Source: Porodaedalea pini (lineage: Eukaryota > Basidiomycota > Agaricomycetes > Hymenochaetales > Hymenochaetaceae). From it: a stretch of 64,000 nucleotides of DNA. Shown here one piece after another: positions 1 through 64,000 of this stretch (position 1 is its first letter; each line of letters begins with the position of its first letter). A program made the position numbers and the translations under genes. The stretch is from NCBI GenBank assembly GCA_002794775.1, contig NBAY01000074.1, positions 145,703 to 209,702 of the forward strand, given 5' to 3'. Under the pieces are notes generated by a model. It was not told where the DNA came from and made no database searches. It saw nothing but the letters and a program-made list of their open reading frames with translations.

Positions 1-439
1 GCTCCATACAAAAATGCATACGCCGCGTCAATCCACTCCTCATAATTGTCCTCCTCCTGTGGGTCCTCCGGCATGGCTCGCCATCTCAACAGTCCATCAG
101 TACATGTGAATTCTGCTGCTGGTATGTGGCAAAGCTCAAAGTCGAAAAGGAGAATTCCTGCAATCCACCGGTTTATTGTCGTGTTCGGCTGTAGATCCAG
201 ATTGTTAATCATCCCTTTGACGTATGCTGCATCCATCTCGACCACCAGGAGCTTAACTCCATAAATAAACAACCTCACTGCCCTCAACGCCCTAAACAAC
301 CCAAACAACTCGATCTTTGGCTGGGAGTATGTCACCTGTACCGAGTTCCAGTTGATCAACCCGAACTGATTAATCCTTCTCCTACTGTCTGGGTGATCCT
401 GGCCTAACGTCCACCCTACTCCTATGATCAATGAATCCA
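1..439 (-). pseudogene. A1 pol, RNase H segment (partial)
   Basis: Read on the minus strand this gives the RNase H part of family-A pol, including DSLIIGVGWTLGQDH and EMDAAYVKGMINN, which match the aligned residues of A2 and A3. It continues off the window. The solo LTR at 444-1377 separates it from the RT segment. The pattern of a catalytic Asp followed by a short variable loop is typical of Gypsy RNase H. Seen: the alignment to A2 and A3. Inferred: that it is not functional, because the gene is split by insertions. Confidence 0.8.
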
Positions 440-443
440 CCGC

Positions 444-1377
444 TGTAGAGCCATGCCAATCGTCCCATCACTGCCGATCACTCCAGAAGCACTCGAGAAC
501 TGGTTCCGACACGTACCAATCAGTACTGGACTGAATCCGATCGGTCCAGTTTTGAATCAGAACCTCGCGATCGCATCAGCAACACATTCTGGGACCTCTG
601 AAAGCATACCAGAGCGTACCAGAGATCTTATCTGGACAACTAGGGATGTGGTCACATGGAGCATACAGCCAAGACGTGTACTGGACTGCTGTCTGATGAT
701 GGGAGCCACGTACCAATTGGACGATCTGAGTTCTGGTGGAGTACCGGTATGGTCAGATGCGATGCAGACATTTTTCTTCATTATGATTTATGTTTTTCCT
801 ATGTTCTTCTGATTTCTATGCTCTCTATGTGCACCTCTATGACCTATGACTTTTCCTTTCGACTTCTCTATGTTTCAACCAATATGCACATTATGCCCAT
901 ATGGAAATTATTAACTGTAGATAGATCTTTGGACTTAGTATAAATATGCACCCCATGTCGTAGGTAGAGGACAAGTCAGTTCTACCACAGAGTCTCCCTC
1001 AGATAGGGTAACTTGAGTGCAATTCATCTTAGTTCTTGTCAACCTTGTAGTCGTTCCATCTTCATCTTAGCATCTCGTCTCTTGAAACCGTCTCTCGTCT
1101 CTTACTCCGTAACTCGAACCTCATTGCTCATAGTGATCACATCATACCAGTGTTGATTACCCGCATGTACCGACTCTGTACTGGTCAAGTACAGACCCAA
1201 CAGGAGTTCCCAACTTTATTTCTCAATATCGACGTGTACCGGCACGTACTGAAGCATACTGACACGTACTGGTACATCGAGTGATCTCACTGCAGTCAAC
1301 CCCTAACCTCCCAGAGCAACACGATCACGTCCCCAAAAGGACCGCTGATCCTAGACACCCCTAAGTCAGGATCTACA
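444..1377 (+). repeat. Solo LTR of family A inside A1
   Basis: A 934-bp LTR starts TGTAGAGC and ends GATCTACA, with 6-bp terminal inverted repeats. Flanking 4-bp TSDs are CCGC (440-443) and CTGC (1378-1381), one transition apart. It interrupts A1 pol between RT and RNase H and lies in the opposite orientation to A1. No internal sequence is attached, so it is a solo LTR left by LTR-LTR recombination. It holds a TATA-like box (TATAAATA near 940) and, near 1170-1285, repeated GTAC-centred 10-bp units. Confidence 0.92.
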
Positions 1378-1381
1378 CTGC

Positions 1382-2431
1382 TAAGATAACCACTCTGTCC
1401 AACCCATAGTCGATCATGCACAGCGCTGGGCAGTCGATAATGGCATCCTTCAGCGTGTCCATCGAATCCTGCTCTTCCGGTCCCCAATCAAATATATTGT
1501 TTTTACATGTAAGACGGGTCAACGGTTGAGCTTTCTTCACGAAATCCTTAATAAACACCCTCAACACGCCAACCGTACCAAGAAATCCCTTTACTTCCAT
1601 CACTGTTCGAAATGGGGGCCAATCCTGCACCTTCTGAACCTTTGAATCATCCAGTTTGCGTCCTTGGTATGTGAGTTTATTCCCCAAAAATATCACCGAA
1701 TCAGTACATGCCTGGAATTTCTTACTGGAAAATGTACCGCCCACTTTTCTCATCCTCTGCAGCACTCAGTTCACATCACACAGGTGTTCATAGATGAACC
1801 GGCAGATACCCAGGTTCTCAGGAATCATTTTGAACCCTCTGTCGGTACGCTTGTACTGTGTAAATCCTCCTTGCATAATCACATCGTCCGCGAATGGCTG
1901 TGCCACCTTAGGAATCTCATTGCTGAGAATAAACATGACATCTCCATGGAGAATCTGCAGCAAATTCGTATATCCCATTGGTAACACCTTCAGTTGAAAT
2001 GTACCAAGTGGGGTCTGGAATGTCATTAAGTCCTGAGATCGTTCGTCGAGCATCCACTGGTCAAAAGCCACAGCACAATCGAGTACCATGTAGCACATGT
2101 GCCTGCTGCACGCATCCACTAGTGTCTTGATGTCCGGCGGTACAGCCGAATCTCGAATGGTCACCCCATTCAGATCCTGTAAGTCAATAATGAACTGTAA
2201 GGACGCTCCATCTTTCTTCACCACACAAAACCACCTTGACCGGTATGAGGAGTTCGATGGTTTGATAACTCCGGCGGTGATCTTTTCCCTGAGCATGTTT
2301 AGCATCCTTTCAAATATCCCAGGGGGGATCGGTATGTTCTTCCGCACCCACAGTACATGCGCCACCATCAGTATGTGTACCGGATCGAAATACATCGGAT
2401 CCAAGGTCCCTCTCTCCATCTCCGACCATGC
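1382..2431 (-). pseudogene. A1 pol, reverse transcriptase segment
   Basis: The minus strand encodes the RT of a non-chromodomain Gypsy lineage. It starts at WSEMERGTLDP and runs through the finger and palm motifs (KKDGASLQFIIDLQDLNG, LPMGYTN, FADDV, PENLGICRFIYEHL) to the connection domain (VKGFLGTVGVLRVFIKDF). The usual Y/F-x-DD box reads FADD, as in A2 and A3, so this is a family trait and not damage. An adjacent E2 LTR supplies an in-frame 57-residue extension with a start codon at 2599. The pol gene is cut on both sides by insertions and has a stop at about 1766. Confidence 0.85.
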
Positions 2432-2703
2432 TGTGGAGATCCTGATGCCGCTGGCCTCAGAATCGGCTCTATTAGGCTCGACTCGACTCAGGACAGTCTT
2501 ACAAGTATCCCCGATGCATTTCAGGACAGTTTCAGTGTTTGGCTGGATTAACTCAACGCATACAGCTTGGTTCTGCACCGGTGAGCCACTGAAGTCCATT
2601 TTGGGTCAGGTCTGGTATTGTTCTGAGCCTCCCAAAGCTTAATTACTCATGTTCCTGAGTTCTGGCTCCGAGTTCTGGCTATTTGGTGTTGTTTGGCTAG
2701 AGC

Positions 2704-3150
2704 TGTCATGGACACTTTTTAAATTATCTTATCTTATCATTTTCTCTTATCTTATCTTATCATATCTTATCCATCCATCACTAATCACACTTATTCCTGC
2801 TTACTCATTATTCATTACGCTCCTTCTCACACTATCCTTACTCGCTGACCGATCCTATGATTTCATTATTCTATGAAGTTCCACAACGTTCTATCATCTA
2901 TCCTTATGTAGTAGTTAATTCCCTGGTCCGTGCACAGCCGCTGAAGGGTATATAAGTAGGTAGTCCTCCTGTACTTATCCCCTAGTTTCGACCTGGTCAA
3001 TTCTACCTGGCTACGTCCAGAAGCTATTCCTTATCTCCGCGCTGTGTCAGTTCCCCCTGGCTCACTGCTCTCTCTCTTGTCTCCCTCCTCCTCTGACTGA
3101 GTTCCGCGCGACCCGGCTACCATTTGCGTACCCGTAGTCCGTCGCTGACA
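2704..3150 (+). repeat. B 5' LTR
   Basis: 447 bp, TGTC to GACA, matching the copy at 9240-9686 at every base I compared. It contains TTATC-rich stretches early on, the TATA box at 2949, and the expected transcript start near 2984. Confidence 0.96.
2949..2994 (+). promoter_or_regulatory. B promoter: TATA box and expected transcript start
   Basis: TATATAA lies at 2949-2955. The 11 bases AGTTTCGACCT begin 35 bp downstream at 2984, the usual TATA-to-start distance. The same 11 bases are complementary to the site just inside the LTR at 3153, so 2984 is a good guess for base +1 of the genomic RNA. Confidence 0.7.
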
Positions 3151-3163
3151 CAAGGTCGAAACT
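3151..3163 (+). other. B primer site, self-priming type
   Basis: AGGTCGAAACT at 3153-3163, two bases after the 5' LTR, is the exact reverse complement of the expected RNA 5' end (2984-2994). No TGG that would pair with a tRNA CCA end is seen here. Tf1 of fission yeast primes reverse transcription by folding back its first 11 RNA bases in this way. Confidence 0.75.
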
Positions 3164-4005
3164 TACCCCTACCGCCTTGCGCATTCTCAGTCACCAACGC
3201 CACGCTGGCTCTAAACATTCGCATCTCCTACCAACAACGATCTCTCTACCGCGCTACCATCTACACCTTCACCTGTACCCCGCAAATCACTCTCACCATT
3301 GAACTATTCCTACTATCTATCATCATCACTCTCAACCCTCATCTCATCCAACAACCTCAAAACCGACCACTACCTGTCCGTAACCCCGAACTCTAGACCA
3401 ACATTCTCATCCGACGCGTCCGACGACTTGGACTGCGACCCCGACTACGATCGCTTCGACCCACACCTATTCTTAGATCGATCTCACGTGCATCGATCAG
3501 GCCGATACGTCGTTAATTCCTTACCTTCATTATTAAACTCACTCGTTTCACAACCCGCCGTCCTCTTTCTATTCGATCAACTAGCGCTCGTTTGAGAGGG
3601 GGTAACGTTGAGTCCGACCCACTCGAGAGTAGCTACCAGGCCTTGGGGGTGATCTTCGGAAAGGTCCCTTGGCGCCCGTTGGAGTCTTCACAGAGGAAGA
3701 TCCGGGTTTGATCAGCAAGTGAAAGTCGACCACCACATCAGGAGTTTTGTTACAGCGCTCAATCAGACCCGCAGGCGTCCGCACCACCTGTCGGCTGGCA
3801 GTGTTGTCTCTGATTTGAGCTGGCTCCACACCCGTACGCTCGACTGCCTGGATCAGCGGCACAGCGGTGGAATACACCACCAGAAGACACTGCCGACGCT
3901 GTCCTCGCACAACTACCACCCCTGACCGACGACGACCTGGTACGCCTAGACGACGAGCTAGGAGCCCACCAACCACCCCACCCATCACCAACACCACCAC
4001 CTATC
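3164..4005 (+). other. B untranslated leader
   Basis: About 840 bp between primer site and gag. It has pyrimidine-rich stretches and short frames on both strands. I see no domain and no conserved coding signal here. A packaging signal would be expected in this part but cannot be recognised by eye. Confidence 0.5.
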
Positions 4006-5091
4006 ATGGCAGAACCCCAAGCCCCAGCTGCGCCAGCAGCCGCAACTCCGACGATCTCAAACGACATGATGCAGGAGATCATCAACGCGCTACACGGCCT
4101 GGGATTACTCGCAACCCCCACGCCAGCAGCCGCAGCCGCACCTGTCCCTCCACCAACAAGCCGCAGTGGAGGAAGACATATCGCCAAACCCGAAACGTTC
4201 AACGGACGAGACTACAAGAAGTTCGAACGTGCCATCACCCTTTACGTTGAAGCTAACGCAGAGGACTTCATGAACGACAAGGACTACTTCCTTTTCGTGT
4301 TGTCGTTCATGACGGAAGGCTCGGCCGCACTCTGGGCACAGAACTTCCTGGAAAGCATCAAGATGGACGGCTATCTGATCTTTTCGCTCGTCAGTCGCCA
4401 GAAGTTTAACGAACAGCTGGAGAAAGCGTTCGGAGATCCGAACGAACGCATGAACGCCATGCAAAAATTGGATAGCTGGAAGCACACCCGAGACATCACA
4501 GCCGACCAATTCTTCCAGCAGTTCGACATCTATCGCCGTGCGGCAGGATACAACGATGACGCAAAGAATGACGACACCCTCATCCACAAACTGACGAAAG
4601 CCTTGGATAGAGAGATCGTATACCGAATCGAAATGAGTGACACGGTCCCAACCACGTACAAAGGCTGGCAAGAAAAAGCCATTCGATTCGACAACGCTAG
4701 ACGTCAGATGAAGGCCATCGAACAAATGCGCGCTGCCCCGTCCAGACCTCAGGTGCTCCCACCAAAACCTACCCAGACGTTCACACCGAGAATCCCCGAA
4801 AGACGCGATGCCACCGGAGTCACATATGGAGGCATGGGGAAGCCGATGGACGTCTCACTCGAAGAGCTGAGGAAAGCTGGACTCTGCTACTACTGCAAGG
4901 AATCTGGACATCTACAGAGGAATTGCCCGATGCAGAAGAAGGTGATAAGGGCTGTGTTGATGGGAATGGAACCCCGAGAAAGAAAAGTCTGGGCAGACGA
5001 GACCGCGACGCTCAAGGAGTCAGACTTTGTGGAGGAAGAAGAGGAGGCGCTCTTTGAGCGGGAGTTGGATTTTGCGGAACCCCAGCAGTGA
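4006..5091 (+). CDS. gag: B Gag (capsid-nucleocapsid)
   Basis: A 361-residue Gag. Residues 1-50 are rich in Ala and Pro. Residues 60-240 look like the retrotransposon Gag capsid fold (AETFNGRDYKKFERAI at its start, then ALWAQNFLE, AFGDPNERMNAMQKLDSWKHT). A CCHC zinc knuckle lies at residues 294-307 (C294, C297, H302, C307), followed by an acidic tail. Gag forms the virus-like particle and binds the RNA through the knuckle. The ATG at 4006 is the first good start after the leader. The reading frame stops at TGA 5089-5091, and pol is open in the -1 frame from 5058, so the two overlap by about 30 bases. C encodes the closest relative in the window, with the same layout. Confidence 0.93.
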   Translation: MAEPQAPAAPAAATPTISNDMMQEIINALHGLGLLATPTPAAAAAPVPPPTSRSGGRHIAKPETFNGRDYKKFERAITLYVEANAEDFMNDKDYFLFVLSFMTEGSAALWAQNFLESIKMDGYLIFSLVSRQKFNEQLEKAFGDPNERMNAMQKLDSWKHTRDITADQFFQQFDIYRRAAGYNDDAKNDDTLIHKLTKALDREIVYRIEMSDTVPTTYKGWQEKAIRFDNARRQMKAIEQMRAAPSRPQVLPPKPTQTFTPRIPERRDATGVTYGGMGKPMDVSLEELRKAGLCYYCKESGHLQRNCPMQKKVIRAVLMGMEPRERKVWADETATLKESDFVEEEEEALFERELDFAEPQQ

Positions 5092-8000
5092 ACACGGCAC
5101 TGACTGGGATAGGTTCAGTTTCGGTTTTTCAAACGGCCATTTTTGATAATTCTATGGACTCTGTAGATAATTTAGATAAAATACAAAAAAATGTAAAAAG
5201 CAATGCCACTCACAAAAATATTCCTTCTGTCCCTGTACCAGTAGCTAGTAGTATAGATATGCCTATATGTAACAACACGTCTGCCTCATCATCTCGTCCT
5301 ACTCCTGTGTCAAAAAATCATGTAAAACCCTGTTCTGAATCTTTTAATTCTATTTCTTCCTTGGCCGGAACTGAACCGAAATCCGTGAAAAATGAAAACT
5401 CGTCGAAACAAGCTGAGAGGAAGTCCTGGAGAGATCGCCCTGTCCCCTTTACGGCCCCATGGGTAGTACGGCGTCTCAAAGAGGATAAACTCGAAAGTGC
5501 TTTAACGACTCTCCGAGTGTGGATGAAACAGCAGAGGCATGCTGAAGCGAATGAAGAGACGGTGCGTCAAATCATTGCGCTAGAAGAACCAGATGCCGTG
5601 GCAGCTGTTAGGGACCTGAGGGGTCCGAAACGGTTCGTAAGAGGGTCTCGGGGGCAACAGCTCATGGTACCGATTCTCCTTCAAACGACCGACACCGGTA
5701 ACCAGTTCAAGGTAGACGCCCTACTGGACAGTGGCTGCACTGGCTCATGTATCAACCGATCCTTCGTCGAAAAGCATCAGATCCGGACAAAAAAGACACC
5801 TATCCCAATCCGAGTCTATAATGCTGACGGCACGCTCAACAAGGACGGTTCGATCACAGAGTTTGTGGAAATGCGCATGACGATTAAAGATCATTCGGAG
5901 CGCATCCACTTCGCGGTCACAGATCTAGGGAAAACAGATGTGTTCATCGGACATGAATGGTTAAAGCTGCACAATCCCAACATCGACTGGCAAAAATCAA
6001 CGATCGAATTTGATCGATGCCCCGATGTATGCGGCTATATCCGTAGTCTAGAGGACATTGATGCAGACCCCGACGAAAACCTTGATTTGGTGGAACTTGA
6101 AGATGGCGATCAGCTCTTCCTCTTCGATTGGGACAGGTACATTAAGTCCGATCCGAGAAAAGCGCTGAAGGGCAGACAACAGGTGCTCGAGGAAGTCCCG
6201 AACTATGTCAAAGAGTTCGCGGACGTCTTCAGTGAACAGGAATTCGATCAGTTACCAGAGAGACGCCCTTGGGATCATGCTATTGAACTCAAACCGGGAT
6301 CAAAGCTCTCTGACTGTAAAATCTACCCGCTCAGCCCATCCGAACAAGTGGCACTGGACGAATTCCTCACCGAAAACTTGAGAACTGGCCGTATTCGTAA
6401 CTCTCAATCTGAGATGGCATCCCCCTTCTTCTTCATAAAAAAGAAGGATGGCAAGCTTCGCCCCGTACAGGACTATCGCCGGCTCAACGAGATGACGGTT
6501 AAGAACAAATACCCGTTACCTCTAATCCAAGAGCTCATTGACAAAACGAAACAGGCGAAATTCTTCACGAAGCTTGACATACGTTGGGGTTACAATAACA
6601 TTCGGATTCGAGAGGGCGACGAGCATAAAGCCGCCTTCAGGACAAACCGCGGTCTATTCGAACCAACGGTCATGTTTTTCGGTCTCACAAACTCACCGGC
6701 AACCTTCCAAGGATTCATGAACGAGATCTTCCGAGAACTCGTCAATGATGGACACGTCATAGTCTACATGGACGACATCTTGATCTTCGCACGAACTCGC
6801 GAACATCATGACAAACTCGTCCGACAAGTCCTGGAAGTGTTGCGAGCAAACAAGTTGTTCTTAAAGCCAGAAAAGTGCAGCTTCGCTCAAGAGACCGTGA
6901 ACTATCTTGGGCATATCCTCGGCAACGGACAGATTCGCATGGATCCAGCCAAAGTGGCGGGTGTAAAAGATTGGCCAGTGCCTAAGAACAAGAAAGAACT
7001 ACAGTCTTTCCTTGGGTTCTGCAACTATTACCGCCGCTTCATCCTAGCATTCAGTCACTATGCGAAGCCCTTGACAGCATTGACCGGAGATGTAGAGTGG
7101 AAGTGGGAGGTGGAGCAACAGGAGGCCTTTGAACGTCTGAAACAGAAGCTCTGTGAAGAACCTGTACTCACAGTGCCTACTGATGACGGTCAATTTCGGG
7201 TGGAGGCTGATTCGTCGCATTTCGCTAACGGCGCCATTCTGTCCCAATTCGTTGACGGAAAGTGGCATCCAATCGCATACCGATCGCAAGCGCTTAGCCA
7301 AGCAGAGCGCAATTACGAAATCTATGACAAAGAGATGTTCGCGATCATGTGCGCACTGGATGACTGGCGACAATATCTTCTAGGGGCAACGCAAACCTTC
7401 GAAATCTGGTCGGATCACCTCAACCTCCAGTATTTCCGAAAACCCCAGAAGATTAACCACCGACAAGCGAGATGGCTACAGGAGTTAGCGGACTACGACT
7501 TCAAACTGTTCCATAAACCAGGTGCCCTGATGACTAAGGCTGACCTCCTCTCGAGACGAGCGGATCATGAGAGGGGGGAGAACGACAATATCGACATTGT
7601 TTTGCTCAAGCCGGACTTATTTGTAAACGAAACACTGCTAGAAGCGCTGGATGCAGACTTCGTTAAACGAATTAAAAGGGTACGAAACAACAGGGACAGA
7701 GCAGTTGTGAAGGCGTTAGAGCGGAAGGAACGAGAGTGGGAGGAAGAAGAAGGGTTGTTGATGTGGAAGGGCAGGATCTACGTGCCGAAAGACCACAAAC
7801 TCCGAGAAGACATCATTCGAAACCATCACGACAGCACGCTCGCAGGACACCCAGGACGCTACAAGACCCATGAGTTGATCACACGCAACTACTGGTGGCC
7901 GGGAATCCAACGAGATGTTCGAATGTATGTCGAGGGATGTGATGCGTGCCAACGTACGAAGGCACACAGAGCGAAACCGCACAATCCTCTGAACCCAAAC

Positions 8001-9227
8001 GAGATCCCGAAAGGTCCTTGGGAAATCGTCACAGCAGACCTGATCGGCGAACTACCCGAGTCCAATGGGCATAACGCAATCTGTGTCTTCGTTGACAGGT
8101 TCAGTAAACAGGTGCATGCGATCCCTACCTCAGTGAGCATAACGTCGGAAGGAATGGCGAGGCTCTACCGGGATCATGTCTTCAGGCTACACGGCATACC
8201 GCGCAAGTTTATTCATGACAGAGGATCACAGTTCGAGTCCAAATTCATGAACGAACTATACCGGTTACTGGGCATCGAGGGAAACCCGTCAACGGCATAT
8301 CACCCACAGACAGATGGTCAGACAGAACGGATAAACCAAGAGATTGAACAGTACCTTCGTCTCTTTGTTAACCACCATCAGTCGGACTGGGCGGAATGGC
8401 TTGCGCTAGCGGAATTCGCGTACAACGACAAAGAACAAACGTCGACAGGAGCGTCACCCTTTTTCGTCAACCATGGGAGACACCCATATAAGGGCACGAA
8501 TCCTAGACGCGAATCGACCAATGAGTCTGCTAAGCAGTTTGCCGACCGGATGGCCAAGATCAGGGAGGAAACCGAATCGGCATTAAAGCATGCGGCCGAA
8601 ACCATGAAGCGCTTCTATGACAGGACGAAGGGAGAATCCATCGAGTATAAACCTGGGGAAAAGGTCATGCTCGAAGGAACTCACTTAAAGACAGATCGTC
8701 CTATGAAGAAGCTGGGAGATAAACGTTATGGGCCTTTCATTGTCGAAAAGAAAATCGGCACGTCAGCATATAGACTTAAACTTCCACGTACATGGAAAAA
8801 AGTCTATCCAGTTTTCAATGAAGTGCTCCTCTCCCCATACCACAAGCCACAGTATACGTCGCAAAAGCAGGATCTTCCACCCCCGCCTGAAATCATTGAC
8901 GATGTGCCGGAATATGAGGTCGAAAAGGTTGTCGACTCCAAACTTGTGCGAGGGAAGCTCAAATACCTCGTACATTGGAAAGGGTATCCGAACGAAGAAC
9001 GCACCTGGGAGCCAATTGAGAATTTGACGAACTCTCAAGAGGCCATTGACGAATTTCATAAATCAACTCCCAGTGCTCCTCGCGCCCTCAACACCCTAGA
9101 GATGTCGCAGCTGAAGTTCCGACCCGTATTTGAAATGACGGAGCCTGAGAGACAGAAAGGAGTGGCACAGTGGTGGGCCGGTAAGTTCCAGGGTAGGGAA
9201 CAAGGGCGATCGGGACGCTCGCCTTGA
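5088..9227 (+). CDS. pol: B Pol polyprotein (PR-RT-RNase H-IN-chromodomain)
   Basis: About 1380 residues with no stop. The frame is open from 5058. The GTG at 5088 is only the first start-like codon, so -1 frameshifting from gag is likely. Protease: DSG at residues 214-216. RT: LDIRWGYNNIRI and YMDD at 560-563. RNase H: EADSSHFANG, with IWSDH further on. Integrase: HHCC zinc region (GHPGRYKTHELITRNYWW to CDACQ), catalytic D984, D1044 and E1080, that is D-x59-D-x35-E. A GPF/Y-type module follows (YGPFIVEKKIG). Chromodomain: residues 1276 to about 1330 (YEVEKVVDSK, YLVHWKGYPNEERTWEP), which in this family guides insertion to methylated H3K9 heterochromatin. All catalytic residues are present. 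I see no clear slippery heptamer in 5058-5091. Confidence 0.95.
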   Translation: MNTALTGIGSVSVFQTAIFDNSMDSVDNLDKIQKNVKSNATHKNIPSVPVPVASSIDMPICNNTSASSSRPTPVSKNHVKPCSESFNSISSLAGTEPKSVKNENSSKQAERKSWRDRPVPFTAPWVVRRLKEDKLESALTTLRVWMKQQRHAEANEETVRQIIALEEPDAVAAVRDLRGPKRFVRGSRGQQLMVPILLQTTDTGNQFKVDALLDSGCTGSCINRSFVEKHQIRTKKTPIPIRVYNADGTLNKDGSITEFVEMRMTIKDHSERIHFAVTDLGKTDVFIGHEWLKLHNPNIDWQKSTIEFDRCPDVCGYIRSLEDIDADPDENLDLVELEDGDQLFLFDWDRYIKSDPRKALKGRQQVLEEVPNYVKEFADVFSEQEFDQLPERRPWDHAIELKPGSKLSDCKIYPLSPSEQVALDEFLTENLRTGRIRNSQSEMASPFFFIKKKDGKLRPVQDYRRLNEMTVKNKYPLPLIQELIDKTKQAKFFTKLDIRWGYNNIRIREGDEHKAAFRTNRGLFEPTVMFFGLTNSPATFQGFMNEIFRELVNDGHVIVYMDDILIFARTREHHDKLVRQVLEVLRANKLFLKPEKCSFAQETVNYLGHILGNGQIRMDPAKVAGVKDWPVPKNKKELQSFLGFCNYYRRFILAFSHYAKPLTALTGDVEWKWEVEQQEAFERLKQKLCEEPVLTVPTDDGQFRVEADSSHFANGAILSQFVDGKWHPIAYRSQALSQAERNYEIYDKEMFAIMCALDDWRQYLLGATQTFEIWSDHLNLQYFRKPQKINHRQARWLQELADYDFKLFHKPGALMTKADLLSRRADHERGENDNIDIVLLKPDLFVNETLLEALDADFVKRIKRVRNNRDRAVVKALERKEREWEEEEGLLMWKGRIYVPKDHKLREDIIRNHHDSTLAGHPGRYKTHELITRNYWWPGIQRDVRMYVEGCDACQRTKAHRAKPHNPLNPNEIPKGPWEIVTADLIGELPESNGHNAICVFVDRFSKQVHAIPTSVSITSEGMARLYRDHVFRLHGIPRKFIHDRGSQFESKFMNELYRLLGIEGNPSTAYHPQTDGQTERINQEIEQYLRLFVNHHQSDWAEWLALAEFAYNDKEQTSTGASPFFVNHGRHPYKGTNPRRESTNESAKQFADRMAKIREETESALKHAAETMKRFYDRTKGESIEYKPGEKVMLEGTHLKTDRPMKKLGDKRYGPFIVEKKIGTSAYRLKLPRTWKKVYPVFNEVLLSPYHKPQYTSQKQDLPPPPEIIDDVPEYEVEKVVDSKLVRGKLKYLVHWKGYPNEERTWEPIENLTNSQEAIDEFHKSTPSAPRALNTLEMSQLKFRPVFEMTEPERQKGVAQWWAGKFQGREQGRSGRSP

Positions 9228-9239
9228 AGGGGAGGGTCA
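9228..9239 (+). other. B polypurine tract
   Basis: The purine-rich run GGGGAGGG lies directly upstream of the 3' LTR and right after the pol stop. It is the expected primer for plus-strand DNA synthesis. Confidence 0.7.
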
Positions 9240-9686
9240 TGTCATGGACACTTTTTAAATTATCTTATCTTATCATTTTCTCTTATCTTATCTTATCATA
9301 TCTTATCCATCCATCACTAATCACACTTATTCCTGCTTACTCATTATTCATTACGCTCCTTCTCACACTATCCTTACTCGCTGACCGATCCTATGATTTC
9401 ATTATTCTATGAAGTTCCACAACGTTCTATCATCTATCCTTATGTAGTAGTTAATTCCCTGGTCCGTGCACAGCCGCTGAAGGGTATATAAGTAGGTAGT
9501 CCTCCTGTACTTATCCCCTAGTTTCGACCTGGTCAATTCTACCTGGCTACGTCCAGAAGCTATTCCTTATCTCCGCGCTGTGTCAGTTCCCCCTGGCTCA
9601 CTGCTCTCTCTCTTGTCTCCCTCCTCCTCTGACTGAGTTCCGCGCGACCCGGCTACCATTTGCGTACCCGTAGTCCGTCGCTGACA
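9240..9686 (+). repeat. B 3' LTR
   Basis: 447 bp, identical to 2704-3150 as far as I can read. It is followed by TSD AGAGC at 9687-9691 and then the second part of the E2 solo LTR. Confidence 0.96.
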
Positions 9687-10411
9687 AGAGCCTCCAGTCT
9701 GTCTTTGTGTCCTTTGTACGCCGCTCAGAGGCTCAACCCTCTGTTGGTTATTTAAACACTCATGTAAATGTCTCGAAAATACAAGTTTAGTTCCCCTGAG
9801 TCAGTCCCAGTCTTTAGTTCTCGTCTCTGTCGCCATTCAGTGTCGTTCCGTCTGTTCCATCTCGAGTCCCGTTTTCGGCCAAATCTTGCTTTCGCTATAT
9901 TGCCCTCAGTTCTTAACCGATTCTCGAGCTCTCTTCAGATTCGTAATCTCCTCACAAATCGCTTTCGAATACTGTCTTATCCTGCACGATTCCGAGCCCG
10001 CGTCATAGAGCTACGAAAATAGCTTTTGGTTCTGGGAGTTCCGTGCATTCCGCCAGCTGCAACCAGTGCAACTGCCATATCTCCGTCACTTCTGCACCGC
10101 ATCTCGAGATATTTTCAGATTCAGAATCGTCTCGACAAATCGTTTCGATTACTGTCTTCACTGGCAAGTTTCCGAGCCCGGGTTGTCAAGATCATAGTCG
10201 CTCTTTGTTCTCTGACCACATTTAGGCATGTTTTGCCGGTCATCCTTTGTACTCATGTCCCCGAGTCAACACCTAGTCCCGAGTATTCCCCTACACTTCC
10301 CTACACTTCCTGACACTATCCCCTCCATCAGACATGTTAGAGTGAACCCCCAGTGGCCAAACTCAACCAGGTCCGAGTCTGCCAGTAGACCGTACCATCA
10401 CCTTTCACTGT

Positions 10412-10579
10412 TGGCAGACATGCCAAAGTTACCGATGAAACTAGTACCGTTCGTACCGACAGGAAAGTTTATGCAGGAAAGGCTGGACACAATGGATTTG
10501 GATCCAGGTGGATTTCTGTGGGACGAAGAGAAGAAGTTGGTGGTGAATCTGATCATGTTGCAGGAAGGGGCATTTGCGT
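10412..10579 (+). pseudogene. A1 pol fragment, inverted between two E2 LTRs
   Basis: The plus strand reads ADMPKLPMKLVPFVPTGKF, then DLDPGGFLWDEEKKLVVNLIMLQEGAFA. In A2 and A3 this lies just upstream of the RT. All surrounding A1 sequence is on the minus strand, so this 168-bp piece has been turned around. It lies exactly between the two inverted E2 solo LTRs. Its ends (CTGT at 10408 and GCGT at 10576) pair with flanks on the far sides of those LTRs once it is turned back. The stretch is too short to be a gene of its own. Confidence 0.9.
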
Positions 10580-11567
10580 TGAAAGGTGATGGTACGGTCT
10601 ACTGGCAGACTCGGACCTGGTTGAGTTCGGCCACTGGGGGTTCACTCTAACATGTCTGATGGAGGGGATAGTGTCAGGAAGTGTAGGGAAGTGTAGGGGA
10701 ATACTTGGGACTAGGTGTTGACTCGGGGACATGAGTACAAAGGATGACTGGCAAAATGTGCCTAGATGTGGTCGGAGAACAAAGAGTGACTACGATCTTG
10801 ACAACCCGGGCTCGGAAACTTGCCAGTGAAGACAGTAATCGAAACGATTTGTCGAGACGATTCTGAATCTGAAAATATCTCGAGATGCGGTGCAGAAGTG
10901 ACGGAGATATGGCAGTTGCACTGGTTGCAGCTGGCGGAATGCACGGAACTCCCAGAACCAAAAGCTATTTTCGTAGCTCTATGACGCGGGCTCGGAATCG
11001 TGCAGGATAAGACAGTATTCGAAAGCGATTTGTGAGGAGATTACGAATCTGAAGAGAGCTCGAGAATCGGTTAAGAACTGAGGGCAATATAGCGAAAGCA
11101 AGATTTGGCCGAAAACGGGACTCGAGATGGAACAGACGGAACGACACTGAATGGCGACAGAGACGAGAACTAAAGACTGGGACTGACTCAGGGGAACTAA
11201 ACTTGTATTTTCGAGACATTTACATGAGTGTTTAAATAACCAACAGAGGGTTGAGCCTCTGAGCGGCGTACAAAGGACACAAAGACAGACTGGAGGCTCT
11301 AGCCAAACAACACCAAATAGCCAGAACTCGGAGCCAGAACTCAGGAACATGAGTAATTAAGCTTTGGGAGGCTCGGAACAATACCAGACCTGACCCAAAA
11401 TGGACTTCAGTGGCTCACCGGTGCAGAACCAAGCTGTATGCGTTGAGTTAATCCAGCCAAACACTGAAACTGTCCTGAAATGCATCGGGGATACTTGTAA
11501 GACTGTCCTGAGTCGAGTCGAGCCTAATAGAGCCGATTCTGAGGCCAGCGGCATCAGGATCTCCACA
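10580..11567 (+). repeat. Solo LTR of family E2 (copy ii)
   Basis: 988 bp, TGAAAGGTGA to CTCCACA, in opposite orientation to copy i and very close to it in sequence. A TATA-like TTTAAATAA lies near 11231. Its right flank ACGG (11568-11571) pairs with ACAG, the turned-around CTGT at 10408. Its left flank GCGT (10576-10579) pairs with ATGC at 2428 after inversion. Near its 3' end a 57-residue frame opens at 11400 (MDFSGSPVQNQAVCVELIQ) that also exists in the other copies. It may be the start of the lost parent element's gag. Confidence 0.9.
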
Positions 11568-11571
11568 ACGG

Positions 11572-11982
11572 GTCGGGATGTCGCCTTCAAACTATATGAA
11601 ACTCCTCTGGTAATACTCCTGGTACAGGATGGACCTTCTGCACCACCTGCTTGTATGCCAAAACACTTCCTTCATCCTCCATCAAATCCAACACCACCAA
11701 ACCAAAAGTGTCCAAAGAAGCGTCCAAAGCAACGGTACAAGGAGATAAAAGAAAATTCAATCTCTGCGAATAAATAAATGGAGCTGAGGCATTCAAAGTA
11801 AAACTTGGGGAAACGTAATGGGAAATAGTCGAATCGGATTGATTTAGAACATTAGAAGACAATTGTTGAAAACTGTAAACGGGCTGAACGAATTGAGAAT
11901 TAATTTTGGTCTGAGAAGGGGTTGGATGATGAGATAAATACTTGGGGTCATTAAAATGCAAAGATAAAACATCTGTACACAA
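11572..11982 (-). pseudogene. A1 pol, N-terminal segment
   Basis: The minus strand encodes the start of family-A pol upstream of the RT: DVLSLHFNDP, SQTKINSQFVQPVYSFQQLSSNVLNQSDS, and EDEGSVLAYKQVVQKVHPVPGVLPEEFHIV. The same order is seen in A2 at 31470-31860 and in A3. It breaks where E2 copy ii inserted. This pre-RT region has no domain I can name. In G the equivalent part includes LAYKKVANKVRPIAGTLPEEFRIV, so it is conserved across both families. Confidence 0.82.
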
Positions 11983-12065
11983 GCTCGGTACGTGTACCGG
12001 CAGATCAACTCCGTGGCATGTCTTGCATACCGTTGGATTCCACGCGTCTCGCTGGCACCAATGCG

Positions 12066-14238
12066 TCAGTTCCTCGACTTGTGAAAACCCAATTCTGGAG
12101 TGCGCCAGAATGCCCAGATACCGGTCGACACCTTGCTCCTATGATTCCGATCTTGGGGATCCATGATGGTTATATGCTGATCACCCGACAAGAAATCCTT
12201 CATTTCACATTTGGTAAGAGTGAAAAACGGTCGCCCCAACAATACTTCGAACAGTGCCACTGAAACCACCTGAACCTGCAACTTTAACTCCACACCCACT
12301 ACCCTGAATCTGGTGTCTTGAATCCTTCCCAACGTCGACGACTTCCCCATGTCTGCTGCTTTGAGCATCATTGCATGATCTGGATCCAAATGAATTCCTA
12401 ACTTCTCCCACACATCTTCCCAAATGATACACACCACAGCCCCTTGATTGAGTATGGCTTCTGCTTCGATGGTATCCTTGATCAATACCTTAATTATGCG
12501 GATGGGAAGCACGTCGTGTGCTGCCGGTCTGGACTCCAAGAGTACCAGAGCCAACGACTCTGGTACCGCTTGGTACTCCATGACTTCACTGCCTTCCTGG
12601 TCCGACTTGATGAGATTGATGTTGCCGACCGCATACCACTTCACTGTTGTCAACTCCTTCATCTGCTGCCTCATATCTGAAGACAGAGCAAGGAGCTCCC
12701 ATTGTGTCACCATTACTGCTGAGTCTAATGTCCTCGACAATACCTTCTGGACCATTGCCAGATCCTCGATTGGAGCAACATACCAGAACTGTGGCTGGTT
12801 TCCGCCTGAATTTGTCATCAATTTACTTTCCTGGGGAATATTCAGATTTCCTGCCGGCTTCAGTACGCTCAATTTTGCATTCGAGGTCATCAGTGCATTT
12901 GCTGGGCCGGGTTTTGGTTGTACCGGTATCTCGACTCCATTGAACTTGGCTTTCTTCACCGCCAACGCTCGCTTCTTTGCCTCGTTCAGCAACATCTTAT
13001 ACTGTGCCACCTCCAACTCTTCATCCGACACTTCCTCTGCAATTTCTGCCATCATTGCTGGGCCTTCTGACACTTTGGTACCCGTTGCTGTTGATGTCGC
13101 CACCTCTATGAGGTTCACCAAGGCCGTACTGGTCTCCTGATGCAGTGAATCTATCTTCTCCATCAAATTGTTACCCACCACCATGCTCAGTACGAACCCT
13201 CCATTTAGTAGCGTCACCTTTCCATTTGCATCCCTCACACACTTCCCTGCCTGGATATATTCTAGCACCTTCGGGCATGACCTAATGTAGTGGCTCGTGT
13301 CGCCACAGAACGCACACCTGGGACTCCTCTGGGACGTCGTCGCTGGTGGCAGCCTTCGTCCGAGGGACTGCACCTGAACCTGAATGTTCTTGACTGCTTC
13401 CCACACTGTACTGATATCCACTTCCTCCAACTTTACCTTTGACTGACTCGTCGGATCGGGCGCTCGAGTCATCAGTACGTCATCGAAAACCGTACTGGCC
13501 AGGATGTAGTTGGCATGCTTTACCACTAAGTTGATCATATATGGTTTGCCCAGGGATGGGTCGGGCTCCTTCATTTCTAGGTGTTGCTGCAACCCGTCCT
13601 TCAATTTGCCTGTAAAGGCTTGGACAAATGCACGTGCCGCTTCCTCTGCTGAAACGATCGAGTTATGCTCCAAATACTTCGACCTCACCATGAACTCTCT
13701 CTTATACTCTCTGAAATCCTCCCTCGACTGTATACCCTTACTCTTCCAACCCTCGATGAGCCTATTGAGGTCTTCCTGGGTGAAGCGCATGCCAGGCGCC
13801 AACCCCGGGTAAAATGCTATAATCACCTCCTTCGCTTTCATCCAATCACTTGCTCCCATACCGACACCATTGGCGGTATCCCACAGCTCAGCTACGGAAC
13901 TTGAAGTGTAATACTTTGCATACCGGATCTTCGCCACATCATCTAAGTTACAGTTGGTTGTGATATATTTGATGTCCTCGAAGTACCGAGGAAGATCCAA
14001 TGGGTTGTGTCCATCAAAGAAGGGAGCATCTCTAGCTCCGCAATGTGGAGGACAGTTTGACACGATTCTAACTGGGGGTACTGGCTGTACCGGCACTACT
14101 ACGGTCGATGCCCGGGGCCGCGTAGCCTGCGTGTTAACTGAATTTGATGGAACTGACGACGTACCAACGGGCGAAGATGTCTGTCCCAGTACGGACAAAC
14201 TAGGATCAGGTAGGACAAGCTGAGCAGTATCATCTGGG
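12066..14238 (-). pseudogene. gag-pro: A1 Gag-protease, without its N-terminus
   Basis: An open frame of over 720 residues. Order: NPDDTAQLVLPDPS linker; capsid-like part (PFFDGHNPLDLPRYFEDIKYI, then REDFREYKREFMVRSKYLEHNSI); CCHC knuckle CAFCGDTSHYIRSC; a long linker; and an aspartic-protease-like domain around EAILNQGAVVCIIWEDVWEKLG and PFEVLLGRPFF. The expected D-S/T-G reads NQG here (DQG or NQG in A2 and A3). It is the only copy of this polyprotein in the window with an undamaged long frame, but element D has separated it from its start at 26943. Frame 14339 to 14239 is D LTR sequence fused in frame by chance. The pol frame lies in -1 relative to it. Confidence 0.85.
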
Positions 14239-14243
14239 TTGTC

Positions 14244-14669
14244 TGTTAGGTGGGAGTCTGGGAGATGACTCGGACTGGGCAGGCCTCGGCTGACTGTCAT
14301 CTGGGATGTGCTGTACTCAAGTGGGGACTCGGGACACACTATACTCAGGCTAGGTCATCACAGAGGTAAGAGGATTAATACAAGTCTAAACTAGTACAAG
14401 GAGGATGAGTCTCACCTAGGTCGTCGCAGAGGTAAGAGGAAAAGCAGAACAAGGAGTTCATGCAATTCCTGAGACCTCTTATAGTGGCAACCGTGAGACT
14501 ATATTATCTAAGATTACATAAAGGAACAGAATGGAATGAATGAAGGTTATGTGAAAGGAGTGTGGGAAACGATTGGAAAGATGATTAAATGTAATGAAAA
14601 GGTGTGATTTAAAGGAAAAGAAATGATAAAAAGGAAAAATAAAGGAAAGGGAAAGTTTGAGTCCTGACA
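14244..14669 (-). repeat. D 3' LTR
   Basis: 426 bp. On the minus strand it starts TGTCAGGACT and ends CCTAACA. Inside A1 gag it abuts TSD TTGTC. A run of seven C just right of it (about 14673-14679) is the reverse of a G-rich polypurine tract. It is 67 bp longer than the C LTR; 66 bp of this is one intron-like block (see findings). Confidence 0.92.
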
Positions 14670-14679
14670 TTACCCCCCC

Positions 14680-15494
14680 TCAAGGTTGGGTGTCCCGACC
14701 AACCGAGATCACGGTCATCTGGTTCGGTGTCGATGAAGAGTGGACGGAATCATTGGCGAGGAATGTTGAGTCTTCGAGGAGTGCCGGGGTGTTTTTGATA
14801 GAATTCAGCGATCGCCTCCTTTGCGTTCTCACCAAAGTCCATCTCAGGCTGCCAAGTTGGTTCGTTGTATCTGACCCACTTGACGAGGTATTGCAGTTTT
14901 CCTCGATGCAGACGTGAGTTGATGACCTCCTCGACCTCATATTCCTCCTCATTGTCGACAATCTCTGGCGGTGGCAGTGGCTGCTGCTTCTGGCCTTCGA
15001 AGGATGGTTCAATAGCAGGCTTCAGTAGAGTTTCATTGAAGACAGGGTGGACCTTTTTCCATCACTTTGGGAGCTTGAGCTTGTACGCACTTGCTCCCAC
15101 CTTGTCGACAATGTCAAAGGGACCGTACCACTTGTCCGCAAGCTTCTTTGTTGGCAAATCCATGCTGATGTTTCACCCATTGAGGAAGACCTTGTCTCCC
15201 ACCTTGTACTCCACTGATGTTCCTGCTGTCCGGTCATGGTAGCGTTTCATGTCCTCAGCTGCCTTGACTAGGTTGTCTTTCGCGACGCGATGAGTCTCTT
15301 TGATGTGCTTCGCAAATTCTTCTGCCAACATGTTGGCAGAGGAGGTTCGCATTGTGTCAAAGCTTAGAGGGTGATGTCCTGTATTTGCATAGAAGGGGGA
15401 CATCTTTGTCGCTGAGTGTTTGTGGTTGTTGTATGCAAACTCTGCGAGGGGAAGCCAGTCCTTCCAGTCCGATTGCTGATGGTTAACGAAGAGC
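14680..15494 (-). pseudogene. D pol, 3' part (integrase C-terminus and chromodomain)
   Basis: Right of this piece element C interrupts the integrase at LRLFVNHQQSDWKDWLPLAEFAYNN. The reading then runs through the GPF/Y region (KWYGPFDIVDKVGASAYKLKLPK) to a chromodomain (EEEYEVEEVINSRLHRGKLQYLVKW, NEPTWQPEMDFGENAKEAIAEFYQ) and the end TLRGG. At least three stops interrupt it, one of them right after VFLNG. C carries the same end sequence. Given the stops, no product is expected. Confidence 0.87.
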
Positions 15495-15499
15495 CTAAG

Positions 15500-15858
15500 T
15501 GTCAGAACTCGAACTTTCACCCTTTCTTTATTTCCCCTTTCCCTTTTCCTTTTCTTTTAACCACTCCTTCTTATTATCTTTAATCATCTTTCCAATCACT
15601 TCCCACACTCCCTTCACATGACCTTCATTCGTTCCATGCCCGCTCGTTATGTAATGTTAGGTAATATAGTCTCATGGTCATTGCTATATAAGGTCTCAGG
15701 AATCACATGAACTCCTTGTTCTGCTTTTCCTCTTACCTCCGCGACGACCTAGCCTGAGTAAAGCGTGTCCCGAGTCCCTGCTCGAGTATAGCACGCCCCA
15801 GACGACAGTCAGCAGAGGCCTGCCAAGTCCGAGTCGTCTCCCGGACTCCTGCCTAACA
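15500..15858 (+). repeat. C 5' LTR
   Basis: 359 bp, TGTCAGAAC to CCTAACA. It carries TATATAA at 15685-15691. It lacks the 66-bp insert found in both D LTRs. Confidence 0.94.
15685..15728 (+). promoter_or_regulatory. C promoter: TATA box and expected transcript start
   Basis: TATATAA at 15685-15691. GTTCTGCTTTT at 15718-15728 starts 33 bp downstream and pairs exactly with the primer site at 15860, marking the likely RNA 5' end. Confidence 0.7.
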
Positions 15859-15859
15859 T

Positions 15860-15870
15860 AAAAGCAGAAC
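15860..15870 (+). other. C primer site, self-priming type
   Basis: AAAAGCAGAAC, one base after the 5' LTR, is the exact 11-base reverse complement of 15718-15728. The matching bases just extend to mismatches on both sides, as in B. D has the same site in reverse at 26186-26196. Confidence 0.78.
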
Positions 15871-16298
15871 CCCACCCAGGCTCATCCCCAGCGTACGTCG
15901 TCGCTGTCGACTCGCCTTCACTCGGTCTAGAGGAGTGCTCCCCTCAAAGGACCTGACGTGTAAACCCCCTAAACGACAACCCTCAACCCTGCCCGGACGT
16001 TTTCGGATGTTCGTGTATTACATAATCACTCCAACTGACCTTTTCTGACCCTGGCTCTCCGGATTAGCCTCTGGTGGAGCACGCACCTGACGTGGACGTG
16101 GGTGATCAGATGAGTACAAACCTCGACGACAATCTCATTTGTGATCTCGCTCGGCTCCTACCGCCTTGTCATCAACTTCGCCGACGAACCCATTCAACGT
16201 TGGCGTAACCCTGTATCGAACTCGCAACCCATCCCTGTTCCCCCTCCGGTCTAGTCAAAATATATCTCACAGAGGAACAACAGCAGGCGCTACCCTCA
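15871..16298 (+). other. C leader
   Basis: About 430 bp between primer site and the gag frame. The gag frame remains open for a short way upstream of 16299 with no ATG at 16299 itself (TTG), so the true start may lie here or may be damaged. No other feature is seen. Confidence 0.45.
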
Positions 16299-17660
16299 TT
16301 GTCGCGGTTTGACCCGGACTGCGCTTCGTACATCGTAACCGACAGCGAGAACGTCACCCACGACCTCTGGTGGAGTGACATCAGACACGCTTGGTACTTG
16401 ACTAATGAGCAAGCTCAGCAAGTTCGGTGGGCACCTAGAACTCAATGTGCGCCATTATCACCGACGGTCTCAACATCGTCGGTCATCCTCCCAAGTGAAC
16501 CAGGAGGTTATCGTACGCCCCATAGAGACTCATCACCGCTGACACCTCCCGAACACCTGTCCCACACGCCCGCACCGACAATGTTGACGTCTACAGGTTT
16601 CACTCAACAACAACAACGAGAGCTTGCGGCATTAATTGCTGTGGCCTTCACTCAACAAGCGGCGAATGCCCCTGCTACGCAAACCTCGAATGCTCCGCCC
16701 CCCAACATTGATGTCGCCCGGCCACGCGAATTCGCTGGCAGTGACGATTACCTCAACTTCAAGCGTGAAGTTCTACTCTTCGTATCGGCGAACCCTACGA
16801 GGTACCCCTTGTCGTCGAGCAAGATCTACATCGCGCTCTCCTATCTCAAGGGTGGCAACACGTCGATGTGGGTGCAGAATTACGTTCAGGAGTTCACGAT
16901 GAATGGCGTTGTGAGCTTCACGGATAGCTGGACAAGGTTCCAGGAACGACTGGATGCATCCTTCGACGACCCGAACAGAAAGGAGAAGGCATTGAAGAAG
17001 TTCCGAGAAAAGATCCAGAAGGACCTCTCTGCCGATGAGTTCTTCCAAGACCTCGACGTAATCATCAAAGCAGTGGAGCTAACAGACGATGGTGTCATCT
17101 GCGATCGCCTAAAGTGCGCAATGAACATCGAGGTAGTCCGTGGAGTGCTAAGGTTGACGCCGGTCCCAACGAAGTACAAAGACTGGAAAAAGAAGGCCGT
17201 CGAAATCGATCGTGGCAAACAGCAGATCCACACCATCCAACGAGGCCATGCACTACCCCCCACGCGCCCACAGCAACAGCAGGCGCTGCCCATCCGTCGT
17301 CCGTTTGCAGCCCCCCACGTCAACAAGCGCGATGCGACTGACGTCACCTTTGGAGGTGCTGGTCAGCCAATGGACGTCTCGATGAACGAGGCGCAACGAC
17401 GACGCGCATGCTGGATTTGCGGCAGGCTGGACCACTTTAAGAGCAAGTGCCCACAGGGGAAGCTGATCATCCAGCGCATGCTGGAACTGATGGCGCCAGG
17501 TGAATGTCGTATCCTCGCCGACAAGCTCAGCGCAATGAAGGAATCGGCATTCGAGGAAGTCATAGACACTCGAAGGTCGACTGTGGAGGACTATGTGGAG
17601 GAAGAAGACAACGACGAAGAGGTCGTCGACTCGCAGGGTTTTGCAAAGGGTCAGGCGTAG
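16299..17660 (+). CDS. gag: C Gag
   Basis: An open frame of 453 residues counted from a TTG. The real start is not fixed, because the frame is open upstream (LTEEQQQALPSLSRFDPD). Residues 1-100 are a Pro/Ser-rich lead. The capsid-like region covers about 140-330 (PREFAGSDDYLNFKREVLLF, STSMWVQNYVQEF-like, ASFDDPNRKEKALKKFREK). The CCHC knuckle CWICGRLDHFKSKC is at residues 371-384. The C-terminus is acidic. Layout matches B Gag. Pol follows in the -1 frame immediately after the TAG at 17658-17660. D gag is a broken relative in the same window. Particle-forming and RNA-binding roles follow from the family. Confidence 0.85.
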   Translation: MSRFDPDCASYIVTDSENVTHDLWWSDIRHAWYLTNEQAQQVRWAPRTQCAPLSPTVSTSSVILPSEPGGYRTPHRDSSPLTPPEHLSHTPAPTMLTSTGFTQQQQRELAALIAVAFTQQAANAPATQTSNAPPPNIDVARPREFAGSDDYLNFKREVLLFVSANPTRYPLSSSKIYIALSYLKGGNTSMWVQNYVQEFTMNGVVSFTDSWTRFQERLDASFDDPNRKEKALKKFREKIQKDLSADEFFQDLDVIIKAVELTDDGVICDRLKCAMNIEVVRGVLRLTPVPTKYKDWKKKAVEIDRGKQQIHTIQRGHALPPTRPQQQQALPIRRPFAAPHVNKRDATDVTFGGAGQPMDVSMNEAQRRRACWICGRLDHFKSKCPQGKLIIQRMLELMAPGECRILADKLSAMKESAFEEVIDTRRSTVEDYVEEEDNDEEVVDSQGFAKGQA

Positions 17661-20600
17661 TCATCGGGGCGACTGACCGAGAAGAACAAGGGACTTCGAA
17701 TCCGGATTCGCTAAAATATAACTGACCGTCTGTACAATATGTAGATGCAAACGACGTCGATAGTTTTTCCAATTACAAAGTCCCCACCAGTGTGGACAAA
17801 AATGAGCTGTTCATGAGAGGAACTGGCGGAAGCCAGCTGGACCTTCTCCTGAATGTCGGACAAAGCGTAGCGGGCGAAGTGAGGGAGGTGGACGTGCACG
17901 CCCTTGTGGACTCAGGGTGTACAGGATCGTGCATCGATGTGAGGTTCATCGAACGGTATGGGTTGGAGACGAAATGTTACATCCGACCCCTCGCAGTACT
18001 CAACGCCGACGGCACGCACAACAAGGCTGGGTTGATCGAAGAATACGTCGAAGTCGAGCTCATGATCAGCCACCACAAGGAAAGGATTGTCCTTGCGGTA
18101 ACGTCCCTAGCGTCGTCAAACATATTCCTGGGGTATGACTGGCTTTGACGTCATAACCCTGAGGTCGACTGGAAAACGGGTTCGATTGAATTCACTCGCT
18201 GTCCAGAGGAATGTGCGATCGAGAGGGAGCCGGTGGAGGACCTAGGCAGGGTGAAGGAGGTGGTGGAACAGATGAGGAGGGTGAGTGAGATGCGAATGGA
18301 CAAGGCGTCCTGGCCCATGTACCTCAACGACTACGCCGACGTTTTCAGCGAAAAAGGCTTCGAGAAGCTGCCAGGACACCGACCCTGGGATCATGTCATC
18401 GACTTGAAGCCCGACTTCAAACCGAGCGACTGTAAGATCTACCCGCTCACGCCAACGGAGCAACAGTCACTCAAGGACTTCCTCGATGAAAACTTGAAGT
18501 CTGGTCGCATCTGACGATCGATATTGCCCATGGCATCACCTTTCTTCTTCATTAAGAAAGCCGACAAATCGCTACACCCGATCCAGGATTACCGTAAGCT
18601 CAATGATGGTATGATCAAGAACAAGTATCCCCTCCCTCTCATCGACGAACTCGTCGACAAGGTCAAGAAAGCGAAGTACATCACTAAGCTTGACCTTCAC
18701 TGGGGGTACTACAATATCCGGATCCACGAGGGTGACGAATGGAAAGCAGCATTTCACATGAACATGGGCCTCTTCGAACCAATGGTCATGTTCTTTGGCC
18801 TTTGCAATGCGCCGGCCACGTTCCAGGCTTTTGTCAACCACATCTTCAAGGACCTGATCTACGCTAACCTGATCATCGTATACCTCAACGACATCCTAAT
18901 CCTCTCAGAAACCATCGAGGAGCATATCGACACATCGAGGCGCGTACTCCAGATCCTCTGAGAAAACGGCCTGTACCTGAAGCCAGAAAAGTGCGAATTC
19001 GATGCCAAAGTCATCAAGTACCTCGGTCACATCATTGGCAACAGCGAGATCAGGGCTGACCCAGCGAAGACAGACACGATTGTGAACTGGCCTGTCCCAC
19101 GAAACCTCAAGGAGCTGCAACAGTTCCTCAGCATGGGAAACTGGCTGAGACGGTTTATTAAGGACTACAGCAAGGTGGTCTGACCGTTGACATCGTTAAC
19201 AGGCAAGAAGGACTGGGTATGGGAGACCGAACAGCAGGAAGCGTTCGAGGAGCTGAGACGACGTCTCTGCTCACCTCCAGTCCTAGCCATTGCCAACGAT
19301 GAAGGCCCTTTCCACGTGGAGGCGGACTCGTCAAACTTTGCACTCGGCGGCGTGTTGTTGCAGAAGCAGGAAGGAAAGTGGAGGGTGATCGCCTACAGAT
19401 CAGAGGCACTCGAACCAGTGGAACGAAACTACGAGATCTACGACAAGGAGATGCTCACAATCGTTTCAGCACTCAAGGAGTGGCAGCAGTACCTCCTTGG
19501 CGCTCGCCACAAGATCAAAATCTGGTCCAACCACGCCAACCTCACCTACTTCAGGTCAGCACAAAAGCTGAGCTATCGTCAAGCTCGCTGGTGAACCGAA
19601 CTCGAAGAATTCGACTTCCACCTTGAACACAAGTCGGGGAAGACGATGGGCAAGGCCGACTTGCTGTCATGCATGGCGGGCTATGACCAGGGCAAGGATG
19701 ACAACGACGGCATCGTGTTCATCAAGGACAAGTGGCTGAACCATGGAGTAGTGCGAACATCGCGTGATGAGATGGTGGAACGAGTGGGTGAAGCACAGAG
19801 GGCGCAGGACGAGTCGGAGAGGCTGACGAACATGACGGAAGTCGACGGGTTGTGGCGGATGAAAGGCAAGATATACATTCCGTCGATGATGAAGGAGGCC
19901 ATGTTACGAGAGTGCCACGACTTGGTACTGGCCGGTCATCCGGGAGCATCGAAGACAGTAGAGCTCATCCGTCGCGATTTCTGGTGGGCGTCGATGTTCT
20001 CCGACGTCCGAGCGTACGTCCAAGGATGCGACCGCTGTCAATGGACGAAAGCCTTAAGAACGTCGAGGTCGAGGCCGCTTCATCCAAACGCAGTCCCTGA
20101 AGGTCCTTGGGAAATCGTCACGGTCGACCTAATCGGAGAGCTCCTGGACTCTAAGGGACACAACGCGATCTGTGTCTTTGTGGACAGGTTCTCAAAGCAG
20201 ATGCATGCAATCCTGACGACAACGAAATTGTCAGCAGAAGGTATGGCTCAGTTATACCGCGACCACGTCTTCCGTCTCCATGGCCTACCAAAGAAGATCA
20301 TCCACGACCAAGGCACGCAGTTCGATGCGTCGATGATGAAGGAGCTGTACAATCTCCTGCACATTGAAGGCAACCCATCAACCGCGTACCACCCACAAAC
20401 GGATGGTCAGATGGAACGTGTCAACCAAGAGCTCAAACAGTATCTCCGACTCTTCATTGACCATCGGCAATCAGACTGGAAAGACTGGCTCCCTCTCGCA
20501 GAGTTCGCTTACAATAACCATGAACACTTGGCGATGAAAATGTCACCCTTCTACGCGAACACCGGATGTCACGCTAAGAGCTTCGACACCGTACGAACTT

Positions 20601-21274
20601 CCTCTGCCAACATGTTGGTGGAAGAATTCGCGAAGCACATCAAGGAGACTCATCATGTAGCAAAGGACAATCTGGTCAAGGCAGCAGAGGACATGAAGCG
20701 CTACCACGACTGGACAGCAGGGGCTCCGGTGGAGTACAAGGCTGGAGACAAGATTTTCCTCGATGGGCGAAACATCAGCACAGACTCGCCAACGAAGAAG
20801 CTAGCGGACAAGTGGTATGGTCCCTTCGAGATCGTCGACAAGGTGGGAGCGAGCGCATACAAGCTCAAGCTCCCAAAGCGATGGAAAAAGGTCCACCCGG
20901 TCTTCAATGAGGCCCTGCTGAAACCCGCAGTTGAACCGTCCTTTGAAAGTCAGAAACAACAGCCACCGCCGCCACCTGACATCGTCGACAATGAAGAAGA
21001 GTACGAGATCGAGGAAGTCCTAGACTCGTGCCTGCACCGAGGGAAGCTACAATACCTCATCAAGTGGGTTGGCTACAATGAACCGACATGGCAGCCCGAG
21101 ATGGACTTTGGCGAGAACGCGAAGGAGGCGATCGCTGAATTCTATCAAAAACACCCCGGCGCCCCTCGAAAACTCGAAATTCCTCACCAACGACTTCGCC
21201 CACGCTTCATCGACACCAAGCCAGACGACCGCGATCTTGGTTGGTCGGGATGCCCAACCTTGAGGGGGGGGTAA
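17661..21274 (+). pseudogene. pol: C Pol, broken by six TGA stops
   Basis: One continuous frame, without frameshifts, from the gag end to 21274. TGA stops lie at 17723, 18146, 18512, 18959, 19181 and 19592. Domains: protease DSGCTGSC (DSG at 17909); RT with YLND (18881-18892) in place of YMDD; RNase H (EADSSNFALGG, IWSNH); integrase with GHPGASKTVELIRRDFWW, CDRCQ, VDLIGE, IHDQGTQF and QMERVNQE, so the D-D-E residues remain; chromodomain (YEIEEVLDS, YLIKWVGYNEPTWQP). The RT active site has lost one Asp (N), so the copy is dead for two reasons. Two of the six stops align to CAA and one to CGA in D, as expected if the ancestor had CGA. Confidence 0.93.
21262..21274 (+). other. C polypurine tract
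   Basis: A run of eight or nine G just before the 3' LTR. D has the reverse of the same run next to its 3' LTR. Confidence 0.7.
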
Positions 21275-21633
21275 TGTCAGAACTTGAACTTTCACCCTTT
21301 CTTTATTTCCCCTTTCCCTTTTCCTTTTCTTTTAACCGCTCCTTCTTATTATCTTTAATCATCTTTCCAATCACTTCCCACACTCCCTTCACATGACCTT
21401 CATTCGTTCCATGCCCGCTCGTTATGTAATGTTAGGTAATATAGTCTCATGGTCATTGCTATATAAGGTCTCAGGAATCACATGAACTCCTTGTTCTGCT
21501 TTTCCTCTTACCTCCGCGACGACCTAGCCTGAGTAAAGCATGTCCCGAGTCCCCGCTCGAGTATAGCATGCCCCAGACGACAGTCAGCAGAGGCCTGCCA
21601 AGTCCGAGTCGTCTCCCGGACTCCCGCCTAACA
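21275..21633 (+). repeat. C 3' LTR
   Basis: 359 bp. It differs from the 5' LTR at about six positions, all transitions, most at CpG. It is followed by TSD CTAAG. Confidence 0.94.
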
Positions 21634-21638
21634 CTAAG

Positions 21639-24395
21639 GTACTGTTTGAGCTCTTGGTTAATGCGTTCCATCTGTCCATCCATCTGTGGGTGATATGCTG
21701 TTGATGGGTTGCCTTCGATGTGCAGGAGTTTGCATAGCTCCTTCATCATCGACGCGTTGAACTGCATGCCATGGTCATGGATAATCTTCTTCGGTAGGCC
21801 GTGGAGGCGGAAGACGTGGTTGCAGTACAACTGAGCCATGCCTTCCACTGATAGCTTTGTCATCATTAGGATCACATGCATCTGCTTCGAGAATCTATCC
21901 ATGAAGACGCAGATCGCATTATGTCCTTTCGAGTCTGGGAGTTCTCCGATGAGATCGACTGTAACAATTTCCCAAGGACCCTCAGGGACTGCGTTCGGGT
22001 GGAGTGGCCTTGACCTTGACGCCCTCAGAGCCTTTGTTCGCTGACAGCGATCACACCCTTGGACATATGCTCGGACATCAGAGAACATTGTCGTCCACCA
22101 GAAGTCTCGATGGACAAGCTCCACCATTTTCGATGCTCCTGGGTGTCCAGCCAGTACCAAGTCGTGACACTCTCGCAACACAGATTCCTTTATCGTTGAT
22201 GGGATGTATATCTTGCCTTTCATCCGCCATAGACCATCGACTTCTGTCATCCCCGTCGGCCTCTCCGACTCATGCTGCGCCCTCTGTGCCTCACCCACTT
22301 GTTCCAACACCTCATCGTGTGATGTCCTCACCACCCCACAGTTCAGCCACTTCTCCTTGATGAAAATGACTCCATCATTGTCATCCTTGCCCTCATCATA
22401 GCCTGCCTTGCGCAACAGTAGGTCTGCCTTGCCCATCATCTTCCCCGACTTGTGCTCAAGGTGGAAGTTGAATTCCTCGAGCTCTGTCTGCCAGCAAGCT
22501 TGACGATAGCTCAGTTTTTGTGCTGACCTAAAGTAGGTGAGGTTGGCATGGTCAGACCAGATCTCAATCTTGTGATGGGTGCTGAGAAGGTACTGTCTCC
22601 ACTCCTTGAGTGCCAAAATGATTGCAAGCATCTCCTTGTCGTAGATCTCGTAGTTTCATTCCACTGGCAGGAGTGCTTCTGACCTGTAGGCGACCACCCT
22701 CCACTTGCCTTCCTGCTTCTGCAACAACACACCTCCAAGTGCAAAGTTTGATGAGTCCGCTTCAATGCAGAAAGGGCCCTCATCGTTCACGATGGCCAGG
22801 ACTGGAGGTGAGCAGAGACGTCATCTCAACTCCTCGAACGCCTCCTGCTGTTTGGTCTCCCATACCCAGTCCTTCTTGCCTGTCAGCAATGTCAGTGGAT
22901 GGACTACCTTGCTGTAGTCCTTGATGAACTATCACAGCCAGTTGCCCATGCTGAGGAATTGTTGCAGCTGTTTGAGGTTTCATGGGACTGGCCAGTCTGT
23001 GATCGCTTCTGTCTTTGCCGGGTCAGCCCTGATCTCACCATTACCAATGATGTGGCCGAGGTACTTCACAACCTTGGCGTCGAACTCACACTTCTCCGGT
23101 TTCAGGTACAGGCCATTCTCTCGCAAGATCTGAAGGACACGTCTCGACGTCTCGATATGTTCCTCGAGAGTTTGTGAGAGAATCAGTATGTCGTCAAGGT
23201 AGACAATGATCAAGTTATCATAGATCAATCCCTTGAAGATGTGGTTGACAAAAGTCTGGAACATTGCTGGTGTGTTGCAAAGACCAAAGAACATGACTGT
23301 TGGTTCAAAGAGACCCATGTTTGTGTGAAATGCTGCCTTCCACTCATCACCTTCATGGATCCGGATGTTGTAGTATCCCCAGTGAAGGTCAAGCTTGGTG
23401 ATGAACTTCGCCTTCTTGACCTTGTCAACAAGTTCGTCAATGAGGGGAAGAGGGTACTTGTTCTTGATCGTCCCCTCATTAAGCTTCCAGTAGTCCTGAA
23501 TTGGGCGTAGAGACTTGTCAGCCTTCTTGATGAAGAAGAAGGGTGATGCCATCAGCAAAATCGACTTTTGTATGCAACCTGACTTCAGGTTTTCCTCAAG
23601 GAAATCCTTCAGCAACTCCTGTTCTGTTGGTGTCAGTGGATAGATCTTGCAGTTGCTAGGCTTGAAATCGGGTTTCAAGTCGATGATGTGATCCCAGGGG
23701 TGATGTTCCAGTAGCTTTTCAAAGCCTTTCTCGCTGAAGACATCGGCAAAGTCATTGAGGTATGCGGGCCAGGACGCCTTGTCCATTTGCACCTCTCTCA
23801 CCCTCATCATCTCTTCCACAACCTCCTTCTTGATCACACATTCCTCTGGACAGCGGGTGAATTCAATCAAACCCGTCTTCCAGTCGACTTCTGGGTTGTG
23901 GCGTCAAAGCCAGTCATAGCCCAGGAAGATGTTTGACGACGCCAGGGATGTCACCGCAAGGACGATCCTTTCCTTGTGATGTCCAATCATTAGCTCGATG
24001 TCGACATATCTCTCGATCAGACCAGCCTCATTGGGTGTGCTGTCCGCATTGAGCACTGCGAGGGGTCTGATGTAGCACTTGGTTTCCAACCCATAGCGCT
24101 TGATTAACTTCACATCAATGCATGATCCTGTACACCCCAAATCCACGAGGGCATGCACGTCCACCTCCCTTATCTCACCCTCCATGTTACATCCGACGTT
24201 CAGGAGGAGGTCCAGCTGGCATCCGCCAGTTCCCCTCACAAACAGTTGCTCGTACTCGCTATTCTCGTTCACACCGATGGGGACTTCGTAATTGGGAAAA
24301 CCACTGACATTGTTTGCTTCTACATATTGTACAGACGGTTGGTTATATTTTAGCAGATCCGGATTTGAAGTCCCTTGTTCTTCTCGGTCAGTCAC
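21639..24395 (-). pseudogene. pol: D pol, 5' part (protease, RT, RNase H, integrase core)
   Basis: Minus strand. The protease site reads DLG instead of DSG (ALVDLGCTGSC). RT has YLDD at 23190-23201 and LDLHWGYYNIRI. RNase H and the integrase zinc region (GHPGASKMVELVHRDFWW, CDRCQ) follow, with VDLIGE, IHDHGMQF and the DDE Glu (QMERINQE). It is interrupted at 21639 by C. A TGA right after GYDWL (about 23905) stands at the same codon as the stop at 18146 in C. Other breaks differ between the two copies. Product not expected. Confidence 0.9.
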
Positions 24396-24403
24396 CCCGA
24401 TGG

Positions 24404-25720
24404 CTATGCCTGACCACTCGCAAAATCCTGCGAGTCAATGACCTCTTCGTCATCTTCCTCCTCTTCCATGTAGTCCTCCACTGTCGACCTTCGAGTGTCT
24501 ACGACTTCCTCAAATGCCGATTCCTTCATTGCGCCTAGCTCGTCAGCAAGGAGGCGACGTTCACTGGGTGCCATCATCTGCAGCATACGCTGCACAATTC
24601 CCTGTCCTTGTGGGCACTTGTCCTTGAAGTGACCCAGCTGGCTGCAGATCCAGCATGTGCATCGGTGTTGCGCCTCATTCATCGAGACGTCCATCGGCTG
24701 GCCGGCACCTCCAAAAGTGATGCCAGTCACGTCACATTTGTCGACGTGGGGGGCTGCAATCTGACGGCAAGCTGGGGGTGCCTGTTGCTGCTGCTGGCGT
24801 GGTGGAAGTGGGAATGCATGGCCTCGCTGGATTGCCTGGATCTGTTGCTTGCCTCGGTCGATCTCGATGGCCTTCTTCTTCCAGGCATCATATGTTATCA
24901 GGACCAGCGTCGACCTCAGCACTCCTCATACCACCTCAATGTTCATCGCTCATTTTAGATGGTCACAGATGATGCTGTCATCCGTCAGCCCCGCTCTTGT
25001 GATGACGATGTCGAGGTCCTGGAAGAACTTGTCAGCAGTGAGGTCCTTCTGAACCTTCGTTCAGAACTTCGCTAGCACCTTCTCCTTCCGGTTCGGGTCG
25101 TCAAACGAGGCGTCCAGGCATTCCTGGAATCTCGTCCAGCTATCAGTGAAGGTCACGATGCCTGCTGTCATTGACTCCTCCACGTAGTTCTGCACCCATG
25201 TTGCCGCATTGCCACCCTTCAGGTAGGAGAGGGCAACGTAGATCTTACTTTCCGCTGTGGGGTATTGGCTCGGGTTTGCAGAGACGAAAAGAAGGACTTC
25301 ACATTTGAAGTCTAGATAGTCATCACCGCCAGTGAATTCACGTGGCCGGGTGATGTTGATACTGGGGGTCGGGGGATTAGCTGCAGTGACCAGTGCTGGG
25401 GCATTGTTCACCTGATGGGCAAAGGCACCTGCGACGATCGCTGTGATCTGCTCCATCTGCTGCTGACTGAAACCCCCTGCTGACATCGTGGGTTCAGGTG
25501 TGGGCATTGAAGGTTCAGGGGGGGTTGGCGGTGAAGAGTCTCTACGAGTCTCGCGGTAAGGGCCTGGAGTCGGAGGCAGAAGGACCGTGGACTTCAATGG
25601 TGCAGGTGATGATGGAGCAGCTGGAGGCCACCTCACTCTCCTTCCTTGTTTGTCTGATGAATACCAGCTGTGCCGGACTTCACTCCACCAGATATCGTGT
25701 ACGACACCACTGTTGTTGGT
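24404..25720 (-). pseudogene. gag: D gag, broken
   Basis: A minus-strand relative of C Gag: PREFTGGDDYLDFKCEVLLF, then AATWVQNYVEES, DASFDDPNRKEKVLAKF, and CCHC knuckle CWICSQLGHFKDKC near 24650. Stops and at least one frame change lie between about 24920 and 25060. The N-terminal part before 25636 is only readable in pieces (IWWSEVRHSWY). Function as for C Gag in the ancestor; dead here. Confidence 0.85.
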
Positions 25721-26197
25721 CGCGATGTAGCTTGGTCGGTCTGGATTCCAATGTGCTGATGCAGGAAGGGCCTGTCACTGTTCGTCAGTGAGATCTATCT
25801 TGACGACGGCAGAGGAACAGGGATGGGTTGTGCATCCAATCCAGGGTTACGCCAACGTTGAACGGGTTCGTCGGCCAAATTGATGATGAGGTGGAACGAT
25901 GCGGCAGAGATAACAATTGACAATGACGTTGATGACTGGACGCGTAACGTCACCCACATCCAGGTTAAGTGGTTCCTCCACCAAAGGGAGATGTGGAGAG
26001 CCAGGGTAAGGAAGAGTCAGTTGAAAAGTATTGCATATTACACGAATGCCCGAAAACGTCCAGGCAGGGTTGAGGGTTGTTGTTTAAGGGGTTTACATGT
26101 CAAGTCCATCAAGTAGAGTGCTCCTCTAGACTGAGTGAAGGTGAGTTGACAGCGACGACGTACGCTGGGGATGAGCCTGGGTGGGGTTCTGCTTTTA
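25721..26197 (-). other. D leader and primer site
   Basis: Matches the C leader in reverse. The self-priming 11-mer GTTCTGCTTTT (plus strand) is at 26186-26196, one base from the LTR. No other feature. Confidence 0.7.
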
Positions 26198-26623
26198 TGT
26201 TAGGCAGGAGTCTGGGAGATGACTCGGACTGGGCAGGCCTCGGCTGACTGTCATCTGGGACGTGCTGTACTTGAGCGGGGACTCGGGACATGCTATACTC
26301 AGGCTAGGTCATTGCAGAGGTAAGAGGATTAATACAAGTCTAAACTAGTACAAGGAGAACGAGTCTCACCTAGGTCGTCGCAGAGGTAAGAGGAAAAGCA
26401 GAACAAGGAGTTCATGCAATTCCTGAGACCTCTTATAGTGGCAACCGTGAGACTATATTATCTAAGATTACATAAAGGAACAGAATGGAATGAATGAAGG
26501 TTATGTGAAAGGAGTGTGGGAAACAATTGGAAAGATGATTAAATGTAACGAAAAGGTGTGATTTAAAGGAAAGGAAATGATAAAAAGGAAAAATAAAGGA
26601 AAGGGAAAGTTCAAGTCCTGACA
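26198..26623 (-). repeat. D 5' LTR
   Basis: 426 bp, the pair of 14244-14669, with the same 66-bp insert relative to C. TSD TTGTT follows. Confidence 0.92.
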
Positions 26624-26628
26624 TTGTT

Positions 26629-26943
26629 GCTCTTGAGCTTGGTTAGTGGTGACGAGCTAGTCAATGGGGCAGAGGGGACTGTTGATGGAACTGTGGACGA
26701 GCTGATTAATGAGAAGGGAGACTGTGCTCCGGAGTTGAATGTCGTGTTAAGTTGTTCTAAGTCCAAATCAAGGTAATGCTCTACGGACTCAGAATCTGAA
26801 TCCGTAGCGCACTCTTCGATACGGCATCTACGCTGCCAAGCATTAGCAGTTTGATATGGATGAGGGGGTTCAATAGTCTGCTGAGATGTCCTATGCAACG
26901 AACATGGTGGATGTGAGGATTGCGACACGTTTAACCCCCTCAT
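26629..26943 (-). pseudogene. A1 gag, N-terminal segment
   Basis: The minus strand starts MRGLNVSQSSHPP at 26943 and includes QTIEPPHPYQTANAWQRRCRIEE and SVEHYLDLDLEQLN, Ser-rich thereafter, up to the D insertion. It continues at 14238. The ATG lies within a few bases of the primer site. In A2 the same codon is ACG and in A3 GTG, with one extra G after it. No domain is known for this acidic, Ser/Pro-rich lead. The segment ends at the TSD ATGG of A2. Confidence 0.8.
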
Positions 26944-26945
26944 GG

Positions 26946-28872
26946 TGTAGAGCCATGCTGGTCATCCCATCACCGCCGATTGCTCCAGAAGCACTCGAGA
27001 ACTGGTTCTGATGTGTACCAATCAGTACCAGACTGAATCCGATCGGTCCGGTTTTGAATCAGAACCCCGCAATTGCATCAGCAACACATTCTGAGACCTC
27101 CGAATGCATGACGGAACGTACCGGAGATCTTATCTGAATGATTTGGGATGCAGTCACATGGAGCATACAGCCAAGATGCATACCAGACTGCTGTCCGACA
27201 ATGGGGACCACGTACCGATTGGACGATCTGAGTTCTGGTGGAGCACCGGTATGGTCGGACGCGATGTGGATGTTTTTCTTCATTATGATTTATGTTTTTC
27301 CTATGTTCTTCTGATTTCTATGCTCTCTATGCATGCCTCTAGGACCTATGACTTTTCCTTTCGACGTCTCTAGGTTTCAACTGATATGCACATTATGCCT
27401 GTATGGAAATTATTAACTGTAGATAAATCTTTGGACTTAGTATAAATATGCACCCCATGTCGTAGGTAGAGGATAAGTCAGTTCTACTGCATAGTCTCCC
27501 TCAGATAGGGTAACTTGAGTGTGACCTGTCTTAGTTCTCGTAAAACCCATAGTCGTTCCATCTTCGTCTTAGCATCTTGTCTCTCAAAACTGTCTCTCGT
27601 CTCTTACTCCGTAACTCAAACCTCGTCGCTCATCATGATCACATTGTACCAGTGTTGATTACCTGCACGTACCGACTCCGTACCGGTGAAAGGTGACTGT
27701 ACGGGTCTACTGGCAGACTCGGACCTGGTTGAGTTCGGCCACTGGGGGTTCACTCTAATGTGTCTGATGGAGGGGATAGTGTCAGGAAGTGTGGGGAAGT
27801 GTAATAGAATACTCGGGGCTAGGTGTCAACTCGAGGACATGAGTACAAAGGACGACCGGCAAAACGTGCCTAAATGCGGTCGGAGAACAAAGAGCAACTA
27901 CGATCTTGACAACCCGGGCTCGGAAACTTGCCAGTGAAGACAGGAATCGATACTATTCATCAAGACAATTCTGAATCTGAAAAGACCTCGAGACGCGATG
28001 CAGAATTGACGGAGATATAGCAGTTGCACTGGTTGCGGCTGGCGGAACTCCCGGAACCAAAAGCTATTTTCGTAGCTCTACGACGCAGGCTCGGAATCGT
28101 GCAAGAAAAGACAGTGTTCGAAAGCGATTTTCGACGAGATTAAGAATCTGAAGAGAGCTCTGGAAACGGATAAGAACTGAGGGCGATATAGCGAAAGCAA
28201 GATTTGGCCGAAAACGGGACTCGAGATGGAACGGACGGAACGGACGGAACGACACTGAACGGCGACGGAGACGAGAACTAAAGACTGGGACTGACTCAGG
28301 GGAACTAAACTTGTATTTTTGAGACATTTACATGAGTGTTTAAATAACCATCAGAGGGTTGAGCCTCTGAGCGGCGTACAAAGGACACAAAGACAGACCA
28401 GAGGCTCTAGCCAAACAACACCAAATAGCCGGAACTCGGAGCCGTAACTCGAGAACATGAGTAATTAAGCTTCGGGAGGCTCGGAACAATACCAGATGTG
28501 ACCCAAAACGGACTTCGGTGGCTCACCGGTGCAGAACCAAGCTGTATGCGTTGAGTTAATCCAGCCAAACACTGAAACTGTCCTGAAATGCATCGGGGAT
28601 ACTTGTAAGACTGTCCTGAGTCGAGTCGAACCTAATAGAGCCGATTCCAAGGCCAGCGGCATCGGGATCTCCACACCGGTCAAGTACAGAGCCAACAGGA
28701 GTACCTGACCTTAGCACTCAATATCGACGCGTACTGGCACGTACCGAAGTGTACCGACGCGTACCGGTACATTGAGTGATCTCACCGCAGTCAACCCCTA
28801 ACCTCCCAGAACAATGCGATCATGTCCCCAAAAGGACCGCTGATCCCAGACACCCCTAGGTCAGGATCTACA
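26946..28872 (+). repeat. A2 5' LTR, split by an E2 solo LTR
   Basis: Parts 26946-27686 and 28680-28872 together make 934 bp. TATAAATA lies near 27440. GTAC-rich 10-bp units follow near 28725-28772. Confidence 0.93.
27687..28675 (+). repeat. Solo LTR of family E2 (copy iii)
   Basis: 989 bp, TGAAAGGTGA to CTCCACA, with perfect 4-bp TSDs CCGG (27683-27686 and 28676-28679). It is more diverged than copies i and ii. Confidence 0.92.
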
Positions 28873-28899
28873 AGTGGAGCCCACCACGAGGGGGGTTAA
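28873..28899 (+). other. A2 primer-binding site (tRNA type)
   Basis: Two bases after the LTR comes TGGAGCCCACCACGAGG. It begins with TGG, the complement of a tRNA CCA end. The same bases follow the LTR in A1, A3 and G. I cannot name the tRNA. No 11-mer matching the LTR was found, unlike B, C and D. Confidence 0.65.
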
Positions 28900-28931
28900 A
28901 CGTGTCGTGATCCTCATGTCCTCCGCGTTCG

Positions 28932-31291
28932 TTGTGTGGGACATCTCAGCAGACTATTGAACCCCCTCATCCATATCGAACCACTAATGCTTGGCAGTTT
29001 AGATGCCATATTGAAGAGCGTGCTACGGATTCAGATTCTGAGTCCATAGAGCATTACCTTGATTTGGACTTAGAACAACTTAACACGTCATTTGACTCCG
29101 GAGCGCAGTCTCCCTTCTCATTAATCAGCTCGTCCGCAGTTCCGTTGACAGTCCCCTCAGCCCCGTCGACTAGCATGTCACCACTAACCAAGCTCGAGAG
29201 CAACAACCCAGATGATACCGCTCAGCTCGTCTTACTGGATCCTAGTTTGTCCGTACCGGGACAGACGTCTTCGCCCGTTGGTACGTCGTCAGTTCCGTCA
29301 AACCCAGTTAACACACAGGCTACACAGCCCCGGACATCGACCATAGTAGCGCCGGTGCAGCCAGTACCTCCAGTTAGAATCATGTCAAACCGTCCTCCAC
29401 GTCGCAGAGCTAGAGACGCTCCCTTCTTCGGTGGACATAACCCGTTAGACCTTCCTCGGTACTTCGAGGATATCGAATATATTGCGACTGACTGCAACTT
29501 AGACAACGTGGCGAAGATCTGGTACACGAAGTATTATGCTTCTAGTTCTGTAGCTGAGCTGTGGGATACCGCCGATGGTGTCGGTATGGGAGCGAACAAT
29601 TGGACGAAAGCGAAGGAGGCGATTATAGTGTTTTACCCAGCTTTGGCGCCTGGTGTGTGCTTCACCCGGGAAGACCTCGATAGGCTCATCGAGGGTTGGA
29701 GGAGTAAAGGAATACAGTCAAGGGAGGATTTCGGAGAATACAAGAGAGAGTTCATGGTGAGGTCGAAGTATTTGGAGCGCAATTCGATCATTTCAGCAGA
29801 GGAAGCGGCATGCGCGTTCGTCCGAGCCTTTACGAGCAAACTGAAGGATAGGTTGCAGCAACACCTAGAGATGAAGGAGCCCGACCCGTCCCTGGGCAAA
29901 CCTTATATGATCAATTTGGTGGTAAAGCACATGGACTACATCTTGGCCGGTACAGTTTTCGACGACGTACCAACGACTCGAGCGCCCGACCCGACGAATC
30001 AGTCAAAGGTAAAGTCGGAGGAAGTAGATATTGGTACGGTGTGGGAAGCGGTCAAGAACATTCAGGTTCAGGTGCAGTCACTCGGGCGAAGACCACCGCC
30101 AGCAACAACGTCCCAGAGGAGTCCCGGGTGTGCATTCTGTGGTGACACGAGCCACTACATTAGGTTGTGCCTGAAGGTGCTAGAGTATATCCAGGCAGGG
30201 AAGTGTGTGAGGGATGCGAATGGAAAGGTGACGCTACCAAACGGAGGGTTCGTACCGAGCACGGCGGTGGGTAATAATTTGATGGAGAAGATAGATTCGC
30301 TGCGTCAGGAGATCAGTATGGTCTCAGTTAACCTCATAGAGGTGGTGACATCGACAACAACGGGTACCGAGGTGTCGCAAGGCCCAGCAATGATGGCCGA
30401 GATTGTGGAAGAAGTATCAGATGAGGAGTTGGAGGTGGCGCAGTACAAAACATTGTTGAATGAAGCAAAGAAGCGAGCATCGGTGGCAAAGAAAGCCAAG
30501 TTCGATGGAGTCGAGATACCGGTACGACCGAAACCTGGTCCAGCGAACGTACTGACGACCTCGAATGCGAAATCGAGCGTATCAAAACCAGCAGGTAACC
30601 TGAACATTCCCCAGGAGAGCAGATCGACAACGAATTTGGGCGGAAACCAGCCACAGTTCCAGTACGTCGCTCCAATCGAGGATCTGGTGACGTTTAGAAG
30701 GTATTGTCGAGGACGTTAGACTCAGCGGTAACGGTGACACAGCAGGAACTCCTCGCTCTGTCTTCAGATATGAGGCAGCAGATGAAGGAGTTGACAACAG
30801 TGAAGCGGTACGTGGTCGGTAACGTCAATCTCGTCAAGTCGGACCAGGAAGGGAGCGAAGTTGCGGGGTACCGAGCGGTACCGGAGTCATTGGCTCCAGT
30901 TCTCTTGGAGTCCGGACCGGTGGCACACAATGTGCTTCCCATCTGCATAATTAAGGTATTGATTGAGGATGCCGTCAAAGCAGAAGCCATACTCAATCAA
31001 GGGGCGGTGGTATGCATCATTCGGGAAGACATGTGGGAGAAGTTAGGAATTCATTTGGATCCGGATCACACGATGACGCTCGAAGCCGTGGATGCAGGGA
31101 AGTCATCGACATTGGGAAGGATTCGAGATGCCAGATTCAGGATAGCGGGTGTGGATTTGAAGTTGCAGGTTCAAGTGGTTTCGGTGGCGCCATTTGAGGT
31201 ATTGCTGGGACAACCGTTTTTTGCTCTTACCGAATGCAAAACAAAGGATTTCTTGTCGGGCAATCAGCATATAACCATCACAGATCCCTGA
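28932..31291 (+). pseudogene. gag-pro: A2 Gag-protease, one frameshift
   Basis: Frame 28932-30719 (first codon here a TTG; the ancestral start is upstream near the primer site) then frame 30704-31291. A one-base loss near 30694, seen against A1 and A3, shifts the frame. Domains in order: acidic Ser-rich lead; capsid-like part (FFGGHNPLDLPRYFEDIEYI, SREDFGEYKREFMVRSKYLERNS); CCHC region CAFCGDTSHYIRLC; Pro/Lys linker; protease-like domain with AILNQGAVVCIIREDMWEKLG and PFEVLLGQPFFALTEC. The stop TGA at 31289 corresponds to CAA in A1. Pol overlaps in the -1 frame. Confidence 0.87.
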
Positions 31292-34200
31292 GATCGCAAT
31301 TGCAGGAGCAAGGTGTCGACTGGTATCCAGGTGTTCTGGTGTGCTCTGGAATCAGGTTTTCACAAGTCGAGGAACTGACACATTGGTGCCGGCGAGACGA
31401 GTGGAAACCAACGGTATGGAAGACATGCTGTGGAGTCGATCCGCCAGTACGTGTACCGAACTCGTGTACAGATGTTTTATCTTTGCATTTTAATGACCCT
31501 GATTATTTATCTCGTCGTCCAACCCCTTCTCAGACCAAAATTAATTCTCAATTTGTTCAACCCATTTACAGTTTTCAACAATTGTCCTCTAATGTTTTAA
31601 ATCAATCCGATTCGACTATTTCCCGTTACGTTTCCCCGAGTTATACCTTTAATACCCCAACTCCGTTTATTTATTCGCAGAGATTGAAATTTCTTTTATC
31701 TCCTTGTACCATTGCTTTGGATGCTTCTTTGGACACTTTTGGTTCGGTGGTGTTGGATTCGGCAGAGGATGAAGGAAGTGTTTTGGCGTACAAGCAGGTG
31801 GCGCAGAAGGTCCATCCCATTCCAGGAGTATTACCGGAGGAGTTTCATATAGTTCGAAGGCGACATCCTGACCTGTTGGCGGACATGCCAAAGTTGCCAA
31901 CAAAACTGGTACCATTCGTACCAATGGGAAAGTTTACGCAGGAAAGGCTGAACGCAATGGATTTGGATCCCGGCAGATTTCTGTGGGACGAAGAGAAGAA
32001 GTTGGTGGTAAATCTGATCATGTTGCAGGAAGGAGCATTTGCATGGTCGGAGACGGAGAGAGGAACCTTGGATCCAACGTATTTCGATTCTGTACGCATA
32101 CCAATGGTGGTGCACATACCATGGGTGCGGAAGAACATACTGATCCCCCCTGGGATACTCAAAAAGACACTAAACATACTCAGGGAGAAGATCGCCACCG
32201 GAGTTATTGAACCATCGAACTCGTCGTACCGCTCGAGGTGGTTTTGTGTGGTGAAGAAAGACGGAGCATCCTTACGGTTCATTATTGACTTACAGGATCT
32301 GAACGGGGTGACCATTCGAGATTCGGCCATACCGCCGGACATCGAGACGCTAGTAGATGTGTGCAGCGGGCACACGTGTTACATGGTACTTGATCTCACT
32401 GTTGCTTTTGACCAGTGGATGCTCGATGAATGGTCCCGAGACTTAACGACGTTCCAGACCCCGCTCAGTACGTTTTGACTGAAGGTGTTACCGATGGGAT
32501 ACACGAATTTGCTGCAGATTCTCCATGGAGACATCACATTTATTCTCAGTGACGAGATCCCTAAGGTGGCACAGCCGTTCGCAGACGATGTGATTACGCA
32601 AGGAGGGTTTACACAGTACAAGTGTACCGACAGAGGGTTCGAAACGATTCCTGAGAACCTGGGCATCTGCTGGTTCGTCTACGAACACTTGTGCGACATA
32701 AACCGAGTGCTGCAGAGGATGAGGAAAGTGGGTGGTACATTTTCCGGGAAGAAATTCCAGGCGTGTACTGATTTGGCGATATTTTTGGGGAATAAACTCA
32801 CATACCGAGGACGCAAACTGGACAATTCAAAGGTTCAGAAAGTGTGGGATTGGCCCCCATGTCGAACAATGACCGAGGTGAAGGGATTTCTTGGTATGGT
32901 TGGTGTGTTGAGGGTATTTATTAAGGATTTCACGAAGAAAGCTCGACCATTGACCTGACTTACGTGTAAAAACAACATATTTGATTGGGGACCGGAAGAG
33001 CAGGATTTGATGGACACATTGAAGGACGCCGTTATCGACTGCCTGGCGCTGTGTGCAATTGACTATGGGTCGGACAGAGCGGTTATCTTAGTGGTGGATT
33101 CGTTGATCATAGGAGTAGGGTGGATGTTAGGCCAGGATCACCCGGACGGTAGGAGAAGGATTAATCGGTTCGGGTCGATCAACTGGAACTCGGTACAGGC
33201 AACGTACTCCCAGCCAGAGATCAAGTTATTCGGGTTGTTTAGGGTGTTGAGGGCGGTGAGGTTGTTTATTTATGGAGTTAAGCTCCTGGTGGTCGAGATG
33301 GACACAGCGTACGTCAAAGGGATGATTAACAATCCGGATCTACAGCCAAACACGACGATAAACCGGTGGATCACAGGAATTCTCCTTTTCGACTTCGAGC
33401 TTCGCCATGTACCGGCCGCGGAATTCACATGTACCGATGGACTGTTGAGGTGGCAAGCCACGCCAGAGGACCCACAGGAGGAAGACGACTATGAAGAGTG
33501 GATTGATGCAGCATATGCATTTTTGTATGGAGCAGTGTTGAGTACTGACATCGAAGAAGGGTCTGGTACAGCCACAGATCCTCAGGGGCAGCAGTTCCCG
33601 GCCTCGGATTTGGTGAAGTCGCAAGATAAGTGATTAGAGTTGGTTTGGTACCTCCTTGAACACGGAAGGAAGCCCTTGGAGATCGATGAGAAGCGCTTCC
33701 CCTCGTTTGTCCGGTACGCCTCCGGATTCTTCGTGCAAGCGGGACGACTTTGGTGAAAGACCCGATGAGAGCATCCCCAGTTGGTCGTTGAGCCGGAACG
33801 CCGGTGGTCGCTTGTTCAGCAGGCTCACAACGATCTCGGACACAAGGGGGTGTACTCGGTATGCACTCGATTGCTGGATCGGTTCTGGTGGCCATCAATT
33901 TTGGAAGACGTCAAATACTTTGTGCGTACATGTCATATCTGTCAGGTGCGCCAGACTACGAAAGTGTCGATACCACCATCGGTACTGGACGTACCAACGT
34001 TGTTCGCCCGGATCCACATCGACATGAAGCACATGCCCGCTTCAGGAGGCTTTCACTACATCGTACATGCACGGTGCTCCTTGTCCAGTTACCCGGAGTT
34101 CCGACTGTTGTGAAAGCAGACTGGTCACATGATTGGGCAGTTCATTTTTCAGGAATTACTGTGTCGGTACGGCGTGTGTCCTGAACTCATTACCGACAAT

Positions 34201-34983
34201 GGTACTCCATTTATCGCTGCGCTTGATTGGTTGCGGGATCGGTACCACATTTCGCACATCAAGATCTCGGCGTATAATTCTCAGGCCAATGGGATCGTCA
34301 AACGACGGCATTATGATGTCCAGGAAGCCTTGATCAAGGCAGCTGACAGGAACACTTCCAAGTGGCATGAGCACGCTTACTCGGTTTTCTGGGCTGAGCA
34401 CATAACAATCCAGAAATTGACCGGTATGTTGCCGTACTACATGGTTCATGGAGTCGAGCCGGTACTTCTGTTCGATCTCGCCGAGGCCACTTATCTTACT
34501 CCGCCGTTGGATTCCCCGATGTGTACTGAGGAACTGATAGCGACCCAGGCGCGCCAGTTACAGAAGCGTCCGGTGGACCTCGATAGGATTGCGCAGTTGG
34601 TTTGAGATGCTCGACACAAGTATGCTCGACAGTTCGCCGAAGTCCATAAGCACGTCATCAAGGACTACAATTTCCAGCCCGGTCGACTCGTACTTGTATG
34701 GAACACCCAGATCGAAAAGGAGTTGGACCGAAAGACGAAGGCCCGGTACTTAGGACCGTACGTCGTTGTCCGTAGGACACGTTCCGGAGTGTATATCATC
34801 TCGGAACTCGATGGATCGGTTTCCTGGATTCAGGTTGCAGCTTTTCGTCTCATTCCTTACTTTCCCCATTCTGACATTTCTGTTCCCTTTGACAAAATCC
34901 TTCGACAGGATGACAATGAACATAGCATGATGAAGGAAGATCTGGTAGAAGAAGACGGCTCTGAGTTGGACTCTGATACCTAG
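31234..34983 (+). pseudogene. pol: A2 Pol, one frame with seven TGA stops
   Basis: A single frame without frameshift, about 1250 codons. Stops, all TGA: 32476, 32956, 33631, 33754, 33766, 34111, 34603. Order: pre-RT region; RT (KKDGASLRFIIDLQDLNG, LPMGYTN, FADDV at 32578-32592); RNase H (NWNSVQATYSQPEIKLFGL, EMDTAYVKGMINN); integrase (HNDLGHKGVYSV zinc His pair, CHICQ, Asp at 34021 and 34195, and Lys at 34300 where Glu is expected); GPY-type module YLGPYVVVRRTRSGVY; acidic tail. No chromodomain. At four stops A3 keeps CGA. The E-to-K change (GAA to AAA) would itself inactivate integrase. Start of pol uncertain. Confidence 0.92.
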
Positions 34984-35291
34984 TCACGAATTCTGATTAT
35001 GTTTGCCATCCAAGGTACCGGTACGCGTACCGACACGTACCGACGCCTCTTTATTTTATTATCTTTTAATCAATTATGATCCATTTATGTTTTGACCATG
35101 GAACCGTTTTAAATTCTTTCATACGGAACACTTTCTCGATTATCGAAACATTAACTATATGGCATATCTTTGATTTCCCTTCTGGTACATTAGTGAAATC
35201 ACAAATGGACACTTAAGGACGATCTTTCTTTTTCTTTTTCTTTTTTCGTCCACAGGACCAAGTCGTACCAACACGTACCAACACGTACCGA
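34984..35291. promoter_or_regulatory. A2 gap between convergent pol and antisense gene, with GTAC arrays
   Basis: Tail-to-tail gap of 308 bp. At 35013-35045 GTAC occurs at 35015, 35021, 35027 and 35037. At 35263-35293 it occurs at 35265, 35275 and 35285, exactly 10 bp apart (CGTACCAACA units). Between them is AT-rich sequence and a pyrimidine run (35224-35248). A3 keeps mirror arrays at 51264-51296 and 50905-50925. A shared terminator or binding-site region is plausible. No terminator can be shown. Confidence 0.5.
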
Positions 35292-37548
35292 CTAGTCCTC
35301 CTCCTCCCTAGTGACCCACTTCCCCTTCTCGAGCGCCACAAGGCATGCGTGGATTGAGGCCGCTTTGGCCGCCTGACGAGTTGCCTCCACAGCAAGACGA
35401 TGTGAGCTACACTCAAGCTCGCAGACGTCATGCACGAGCTCCACGACGACGTGGTCGAACTTGTCCTCAGAGTCGTGCTCCGAGACGAGCTTGCGCGGGT
35501 CCTTGTAGGCGCCAGCGAACCGGCTTGGCCCAGTGACAGGCGGCGAGGCAACGCGCCCCCTCTGTTGTTGCTTCTGCTGCCGCAGTATGCGTGCGGCAGT
35601 GGGCCTTGGTATGCGAGGCGGTGGGGACAGCGTGTCCACCACAATCGGAGAGGCCAGCGCAGGCAGTGCAGATGACACGGACGGCTGCTGTTGCTGCTGC
35701 TGCTGCTGCCGTGGTGCCTTGGGCACGGCGTGCGGTACACCTTCGTCGCAGGTGGCGCGTTTCTGCTTTCCACCCGACTTTCCACCCTGGACCTCCTTCG
35801 CACGTCCCTGGGTCACCAGCGAGCATCCCGTCTGCCAGACGACCGTGCAGAGGAAGCAAGCCCTACCGGGCTGCCCCTTGCACACTCTCCCCCGACGCGT
35901 GCAGTTCACGCACGTCTCCTTGAGAGGGACCGGCAGTGGCCCCGCCCACCGTAGGCGACCAGTCGCCAGGTTAACCAGTTTGACTCCATCGAACATGGTG
36001 ACTGTGGGACCCAACGTACCATCAGTACGTCCCTTGTCTGCGTGGTGGTATGACAGGCCACTACTCTCAGCCTCCATCGGAACCGGATCGGGCTCCGCAG
36101 GGGTGAAACGCTCCCCCTCTTCTTCAACCCACGGCTCCCAGCATTGCTTCATGCAAGGGCCCCCACGACCTCACTCACGCGCTCGATGCGCACCTCCTCC
36201 ACTCTCCCAATGGCCATGCTCATGCGCCCGTCGCATCACTTCCGCCTTCTTGCGAGCCTCCTCCTGAGCGGCTAACATGGCAGCGAGACCGGCCTCATCT
36301 CACGCCCGCTGCTCGGCTTCGTGCTCCACGGCTGCCTCCATCTCAAAGAATAGGCCCCCAGGCACATTTGCTGGGGGCGGGACACTCATCACTGTGCTCA
36401 GTGCGGATTTTTGCTGCTGCTGTTGCTGCAGCGGCTCTTTGCGTTGTCTGGTACGCGTTGCGTCCTCGTCGTCAGATGCGATTTCGATGGTGGTATGCCA
36501 TCGCCACTTGTCAGCACCCGTCTGCTGTTGCTGTTGTGCTGACAGGGCATCACTGGTACACGGTACGCTGGACTCCTCCTCATGCATCACACTCACCTCA
36601 ACTTCGCGCAGACCCGTCTGCTGTTGCTGTTGTGCAGATGCGGTACTGTTGGTATGCAGGACGGCATGCTCCTCCTCCTCGATCTCACGCTCCTTGACTT
36701 CGGGCAGACCAGGTGTTTCGAGACATTCGATGAACACCTCAACTGCTGGTACAGCTGACAGGACCCCGACGAAGCGCGGTTGCACCTCGCGCTCCACGGG
36801 GTAGGTGAACTTATACCCATACCTGTCGGGTACGAGTACACGCTCAAGCTCTCCGCCGATGTACGGTATGTCATCTGGCCAGTCCATGACCAGTACGACA
36901 ACTCCCTCACCCCAGTACTTGGTGAGGTTGACTGTCTGGTGGGCGGCAAAATACTGACCATAGAGCCGGTCAGCGGTGGGCTTGTTGAGCCCATCCAGCG
37001 CCCACCGCATCTCCTTCCAGACCCGCACAACCAGGAGGTACATCCGCAGATCAGACACGATTGGGTGGCGCTTCGCCGGCACCACGGAGTCCCAGTAGAA
37101 CTGGTAGTAGCTCTCCAGGGTGTGCTATTTTGAGTCGGTCAGCTCGGTACGTGTGCTTGATTGAGTTTCGAGGACTCACCTTCATGCCATATGCCCACTC
37201 AGCCCACTTCCACCATTCCCCGACCTCGCAACCCCGACTCCCCGCCAGTAACGTCTCCCGCCATTTCACATACCGCCCAAGGCAGCGTCGCACGTACCGG
37301 TCGATGTCGACCAGCCGTTCCTCAATCTTGCGGGTGTCCCATGTGATCTTCTCGCGCTCGACGGTGTCAACATTGTCGATGTACCCTGGTACGTGGGGTG
37401 CCTTGCATGCCAGCCGAGGCAGCACCATGTTGTGGTTGTTGCTGCTGCTGCTGTCGCGGTGTGGAGACGACATGGTTGGAAGAAGCAGGAGAAAAACCCA
37501 TCGGTACGACCACTTTTCCAATGCCCTCTCGCGTGTCTCGACATGCAT
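35292..37548 (-). pseudogene. A2 antisense gene: Zn(II)2Cys6 protein, spliced
   Basis: A gene carried on the strand opposite to gag-pol. Start: the ATG at 37548 (MHVETRERALEKW), conserved in A3; an upstream ATG at 37608 is not. Exon 1 ends at 37180. A 67-bp intron (37179-37113) has GTGAGT, branch-like CTGAC and AG. Exon 2 resumes SYYQFYWDSVVPAKRHP. Then a conserved middle domain (VWKEMRWALDGLNKPTADRLYGQYF, DWPDDIPYIGGELERVLVPD), Gln runs, AAMLAAQEEARKKAEV, a cluster CVNCTRRGRVC - CFLC - C (CX2CX6CX7CX2CX7C, 35823-35912), and a C-terminal helical region ending EEED. Two TGA stops (36300 and about 36175) also occur in A3, so they predate both copies or mark unseen introns. DNA binding is inferred from the cluster only. 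Confidence 0.82.
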
Positions 37549-37590
37549 GATCAGTGTGATCTTCTTGCGTGTATCAGAAGAAGAGAAGGT

Positions 37591-37628
37591 GTGACTGGGG
37601 ACAGTCATGATTTAAATGCCCCGGGAGA
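37591..37628 (-). promoter_or_regulatory. A2 dyad, TTTAAA and purine tract next to the 3' LTR
   Basis: Position 37591-37608 holds the GTGACTG/CAGTCAC dyad with one mismatch (loop 4). TTTAAA follows at 37611-37616, then the reverse of a purine tract up to the LTR. The block is conserved in A3 (48581-48618) and partly in G (40220-40258). It can serve pol as the plus-strand primer and the antisense gene as promoter or leader. Confidence 0.55.
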
Positions 37629-38563
37629 TGTAGAGCTGTGCCGGTTGTCCCATCACCACTGATCGCTCCAGAAGCACTCGAGAACTGGTTCCGACGTGTA
37701 CCAATCAGTACCGGACTGAATCCAATCGGTCCGGTTTCGAATCAGAACCCCGTGATCACATCAGCAACATGTTCCGAGACCTCCGAATGCATGACGGAAC
37801 ATACCAGAGATCTTATCTGGATGATTTGGGACGTGGTCACATGGAGCATACAGCCAAGATGTGTACCGGACTGCTGTCCGACAACAGGGACCATGTACCG
37901 ATTGGACGATCTGAGTTCTGGTGGAGCACCGGTATGGTCGGACACGATGCAGACATTTTTCTTCATTATGATTTATGTTTTTTCCTATGTTCTTCTGATT
38001 TCTATGCACTCTATGCACGACTCTATGACCTATGACTTTTCCTTTCAACTTCTCTATGTTTCAACTGATATGCATGTTATGCCCGTATGGAAATTATTAA
38101 CTGTAGATAGATCTTTGGACTTAGTATAAATATGCACCCCATGTTGTAGGTAGAGGACAAGTCAGTTCTACCGCAGAGTCCCCCTCAGATAGGGTAACTT
38201 GAGTGCGATCCATCTTAGTTCTCATAAAACCCGTAGTTGTTCTGTCCTCGTCTTAGCATCTCATCTCTCGAAACCGTCTCTCATCTCTTACTCCGTAACT
38301 TGAACCTCGTTGCTCGTCGTGATTACATCGTACCGGTGTTGATTACCCGTGCATACTGACTCCGTACCGGTCAAGTACAGAGCCGACAGGAGTACCAGAC
38401 CTTAGCACTCGATATCAACATGTACCAGCACGTACTGAAGTGTACTGACGCGTACTGGTACGTCGAGTGATCTCACCGCAGTCAACCCCTAACCTCCCAG
38501 AGCAACGTGATCATGTCCCCAAAAGGACCGCTGATCCCAGACACCCCTAGGTCAGGATGTACA
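37629..38563 (+). repeat. A2 3' LTR
   Basis: 935 bp, TGTAGAGC to GATGTACA (one change from TCTACA). TATAAATA at 38125-38132. TSD ATGG follows. Confidence 0.94.
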
Positions 38564-38578
38564 ATGGTGGGCTCCACT
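38564..38578 (-). other. A1 primer-binding site
   Basis: The TSD copy ATGG and then the primer site of A1 in reverse (TGGGCTCCACT next to the LTR). Rejoined to 26941 it gives CCACC followed by the ATG of A1 gag, so primer site and gag start overlap or touch. Confidence 0.75.
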
Positions 38579-39123
38579 TGTAGATCCTGACTTAGGGGTG
38601 TCTAGGATCAGCGGTCCTTTTGGGGACGTGATCGCGTTCTCTGGGAGGTTAGGGGTTGACTGCGGTAAGATCACTCAATGTACCGGTATGCATTGGTACA
38701 CTGTGGTATGTGCCAGTACATGTCGATATCAAGAACTGAGGTCAGGAACTCCTGTCGGGTCTGTGTTTGACCGGTATGGAGTCGGTATGCATGGGTAATC
38801 AACACCGGTACAATCTGGTTACTGTGGGCAACGAGGTTCGGATTATGGAGTAAGAGACGAGAGATGGTTGTGAGAGACAAGATGCTAAGATGAAGACAGA
38901 ATGACTATGAGGTTTACGAGAACTAAGACAAATTGCACTCAAGTTACCCTGTCTGAGGGAGACTCTGCAGTAGACTGACTTGTCCTCTACCTACGACATG
39001 GGGTGCATATTTATACTAAGTCCAAAGATCTATCTACAGTTAATAATTTCCATATGGGCATAATGTGCATATTGGTTGAAACATAGAGAAGTCGAAAGGA
39101 AAAGTCATAGGTCATAGAGGTGC
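38579..39123 (-). repeat. A1 5' LTR, part 1
   Basis: In plus coordinates this is the left part of the reversed 5' LTR, up to the insertion point of G. It includes GTAC units near 38675-38725. The rest is at 60516-60902, total about 932 bp. Confidence 0.92.
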
Positions 39124-40219
39124 TGATAATACTGAGTTCCGGTTGTTAGTAAAAGGGAATCAGATGATTGAGTTCAAGGGAGACATGTCTAGTGGGTCAA
39201 TACCCTCATTCTGGTCGAGTTTTGTGGGTTCCAGATTGAAGGATTTGAGTTGCGTGCATTCCGGTGTGTCAGGGGAAATGGAATCGGCAGAGTGCACTAG
39301 TAGGGAAGTGTTTGAAGTGTAGCACCGACAGAGCACTTGAGATGTGTGGGGATCATTGGTGGCTGTGTTGGAAGATGCAGAGACATGCTAACACTAGTGC
39401 AACTTCTTGGAGCAGGATTGTCCTCAGAATGGATGGCTGGTCCCTGTGCTTAACAGGACGTCATCTGGAATGCCAGGGGGTGAGGCAATGTATGGAACTA
39501 AATCAGAAGATAAAAGACAAGAGGGGGGTGAGGTTGAGGTAACAAGAATGAAGCAGAAACAAGGCAAAGATGGAACAGATGGAATGAGCGCAATGAGCGC
39601 AACACAAATAAAATGAAGTCGAGGTGAGTGATTCGAGTCACTAAGGCACCAAAGTGTTCCTAGGGACCATCCTGAGAGATATCACACGAAGTTAGGTGTC
39701 AAAACTCGGGGGTGGAATTGCTGTCCTATCTACAACATTCAGTGCTCTATAAATACTAAACAAGTGTCCTGCGTAAACATGAAAGGTGAAATAAAATAAG
39801 ATGAGTCCTCTATTGTCCTACCACTGAGTCTCCTGAGTGTTCCTTTGAGCGGCTCCATGATCCGAACTACTGAAAGGCAGGGACGGCGTGTGTTGACTTG
39901 GTGTAGCGTCGGTGAGCTTCAGGAGCCTTTGTACAGAGCTGGAATGACCAATGCCAAGCTGGTGCATGTTCGTTAGACAAAGGCAAATGAACGAACCTTT
40001 GGCAGGGTTGAGAGGACACACGCACAGATAAGTGCACTGGGGTCAGTCTGAGTAGCTGATGCGTGCAATCTGGTCGTTGTGTGTGTTCCATGTTCAGGTA
40101 ATCACCGCCGATCTGGGTGTACCACTTTGCTTGATTGCTGAGTCGAGGCTCTTTGACTTCGTGACGTACATCGCATGTGTTCTGCTCGTTCTGTGCCCAA
40201 TGAACCAGTTGGTGTTACA
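39124..40219 (-). repeat. G 3' LTR
   Basis: 1096 bp, plus-strand TGATAATACT to GGTGTTACA. The first 715 bp or so differ from the other LTR at only about two bases; the last 380 bp differ at roughly 25-30, all or nearly all transitions. The 92-residue frame at 39264-39542 recurs exactly at 59556 but resembles nothing known and is not called. Confidence 0.93.
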
Positions 40220-40360
40220 TCTCCTCGGGCATTTTAAACAGTGACTGTCCCTAGTCACTCCATCCTTCTGAATCCTCTCGTGTTTGTGGGATAAGGCATT
40301 GTATGTTGGCCTCGTGTGGTCCGCACCCTCTCTCTCACCCTCATCCATCACAACATCAAA
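40220..40360 (+). promoter_or_regulatory. G antisense-gene promoter region with dyad
   Basis: After the LTR comes a CTCGGGCATTTTAAACA stretch and then GTGACT/AGTCAC at 40241-40258. The order (GGGCATTT, TTTAAA, dyad) matches A3 and A2. The ATG of the antisense gene lies 103 bases beyond the dyad. The purine-rich complement next to the LTR is the expected plus-strand primer. Confidence 0.5.
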
Positions 40361-42158
40361 ATGTCATTTTACCAGCTTGGCATTTCAGCAGAGCGCTTCC
40401 AGGCGATGGCGCAGCTCAAGCAAGCGGTTCGGGAATGGGAGCGAGGCATCCTCGAGCGGTGGATGGAGTTCCCAATCCAGTCATTGATGCCAGAGGTAGT
40501 ACATGCCTGGGTAGTCAGCTTGGCCGAATTTGACATGAGTATTAACGTTCACCATGAGTGACTCTATCCCTGACGCTTTCGTTTAGCACATGCGGTCTGA
40601 GCTTCATCGCCGTATGACCGAGGTTCATCATCTTGACATGTGGACTCATCTGCCAGAGAGTCGCTGGCAGCAGATGCACGACTACCTGAATGTGGCAAGG
40701 GATCACTACGGGATGCAGGATAATGAGACCATGCACGCCCTGGCTGATGCAGCAATAGCTGCAGAAATGGTGGTGACAGCATGAAATGAACCTGGGAGTA
40801 CGGAGTTGGACCGGGAGTTGGCTGCATTTGATCAGCATGAACGAGTTCATCAGGCTAGTGAGACTGAGCGGCTTGATGAGCTGATTTGGTTTGGACAGCA
40901 GTCTCTCCCCATATCGTTGATGCGGCGCAGCATGTCTGCCTAACCAACAGCGCCTGATCTTGGGTCTCCTGGCAGAAGTGATCTGGCTGGTTCCACTTGG
41001 ACAAGAAACACACAACAGGTGGAACTGGCAGAATGGGCACAACGAGCAGAACAGATGGAATGACTGCAACAAGCATGACAGATGAGATCTGGTCCTGATG
41101 AAACTGATCTACCAATCGAGGACGATCAGAGTGATGCATCTTGTACTTCTTCGATGCGGGCATGGGTGAAAAAGGAGTTGGCAACTTGTGCTGCTGCCCA
41201 CGCCCATCGTCATCCAGTTATTCCTCCTTGGGCACCAAGCGAAGAGTCAACTTGGATGGTCATCAACAAGAGTCCTGCTAGTCCTCCACCTGGTTGTCGT
41301 GGGGAATCAGATTACGGGGGAAACGGCTCAGACTCAACTGTTCGTGGCTTGTGGGGTCAATCCATGAGTGCTGCTTTGGGCGACTACAGCAACAGCAGCA
41401 GTAACAAGGGTCAGGTTGACGATGGTGAAGATGATGAGGACAAAGACAAGGATGTTGACGATGATGCCGAAGGAAGCAGCGATGAAGGAAGCGACGACGA
41501 GGAGGCCGAGGAAGACAAGGACAACAGCAACAGCAACAACATCAATTCTGCTGGTTGTAATCCATGCCGGATGCAAGGTATAGAGTGCACTGGGACTCCT
41601 GGGAAGGTGTGCACAAATTGTCGGAAGCTTCAGATTAGGTGCAAGCTGTTGACGCATGGCTGGGCAATGAACTGTGTCATGCATGAGTGGGTTGCGCAGG
41701 CTCCGCCTCCTTGATCACAGTCAGCTGCTGGGTCATCTTCGAGACCTGCTACGAGCGTGGCACCAAGTACTCCAGTGAGACTGCCTCCTGGAGTGTCGAC
41801 GAGGGCTCCTGCGAGAGCATCAATGAGAGCGTCGACAAGGCCATCAACAGGTCCAGTGACAGCTGGGCCTAGTCATCTGGCTTGTCCTAGTGTTGGGGTC
41901 AGCTCATTTGATGACAGGGTTGAGGAACTGTCTGTTCACTCGTCAGAGGCGGAGTTGGATTGGGAGTTGTCTGTCCTGGGTCAGGACGCTCGCATGCTGG
42001 AACACACTGCTTCAGAGCTGGAGTGGCAGGCGGTGTTGCTGCAAGATAGAGCAGCCACCATGCAGTCTAATGTCGTGTCGATGCAGCGGGCTCAGGAGTC
42101 TAGATGGGGTCAGGAAGAAGGCTTGGGGAAAGGAAAGGGGAAGGGAAAAGTGAGGTAG
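40361..42158 (+). pseudogene. G antisense gene: Zn(II)2Cys6 protein
   Basis: Opposite to gag-pol. Exon 1 starts MSFYQLGISAERFQAM at 40361. The frame then changes phase and runs from 40587 to 42158. An intron ending at TTTAG 40586 fits, with donor either GTAGTC 40511 or GTTCAC 40547; both keep the frame. The long frame has stops at 40782 (TGA), 40941 (TAA), 41061, 41076 and 41712 (TGA). After a helical part (RSELHRRMTEVHHLDMW) come a strongly acidic stretch (41415-41520), the cluster CNPCRMQGIEC - CTNC - C (CX2CX6CX7CX2CX6C, 41556-41642), a Pro/Ser/Thr linker and a helical C-terminus (DRVEELSVHSSEAELDWEL) ending in Gly-Lys repeats. Layout parallels family A. Function unknown; regulator is inferred. 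Confidence 0.8.
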
Positions 42159-42528
42159 AGTCGGGATGTGTGGAATGCACACAATGCATGCAATGCACGA
42201 GACCCTTTATTTAGTCAAAAAAAGAAAACAGAAAAAGAAAAAAAAATTGTACTTCTATAGTTTGTTTCTGAATTAAATGTTTTCTGAGTTTTGTGTTAGG
42301 GTTTTGTTAAGGAAAAGAAATGGGGCAAGGAAACACCAGGGGAGTCAAAATGAAGTGAAGAGATAAATTGGGATGGAACCGGTGGAATGGCTGGAACACT
42401 CAAAAGGCGGCTTGCAGTTGAATGCATGCCAGAGCGGATTAATAGAATAGGATGACAAGAAGAGATGATGGAGAATTAAAGAAGAAAGGTGCATATATGG
42501 AGTCCTCAGAGCAGATCAGAGGTGAAGC
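42159..42528. other. G gap between convergent antisense gene and pol
   Basis: 370 bp, AT-rich, with an A-rich run near 42218-42246. No GTAC array like that of family A is seen. No gene. Confidence 0.5.
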
Positions 42529-45500
42529 CTAGGCATCAGAGTCGACAGACTCGGAATCAACGTCTGAGATGTCATTCTGGTCCTCGTCTTGCTCTTGGGC
42601 TTCGTTCATCATTTTGAGCTCTTCCTCGGAGTCTTCTATGAGTTTGGTAACTGGAACTGAAAGATTAGAATGGGGGAAGTAGGGAATAAGTTGAAACACA
42701 GCAATTCTAAGGTGGGAAACTGCCCCATTGAGTTCCACCATGATATATGATCCTCCCTCTGTTTTTCGAACAACCACGTAAGGGCCAAGGTACTGAGGTT
42801 TCATCTTTTGATTGAGTTCCATTTTTGTTTGTGAGTTCCTGAGAAGAACGAGTCGTCCTGGTTGGAAGTCGTAGTCTTTAATAAGATGTCGGTCCGCCTC
42901 CTCAAACTGTCTTGCATATGCGTGCCTGGCATCACTGACCTTCTTGGTGATAGCTTCTAAATCCTTGGGGTGTTTTTGAAGCTGGTGAGCTCGGATGGAG
43001 ATGAGTTCAGTAGTAGAGAGCAGGGACTCGATTGGGGGTACGAGATATGTAGCTTCAGAGATATCAAAGGGGAGCAGCAGTTCTACTCCATGGACCATGA
43101 AGTACAGCAACAGTCCTGTAGCTCATAGGATAGTGATTCGTTTGGCCCAGAATACTGAGTGAGCATGTTCGTGCCAACGCTTCTCATTTCCTTCTGTGGC
43201 TTTCATGAGAGCTTCCTGAACGTCAAAGTGTTTTCATTCGATTAGCCCATTAGCACGTGAGTTGTAAGCTGAAATATGGATGTGATTGATGTGATAGCAA
43301 TCCTTCAGCCAATCCAGCACAGCGATGAATGGCTTTCCATTGTTGGTAATGAGTTCTGGGCAAGCTCCAAAGTGGCAGAGTATATCCTTGAATATGAACT
43401 GGCCGATTGTTTTGCCAGTTTCAGAGCGGAGGAGATGGAACTCGGGGTATCCTGAAAGTGAGCATCGTGCATGGACAATGTAGCGATAACCTCCTGCCTT
43501 TGGCATGACTTTTGTGTTGATGTGCACCTTCAAGAATAGGGGAGAAATGGATGGGACTGTTGGCAGAATAAGAACTTGCTTTGTCTGCCTGATCTGGCAT
43601 TCGTGGCACATCTTAACGTAGTGCTTGACGTCGTGTCCAAGGGAAGGCCACCAGAATCGATCGAGGAGTCTGGCTTGTACCAAATATACTCCCTTATGTC
43701 TGAGGTCGTTGTGGGTGGCCTTGACTAGTGTCCAACGATGTTCTGGTTCAATGACAACCTGGTGCCGCTCGTTCCATGCTTTCCACCACAGCTTTCCAGC
43801 TCGGACAAAGAATCCCATTGCGTACCTGACTAGTGCAGGGATGTCCTTCTTGGGGATCAACGAAATTAGTAGTGGGTCTTCTAAGAAGTGTTTTACGTCA
43901 TCAAGATGATGATCCTTGGCACGCACCGAGTCGGAGGCCGGGAACAATTCAGGATTGCCTGTTCTGGGCATTCTGTTCATTGTGTTCATTGCATTTGATC
44001 TGTTTGTTGCATAGGTGGAACCAATGGAATAGGCTTGACCTAAGATAAACATGTATGCTTCATTGATCCATGCCTTGTAGTCGTCCTCCTCTTGCGGATT
44101 GGTTGGTGCAGCTTGCCTATGAGATAATCCGACCATGCCGGTGAACTCCAAAGCTGGTATGTGTCGTAAGATGAACGAGAACAAGAGAATGCTGGTGATC
44201 CACCTATTGATGGTAGCGTTAGGTTGTAAATCAGGGTTGTTGATCATCCCTTTGATGTATGCTGCATCCATTTCAATGATGAGCTTGCGAACTCCAATGA
44301 GAAAGAGACGGTTAGCTTGCAGGGCTTGGAATAGACCAAATAACTCGATTTTTGGCTGGGAATACGTAGCTTGGACCGAGTTCCAGTTGATGGACCCAAA
44401 TTGGTTGATACATCGATGGCTGTCAGCATGCTCTTGCCCAAGCATCCAGCCGACTCTGATGATGGATGAGTCGACAGCAAGTACGACCTCGAGATCTGAC
44501 TGGTAGTCGATAGCACAGAGTGCCGGGCACTTTGTAACTGCTTCCTTGAGAGCATCCATGGTGTCCTGTTCCTCAATTCCCCAGTTGAAAATTATGTTCT
44601 TCTTCGTCAGGCGAATGAGCAGGTGAGCCATCTTGGCGAAGTCCTTGATAAAGACTCGCAAGACTCCTGCTGTGCCAAGAAATCCCTTGACCTCGGTGAC
44701 TGTGCAACACAACGGCCAGTCACAGACCTTCTGAATCTTAGAGTCATCTGGTTCTCGACCCTGGTAAGTGCACTTGTGACCAACAATAATGCCATATGGG
44801 GTGCATATATGTAGCTTTTTTGCTGAGAAGGTTTCTCCAACAACTTTGACTCATTGAAGGATTCGGTTGATGTCCTGGAGATGCTCCCAGATGAAGTGTC
44901 GAATCCCTGGGTTCTTGGGGATCATTTCGTATGATCCATTGGGGAGTTCATACCACATCTTTGGTCCTCTGGCCATAACATCATCAGTGTAGGGGGTCAT
45001 GACTTCCAGGATCTTGTCTTGCAGAATGAACGTGAGGTCATTGTGAAGAATTTGAAGCGAATTTGTGTACCCCATAGGGAGTACAGTAAGACAAAACATT
45101 CCTAGGGGTGTTTGGAAAGTAGTCAGGTCCTGGGAGCTTTCGTGTAAGGTTTGCTGGTCAAAGGCGATGAAGAGATCCAGTTCGGTGTAGCAGGCACAGC
45201 CACCAAATTGCTTGGCCAGCATGTCGATGTTCAGGGGCACAGCTGCATTGCATATCATAATTCTATTGAGATCTTGCAGATCATGGATGAAGTGGAGCGA
45301 GACTCCATCCTTCTTCATGACCAAAAACATCCATGATTGGTAAGATGAGTTCGAGGGCTCGTAGACTCCGGTGTCAATCTTCTCACGTAAAAGCTTGATC
45401 ATTGCTTCTCGAATTCCTGGCAGAATGGGAATGTTCCTGTGGACCCACAGAATGTGTGGAACTGTCGGAATGCGTACTGGGTTGAACCAACGTGGGTCCA

Positions 45501-46020
45501 ATGCTCCTCGATCAGTTTCTACCCATGCTAGTGCACCTTCTTGCAACATGATTAAGTTGATGACTAGTTTTCGTTCCTCTGGCCAAAGAAATTCGCAGGG
45601 GTCGATGTCGAAAGTGTCAGCTCATTCCTGTGTAAACTTGCTGGTTGGTGTAAAAGTGAAAGGTTTGGTAGGGAGTACTGGCATCCCTTCTAGCAGGCTG
45701 GGGTGCTTGTGTCGCACAATCCTGAATTCCTCAGGGAGCGTTCCAGCGATGGGACGAACCTTATTGGCAACTTTCTTATAAGCCAGAACTGCGGGATCGG
45801 TGCCATCTGGGGTTTCGAGGACACACGAGTCATACTGAGCATTGTTGATGTCAAGGGATAAGTTATCTGGTGAAAAGAAAAGGTGGTGATGGTGTTGTTC
45901 ATAAATAGAGACCAGAATCATATAGTCTAAGATCGAAAATACTGAATGTGAAGTTTTGTGAGTGCATATAGCAAGCTGTTTGTCATCTCTCTGATGCTGG
46001 GACATCAGTTCCTCAACCAC
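42529..46020 (-). pseudogene. pol: G Pol, broken
   Basis: Minus strand. Pre-RT region (LAYKKVANKVRPIAGTLPEEFRIV); RT with DGVSLHFIHDLQDLNR, LPMGYTNSLQILH and YTDDV near 45000; connection VKGFLGTAGVLRVFIKDF; RNase H (NWNSVQATYSQPKIELFGL, EMDAAYIKGMINNPDLQPN); integrase with CHECQ; YLGPYVVVRKTEGGSYIM module; acidic end. Both catalytic Asp of integrase are Asn (VHINTK and ITNNGK, GAC to AAC), while the Glu remains in GLIE, followed by a TGA. Stops also separate 45622, 44851, 43234 and 42529 segments. No chromodomain. Dead copy, but enough remains to assign it to the family-A lineage. Confidence 0.88.
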
Positions 46021-47652
46021 TGAAAACCCGACTGCTTATTGAAGCGAGTGATGGTACAGACTCCGGTTGCGACCTTGCATTTTCGCCAGCATTCAGATAG
46101 ATCGGTGAGTGTGATATGCTGGTCTCCTGAGAGGAAGTCCTTCATTTTGCACTCAGTGATGGCGAAGAATGGTTGACCAAGTAGGGCCTTGAATGGAGCA
46201 TTTTGAACTACCTGAGCTTGGAGCGAAACGTCGATGCCAGCAACAGATACTTTGACATTCTGGATCATCCCCAGTGTAGAGGAACGACCTGTATTGGCAG
46301 ACTCAAGAGTCATTGACTGGTCAGCTCATAGATGGATACCTAATTTCTCCCATACATCTTTGTGAATGAGGCAAATGACAGCACCTTGGTCGAGAATACA
46401 TTCGACTTCCAATGCGTTCGCAAAAATTGCCTTAACTGTCCGTAGCGGCAGACATTCTTTGGCAGCTGGTCCTACATCATGATCTGGGCATGCGTTGTGT
46501 GCGACGAGGCCGTTGGTGGACCAGGATGAGCCAGGATGGCCGGTTCCAGGCATTCCGTGTGTTGCACTCATTGCGCTCGTTCCACCTGCCCCGACCAGAT
46601 GGATGTCTCCTACTGTCAAATGCTTTGTCATGGTAAGGTCTTTCATCTGTTTTCGTACATCGGGGGCCAGAGCTAACAGTTCTCATTGCGAGATGGTGAT
46701 GTTCAAGTCGAGAGAGCGAGTGAGGACTGTCTGCACGACCGCAGCGTCTTTGACTGGGGACACATAGCAGTACTGCAGCTGTGTGGATGATGTCTTGGGT
46801 GTGTCAGTGGGCTGCGGCTTTTCTGGGTGGGTCGAGGCCTCTGGCTTCACTGCAGGGACTGGAGTCATCTTGGGTTCTGTTCTAGGGGGCGCAGTTGGTT
46901 TAGGGGGGACTTGAAGTCCGTCGAACTTAGCTTTTCTTGCCATGCTGGTCCTCTTCCTTGCTTCTCCTAACAACACCTCGAGTCTCTCTACCTTGTATTT
47001 GTCTTCTGGGATCTCCTCAACTGTTGCTGAGGCCACGAGAATGGGTTCAGGGAATGTAGTTTCGGAGTCGGCGACTTCGACTAAGTTGACTGTATGTGCA
47101 ACTTGATCCTTTCCCAGGAACCCATCGATATGTTCCATGATCGTTCCTCCAGGAACTGTGCTCAGGACGAAGCTCCCATTGGCCAGGGTAACTCGCCCTT
47201 CTGTGTTGCATGTGCACTTGCCATTCTGGATATATTCAAGGACTTTTGGGCAAGATCGAATGAAATGGCTTAGCTCTCCACAGAACGTGCACCCTGGGTT
47301 CCATGGCTGTGAAGGTACAGGTGCTGCTGGTGACGTTGAGACTGGTGCATTGCTTCTAGTTGTACCTGATCCTCGACCCATGGTGTCGAGCTGGACTTGG
47401 AAGCTCTTGAGTGTTTCCATGACTGTGCTGAGATCGACCTCCTCCTTTTTGATGGTAGTTGAGCTGCTGGAAGTTGAGGTATGTGGCGCTTGAGTCATTG
47501 AGCCACTGAATGATGCTCCTCTGAGGATGAAGTCAGTGTGCTGGATGATAGTTTCGATTTTGTAAGGGTTGCCTTCTTTGTGATCAGACTCCTTGATCTC
47601 TAAGCACCAAAGAAGCACTGTACATAAGTCGCCAGTGATTCCTCTCAGGAAT
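46005..47652 (-). pseudogene. gag-pro: G Gag-protease, 3' part
   Basis: From the A3 insertion on: IKKEEVDLSTVMETLKSFQVQLD, CCHC knuckle CTFCGELSHFIRSC, linker with KAKFDGLQVPPKPTAPP, then protease-like VECILDQGAVICLIHKDVWEKLG and PFKALLGQPFFAITEC. The catalytic position is DQG, shared with family A. Stops lie between 46647 and 46682 and at about 46320. The other half of gag is at 58377-59385. Confidence 0.85.
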
Positions 47653-47656
47653 GTGT

Positions 47657-48580
47657 TGTAGATCCTGACTTAGGGGTGTCTGGGATCAGCGGTCCTTTTG
47701 GGGACATGATCGCATTGTTCTGGGAGGTTAGGGGTTGACTGTGGTGAGATCACTCAACGTACCAGTACACGTCGGTATGCTTCGGTACGCGTCGATATTG
47801 AGAACTAAGATCGGGAACTCCTGCCGGGTCTGTACTTGACCGGTACGGAGTCGGTACGCGCAGGTAATCAACACTGGTACAATGTGATCACGACGAGCGA
47901 CGAGGTTCGAGTTACGGAGTAAGAGACGAGAGACAGTTTCGAGAGACGAGATGCTAAGATGAAGACGGAATGACTACGGGTTTTACGAGAACTAAGACAG
48001 GTCACACTCAAGTTACCCTATCTGAGGGAGACTATGCAGTAGAACTGACTTGTCCTCTACCTATGACATGGGGTGCATATTTATACTAAGTCCAAAGATT
48101 TATCTACAGTTAATAATTTCCATACAGGCATAATGTGCATATCAGTTGAAACCTAGAGACGTCAAAAGGAAAAGTCATAGGTCATAGAGGCGCACATAGA
48201 GAGCATAGAAATCAGAAGAACATAGGAAAAACATAAATCATAATGAAGAAAAACATCCGCATCGCGTCTGACCATACCGGTGCTCCACCAGAACTCAGAT
48301 CGTCCAATTGGTACATGGTCCCCACCGTTGGACAGCAGTCCGGTATGCATCTTGGCTGTATGCTCCATGTGACCACGTCCCTAATTGTCCAGATAAGATC
48401 TCCGGTACATTCCGATATGCATTTGGAGGTCTTGGAACGTGTTGCTGATGCAATCGCAGGGTTCTGATTCGAAACCGGACCGATTGGATTCAGTCCGGTA
48501 CTGATTGGTATGCATCGGGACCAGTTCTCGAGTGCTTCTGGAGTGATTGGCAGTGATGGAACGACCGGCACGGCTCTACA
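47657..48580 (-). repeat. A3 3' LTR
   Basis: 924 bp, plus-strand TGTAGATCC to GGCTCTACA. It has one fewer 10-bp GTAC unit than the 5' LTR near 47760-47800. Confidence 0.93.
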
Positions 48581-48618
48581 TCTCCCGGGGCATTTAAATC
48601 GTGACTGTCCCCAGTCAC
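48581..48618 (+). promoter_or_regulatory. A3 TTTAAA and perfect dyad before the antisense gene
   Basis: TCTCCCGGGGCATTTAAAT, then GTGACTG-TCCC-CAGTCAC at 48601-48618, a perfect 7-bp dyad with a 4-base loop. ATG of the antisense gene follows at 48661. G has the same layout with a 6-bp dyad. Confidence 0.55.
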
Positions 48619-48660
48619 ACCTTCTCTTCTTCTGATACGCGTGAGAAGACCACACTGATC

Positions 48661-50895
48661 ATGCATGTTGAGACACGTGAGAGGGTGTTGGAAAAGTGGT
48701 CGTACCGATGGGTTTTTCTCCTGCTTCTTCCAACCATGTTGTCTCTGCACTGCGACAGCAGCAGCAGCAACAACCACAACACAGCGCTGCCTCGGCTGGC
48801 GCACAAGATACCCCGCATACCGGGGTATGTCGACAACGTCAACACCGTCGAGCGGGAGAGGATCACGCGGGACACCCGTGAGATTGAGGAATGGCTGGTC
48901 AATATCGACCGGTACGTGCAATGCTGCCTCAGGCAGTACGTGAAACGGCAGGAGATGTTACTGGCGGGGAGCCGGGGTCACGAGATCGGGGAACGGTGGA
49001 AGTGGGCCGAGTGGGCATACGGCACGAAGGTGAGTCCTCGAAACTCGATCAAGCATGCGTACCGAGCTGACCGATTCGAAATAGTGCACCCTGGAGAGCT
49101 ACTACCAGCTCTACTGGGACTCCATGGTGCTGGCAAAGCGCCACCCGATCGTGTCCAATCTGCGGACGTACCTCCTGGTTGTGTGGGTCTGGAAGGAGAT
49201 GCGGTGGGTGCTGGATGGGCTCGACAAGTCCACCGCCAACTGGCTCTACGGTTGGTATTTTGACAACCACCAGATGGTTGACCTCACCAAGTACCGGGGT
49301 GAGGGATTCATCATACCGGTCATGGACTGGCCAGACGACATACTGTACATCGGCGGAGAGCTCGAGTGCGTACTCGTACCCGACAGGTACAGGTATAAGT
49401 TCGTCTACCCCATGGAGTGTGAGGTGCAACCACGCTTTGTCGGGGTCCTGTCAGCTGTACTGGCAGTCGAGGTGTTCGTCGAACATCTCGAAATGCCTGG
49501 TCTGCCTGAAGTCGAGGATTGTGAGATCGAGGAGGAGGAGCGTGCCGTCCTGCATACCAACAGTACCACGTCTGCGCAACAGCAACAGTAGACGGGTCCG
49601 CACGAAGTTGAGGCGAGCGCAATGCACAAAGAGGAGTCTGGCGTACCTGTACTGGTGATGCCCCATTGGCACAACAGCAACAGCAGACGGGTGCTGACAA
49701 GTGGCGATGGCATACGACCATCGAGATCACGTCTGACGATGAGGACGCAACACATACCGGACAATGTGAAGAGCTGCTGCGGCAACAGCAGCAGCAACAA
49801 TCCGCGCCGAGCACGGTGACAAGTGTCCCGCCCCCAGCGAATGTGCCTGGGGGACTATTTTTCAGGATGGAGGCAGCCACGGAGCACGAAGCCAAGCAGC
49901 GGGTGTGAGACAAAGCCGGTCTCACTGCCATGTTAGCCGCTCAGGAAGAGGCTCGGAAGAAGGTGGAAGCGACACGTCGGGCGTGTGAGCGTGGCCATTG
50001 GGAGAGTGGAGGAGGTGCACGTCGAGCACGTGAGTGAGGTCGTGGGGGCCCTCGCATGAATCAATGCCAGGAGCCGTGGGTCAAAGAGGAGGAGGAGCGT
50101 CTTGCCCCTGCCAAACCCAATCCTGTACTGATGGAGGCAGAGGGTGGTGGTGCGTCATACCACCACGCAGACGAAGGGCGTACCGATGGTACGTTGGGTC
50201 CCTCTGTTACCGTGTTCGATGGGGTCGAACTGGTCAACCCGGCGACCGGTCATCTACGGTGGGTGGGACCGCTGCCGGTCCCTCTCGAGGAGGCGTGCGC
50301 CAACTGCGTGCATCGGGGGAGAATGTGCCAGGGGCAGCCCAGTAGGGCTTGCTTCCTCTGCATGGTCGTCTGGCAGACAGGGTGCTTGCTGGCGACCCAG
50401 GGATGCGTGAAGGAGGTCCAGGGCAGGAAGTCGGGTGAAAAGCGGAAACACGCCGCCCGTGATGAGGGCATACCGCACGCTGTGCCCAAGGCACTGTGGC
50501 AGCAGCAGCAGCCGTCCGTGTCATCTGCACCACCTGCACCGATCGTGGTGGACATGCCGTCCCCACTGCCTTGCGTACTGAGGCCTGCTGCTGCACACAT
50601 ACCACGGCAGCAGAAGCAGCAACAGAGGGGGCACGCTGCCTTGCCGCCTGTCGCTGGTCCAAGCTGGTTTGCCGGTGCATACGAGGACCCGTGCGAGCTC
50701 ATCTCGGAGCACGACTCCGAGGATGAGTTCGACCACATCGTCGCGGAGCTCGTCTGCGACGTCCGCGAGCTCGAGCGTAGCTCGCGTCATCTCGCTGCAG
50801 AGGCGACTCGTCAGGCAGCCGAAGCGGCCTCGATCCACACACACCTTGTGGCACTCAAGAAGGGGAAGTGGGGTGCTAGGGAGGAGGAGGACTAG
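48661..50895 (+). pseudogene. A3 antisense gene: Zn(II)2Cys6 protein, spliced
   Basis: The plus-strand gene is opposite to A3 gag-pol. Start MHVETRERVLEKW at 48661. Exon 1 to 49029, intron 49030-49096 (67 bp, GTGAGT, GCTGACC, AG), exon 2 from SYYQLYWDSMVLAKRHP. Middle domain (VWKEMRWVLDGLDKSTANWLYGWYF, DWPDDILYIGGELECVLVPD), Gln runs, the cluster CANCVHRGRMC - CFLC - C (50296-50385), then DEFDHIVAELVCDVRELERSSRHLAAEATRQ-like helix split by natural linker and the EEED end. Stops: TAG at about 49589 (CAG in A2), TGA at 49906 and TGA near 50035, the last two shared with A2. Substitutions between A2 and A3 keep the reading frame and the cysteines, which supports a real protein. Role unknown. Confidence 0.82.
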
Positions 50896-51326
50896 TCGTT
50901 ACACATTGGTACGTGTCGGTACGACTTGGTCCTGCAGGAAGGAGAAAAAAAAAAAAAAAGAAAAAGAAAAAATAATACAATCGTGGTAATTTATATGTAT
51001 ATATTTTTGAATTTGGATTTTTCTTTGTTTTCTTTAAGTTTTTTGGTGTGATAAACGAAAGAACAAAAAGAAAAAGAAAAAGAAAAATCATCCTTAAGTG
51101 TCTGTTTGTGATTTTACTAATGCACCATAAGGGAAATTGAAGAAAGACCATATAATTAATAATTTGTGAAGCGAAAAAAGTGTTCCATACAAAGGAAGTT
51201 AGACGGTTCCATGATTAAAACATAAACGGATCATAATTGATTAAAAGATAATAAAATAAAGAGGCGTCGGTACGTGTCGGTACGCGTACCGGTACCTTGG
51301 ATGGCAAACATAATCAGAATTCGTGA
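50896..51326. promoter_or_regulatory. A3 gap between antisense gene and pol, with GTAC arrays
   Basis: GTAC at 50909 and 50919 just after the antisense gene, and at 51270, 51280, 51286 and 51292 next to the pol end, mirroring A2. A-rich runs at 50944-50970 and 51060-51085. No gene seen. Confidence 0.5.
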
Positions 51327-54300
51327 CTAGGTATCAGAGTCTGACTCAGAGCCGTCATCTTCTACCAGATCTTCCTTCATCATGCTATGTTCATCGTCAT
51401 CCTGTTGAAGGATTTCGTCAAGGGGAACAGAAATGTCAGATCGGGGAAAGTAAGGAATGAGATGAAAAGCTGCAACCTGAATCTGGGAAACTGATCCATC
51501 GAGTTCCGAGATGATATACACTCCGGAACATGTCCTACAGATGACGATGTACGGTCCTAAGTACCAGGCCTTCGTCTTTCGGTCCAACTCCTTTTCGATC
51601 CGGGTGTTCCATACAAGTACGAGTCGACCGGGCTGGAAATCGTAGTCCTTGATGACATGCTTATGGACTTCGGCGAACTGCCAAGCGTACTTGTGTCGAG
51701 CATCTCGAACCAACTGCGCAATCCTATCAAGGTCCGCTGGACGCTTCTGTAACTGGCGTGCCTGGGTCGCTATCAGTTCCTCAGTATGCATCGGGGAATC
51801 CAACAGCGGAGTAAGATAAGTGGCCTCGGCGAGATCGAACAGAAGTACCGGCTCGACTCCATGAACCATGTAGTACGGCGACATACCAGTCGATTTCTGG
51901 ATTGTTATGCGCTCGGCCCAGAAAACCGAGTAAGCATGCTCATGCCACTTGGATGTGTTTCCGTCGGCTGCCTTGATCAAGGCTTCCTGGATGTCATAAT
52001 GCCATCATTCAATGATCCCATTGGCCTGAGAATTATATGCCAAGATCTTGATGTGCAAAATGTGGTACCGATCCCACAACCAATCCAGCGCAGCGATAAA
52101 TGGAGTACCATTGTTGGTAATGAGTTCAGGACACGTGCCATACCGACACAGTAATTCCTGAAAAATAAACTGCCCGATCATGTGACCAGTCTGCTTTCGT
52201 AACAGTCAGAACTCTGGGTAACTGGATAAGGAGCACCGTGTGTGCACGATGTAGTGAAAGCTTCCTGAAGCGGGCATGTGCTTCATGTCGATGTGGATCC
52301 GGGCGAACAACATTGGTACGTCCGGTACCGATGATGGTATCAACACTTTTGTAGTCTGGTGCACCTGACAGATATGACACATACGCACAAAGTATTTGAC
52401 ATCTTCCAAAATCGACAGCCACCAGAACTGATCCAGCAATTGAGCGTGTACCGAGTACACTCCCTTGTGTCTGAGATCGTCGTGAGCCTGCTTAACAAGC
52501 GTCCAGCAGCGTTCTGGTTCGACAACCAACTGGGGATGCTCTCGTCGGGTCTTTCGCCAAAGCTGTCCTGCTCACACGAAGAATCCGGAGGCGTACCGGA
52601 TGAACGAGGGAAAGCACTTCTCGTCAATCTCCGAGGGCTTCCTTCCGTGTTCGAGGAGGTACCAAACCAACTCTAATTGCCTATCTTGCGACTTTACCAA
52701 ATCCGAGGCCAGGAACTGCTGCCCCTGAGGATCTGTGGCTGTACTGGACCCCTCTTTGACATCGGTACTCAACACCACCCCATACAAAAACGCATACACC
52801 GCGTTGATCCACTCCTCATAATCGTCCTCCTCTTGTGGGTCTTCCGGTGTGGCTCGCCATCTTGACAGTCCGTCGGTACATGTGAATTCCGCGGCCGGTA
52901 CGTGGCAAAGCTCGAAGTCGAAAAGGAGAATTCCTGTGATCCACCGGTTTATCGTCATGTTCAGCTGTAGATCCAGATTGTTAATCATCCCTTTGACGTA
53001 CACTGCATCCATCTTGACCACCAGGAGCTTAACTCCATAAATAAACAACCTCACCACCCTCAATGCCCTAAACAACCTGAATAGCTCGATCTTTGGCTGG
53101 GAGTATGTCGCCTGTACCGAGTTCCAGTTGATCAACCCAAACCGATTAATCCTTCTCCTACCGTCTGGGTGATCCTGGCCTAATGTCCACCCTACTCCGA
53201 TGATCGACAAATCCACCACTAAGATAACTGCTCTGTCTGACCCATAGTCGATTGTGCACAGCGCTGGGCAGTCAATAATGGCGTCCTTCAATGTGTCCAT
53301 CAAATCCTGCTCTTCCGGTCCCCAATTGAATATATATTTTTTTACGCATGAGATGGGTCAACGGTCAAGCTTTCTTCATGAAATCCTTAATAAATACCCT
53401 CAACACACCAACCGTACCAAGAAATCCCTTCACTTCCATCACCGTTCGACATGGGGGCCAATCCCACACCTTCTGAACCTTTGAATTGTCCAGTTTGCAT
53501 CCTCGGTACGTGAGTTTATTCCCCAAAAATATCGCCAAATTGGTACATGCCTGGAATTTCTTCCCGGAAAATGTACCACCCACTTTCCTCATCCTCTGCA
53601 GCACTCGGTTTACATCGCACAAGTGTTCGTAGATGAACCGGCAGATGCCCAGGTTCTCGGGAATCGTTTCGAACCCTCTGTCGGTACACTTGTACTGTGT
53701 AAACCCTCCTTGCGTAATCACATCATCTGCGAATGGCTGTGCCACCTTAGGGATCTCATCACTGAGAATAAACGTGATGTCTCCATGGAGAATCTGCAGC
53801 AAATTCGTGTATCCCATCGGTAACACCTTCAGTCAAAACGTACCGAGTGGGGTCTGGAACGTCATTAAGTCTCGGGACTGTTCATCGAGCATCCACTGGT
53901 CGAAAGCAACAGCGAGATCAAGTACTGTGTAACACGCGTGCCCACTGCACACGTCTACTAGCGTCTCGATGTCCGGCGGTATGGCCGAATCTCGAATGGT
54001 CACCCCGTTCAGATCCTGTAAGTCAATAATGAACCGTAAGGATGCTCCGTCTTTCTTCACCACACAAAACCACCTCGAGCGGTACGACGAGTTCGATGGT
54101 TCAATAACTCCGGTGGCGATCTTCTCCCTGAGTATGTTTAGTGTCTTTTTGAGTATCCCAGGGGGGATCAGTATGTTCTTCCGCACCCATGGTATGTGCA
54201 CCACCATTGGTATGCGTACAGAATCGAAATACGTTGGATCCAAGGTTCCTCTCTCCGTCTCCGACCATGCAAATGCTCCTTCCTGCAACATGATCAGATT

Positions 54301-55011
54301 TACCACCAACTTCTTCTCTTCGTCCCACAGAAATCTGCCGGGATCCAAATCCATTGCGTTCAGCCTTTCCTGCGTAAACTTTCCCATTGGTACGAATGGT
54401 ACCAGTTTTGTTGGCAACTTTGGCATGTCCGCCAACAGGTCAGGATGTCACCTTCGAACTATATGAAACTCCTCCGGTAATACTCCTGGAATGGGATGGA
54501 CCTTCTGCGCCACCTGCTTGTACGCCAAAACACTTCCTTCATCCTCTGCCGAATCCAACACCACCGAACCAAAAGTGTCTGAAGAAGCGTCCAAAGCAAT
54601 GGTACAAGGAGATAAAAGAAATTTCAATCTCTGCGAATAAATAAACGGAGTTGGGGTATTCAAGGTATAACTCGGGGAAACGTAACGGGAAATAGTCGAA
54701 TCGGATTGATTTAAAACATTAGAGGACAATTGTTGAAAACTGTAAATGGGTTGAACAAATTGAGAATTAATTTTGGTCTGAGAAGGGGTTGGACGACGAG
54801 ATAAATAATCAGGGTCATTAAAATGCAAAGATAAAACATCTGTACATGAGCTCGGTACGTGTACCGGTGGATCGACTCTGCAGCACGTCTTGCATACCAT
54901 CGGTTTCCACTCGTCTCGCCGGCACCAATGTGTCAGTTCCTCGACTTGTGAAAACCCAATTCCGGAGCGCGCCAGAACGCCCAGATACCGGTTGACACCT
55001 TGCTCCTGCAA
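51327..55011 (-). pseudogene. pol: A3 Pol, broken
   Basis: Minus strand. Pre-RT region from about 55011 (DVLSLHFNDPDYLSRRPTPSQ); RT with KKDGASLRFIIDLQDLNG, LPMGYTN and FADDV near 53720; RNase H (VDLSIIGVGWTLGQDHPD, EMDAVYVKG-like); integrase (HDDLRHKGVYSV, CHICQ, HIDMKHM, ITNNGT, IIE then TGA); YLGPYIVICRTCSGVYIISELDGS module and acidic tail. Stops and small shifts separate six pieces. The second integrase Asp reads Asn. Integrase Glu is kept here but the next codon is TGA where A2 has CGA. No chromodomain. Confidence 0.87.
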
Positions 55012-55019
55012 TTGCGATC

Positions 55020-57412
55020 TCAGGGATCTGTGATGGCTATATGCTGATCGCCCAACAAGAAATCCTTCGTTTCACATTCGGTAAGAGCGAAAAATGGTTG
55101 TCCCAGCAATACCTCGAATGGCGCCACCGAAACCACTTGAACCTGCAACTTCAAATCCACACCTGCTACCCTGAATCTGGCATCTCGAATCCTTCCCAAT
55201 GTCGATGACTTCCCTGCATCCGTGGCTTCAAGTGTCATCACGTGATCCAGATCCAAATGAATTCCTAACTTCTCCCACACGTCTTCCTGAATGATGCATA
55301 CCACCACCCCTTGATCGAGTATGGCTTCTGCTTCGATGGTGTCCTCAATCAATACCTTAATTATGCGGATGGGAAGCACATTGTGTGCCGCTGGTCCGGA
55401 CTCCAAGAGAACTGGAGCCAACGACTCCGGTACTGCTCAGTACTCTGCAACTTTGCTCCCTTCCTGGTCTGACCTGATGAGGTTGACGTTACCGACCACG
55501 TACCGCTTCACTGTTGTCAACTCCTTCATCTGCTGCCTCATATCTAAAGACAGAGTGAGGAGCTCCCACTGTGTCACCGTTACCACCGAGTCTAACGTCC
55601 TCAACAATACCTTCTGAACCGTCACCAGGTCCTCAATTGGAGCGACGTACTGGAACTGTGGCTGGTTTCCGCCCAAATTGGTTGTTGATCTGCTCTCCTG
55701 GGGAATGTTTGGGTTACCCGCTGGCTTCGGTATGCTCGGTTTCACATTCGAGGTCATCGGTACGTTCGCTGGACTGGGTTTCAGTCATACCGGTATCTCG
55801 ACTCCATCGAACTTGGCTTTCTTCGCTGCCAACGCTCACTTCTTCGCTTCATTCAACAATGTCTCATACTGCGCCACCTCCAACTCTTCATCTGATACTT
55901 CCCCCGCAATCTCAGCCATCATTGCTGGGCCTTCCATCACCTCAGTACTTGTTGCCGTCGATGTCGCCACCTCTATGAGGTTTACAGAGGCCATACTGGT
56001 TTCCTGACGCAGTGAATCTATCTTCCCATCAAATTATTACCCACCGCCGTGCTCAGTACGAACCCTCTGTTCGATAGCGTCACCTTCCCGTTTGCATCCC
56101 TCACACACTTTCCTGCCTGGATATACTCTAGCACCTTTGGGCACGACCTAATGTAGTGGCTTGTGTCACCACAGAACGCACACCCGGGACTCCTCCGAGA
56201 CATTGTTGCTGGTGGCAGCCTTTGCCCGAGGGACTGCACCTGAACCTGAATGTTCTTGACCACTTCCCACACCATACCGATATCCACTTCCTCCAACTTT
56301 ACCTTTGACTGACTCGTTGGGTCAGGTGCTCATGTTGTCGGTACGTCATCAAATACCGTACCAGCCAGGATGTAGTCCACATGTTTCACCACCAAGTTGA
56401 TCGTATACGGCTTGCCCATGGATGGGTCGGGCTCCTTCATCTCTAGGTGTTGCTGCAACCTATCCTTCAATTTGCCTGTAAAGGCTCAGACGAATGTGCG
56501 TGCCATTTCCTCTGCTGAAACGATCGAATTACGCTCCAAGTACTTCAACCTCACCATGAACTCTCTCTTGTATTCTCTGAAATCCTCCCTCGACTGTATT
56601 CCTTTACTCCTCCAACCTTTGACGAGCCTGTCGAGGTCTTCCCGGGTGAAGTGCACACTGGGCGCCAACCCTGGGTAAAATGCTGTAATCGCTTCTTTCG
56701 CCTTCGTCCAATTGCTTGCTCCCATACCAACACCATTGGCGGTATCCCACAGCTCAGCTATGGAACTAGAAGTGTAATACTTCACATACCAGATCTTCAC
56801 TGCATCGTCTAAGTTGCAGTCGGTAGTGATATATTCGATATCCTCGAAGTACCGAGGAAGGTCTAATGGGTTGTGTCCATCGAAGAATGGAGTGTCTCTA
56901 GCTCCGCAACGTGGAGGACGGTTTGACATGATTCTAACTGGGGGTACTGGCTGTACCGGCGCTACTACGGTTGATGTCCGGGGCCACGTAGCCTGTGTGT
57001 TAACTGGGTTTGACAGAACTGATGATGTACTGACGGGCAAAGACATCTGTCCCGGTACGGACAAACTAGAATCCGGTAAGACGAGCTGAGCGGTATCGTC
57101 TGGGTGGTCGCTCTCGTGCTCGGTTAGTGGTGACGTGCTAGTCAACGGGGCTGAGGGGACTGTCAATGGAACTGCAGATGAGCTGATTAATGAGAAGGGA
57201 GACTGCGCTCCAGAGTCAAATGACGTGTTAAGTTGTTCTAGGTCTGAATCAAGGTAACGTTCTATTGACTCAGAATCCGAATCTGTAGTGCGCTCTTTGA
57301 TACGGCATTTACGCTGCCAGGCATTAGCAGTTTGATATGGATGAGGGGGTTCAATAGTCTGCTGAGATGTCCCACGCAATGAACGTGGTGGACGTGAGGA
57401 TCGCGACACGTT
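55020..57412 (-). pseudogene. gag-pro: A3 Gag-protease, broken
   Basis: Minus strand. Lead region (QTIEPPHPYQTANAWQRKCRIKE), capsid-like part (FFDGHNPLDLPRYFEDIEYI, SREDFREYKREFMVRLKYLERNS), CCHC knuckle CAFCGDTSHYIRSC near 56170, linker, protease-like AILDQGVVVCIIQEDVWEKLG and PFEVLLGQPFFALTEC. The start codon position near 57426 is GTG with one extra G, so initiation is probably lost. Stops lie near 56490, 56340 and 55435. Confidence 0.86.
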
Positions 57413-57438
57413 TAACCCCCCTCACGGTGGGCTCCACT
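57413..57438 (-). other. A3 primer-binding site
   Basis: Reverse of AGTGGAGCCCACCGTGAGG, next to the 5' LTR. Same site as in A1, A2 and G apart from transitions. Confidence 0.65.
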
Positions 57439-58372
57439 TGTAGATCCTGACTTAGGGGTGTCTAGGATCAGCGGTCCTTTTGGAGATGTGATCGCATTGT
57501 TCTGGGAGGTTAGGGGTTGACTGCGGTGAGATCACTCAACGTACCAGTACGCGTCAGTACGCTTTGGTACGTGCCGGTACGTGTCAATATTGAGAACTAA
57601 GGTCGGGAACTCCTGTCAGGTCTGTACTTGACCGGTACGGAGTCAGTACATGCGGGTAATCAACACTGGTACAATGTGATCACAACGAGCGATGAGGTTT
57701 GAGTTACAGAGTAAGAGACGAGAGACAGTTTCGAGAGACAAGATGCTAAGATGAAGACGGAACAACTATGGGTTTTACGAGAACTAAGACAGGTCACACT
57801 CAAGTTACCCTATCTGAGGGAGACTATGCAGTAGAACTGACTTATCCTCTACCTATGACATGGGGTGCATATTTATACTAAGTCCAAAGATTTATCTACA
57901 GTTAATAATTTCCATACAGGCATAATGTGCATATCAGTTGAAACCTAGAGACGTCAAAAGGAAAAGTCATAGGTCCTAGAGGCGTGCATAGAGAGCATAG
58001 AAATCAGAAGAACATAGGAAAAACATAAATCATAATGAAGAAAAACATCCGCATCGTGTCTGACCATACCAGTGCTCCACCAGAACTCAGATCGTCCAAT
58101 CGGTACATGGTCCCCGCCATCAGACAGCAGTCTGGTACGCGTCTTGGCTGTATGCTCCATGTGACCACATCCCTAATTGTCCAGATAAAATCTCCGGTAC
58201 GTTCCGATATGCATTCGGAGGTCTCGGAACGTGTTGCTGATGCGATTGCGGGGTTCTGATTTGAAACCGGACCGATTGGATTCAGTCCGGTACTGATTGG
58301 TATGCATCGGGACCAGTTCTCGAGTGCTTCTGGAGCAATCGGCAGTGATGGGACGACCGGCACAGCTCTACA
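57439..58372 (-). repeat. A3 5' LTR with five GTAC units at 10-bp spacing
   Basis: 934 bp. At 57541-57580 GTAC occurs at 57541 and then at 57547, 57557, 57567 and 57577, the last four exactly 10 bp apart, with CGG or CAG before most. TATA-like box in reverse near 57870. Confidence 0.93.
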
Positions 58373-58376
58373 GCGT

Positions 58377-59385
58377 GCTGGGATTCTAACTTGGTGAGCT
58401 TATCTTTCGCAATAAGATAGTCAGATCGAACTACGAAATCTCGCTTATACTGTCCCAGATCTTCACGAGAGTGGATCCCTTGTTCGGCTCGGTCGACAAC
58501 CATTTGCTTGAACTCAGTGCGGGAGTAGCATTGTCCCACTCTGAGGCTCGGGTATAGTTCGGTGGTTGCATTCTTGATGTCGTTCCATATGATTGGGTTG
58601 GCTTTGAACTCGTCCAAGGTTTCCCAGAGTTCAGCGACTTCTGCTGAGGTGTAGTACCTGGCGTATTTGGCTTTTGATCCATCATCCCAATTGAGATCGT
58701 CGGCGAGAAACTCAATATCCTTGAAGTAACAGGGTAGGTCCCTGGCATTGGAACCATTGAAGTGCGGGGCATCGCACTGCCCATGTCATGGTGCTTTTGT
58801 TGTCATTGGTGGCTGATAGATAGTGTGGAGGGATGAGCATAAGATCTGAGGAGTTAACAATGAGGTAAGTCATTGGTGAGTGGCAAGAGTTCCGGATGCT
58901 AAAGGAGCTGCTAGCGGAACAGACAGATTGAATGGAATGGACAGAACAACTGGGGAAGAGAATACTGTGGCGGGACTGGATGAAGGAAACTGTAGATGCA
59001 ATAGACGAAGAGTAGGACTTCCTGGCGGCAAGGTGGACTGCTGGGAATTGGTTGGGTATCAGGATTCTGAGGTGGACTGCAGAGCGGATGGTTCTGCTGA
59101 TGTCGGAGGTAAATTTGAACTGAGAAACGAGAACGGGGACGAGATCGTAGATGGAAATGATGACAGAAAGTTTGATGAGTCTTCTGATACCAAGGCTTGG
59201 ACTGCTGAAGATGGAGGTGAAGGGGAGTGATCGTCGAGATCCTCTGACCTGTGTGGATCGGATGATAAGATGTGGTCAACAGTTTCTTCTTCACCTGAGT
59301 CTGTTGATTGAATCTGTGCTTCTCTGGCTTCACGTTCCAGCCTGGCTAGAATCCACTTATTTGGTGGGCAACCTGAATGTGACAC
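58377..59385 (-). pseudogene. gag: G gag, N-terminal half
   Basis: Minus strand. Starts near 59385 (GCPPNKWILARLEREAREAQ, first codon GTG), acidic Ser/Pro-rich lead, then capsid-like part (DEFKANPIIWNDIKNATTELYP, SREDLGQYKRDFVVRSDYLI). A frame break lies between about 59060 and 58785. It is interrupted by A3 at 58376 and resumes at 47652. Similar in layout to family-A gag (SREDFREYKREFMVRSKYL). Confidence 0.82.
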
Positions 59386-59415
59386 GATTGAAACCCCCTT
59401 GTGGTGGGCTCCACT
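59386..59415 (-). other. G primer-binding site
   Basis: Reverse of AGTGGAGCCCACCACAAGG next to the LTR, shared with family A. Confidence 0.65.
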
Positions 59416-60511
59416 TGATAATACTGAGTTCTGGTTGTTAGTAAAAGGGAATCAGATGATTGAGTTCAAGGGAGACATGTCTAGTGGGTCAATACCCTCA
59501 TTCTGGTCGAGTTTTGTGGGTTCCAGATTGAAGGATTCGAGTTGCGTGCATTCCGGTGTGTCAGGGGAAATGGAATCGGCAGAGTGCACTAGTAGGGAAG
59601 TGTTTGAAGTGTAGCACCGACAGAGCACTTGAGATGTGTGGGGATCATTGGTGGCTGTGTTGGAAGATGCAGAGACATGCTAACACTAGTGCAACTTCTT
59701 GGAGCAGGATTGTCCTCAGAATGGATGGCTGGTCCCTGTGCTTAACAGGACGTCATCTGGAATGCCAGGGGGTGAGGCAATGTATGGAACTAAATCAGAA
59801 GATAAAAGACAAGAGGGGGGTGAGGTTGAGGTAACAAGAATGAAGCAGAAACAAGGCAAAGATGGAACAGATGGAATGAGCGCAATGAGCGCAACACAAA
59901 TAAAATGAAGTCGAGGTGAGTGATTCGAGTCACTAAGGCACCAAAGTGTTCCTAGGGACCATCCTGAGAGATATCACACGAAGTTAGGTGTCAAAACTCG
60001 GGGGTGGAATTGCTGTCCTATCTACAACATTCAGTGCTCTATAAATACTAAACAAGTGTCCTGCGTAAACATGAAAGGTGAAATAAAATAAGATGAGTCC
60101 TCTATTGTCCTACCACTGAGCCTCCTGAGTGTTCCTTTGAGTGGCTCCACGATCCAAACTACTGAAAGGTGGGGACAGCACATGTTGACTTGGTGTAGCG
60201 TCGGTGAGCTTCAGGAGCCTTTGTATGGAGCTGGAATGACCAATGCCAAGCTGGCACATGTTCGTTAGACAAAGGCAAATGAACGAACCTTTGGCAGGGT
60301 CGAGAGGACACACACACAGATAAGTGCACCGAGGTCAGTCTGAGTAGCTGATGCGTGCAATCTGGTCATTGCGTGTGTTCCATGTTTGGGTAATCACCGC
60401 CGATCTGGGTGTACCACTTTGCTTGATTGCCAAGTCGAGGCTCTTCGACTTTGTGACATACATCGCATGCATTCTGCTTGTTCCATGCCCAATGAACCGG
60501 TTGGTGTTACA
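59416..60511 (-). repeat. G 5' LTR
   Basis: 1096 bp, same length as the 3' LTR, mosaic identity as described there. TSD GCGC follows at 60512-60515. Confidence 0.93.
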
Positions 60512-60515
60512 GCGC

Positions 60516-60902
60516 GCATAGAGAGCATAGAAATCGGAAGAACATAGGAAAAACATAAATCATGAAGAGGAAAAACATCTGCACAGCATCCAACCATGCT
60601 GGTGCTCCACCAGAACTCGGATCGTCCAATCAGTATGTGGCTCCCGTCATCGGACTGCAGTCCGGTATGCATCTTGGCTGTAAGCTCCATGTGACCACAT
60701 CCGTGATCATCCAGATAAGATCTCTGGTACATTCTGAATTGCTTTCAGAGATCTTGTGATGTGTTGCTGATGCAGTTGCAAGGTTCTGATTCAAAACTGG
60801 ACCGATCGGGTTCAGTCCAGTACTGATTGGTGTGTGTCAAAATCAGTTCTTGAACTCTTCTGGACTGATTGGCAGTGATGGGATGATCGGCATGGCTCTA
60901 CA
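60516..60902 (-). repeat. A1 5' LTR, part 2, and outer end of the nest
   Basis: Continues 38579-39123 and ends GGCTCTACA at 60902. Bases after this are the original target. The 4-bp TSD would be TTGG if the other end, outside the window, agrees. Confidence 0.9.
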
Positions 60903-61048
60903 TTGGGTATTCACACAGGATCACCCACAAAATGACCCCGTACTCAAGGATTTGCCTGAGCACCATATGAGCTAACATCAGGAAAACAGCAAAAACCCAT
61001 AGTTGGCTATAGTAGTATATAGTCATATAGTAGGATATAGCATACCAT
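60903..61048. other. Flank next to the nest
   Basis: AT-rich, no gene seen. It leads into TATAG-rich repeats. Confidence 0.4.
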
Positions 61049-61285
61049 AGTTATGTAAAGCTGCATAGTACATAGTGATAGATTATTGTATAGTACATAT
61101 AGTTTTATATAGCTCATAGCCTCTCATAGTCATGTAAAGTTGCCTAGTGCATAGTGATAGAGTACTATATAGTACATATAGTTTTATATAGCTTATAGCC
61201 TCTCATAGTTACATAAAGCTATATAGCATATAGTTATATAGTATCAATAGTCAGATATAGTATCAATAGTCAGATATAGATCTAC
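61049..61285. repeat. 79-bp tandem repeat and TATAG-rich tail
   Basis: Units start at 61049, 61128 and 61207, exactly 79 bp apart. The first two are complete, the third partial. Each has AGT-ATGTAAAG-like start, ATAGTACATATAG and CCTCTCAT end. After it come two copies of a 16-17 bp TATAGTATCAATAGTCAGA unit. Confidence 0.85.
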
Positions 61286-61669
61286 AATGATGCTGAGTAG
61301 AGAATCTGAATAGTACCATGGATGAAAACCAACCTGAGGTCAAAACTGAGTAATGACTAGCATTTAGAATCTATATTCTTTAATCAGAAAAATATCTGCA
61401 TAGAATAATAACTATGGTTGGGAGACTGTTTTTGGCTGTTCCCAAGTCTGCATTGTATCACTCTCATTCAAATGTTTATTTATATAGATTTAAATTGTCT
61501 CTACTCTTTTACCCACCATAAAATGGTAGCAGTCACAAAACTGAGCACAAAGATACCTAATGCAACTTGTGGATTGTTGCCTGACTGCTGCAAGTACACA
61601 TCAATATAAGTCAGAGCTTACACTTAGAAGAACAGACAGAACAGACAGAACATACCTGCTAAAAACCTT
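61286..61669. other. Stretch without recognisable feature
   Basis: AT-rich. The frame at 61418-61609 (63 residues) resembles nothing I know and is not called. Confidence 0.4.
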
Positions 61670-62040
61670 TCTTCACTGAGTGTGCTGCTTTGTCAATATG
61701 TACAGAGGACTCTGGCATTGGTGGAACTGGTAACCTCTCATTATAAACTTTACCATGTACACAGCAAAGATGCAACAAATGCACCACAATGTCATAGGGG
61801 TGTAATTCTACACCTTCTGTAGAGAGTCAGACACCATTTAAAAAAGTGCTGTTTGAGTTTTTGATGTCCTTGATGAAGATCTTGCTGTTCTCCTCCCAAA
61901 CCTCTGCATGCTAATAAAAGAGTGCCTTCAAGTCAAAGTAGGCACTGTGTTCTCCAGGAATGGTCTGTGCATTGCTACAGCATCCAACTTCAGCACACTA
62001 GTTTTTGAAAAAGTACTTTGGGGTGAAGGGGTTGTTGAGC
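61670..62040 (-). pseudogene. FHA-domain gene remnant
   Basis: One minus-strand frame reads NPFTPKYFFKN, AQTIPGEHSAYFDLKALF, HAEVWEENSKIFIKDIKNSN, STFLNG, and STEGVELHPYDIV. This follows the FHA fold order: GR-like start, S-RxH position (here FY-stop-H), KIFIKD, the SSNGTFING loop (NSNSTFLNG) and the next strand. FHA domains bind phosphothreonine peptides. The residues most needed (Arg of the GR motif, Ser/Arg before His, Gly of NG) are changed, and TAG, TAG and TGA stops lie inside. The closest type I recall is the fungal Far10/Vps64-like FHA protein. It is the only host-like gene remnant in the window and may be a relic carried by an older repeat. Confidence 0.72.
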
Positions 62041-62820
62041 AGGTAAAAGTAGAAGGTGGTGAGTAAGGATCTGAGAGTCAGTGAGATGCATCAAAATTCA
62101 CCAAGTCCAATTTCCCACGCTTTTGCTCGTGGATGGGTCACTTCAGGTACCCCCTTTCTTGGGAGCTCTTAGTTCTAACTCTGACCAATTGAGTTGGAGC
62201 TAAGGGTATGTTTTTTCAAGTGCAATTCCTGAGCCTAGGATTTCCTGGCACAGGAATTACAGAATTAATTAGCATCTAGCATGGAGTGTCAGGGGGACTT
62301 ATTCTGGTATTTCCTGGATAGTTTCTGGCTAATTTCATCACACAAATAGATTAATTCCAGGCCAGAATACAGCCATTTCAATTAATATATATATGAATTT
62401 CCTGCATTTTAACCTAACTAATGAATTGACCAACATTGAAATGAAGGGCATATGTTTAGAATAGTATGAAAGGCCTGCTTTTGAATCAAACTTCTGTCTA
62501 TGTGCATAGGATTTGAATCACCTTAGAAGGCTCAACCTACTACTTGTAAGCATACTATTATAGGCTTTCCACTGTGCAGCTTAACTCCTGAGTGCCCAGC
62601 TCTAACCTTTGCTTCAGACTTATATTAAATCAACTTAGTAATAACTCTGACTCAGACACTCATAATTTAATCCTCCACTAGTATTAACAACTCTCATATT
62701 CTTCTTTCCTTGTAAGTATGACTCAGACTGCCCAGTAAGTAGATCAGACTTGACTTATATATCCAATAGCTAGCTTTTCATAAACTAAATATCTGAAACA
62801 TCTGTTACTGCTGCATCTCT
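62041..62820. other. Stretch without recognisable gene
   Basis: AT-rich, stops in all frames. A few GGAATTCC-like palindromes near 62223-62260 suggest diffuse copies of the unit in the array that follows. Confidence 0.4.
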
Positions 62821-62821
62821 A

Positions 62822-63275
62822 GTAATTCCTGATATGTTATCTCTAGGATTTCCTAACAATAACTGCCCTGGAATTCCTAGTCAGTTATACCTAGGAATTC
62901 CCAGAGATAACTGCCCTGGAATTCCTAGTCAGTTATACCTAGGAATTCTCAGAGATAACTGCTCTGTAATTCCTAGGCATAACTGACTAGGAATTCCTGA
63001 TCAATTATGGCTGGGAATTCCTAGGGCTATTCACTCAGGAATTCCCAACAATAATTTGTCAGGAATTCCACAGTAGTTATCTCTAGGAAATCCTAGAGAT
63101 AAACAATCAGCAATTCCTGATTAATTATCTCTGGGAATTCCCAGAGACAATCAACTAGGAATTCCTAACAATAATTTGTCAGGAATTCCAGAGTGGTTAT
63201 CTCTAGGAAATCCTAGAGATGATCAACCAGGAATTCCTGAGTGATTATCTCTGGGAATTCCTGAGTAATTATCAT
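62822..63275. repeat. 24-bp tandem array with GGAATTCC cores
   Basis: The core AATTCC (or a one-base variant) starts at 62824, 62848, 62872, 62896, 62920, 62944, 62968, 62992, 63016, 63040, 63064, 63088, 63112 and on to 63256, always 24 bp apart, about 19 units. Neighbouring units group into higher periods of 48 bp (62866-62961) and 120 bp (63047 against 63167). Units are near-palindromic (TAGGAATTCCTA). Stops exclude coding. Confidence 0.9.
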
Positions 63276-64000
63276 TTTTGTTGCATTTCTGCTTCTCATC
63301 ATCTGTGAAACAAATTGGGCTGTATTTTGGCCACTTCAGATATCCTGTTGCTGATTCATTTGAGGCTGGCAGCACCAAATGCCTTCATTTCTGTCATGAG
63401 CACCAGCTGGATGTAGTAATTAGGATGATCTGCTATAACAGATCCATCTTGGGAACTCAATTGTCTCTGATCAAGCAGATGTGTAAAGATGGTAAGTTCA
63501 TGTCTAGTTTCACAAAAACAACTCTAAAAGAATATTTCTGTAGGCCTACTTTACTATGTGTATCTACTTGGTCCATTCGTGTATTGTCCTGATTCATGCA
63601 ACATCACTGACTAGTCAGATCACCAAAACCAGCTTACTTGATTGTTAGCCTCCTCATAGACATTGCTGCTCTAGTAGGGCACATGTTTCCTCTCTCCCTT
63701 TACCAACTTCACCAAGTAATGGTGATATTTTAATAGCCTGAGTTCTCCAACCGGTTGACAATGTGAGTTTGTTGCGACATAACAATCACATTGATGTTCT
63801 GATTTTACTGATTGACATGCATCACAGTCCTCAACATGTCATCCACTGCCTACTCTGCATGCGTGCCCTATTGCATATCACATACACAGCATAAACCCTG
63901 ATTCAGAGGTCCCGATGACACAGGCCTCTTTGTCATTTGCCACACTAGATGAGCAGGCAATGTGATCTTCAGGCTTGGGAATGGCGTCGGGGTCAGGGTC
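63276..64000. other. Right-edge flank, no gene assigned
   Basis: A 104-residue plus frame (63278-63592) and a minus frame from 64000 to about 63875 (DPDPDAIPKPEDHIACSS) look somewhat protein-like but match nothing I can name. The minus frame has stops further on. Left unassigned. Confidence 0.3.

What the first reader, a model, noticed from the sequence alone, without database searches (positions are those of the whole stretch)
35292..37548. Retrotransposon family A carries an antisense Zn(II)2Cys6 gene between pol and the 3' LTR
The cluster CX2CX6CX7CX2CX7C at 35823-35912 fits the fungal zinc-binuclear consensus, and the same gene is present in A3 (cluster 50296-50385). The differences between the copies keep the frame and all six cysteines. 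A Gypsy element that brings its own fungal-type DNA-binding protein, transcribed against gag-pol from beside the 3' LTR, is not a layout I know to be described. It could regulate the LTRs, silence the sense genes or target integration.
Basis: partly seen in the sequence, partly recalled or inferred. Interest (0 to 1): 0.92.

Follow-up and report, generated by a model that had tools for sequence, protein, structure and literature searches.

The report
Retrotransposons carrying antisense zinc-cluster regulator
Several families of a fungal jumping gene each carry, backwards next to their 3' end, a gene for a probable DNA-binding protein, and two of the families are studded with a short DNA word of the kind such proteins bind, which suggests that the element recognises and controls its own DNA.

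Summary
The Cys6 cluster is exactly at 35823-35912 and 50296-50385. The window copies are broken, but eight fetched copies in this 53-Mb fungal genome have an open second exon of 609-617 codons behind a short first exon and a 55-nt intron. In 15 of 20 fetched A loci the series integrase - antisense gene - 3' LTR is complete. A homologous gene sits in the same slot in family B, and look-alikes in three of four examined elements of a more distant group C, so it is not freshly captured host DNA. The cluster region is constrained (transversion omega about 0.25 in A and C). The layout is known (plant Retand, Grande, RIRE2; Botrytis Boty brtn); a zinc-cluster protein there was not found in print. 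The cluster scores below Pfam's Zn_clus cut-off, and its halves look swapped in B, C1 and C2, not in A. New: A elements carry CGGTAC at 7.0/kb against 0.15/kb outside, also inside pol beyond codon choice (8 of 10 loci); B favours CGGAAC more weakly; C shows no word. Best reading: a self-recognising regulator, perhaps anti-silencing like Arabidopsis VANC. Expression and binding are not shown.

The parts
26946..28873 (+). A1 5' LTR, interrupted by other sequence at about 27691-28668
28932..30719 (+). A1 gag-like ORF with CCHC-type knuckle (knuckle read by eye)
   Evidence: no Pfam hit
30704..31291 (+). A1 aspartic protease
   Evidence: Pfam PF13650 over its cut-off, PF13975 just below
31234..34982 (+). 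A1 decayed pol: RT, RNase H, integrase
   Evidence: RNase H by Pfam in the window, integrase H2C2 by Pfam in the relative L016; RT of A has no Pfam hit
35292..37124 (-). exon 2 of antisense gene, A1 copy, with in-frame stops at 36302-36300 and 36173-36171
35823..35912 (-). six-cysteine zinc-cluster-like motif of A1
35322..35462 (-). predicted C-terminal helix (residues 231-277 of the 286-aa ORF), likely coiled coil
   Evidence: AlphaFold2, block pLDDT 67-90 there, rest poor
37125..37179 (-). 55-nt intron, GTGAGT...CTGAC...TAG, phase 0
   Evidence: not confirmed by RNA
37180..37473 (-). exon 1 of antisense gene, A1 copy
37591..37608 (-). near-palindrome RTGACT-N6-AGTCAY upstream of the antisense ATG
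37611..37616 (-). TTTAAA, candidate TATA-like box of the antisense gene, between palindrome and 3' LTR
37629..38564 (+). A1 3' LTR (TGTAGA...TGTACA)
47656..48580 (-). A3 3' LTR
48736..49029 (+). exon 1 of antisense gene, A3 copy
49085..50895 (+). exon 2 of antisense gene, A3 copy, frame broken near 49648 and between about 49902 and 50056
50296..50385 (+). six-cysteine motif of A3
40241..40258 (+). family B: GTGACT-N6-AGTCAC just after TTTTAAA, same arrangement as in A
40360..42158 (+). family B antisense gene, decayed copy (exon 1 from 40360; cluster about 41559-41645)
42529..47618 (-). family B pol and gag, sense strand of that element
28669..38564 (.). A1 body with 42 CGGTAC/GTACCG sites (4.24/kb)

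Best explanation
A clade of Ty3/Gypsy retrotransposons in this fungus (an agaricomycete by its named pol relatives) encodes an accessory regulator on the antisense strand, from a promoter just inside the 3' LTR. The protein has a Cys6 zinc-cluster-like domain (its two halves in swapped order in B, C1 and C2), then in A and B a low-complexity linker and a C-terminal helix, probably a coiled coil for dimerisation. It most likely enters the nucleus and binds a family-specific CGG-containing word (CGGTAC in A, CGGAAC in B) repeated along the element, so marking its own family's DNA and changing its chromatin or transcription. Because decay of the two window copies is almost all transition, much of it at CpG (a methylation-like signature), counteracting silencing is the likeliest benefit, as for Arabidopsis VANC proteins. 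Shown: position, strand, linkage, open frames, intron signals, constraint, word enrichment. Inferred: expression, zinc binding, DNA binding, self-recognition, anti-silencing.
For: Order and strand: of 141 gene pieces, 126 have an integrase hit upstream within 10 kb, 125 of them on the opposite strand. Eight copies with an uninterrupted 609-617-codon exon 2. Canonical splice signals in A and B. A-B homology over cluster and tail, E = 1e-17 in a single comparison. Constraint: transversion omega 0.25 [0.13-0.54] in A cluster plus tail (20 copies), 0.27 [0.15-0.47] in the C gene (21 copies); non-mirror wrong frames have point values above 1. CGGTAC: 510 in 72.6 kb inside against 4 in 27.4 kb outside in ten A loci, rank 1 of all hexamers, and in the longest pol ORF of 8 of 10 loci 0 of 1000 synonymous shuffles reach the observed count. 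Nine further loci give 0.65-7.59/kb against 0.13/kb in 23.7 kb of other window sequence. B: CGGAAC is the top hexamer of the longest B stretch, L039, 26 against 8.0, and in its pol 8 against 3.5 with 12 of 1000 shuffles reaching. LTR pairs differ almost only by transitions: 86 of 94 and 52 of 53.
Against: No group-C stretch tested shows such a word although most C elements have the gene. In B the word is weak: only third and fourth in L033 and L034, and 13 of its 26 sites in L039 lie in 2.7 kb after pol. The word is as dense in A coding sequence as outside it, whereas VANC motifs lie in non-coding DNA. In 2 of 10 A loci the pol test is not met as strictly (L014 243 of 1000, L022 14 of 1000), and the decayed A1 gag and RT parts show little (15 and 151 of 1000). 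Family A, where the word is strongest, is the family whose cluster looks least like Zn_clus and whose halves are not clearly swapped. Constraint is weaker in the first two thirds of exon 2 (tv omega 0.66 [0.40-1.17]), exon 1 shows no codon-position bias, omega over all changes is 0.88, and the mirror sense frame shows part of the signal (0.36 and 0.40). No expression or binding data.
Confidence: 0.45

Rival explanations
1. Antisense regulator of another kind: the protein acts only at the LTR and the antisense promoter (transcription factor or self-repressor), and the CGGTAC word is a lineage quirk unrelated to it.
For: TTTAAA plus the GTGACT-N6-AGTCAC palindrome is conserved next to the LTR in A and B, a natural autoregulatory site; group C has the gene without a word.
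Against: It leaves the extreme enrichment in A (510 against 4), including inside pol against synonymous shuffles, unexplained; the palindrome has no CGG triplet.
Confidence: 0.25
2. The antisense transcript, not the protein, matters: it makes dsRNA or occludes sense transcription and limits copy number.
For: Antisense transcription from beside the LTR would run toward pol; discussed for plant antisense ORFs in PMC7264820.
Against: A pure RNA function does not need an open frame, six fixed Cys or omega about 0.25, nor intron signals on the antisense strand.
Confidence: 0.12
3. The protein is a replication accessory factor (nuclear import of the pre-integration complex, nucleic-acid chaperone, or targeting of integration) that uses the cluster to bind element cDNA.
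For: Present with most integrase hits examined; CGGTAC all along the A element, coding parts included, would suit binding of cDNA; the comparison with retroviral accessory factors and Tf1 is made in PMC7264820.
Against: Antisense transcription gives no obvious way to package the protein; target sites were not examined.
Confidence: 0.15
4. Captured host zinc-cluster gene hitch-hiking without function.
For: The genome has 28 Zn_clus matches; the window copies are broken; omega over all changes is 0.88.
Against: Homologous gene in A and B and like genes in three C elements, each in the same slot; only 15 of 141 pieces lack an integrase hit upstream; constraint at non-CpG changes.
Confidence: 0.03

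Closest known systems
Plant Retand-lineage antisense ORF with TRP28 domain (PMC11963269, passages read) and Grande gene23 / RIRE2 / PvRetro13 (PMC7264820, parts 1 and 2 of 3 read)
   Different: No TRP28 or SMC match in the proteins scanned here; a Cys6 cluster and C-terminal helix instead; fungal host; a self-word found here
Boty brtn antisense gene of Botrytis cinerea (Zhao 2011, seen only as cited in PMC7264820, PMC8365987, PMC4227169)
   Same: Fungal Gypsy element with an additional antisense gene
   Different: No sequence of brtn was available, so homology was not tested; nothing I saw calls it a zinc-cluster protein
VANC anti-silencing proteins of Arabidopsis VANDAL transposons (PMC5735166 passages, PMC10398659 outline with abstract)
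   Same: Element-encoded protein; family-specific short motif enriched in the element
   Different: VANDALs are DNA transposons (recalled); VANC motifs lie in non-coding DNA and binding was shown; here LTR elements, word also in coding DNA, binding unknown
Fungal Zn2Cys6 transcription factors (Gal4/Ppr1 type; Pfam PF00172)
   Same: Six Cys as two CX2CX6-7C halves, a C-terminal helix, and CGG-type words (CGG half-sites and coiled coils recalled, not from a call)
   Different: Below the Pfam cut-off; in B and C2 the basic residues are in the second half, in A in the first; in A and B the cluster lies in the later part of exon 2

Membership tests
Ty3/Gypsy LTR retrotransposon | LTRs, gag, protease-RT-RNaseH-integrase order | tested here: met
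   (RT only by homology and, in B, a sub-threshold RVT_1 match of 26.2 against 29.6 bits)
Antisense additional ORF between pol and 3' LTR (aORF-3R) | Antisense ORF in that slot in most copies of the family | tested here: met
   31 of 35 A, 19 of 20 B, 49 of 60 C-group integrase hits; full series with LTR in 15 of 20 fetched A loci
Zn2Cys6 (PF00172) | Six-Cys spacing CX2CX6CX5-12CX2CX6-9C (recalled consensus) | tested here: met
Zn2Cys6 (PF00172) | Pfam gathering score 21 bits | tested here: not met
   best 13 bits (B window copy), none for A
Zn2Cys6 (PF00172) | Profile similarity to the host's own Zn_clus domains | tested here: inconclusive
   hhalign probability 84 against a profile of 6 of 20 fetched host domains (14 did not fit my pattern); hmmsearch includes B, C1, C2, C3 but not A
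Zn2Cys6 (PF00172) | Binds two zinc ions and CGG-type DNA | not testable with these tools
   only word enrichment
Retand TRP28 antisense protein | PF04195 domain | tested here: not met
   not among families at E up to 10
Boty brtn | Sequence homology | not tested
VANC-like self-recognition (works like, not member) | Family-specific short motif enriched in the element | tested here: met
   A strongly, B weakly, C not
VANC-like self-recognition (works like, not member) | Protein binds the motif and removes silencing | not testable with these tools
   needs binding and methylation data

The most novel reading that the evidence does not exclude
A fungal LTR-retrotransposon clade has evolved its own sequence-specific self-recognition system: a zinc-cluster-like protein made from the antisense strand reads a family-specific CGG-containing barcode written, by selection, along the element, in family A even within its pol codons, and uses it to keep its own family out of silencing. 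Protein and barcode have diverged together between families A (CGGTAC) and B (CGGAAC).
Probability: 0.35. Interest if true: 0.88.

Novelty: new variant of a known kind. Interest (0 to 1): 0.74.

Why it matters
Antisense genes beside the 3' LTR have been known in plants since the 1990s (works of 1997 and 1999 cited in PMC7264820) without an agreed function. Here such a gene has a recognisable DNA-binding architecture and a candidate target word, so one in-vitro binding experiment with two families (A and B, with different predicted words) would test the function directly. It would also warn that some zinc-cluster genes counted as fungal transcription-factor expansions may be retrotransposon genes (inference), and it gives a clear case of a whole element, coding sequence included, shaped by a short DNA word.

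Tried and rejected
Captured host gene: rejected (linkage, several families, constraint). Chance Cys pattern: rejected (0 of 20,000 shuffles for each of five proteins). Gag knuckle: different spacing, other strand (by eye). Cross-species test: protein searches with A exon 2 and the C gene found no relative, although the same database holds 576 pol relatives, of which the four with an organism name among the 120 listed are basidiomycetes; one search scored only the 7,990 candidates sharing most words, probably drawn by poly-Q. A viral-contig scan with pol gave none. No DNA around the relatives' pol could be read. Solved-structure search with B: nothing relevant. AlphaFold2 on three window sequences: mean pLDDT 46.5, only the C-terminal helix good; no fold search was run with it. 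A CGGTAC-rich, perhaps non-autonomous stretch (C2:913-918 kb) could not be read. Print searches for a zinc-cluster antisense gene in a retrotransposon; none seen in their listings; this library lacks most subscription papers. Rows dropped before the linkage count: 11 of 36 rows, 11 of 70, 29 of 33 (weak cross-family hits), 19 of 150 listed rows; the converse count used only pol hits of 400 bases or more. A synonymous-shuffle figure for L024 used a wrong frame (19 stops) and is set aside; one search repeats it in an open frame for ten loci.

Full report
Setting. The window lies in a 53.3-Mb, 201-contig genome held as G000. A pol search lists 576 relatives; the four with an organism name among the 120 shown are Candolleomyces (two), Hypsizygus and Sanghuangporus, which I recall to be agaricomycetes. 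The window is packed with Gypsy elements. A1 runs 26946-38564 (+), A3 about 47656-58372 (-), and a second family, B, lies between them on the minus strand. LTRs begin TGTAGA and end CTACA or a decayed form. Pfam finds protease and RNase H in A1, RNase H and integrase H2C2 in the A relative L016, and the same plus a sub-threshold RVT_1 in the B relative L039.

The gene. Fetched copies show the full model: ATG (ATGTCGTC...), a first exon of about 97 codons, a 55-nt intron GTGAGT...CTGAC...TAG in phase 0, and a second exon open for 609-617 codons in eight copies (L014, L015, L016, L017, L018, L021, L022, L024). 'Open' refers to exon 2; the exon-1 region of some of these has TGA codons in the span searched, which also covers intron and leader. 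Over the exon-2 or cluster ORF the gene frame is free of stops in L016, L014, L037 and L033, while each sense frame holds 4 to 12. An intron that works only on the antisense strand cannot be spliced out of the sense genomic RNA, so it survives retrotransposition (inference from retrotransposon biology). The window copies are decayed: A1 has two in-frame stops in exon 2, A3 has breaks near 49648 and between about 49902 and 50056.

Linkage. Of 20 fetched 10-kb A loci, 15 show integrase, all three gene parts and the 3' LTR in series; L025, L028, L029, L031 and L032 are truncated or rearranged; several carry inserts. Genome-wide, 44 of 53 A pieces, 22 of 25 B pieces and 60 of 63 C pieces have an integrase hit upstream within 10 kb; the strand is opposite in 125 of these 126. 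Of the four A exceptions, C70 and C92 have the exon-1 part beside them. In group C, L035, L037 and L038 carry an antisense Cys6 ORF and L036 does not, so the trait has a boundary. Of the 15 unlinked pieces only one locus was read: L031 on C1, which adjoins an LTR.

Relationship. A and B proteins align over cluster and tail at E = 1e-17. The C proteins share the cluster and a charged or helical tail, and C2 and C3, like B, end in a KGKGK-type tail; their homology to A and B rests on a five-sequence alignment of low identity and on weak cross-hits between C2 and C3 (best 4.4e-7). Pfam Zn_clus is sub-threshold wherever it appears; sub-threshold HD_4 (0.0065, A) and TFIIA (0.00071, B) matches are below their cut-offs and probably low-complexity. 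A profile from six host Zn_clus domains (of 20 fetched; the others did not fit my pattern) finds B, C1, C2 and C3 above inclusion, A not (0.042). That profile meets the two halves of B in reversed order. Mean half scores support a swap in B (second half 41.5 against host first halves, 24.4 against host second halves), C1 and C2; C3 is undecided and A is not clear. Basic residues in first/second half are 0/4 in B, 0/3 in C2, 0/2 in C3, 4/4 in C1 and 3/1 in A, so A keeps the order I recall for canonical domains.

Constraint. Six Cys are kept in 22 of 22 A copies, one of which has a stop inside the cluster. Counting pairwise differences against an expectation that respects base change and CpG context, exon 2 of the eight copies gives omega 0.88 for all changes and 0.52 for transversions; pol gives 0.56 and 0.14 in seven of them. 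CpG transitions dominate and look like decay after insertion, hence the transversion and non-CpG figures: A cluster plus tail 0.25 [0.13-0.54] and 0.45 [0.34-0.62] in 20 copies; C gene 0.27 [0.15-0.47] and 0.37 [0.29-0.45] in 21 copies. In those two sets the other frames have point values above 1, some with intervals reaching below 1, except the mirror frame that shares wobble positions (0.36 and 0.40), which has stops in the copies checked. Exon 2 before the cluster is less constrained (0.66 [0.40-1.17]). Exon 1 has no codon-position bias, with omega 0.37 on few transversions and 1.29 for non-CpG transitions. Pairs are not independent; intervals are codon bootstraps.

Promoter. The palindrome RTGACT-N6-AGTCAY is found in 18 of 20 fetched A loci, not in L029 and L032; in L025 and L028 it stands in a different context, leaving 16 at the LTR edge of the gene, after TTTAAA. 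B has the same with TTTTAAA in L033, L034, L039 and the window copy. A strict pattern finds TTTAAA, palindrome and ATG with 117-123 bases in between in 13 of 20 A loci.

The word. Looking for possible target sites, I found CGGTAC to be the most enriched hexamer in A1: 42 against 4.0 from dinucleotides; with a stricter second-order expectation it is still 65 against 13.6 in L016 and 29 against 7.5 in L014. In ten A loci it occurs 510 times in 72.6 kb inside and 4 times in 27.4 kb outside; the next-ranked hexamers are mostly ones that overlap it, and among CGGNNN words it has 116 against 23 for the next in two loci. It stands in pol, in the gene (14 against 3.9, 0 of 1000 shuffles, L016), between pol and gene, and in the LTR, on both strands about equally (261 and 249). 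In the longest pol ORF of each of ten loci, 0 of 1000 synonymous shuffles reach the observed count in eight (for example L023 24 against 3.8, L017 23 against 3.1); L022 (5 against 1.5, 14 of 1000) and L014 (2 against 0.95, 243 of 1000) are weaker. Decayed A1 shows it less in gag (6 against 2.0, 15 of 1000) and RT (2 against 0.7, 151 of 1000). Nine further loci give 0.65-7.59/kb, A1 and A3 4.24 and 4.01, and 23.7 kb of other window sequence 0.13/kb; A1 is where the word was found, so it is no independent test. Genome-wide, close pairs GTACCG-N2-24-GTACCG number 979 against 227 for the reversed control; only the first 100 places were listed and they are not all in A elements. In B, CGGAAC leads in L039 (26 against 8.0), then CGCAAC (16 against 5.5); it is third and fourth in L033 and L034; the decayed window copy has TGGAAC on top (22 against 5.9); 9-bp arrays of related words occur in L033; in L039 pol it is 8 against 3.5, 12 of 1000. 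Group C shows no such word, nor does L036.

Mechanism. Shown: a linked, constrained, split antisense gene with a zinc-cluster-like domain and a predicted C-terminal helix (residues 231-277, block pLDDT 67-90, the rest unreliable), and a CGG-containing word strongly repeated in A and more weakly in B. Inferred: that the protein reads the word. The nearest working model is VANC of Arabidopsis VANDAL transposons, which binds family-specific motifs and causes loss of methylation in its own family (PMC5735166, passages; PMC10398659, abstract). That the LTR pairs of A1 and A3 differ almost only by transitions (86 of 94, 52 of 53) suggests methylation in this host, a setting in which anti-silencing would pay; transposon-borne TET/JBP enzymes in fungi (PMC12730594, start of abstract in a listing) are a parallel of another kind.

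Known or new. The slot and strand are known: Grande, RIRE2, Retand, PvRetro13 and Boty (PMC7264820, parts 1 and 2 of 3; PMC11963269, passages). Boty brtn was seen only as cited. A zinc-cluster protein in that slot was not seen in the listings. I file it as a new variant of a known kind; the self-word, if bound, would make it a new sort of retrotransposon self-recognition.

Noticed in passing
G000 C1:540594-544926 and C2:913092-917752: CGGTAC-rich stretches with many sites at a 27-bp period and, on C2, an exon-1 piece of the antisense gene nearby; perhaps a non-autonomous A derivative that keeps the word.
   Followed up: partly
G000 C64:151287 and C64:155563, C88:374, C44:322601 and C136:56732: Zn_clus (PF00172) matches with equal scores in open frames of 173-408 codons, so repeated and perhaps also mobile.
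   Followed up: no
L025 2518 and L028 8407: The palindrome GTGACTGTCCCCAGTCAC also occurs in a different sequence context, so another element family may share it.
   Followed up: no
L036 (G000 C8): A Gypsy element (integrase 42% identical to A, open frame of 804 codons) with no antisense Cys6 pattern in the 3.5 kb read; a natural control.
   Followed up: partly
L038 2315-3269: The group C3 element carries four copies of a 34-nt repeat around GTCGTCTCGGGCT in the antisense gene region.
   Followed up: no
window 59500-64000: GGAATTCC is strongly repeated (12 against 0.1) in another repeat.
   Followed up: no
window 26946-28873: The A1 5' LTR is split by about 980 bp of other sequence.
   Followed up: no
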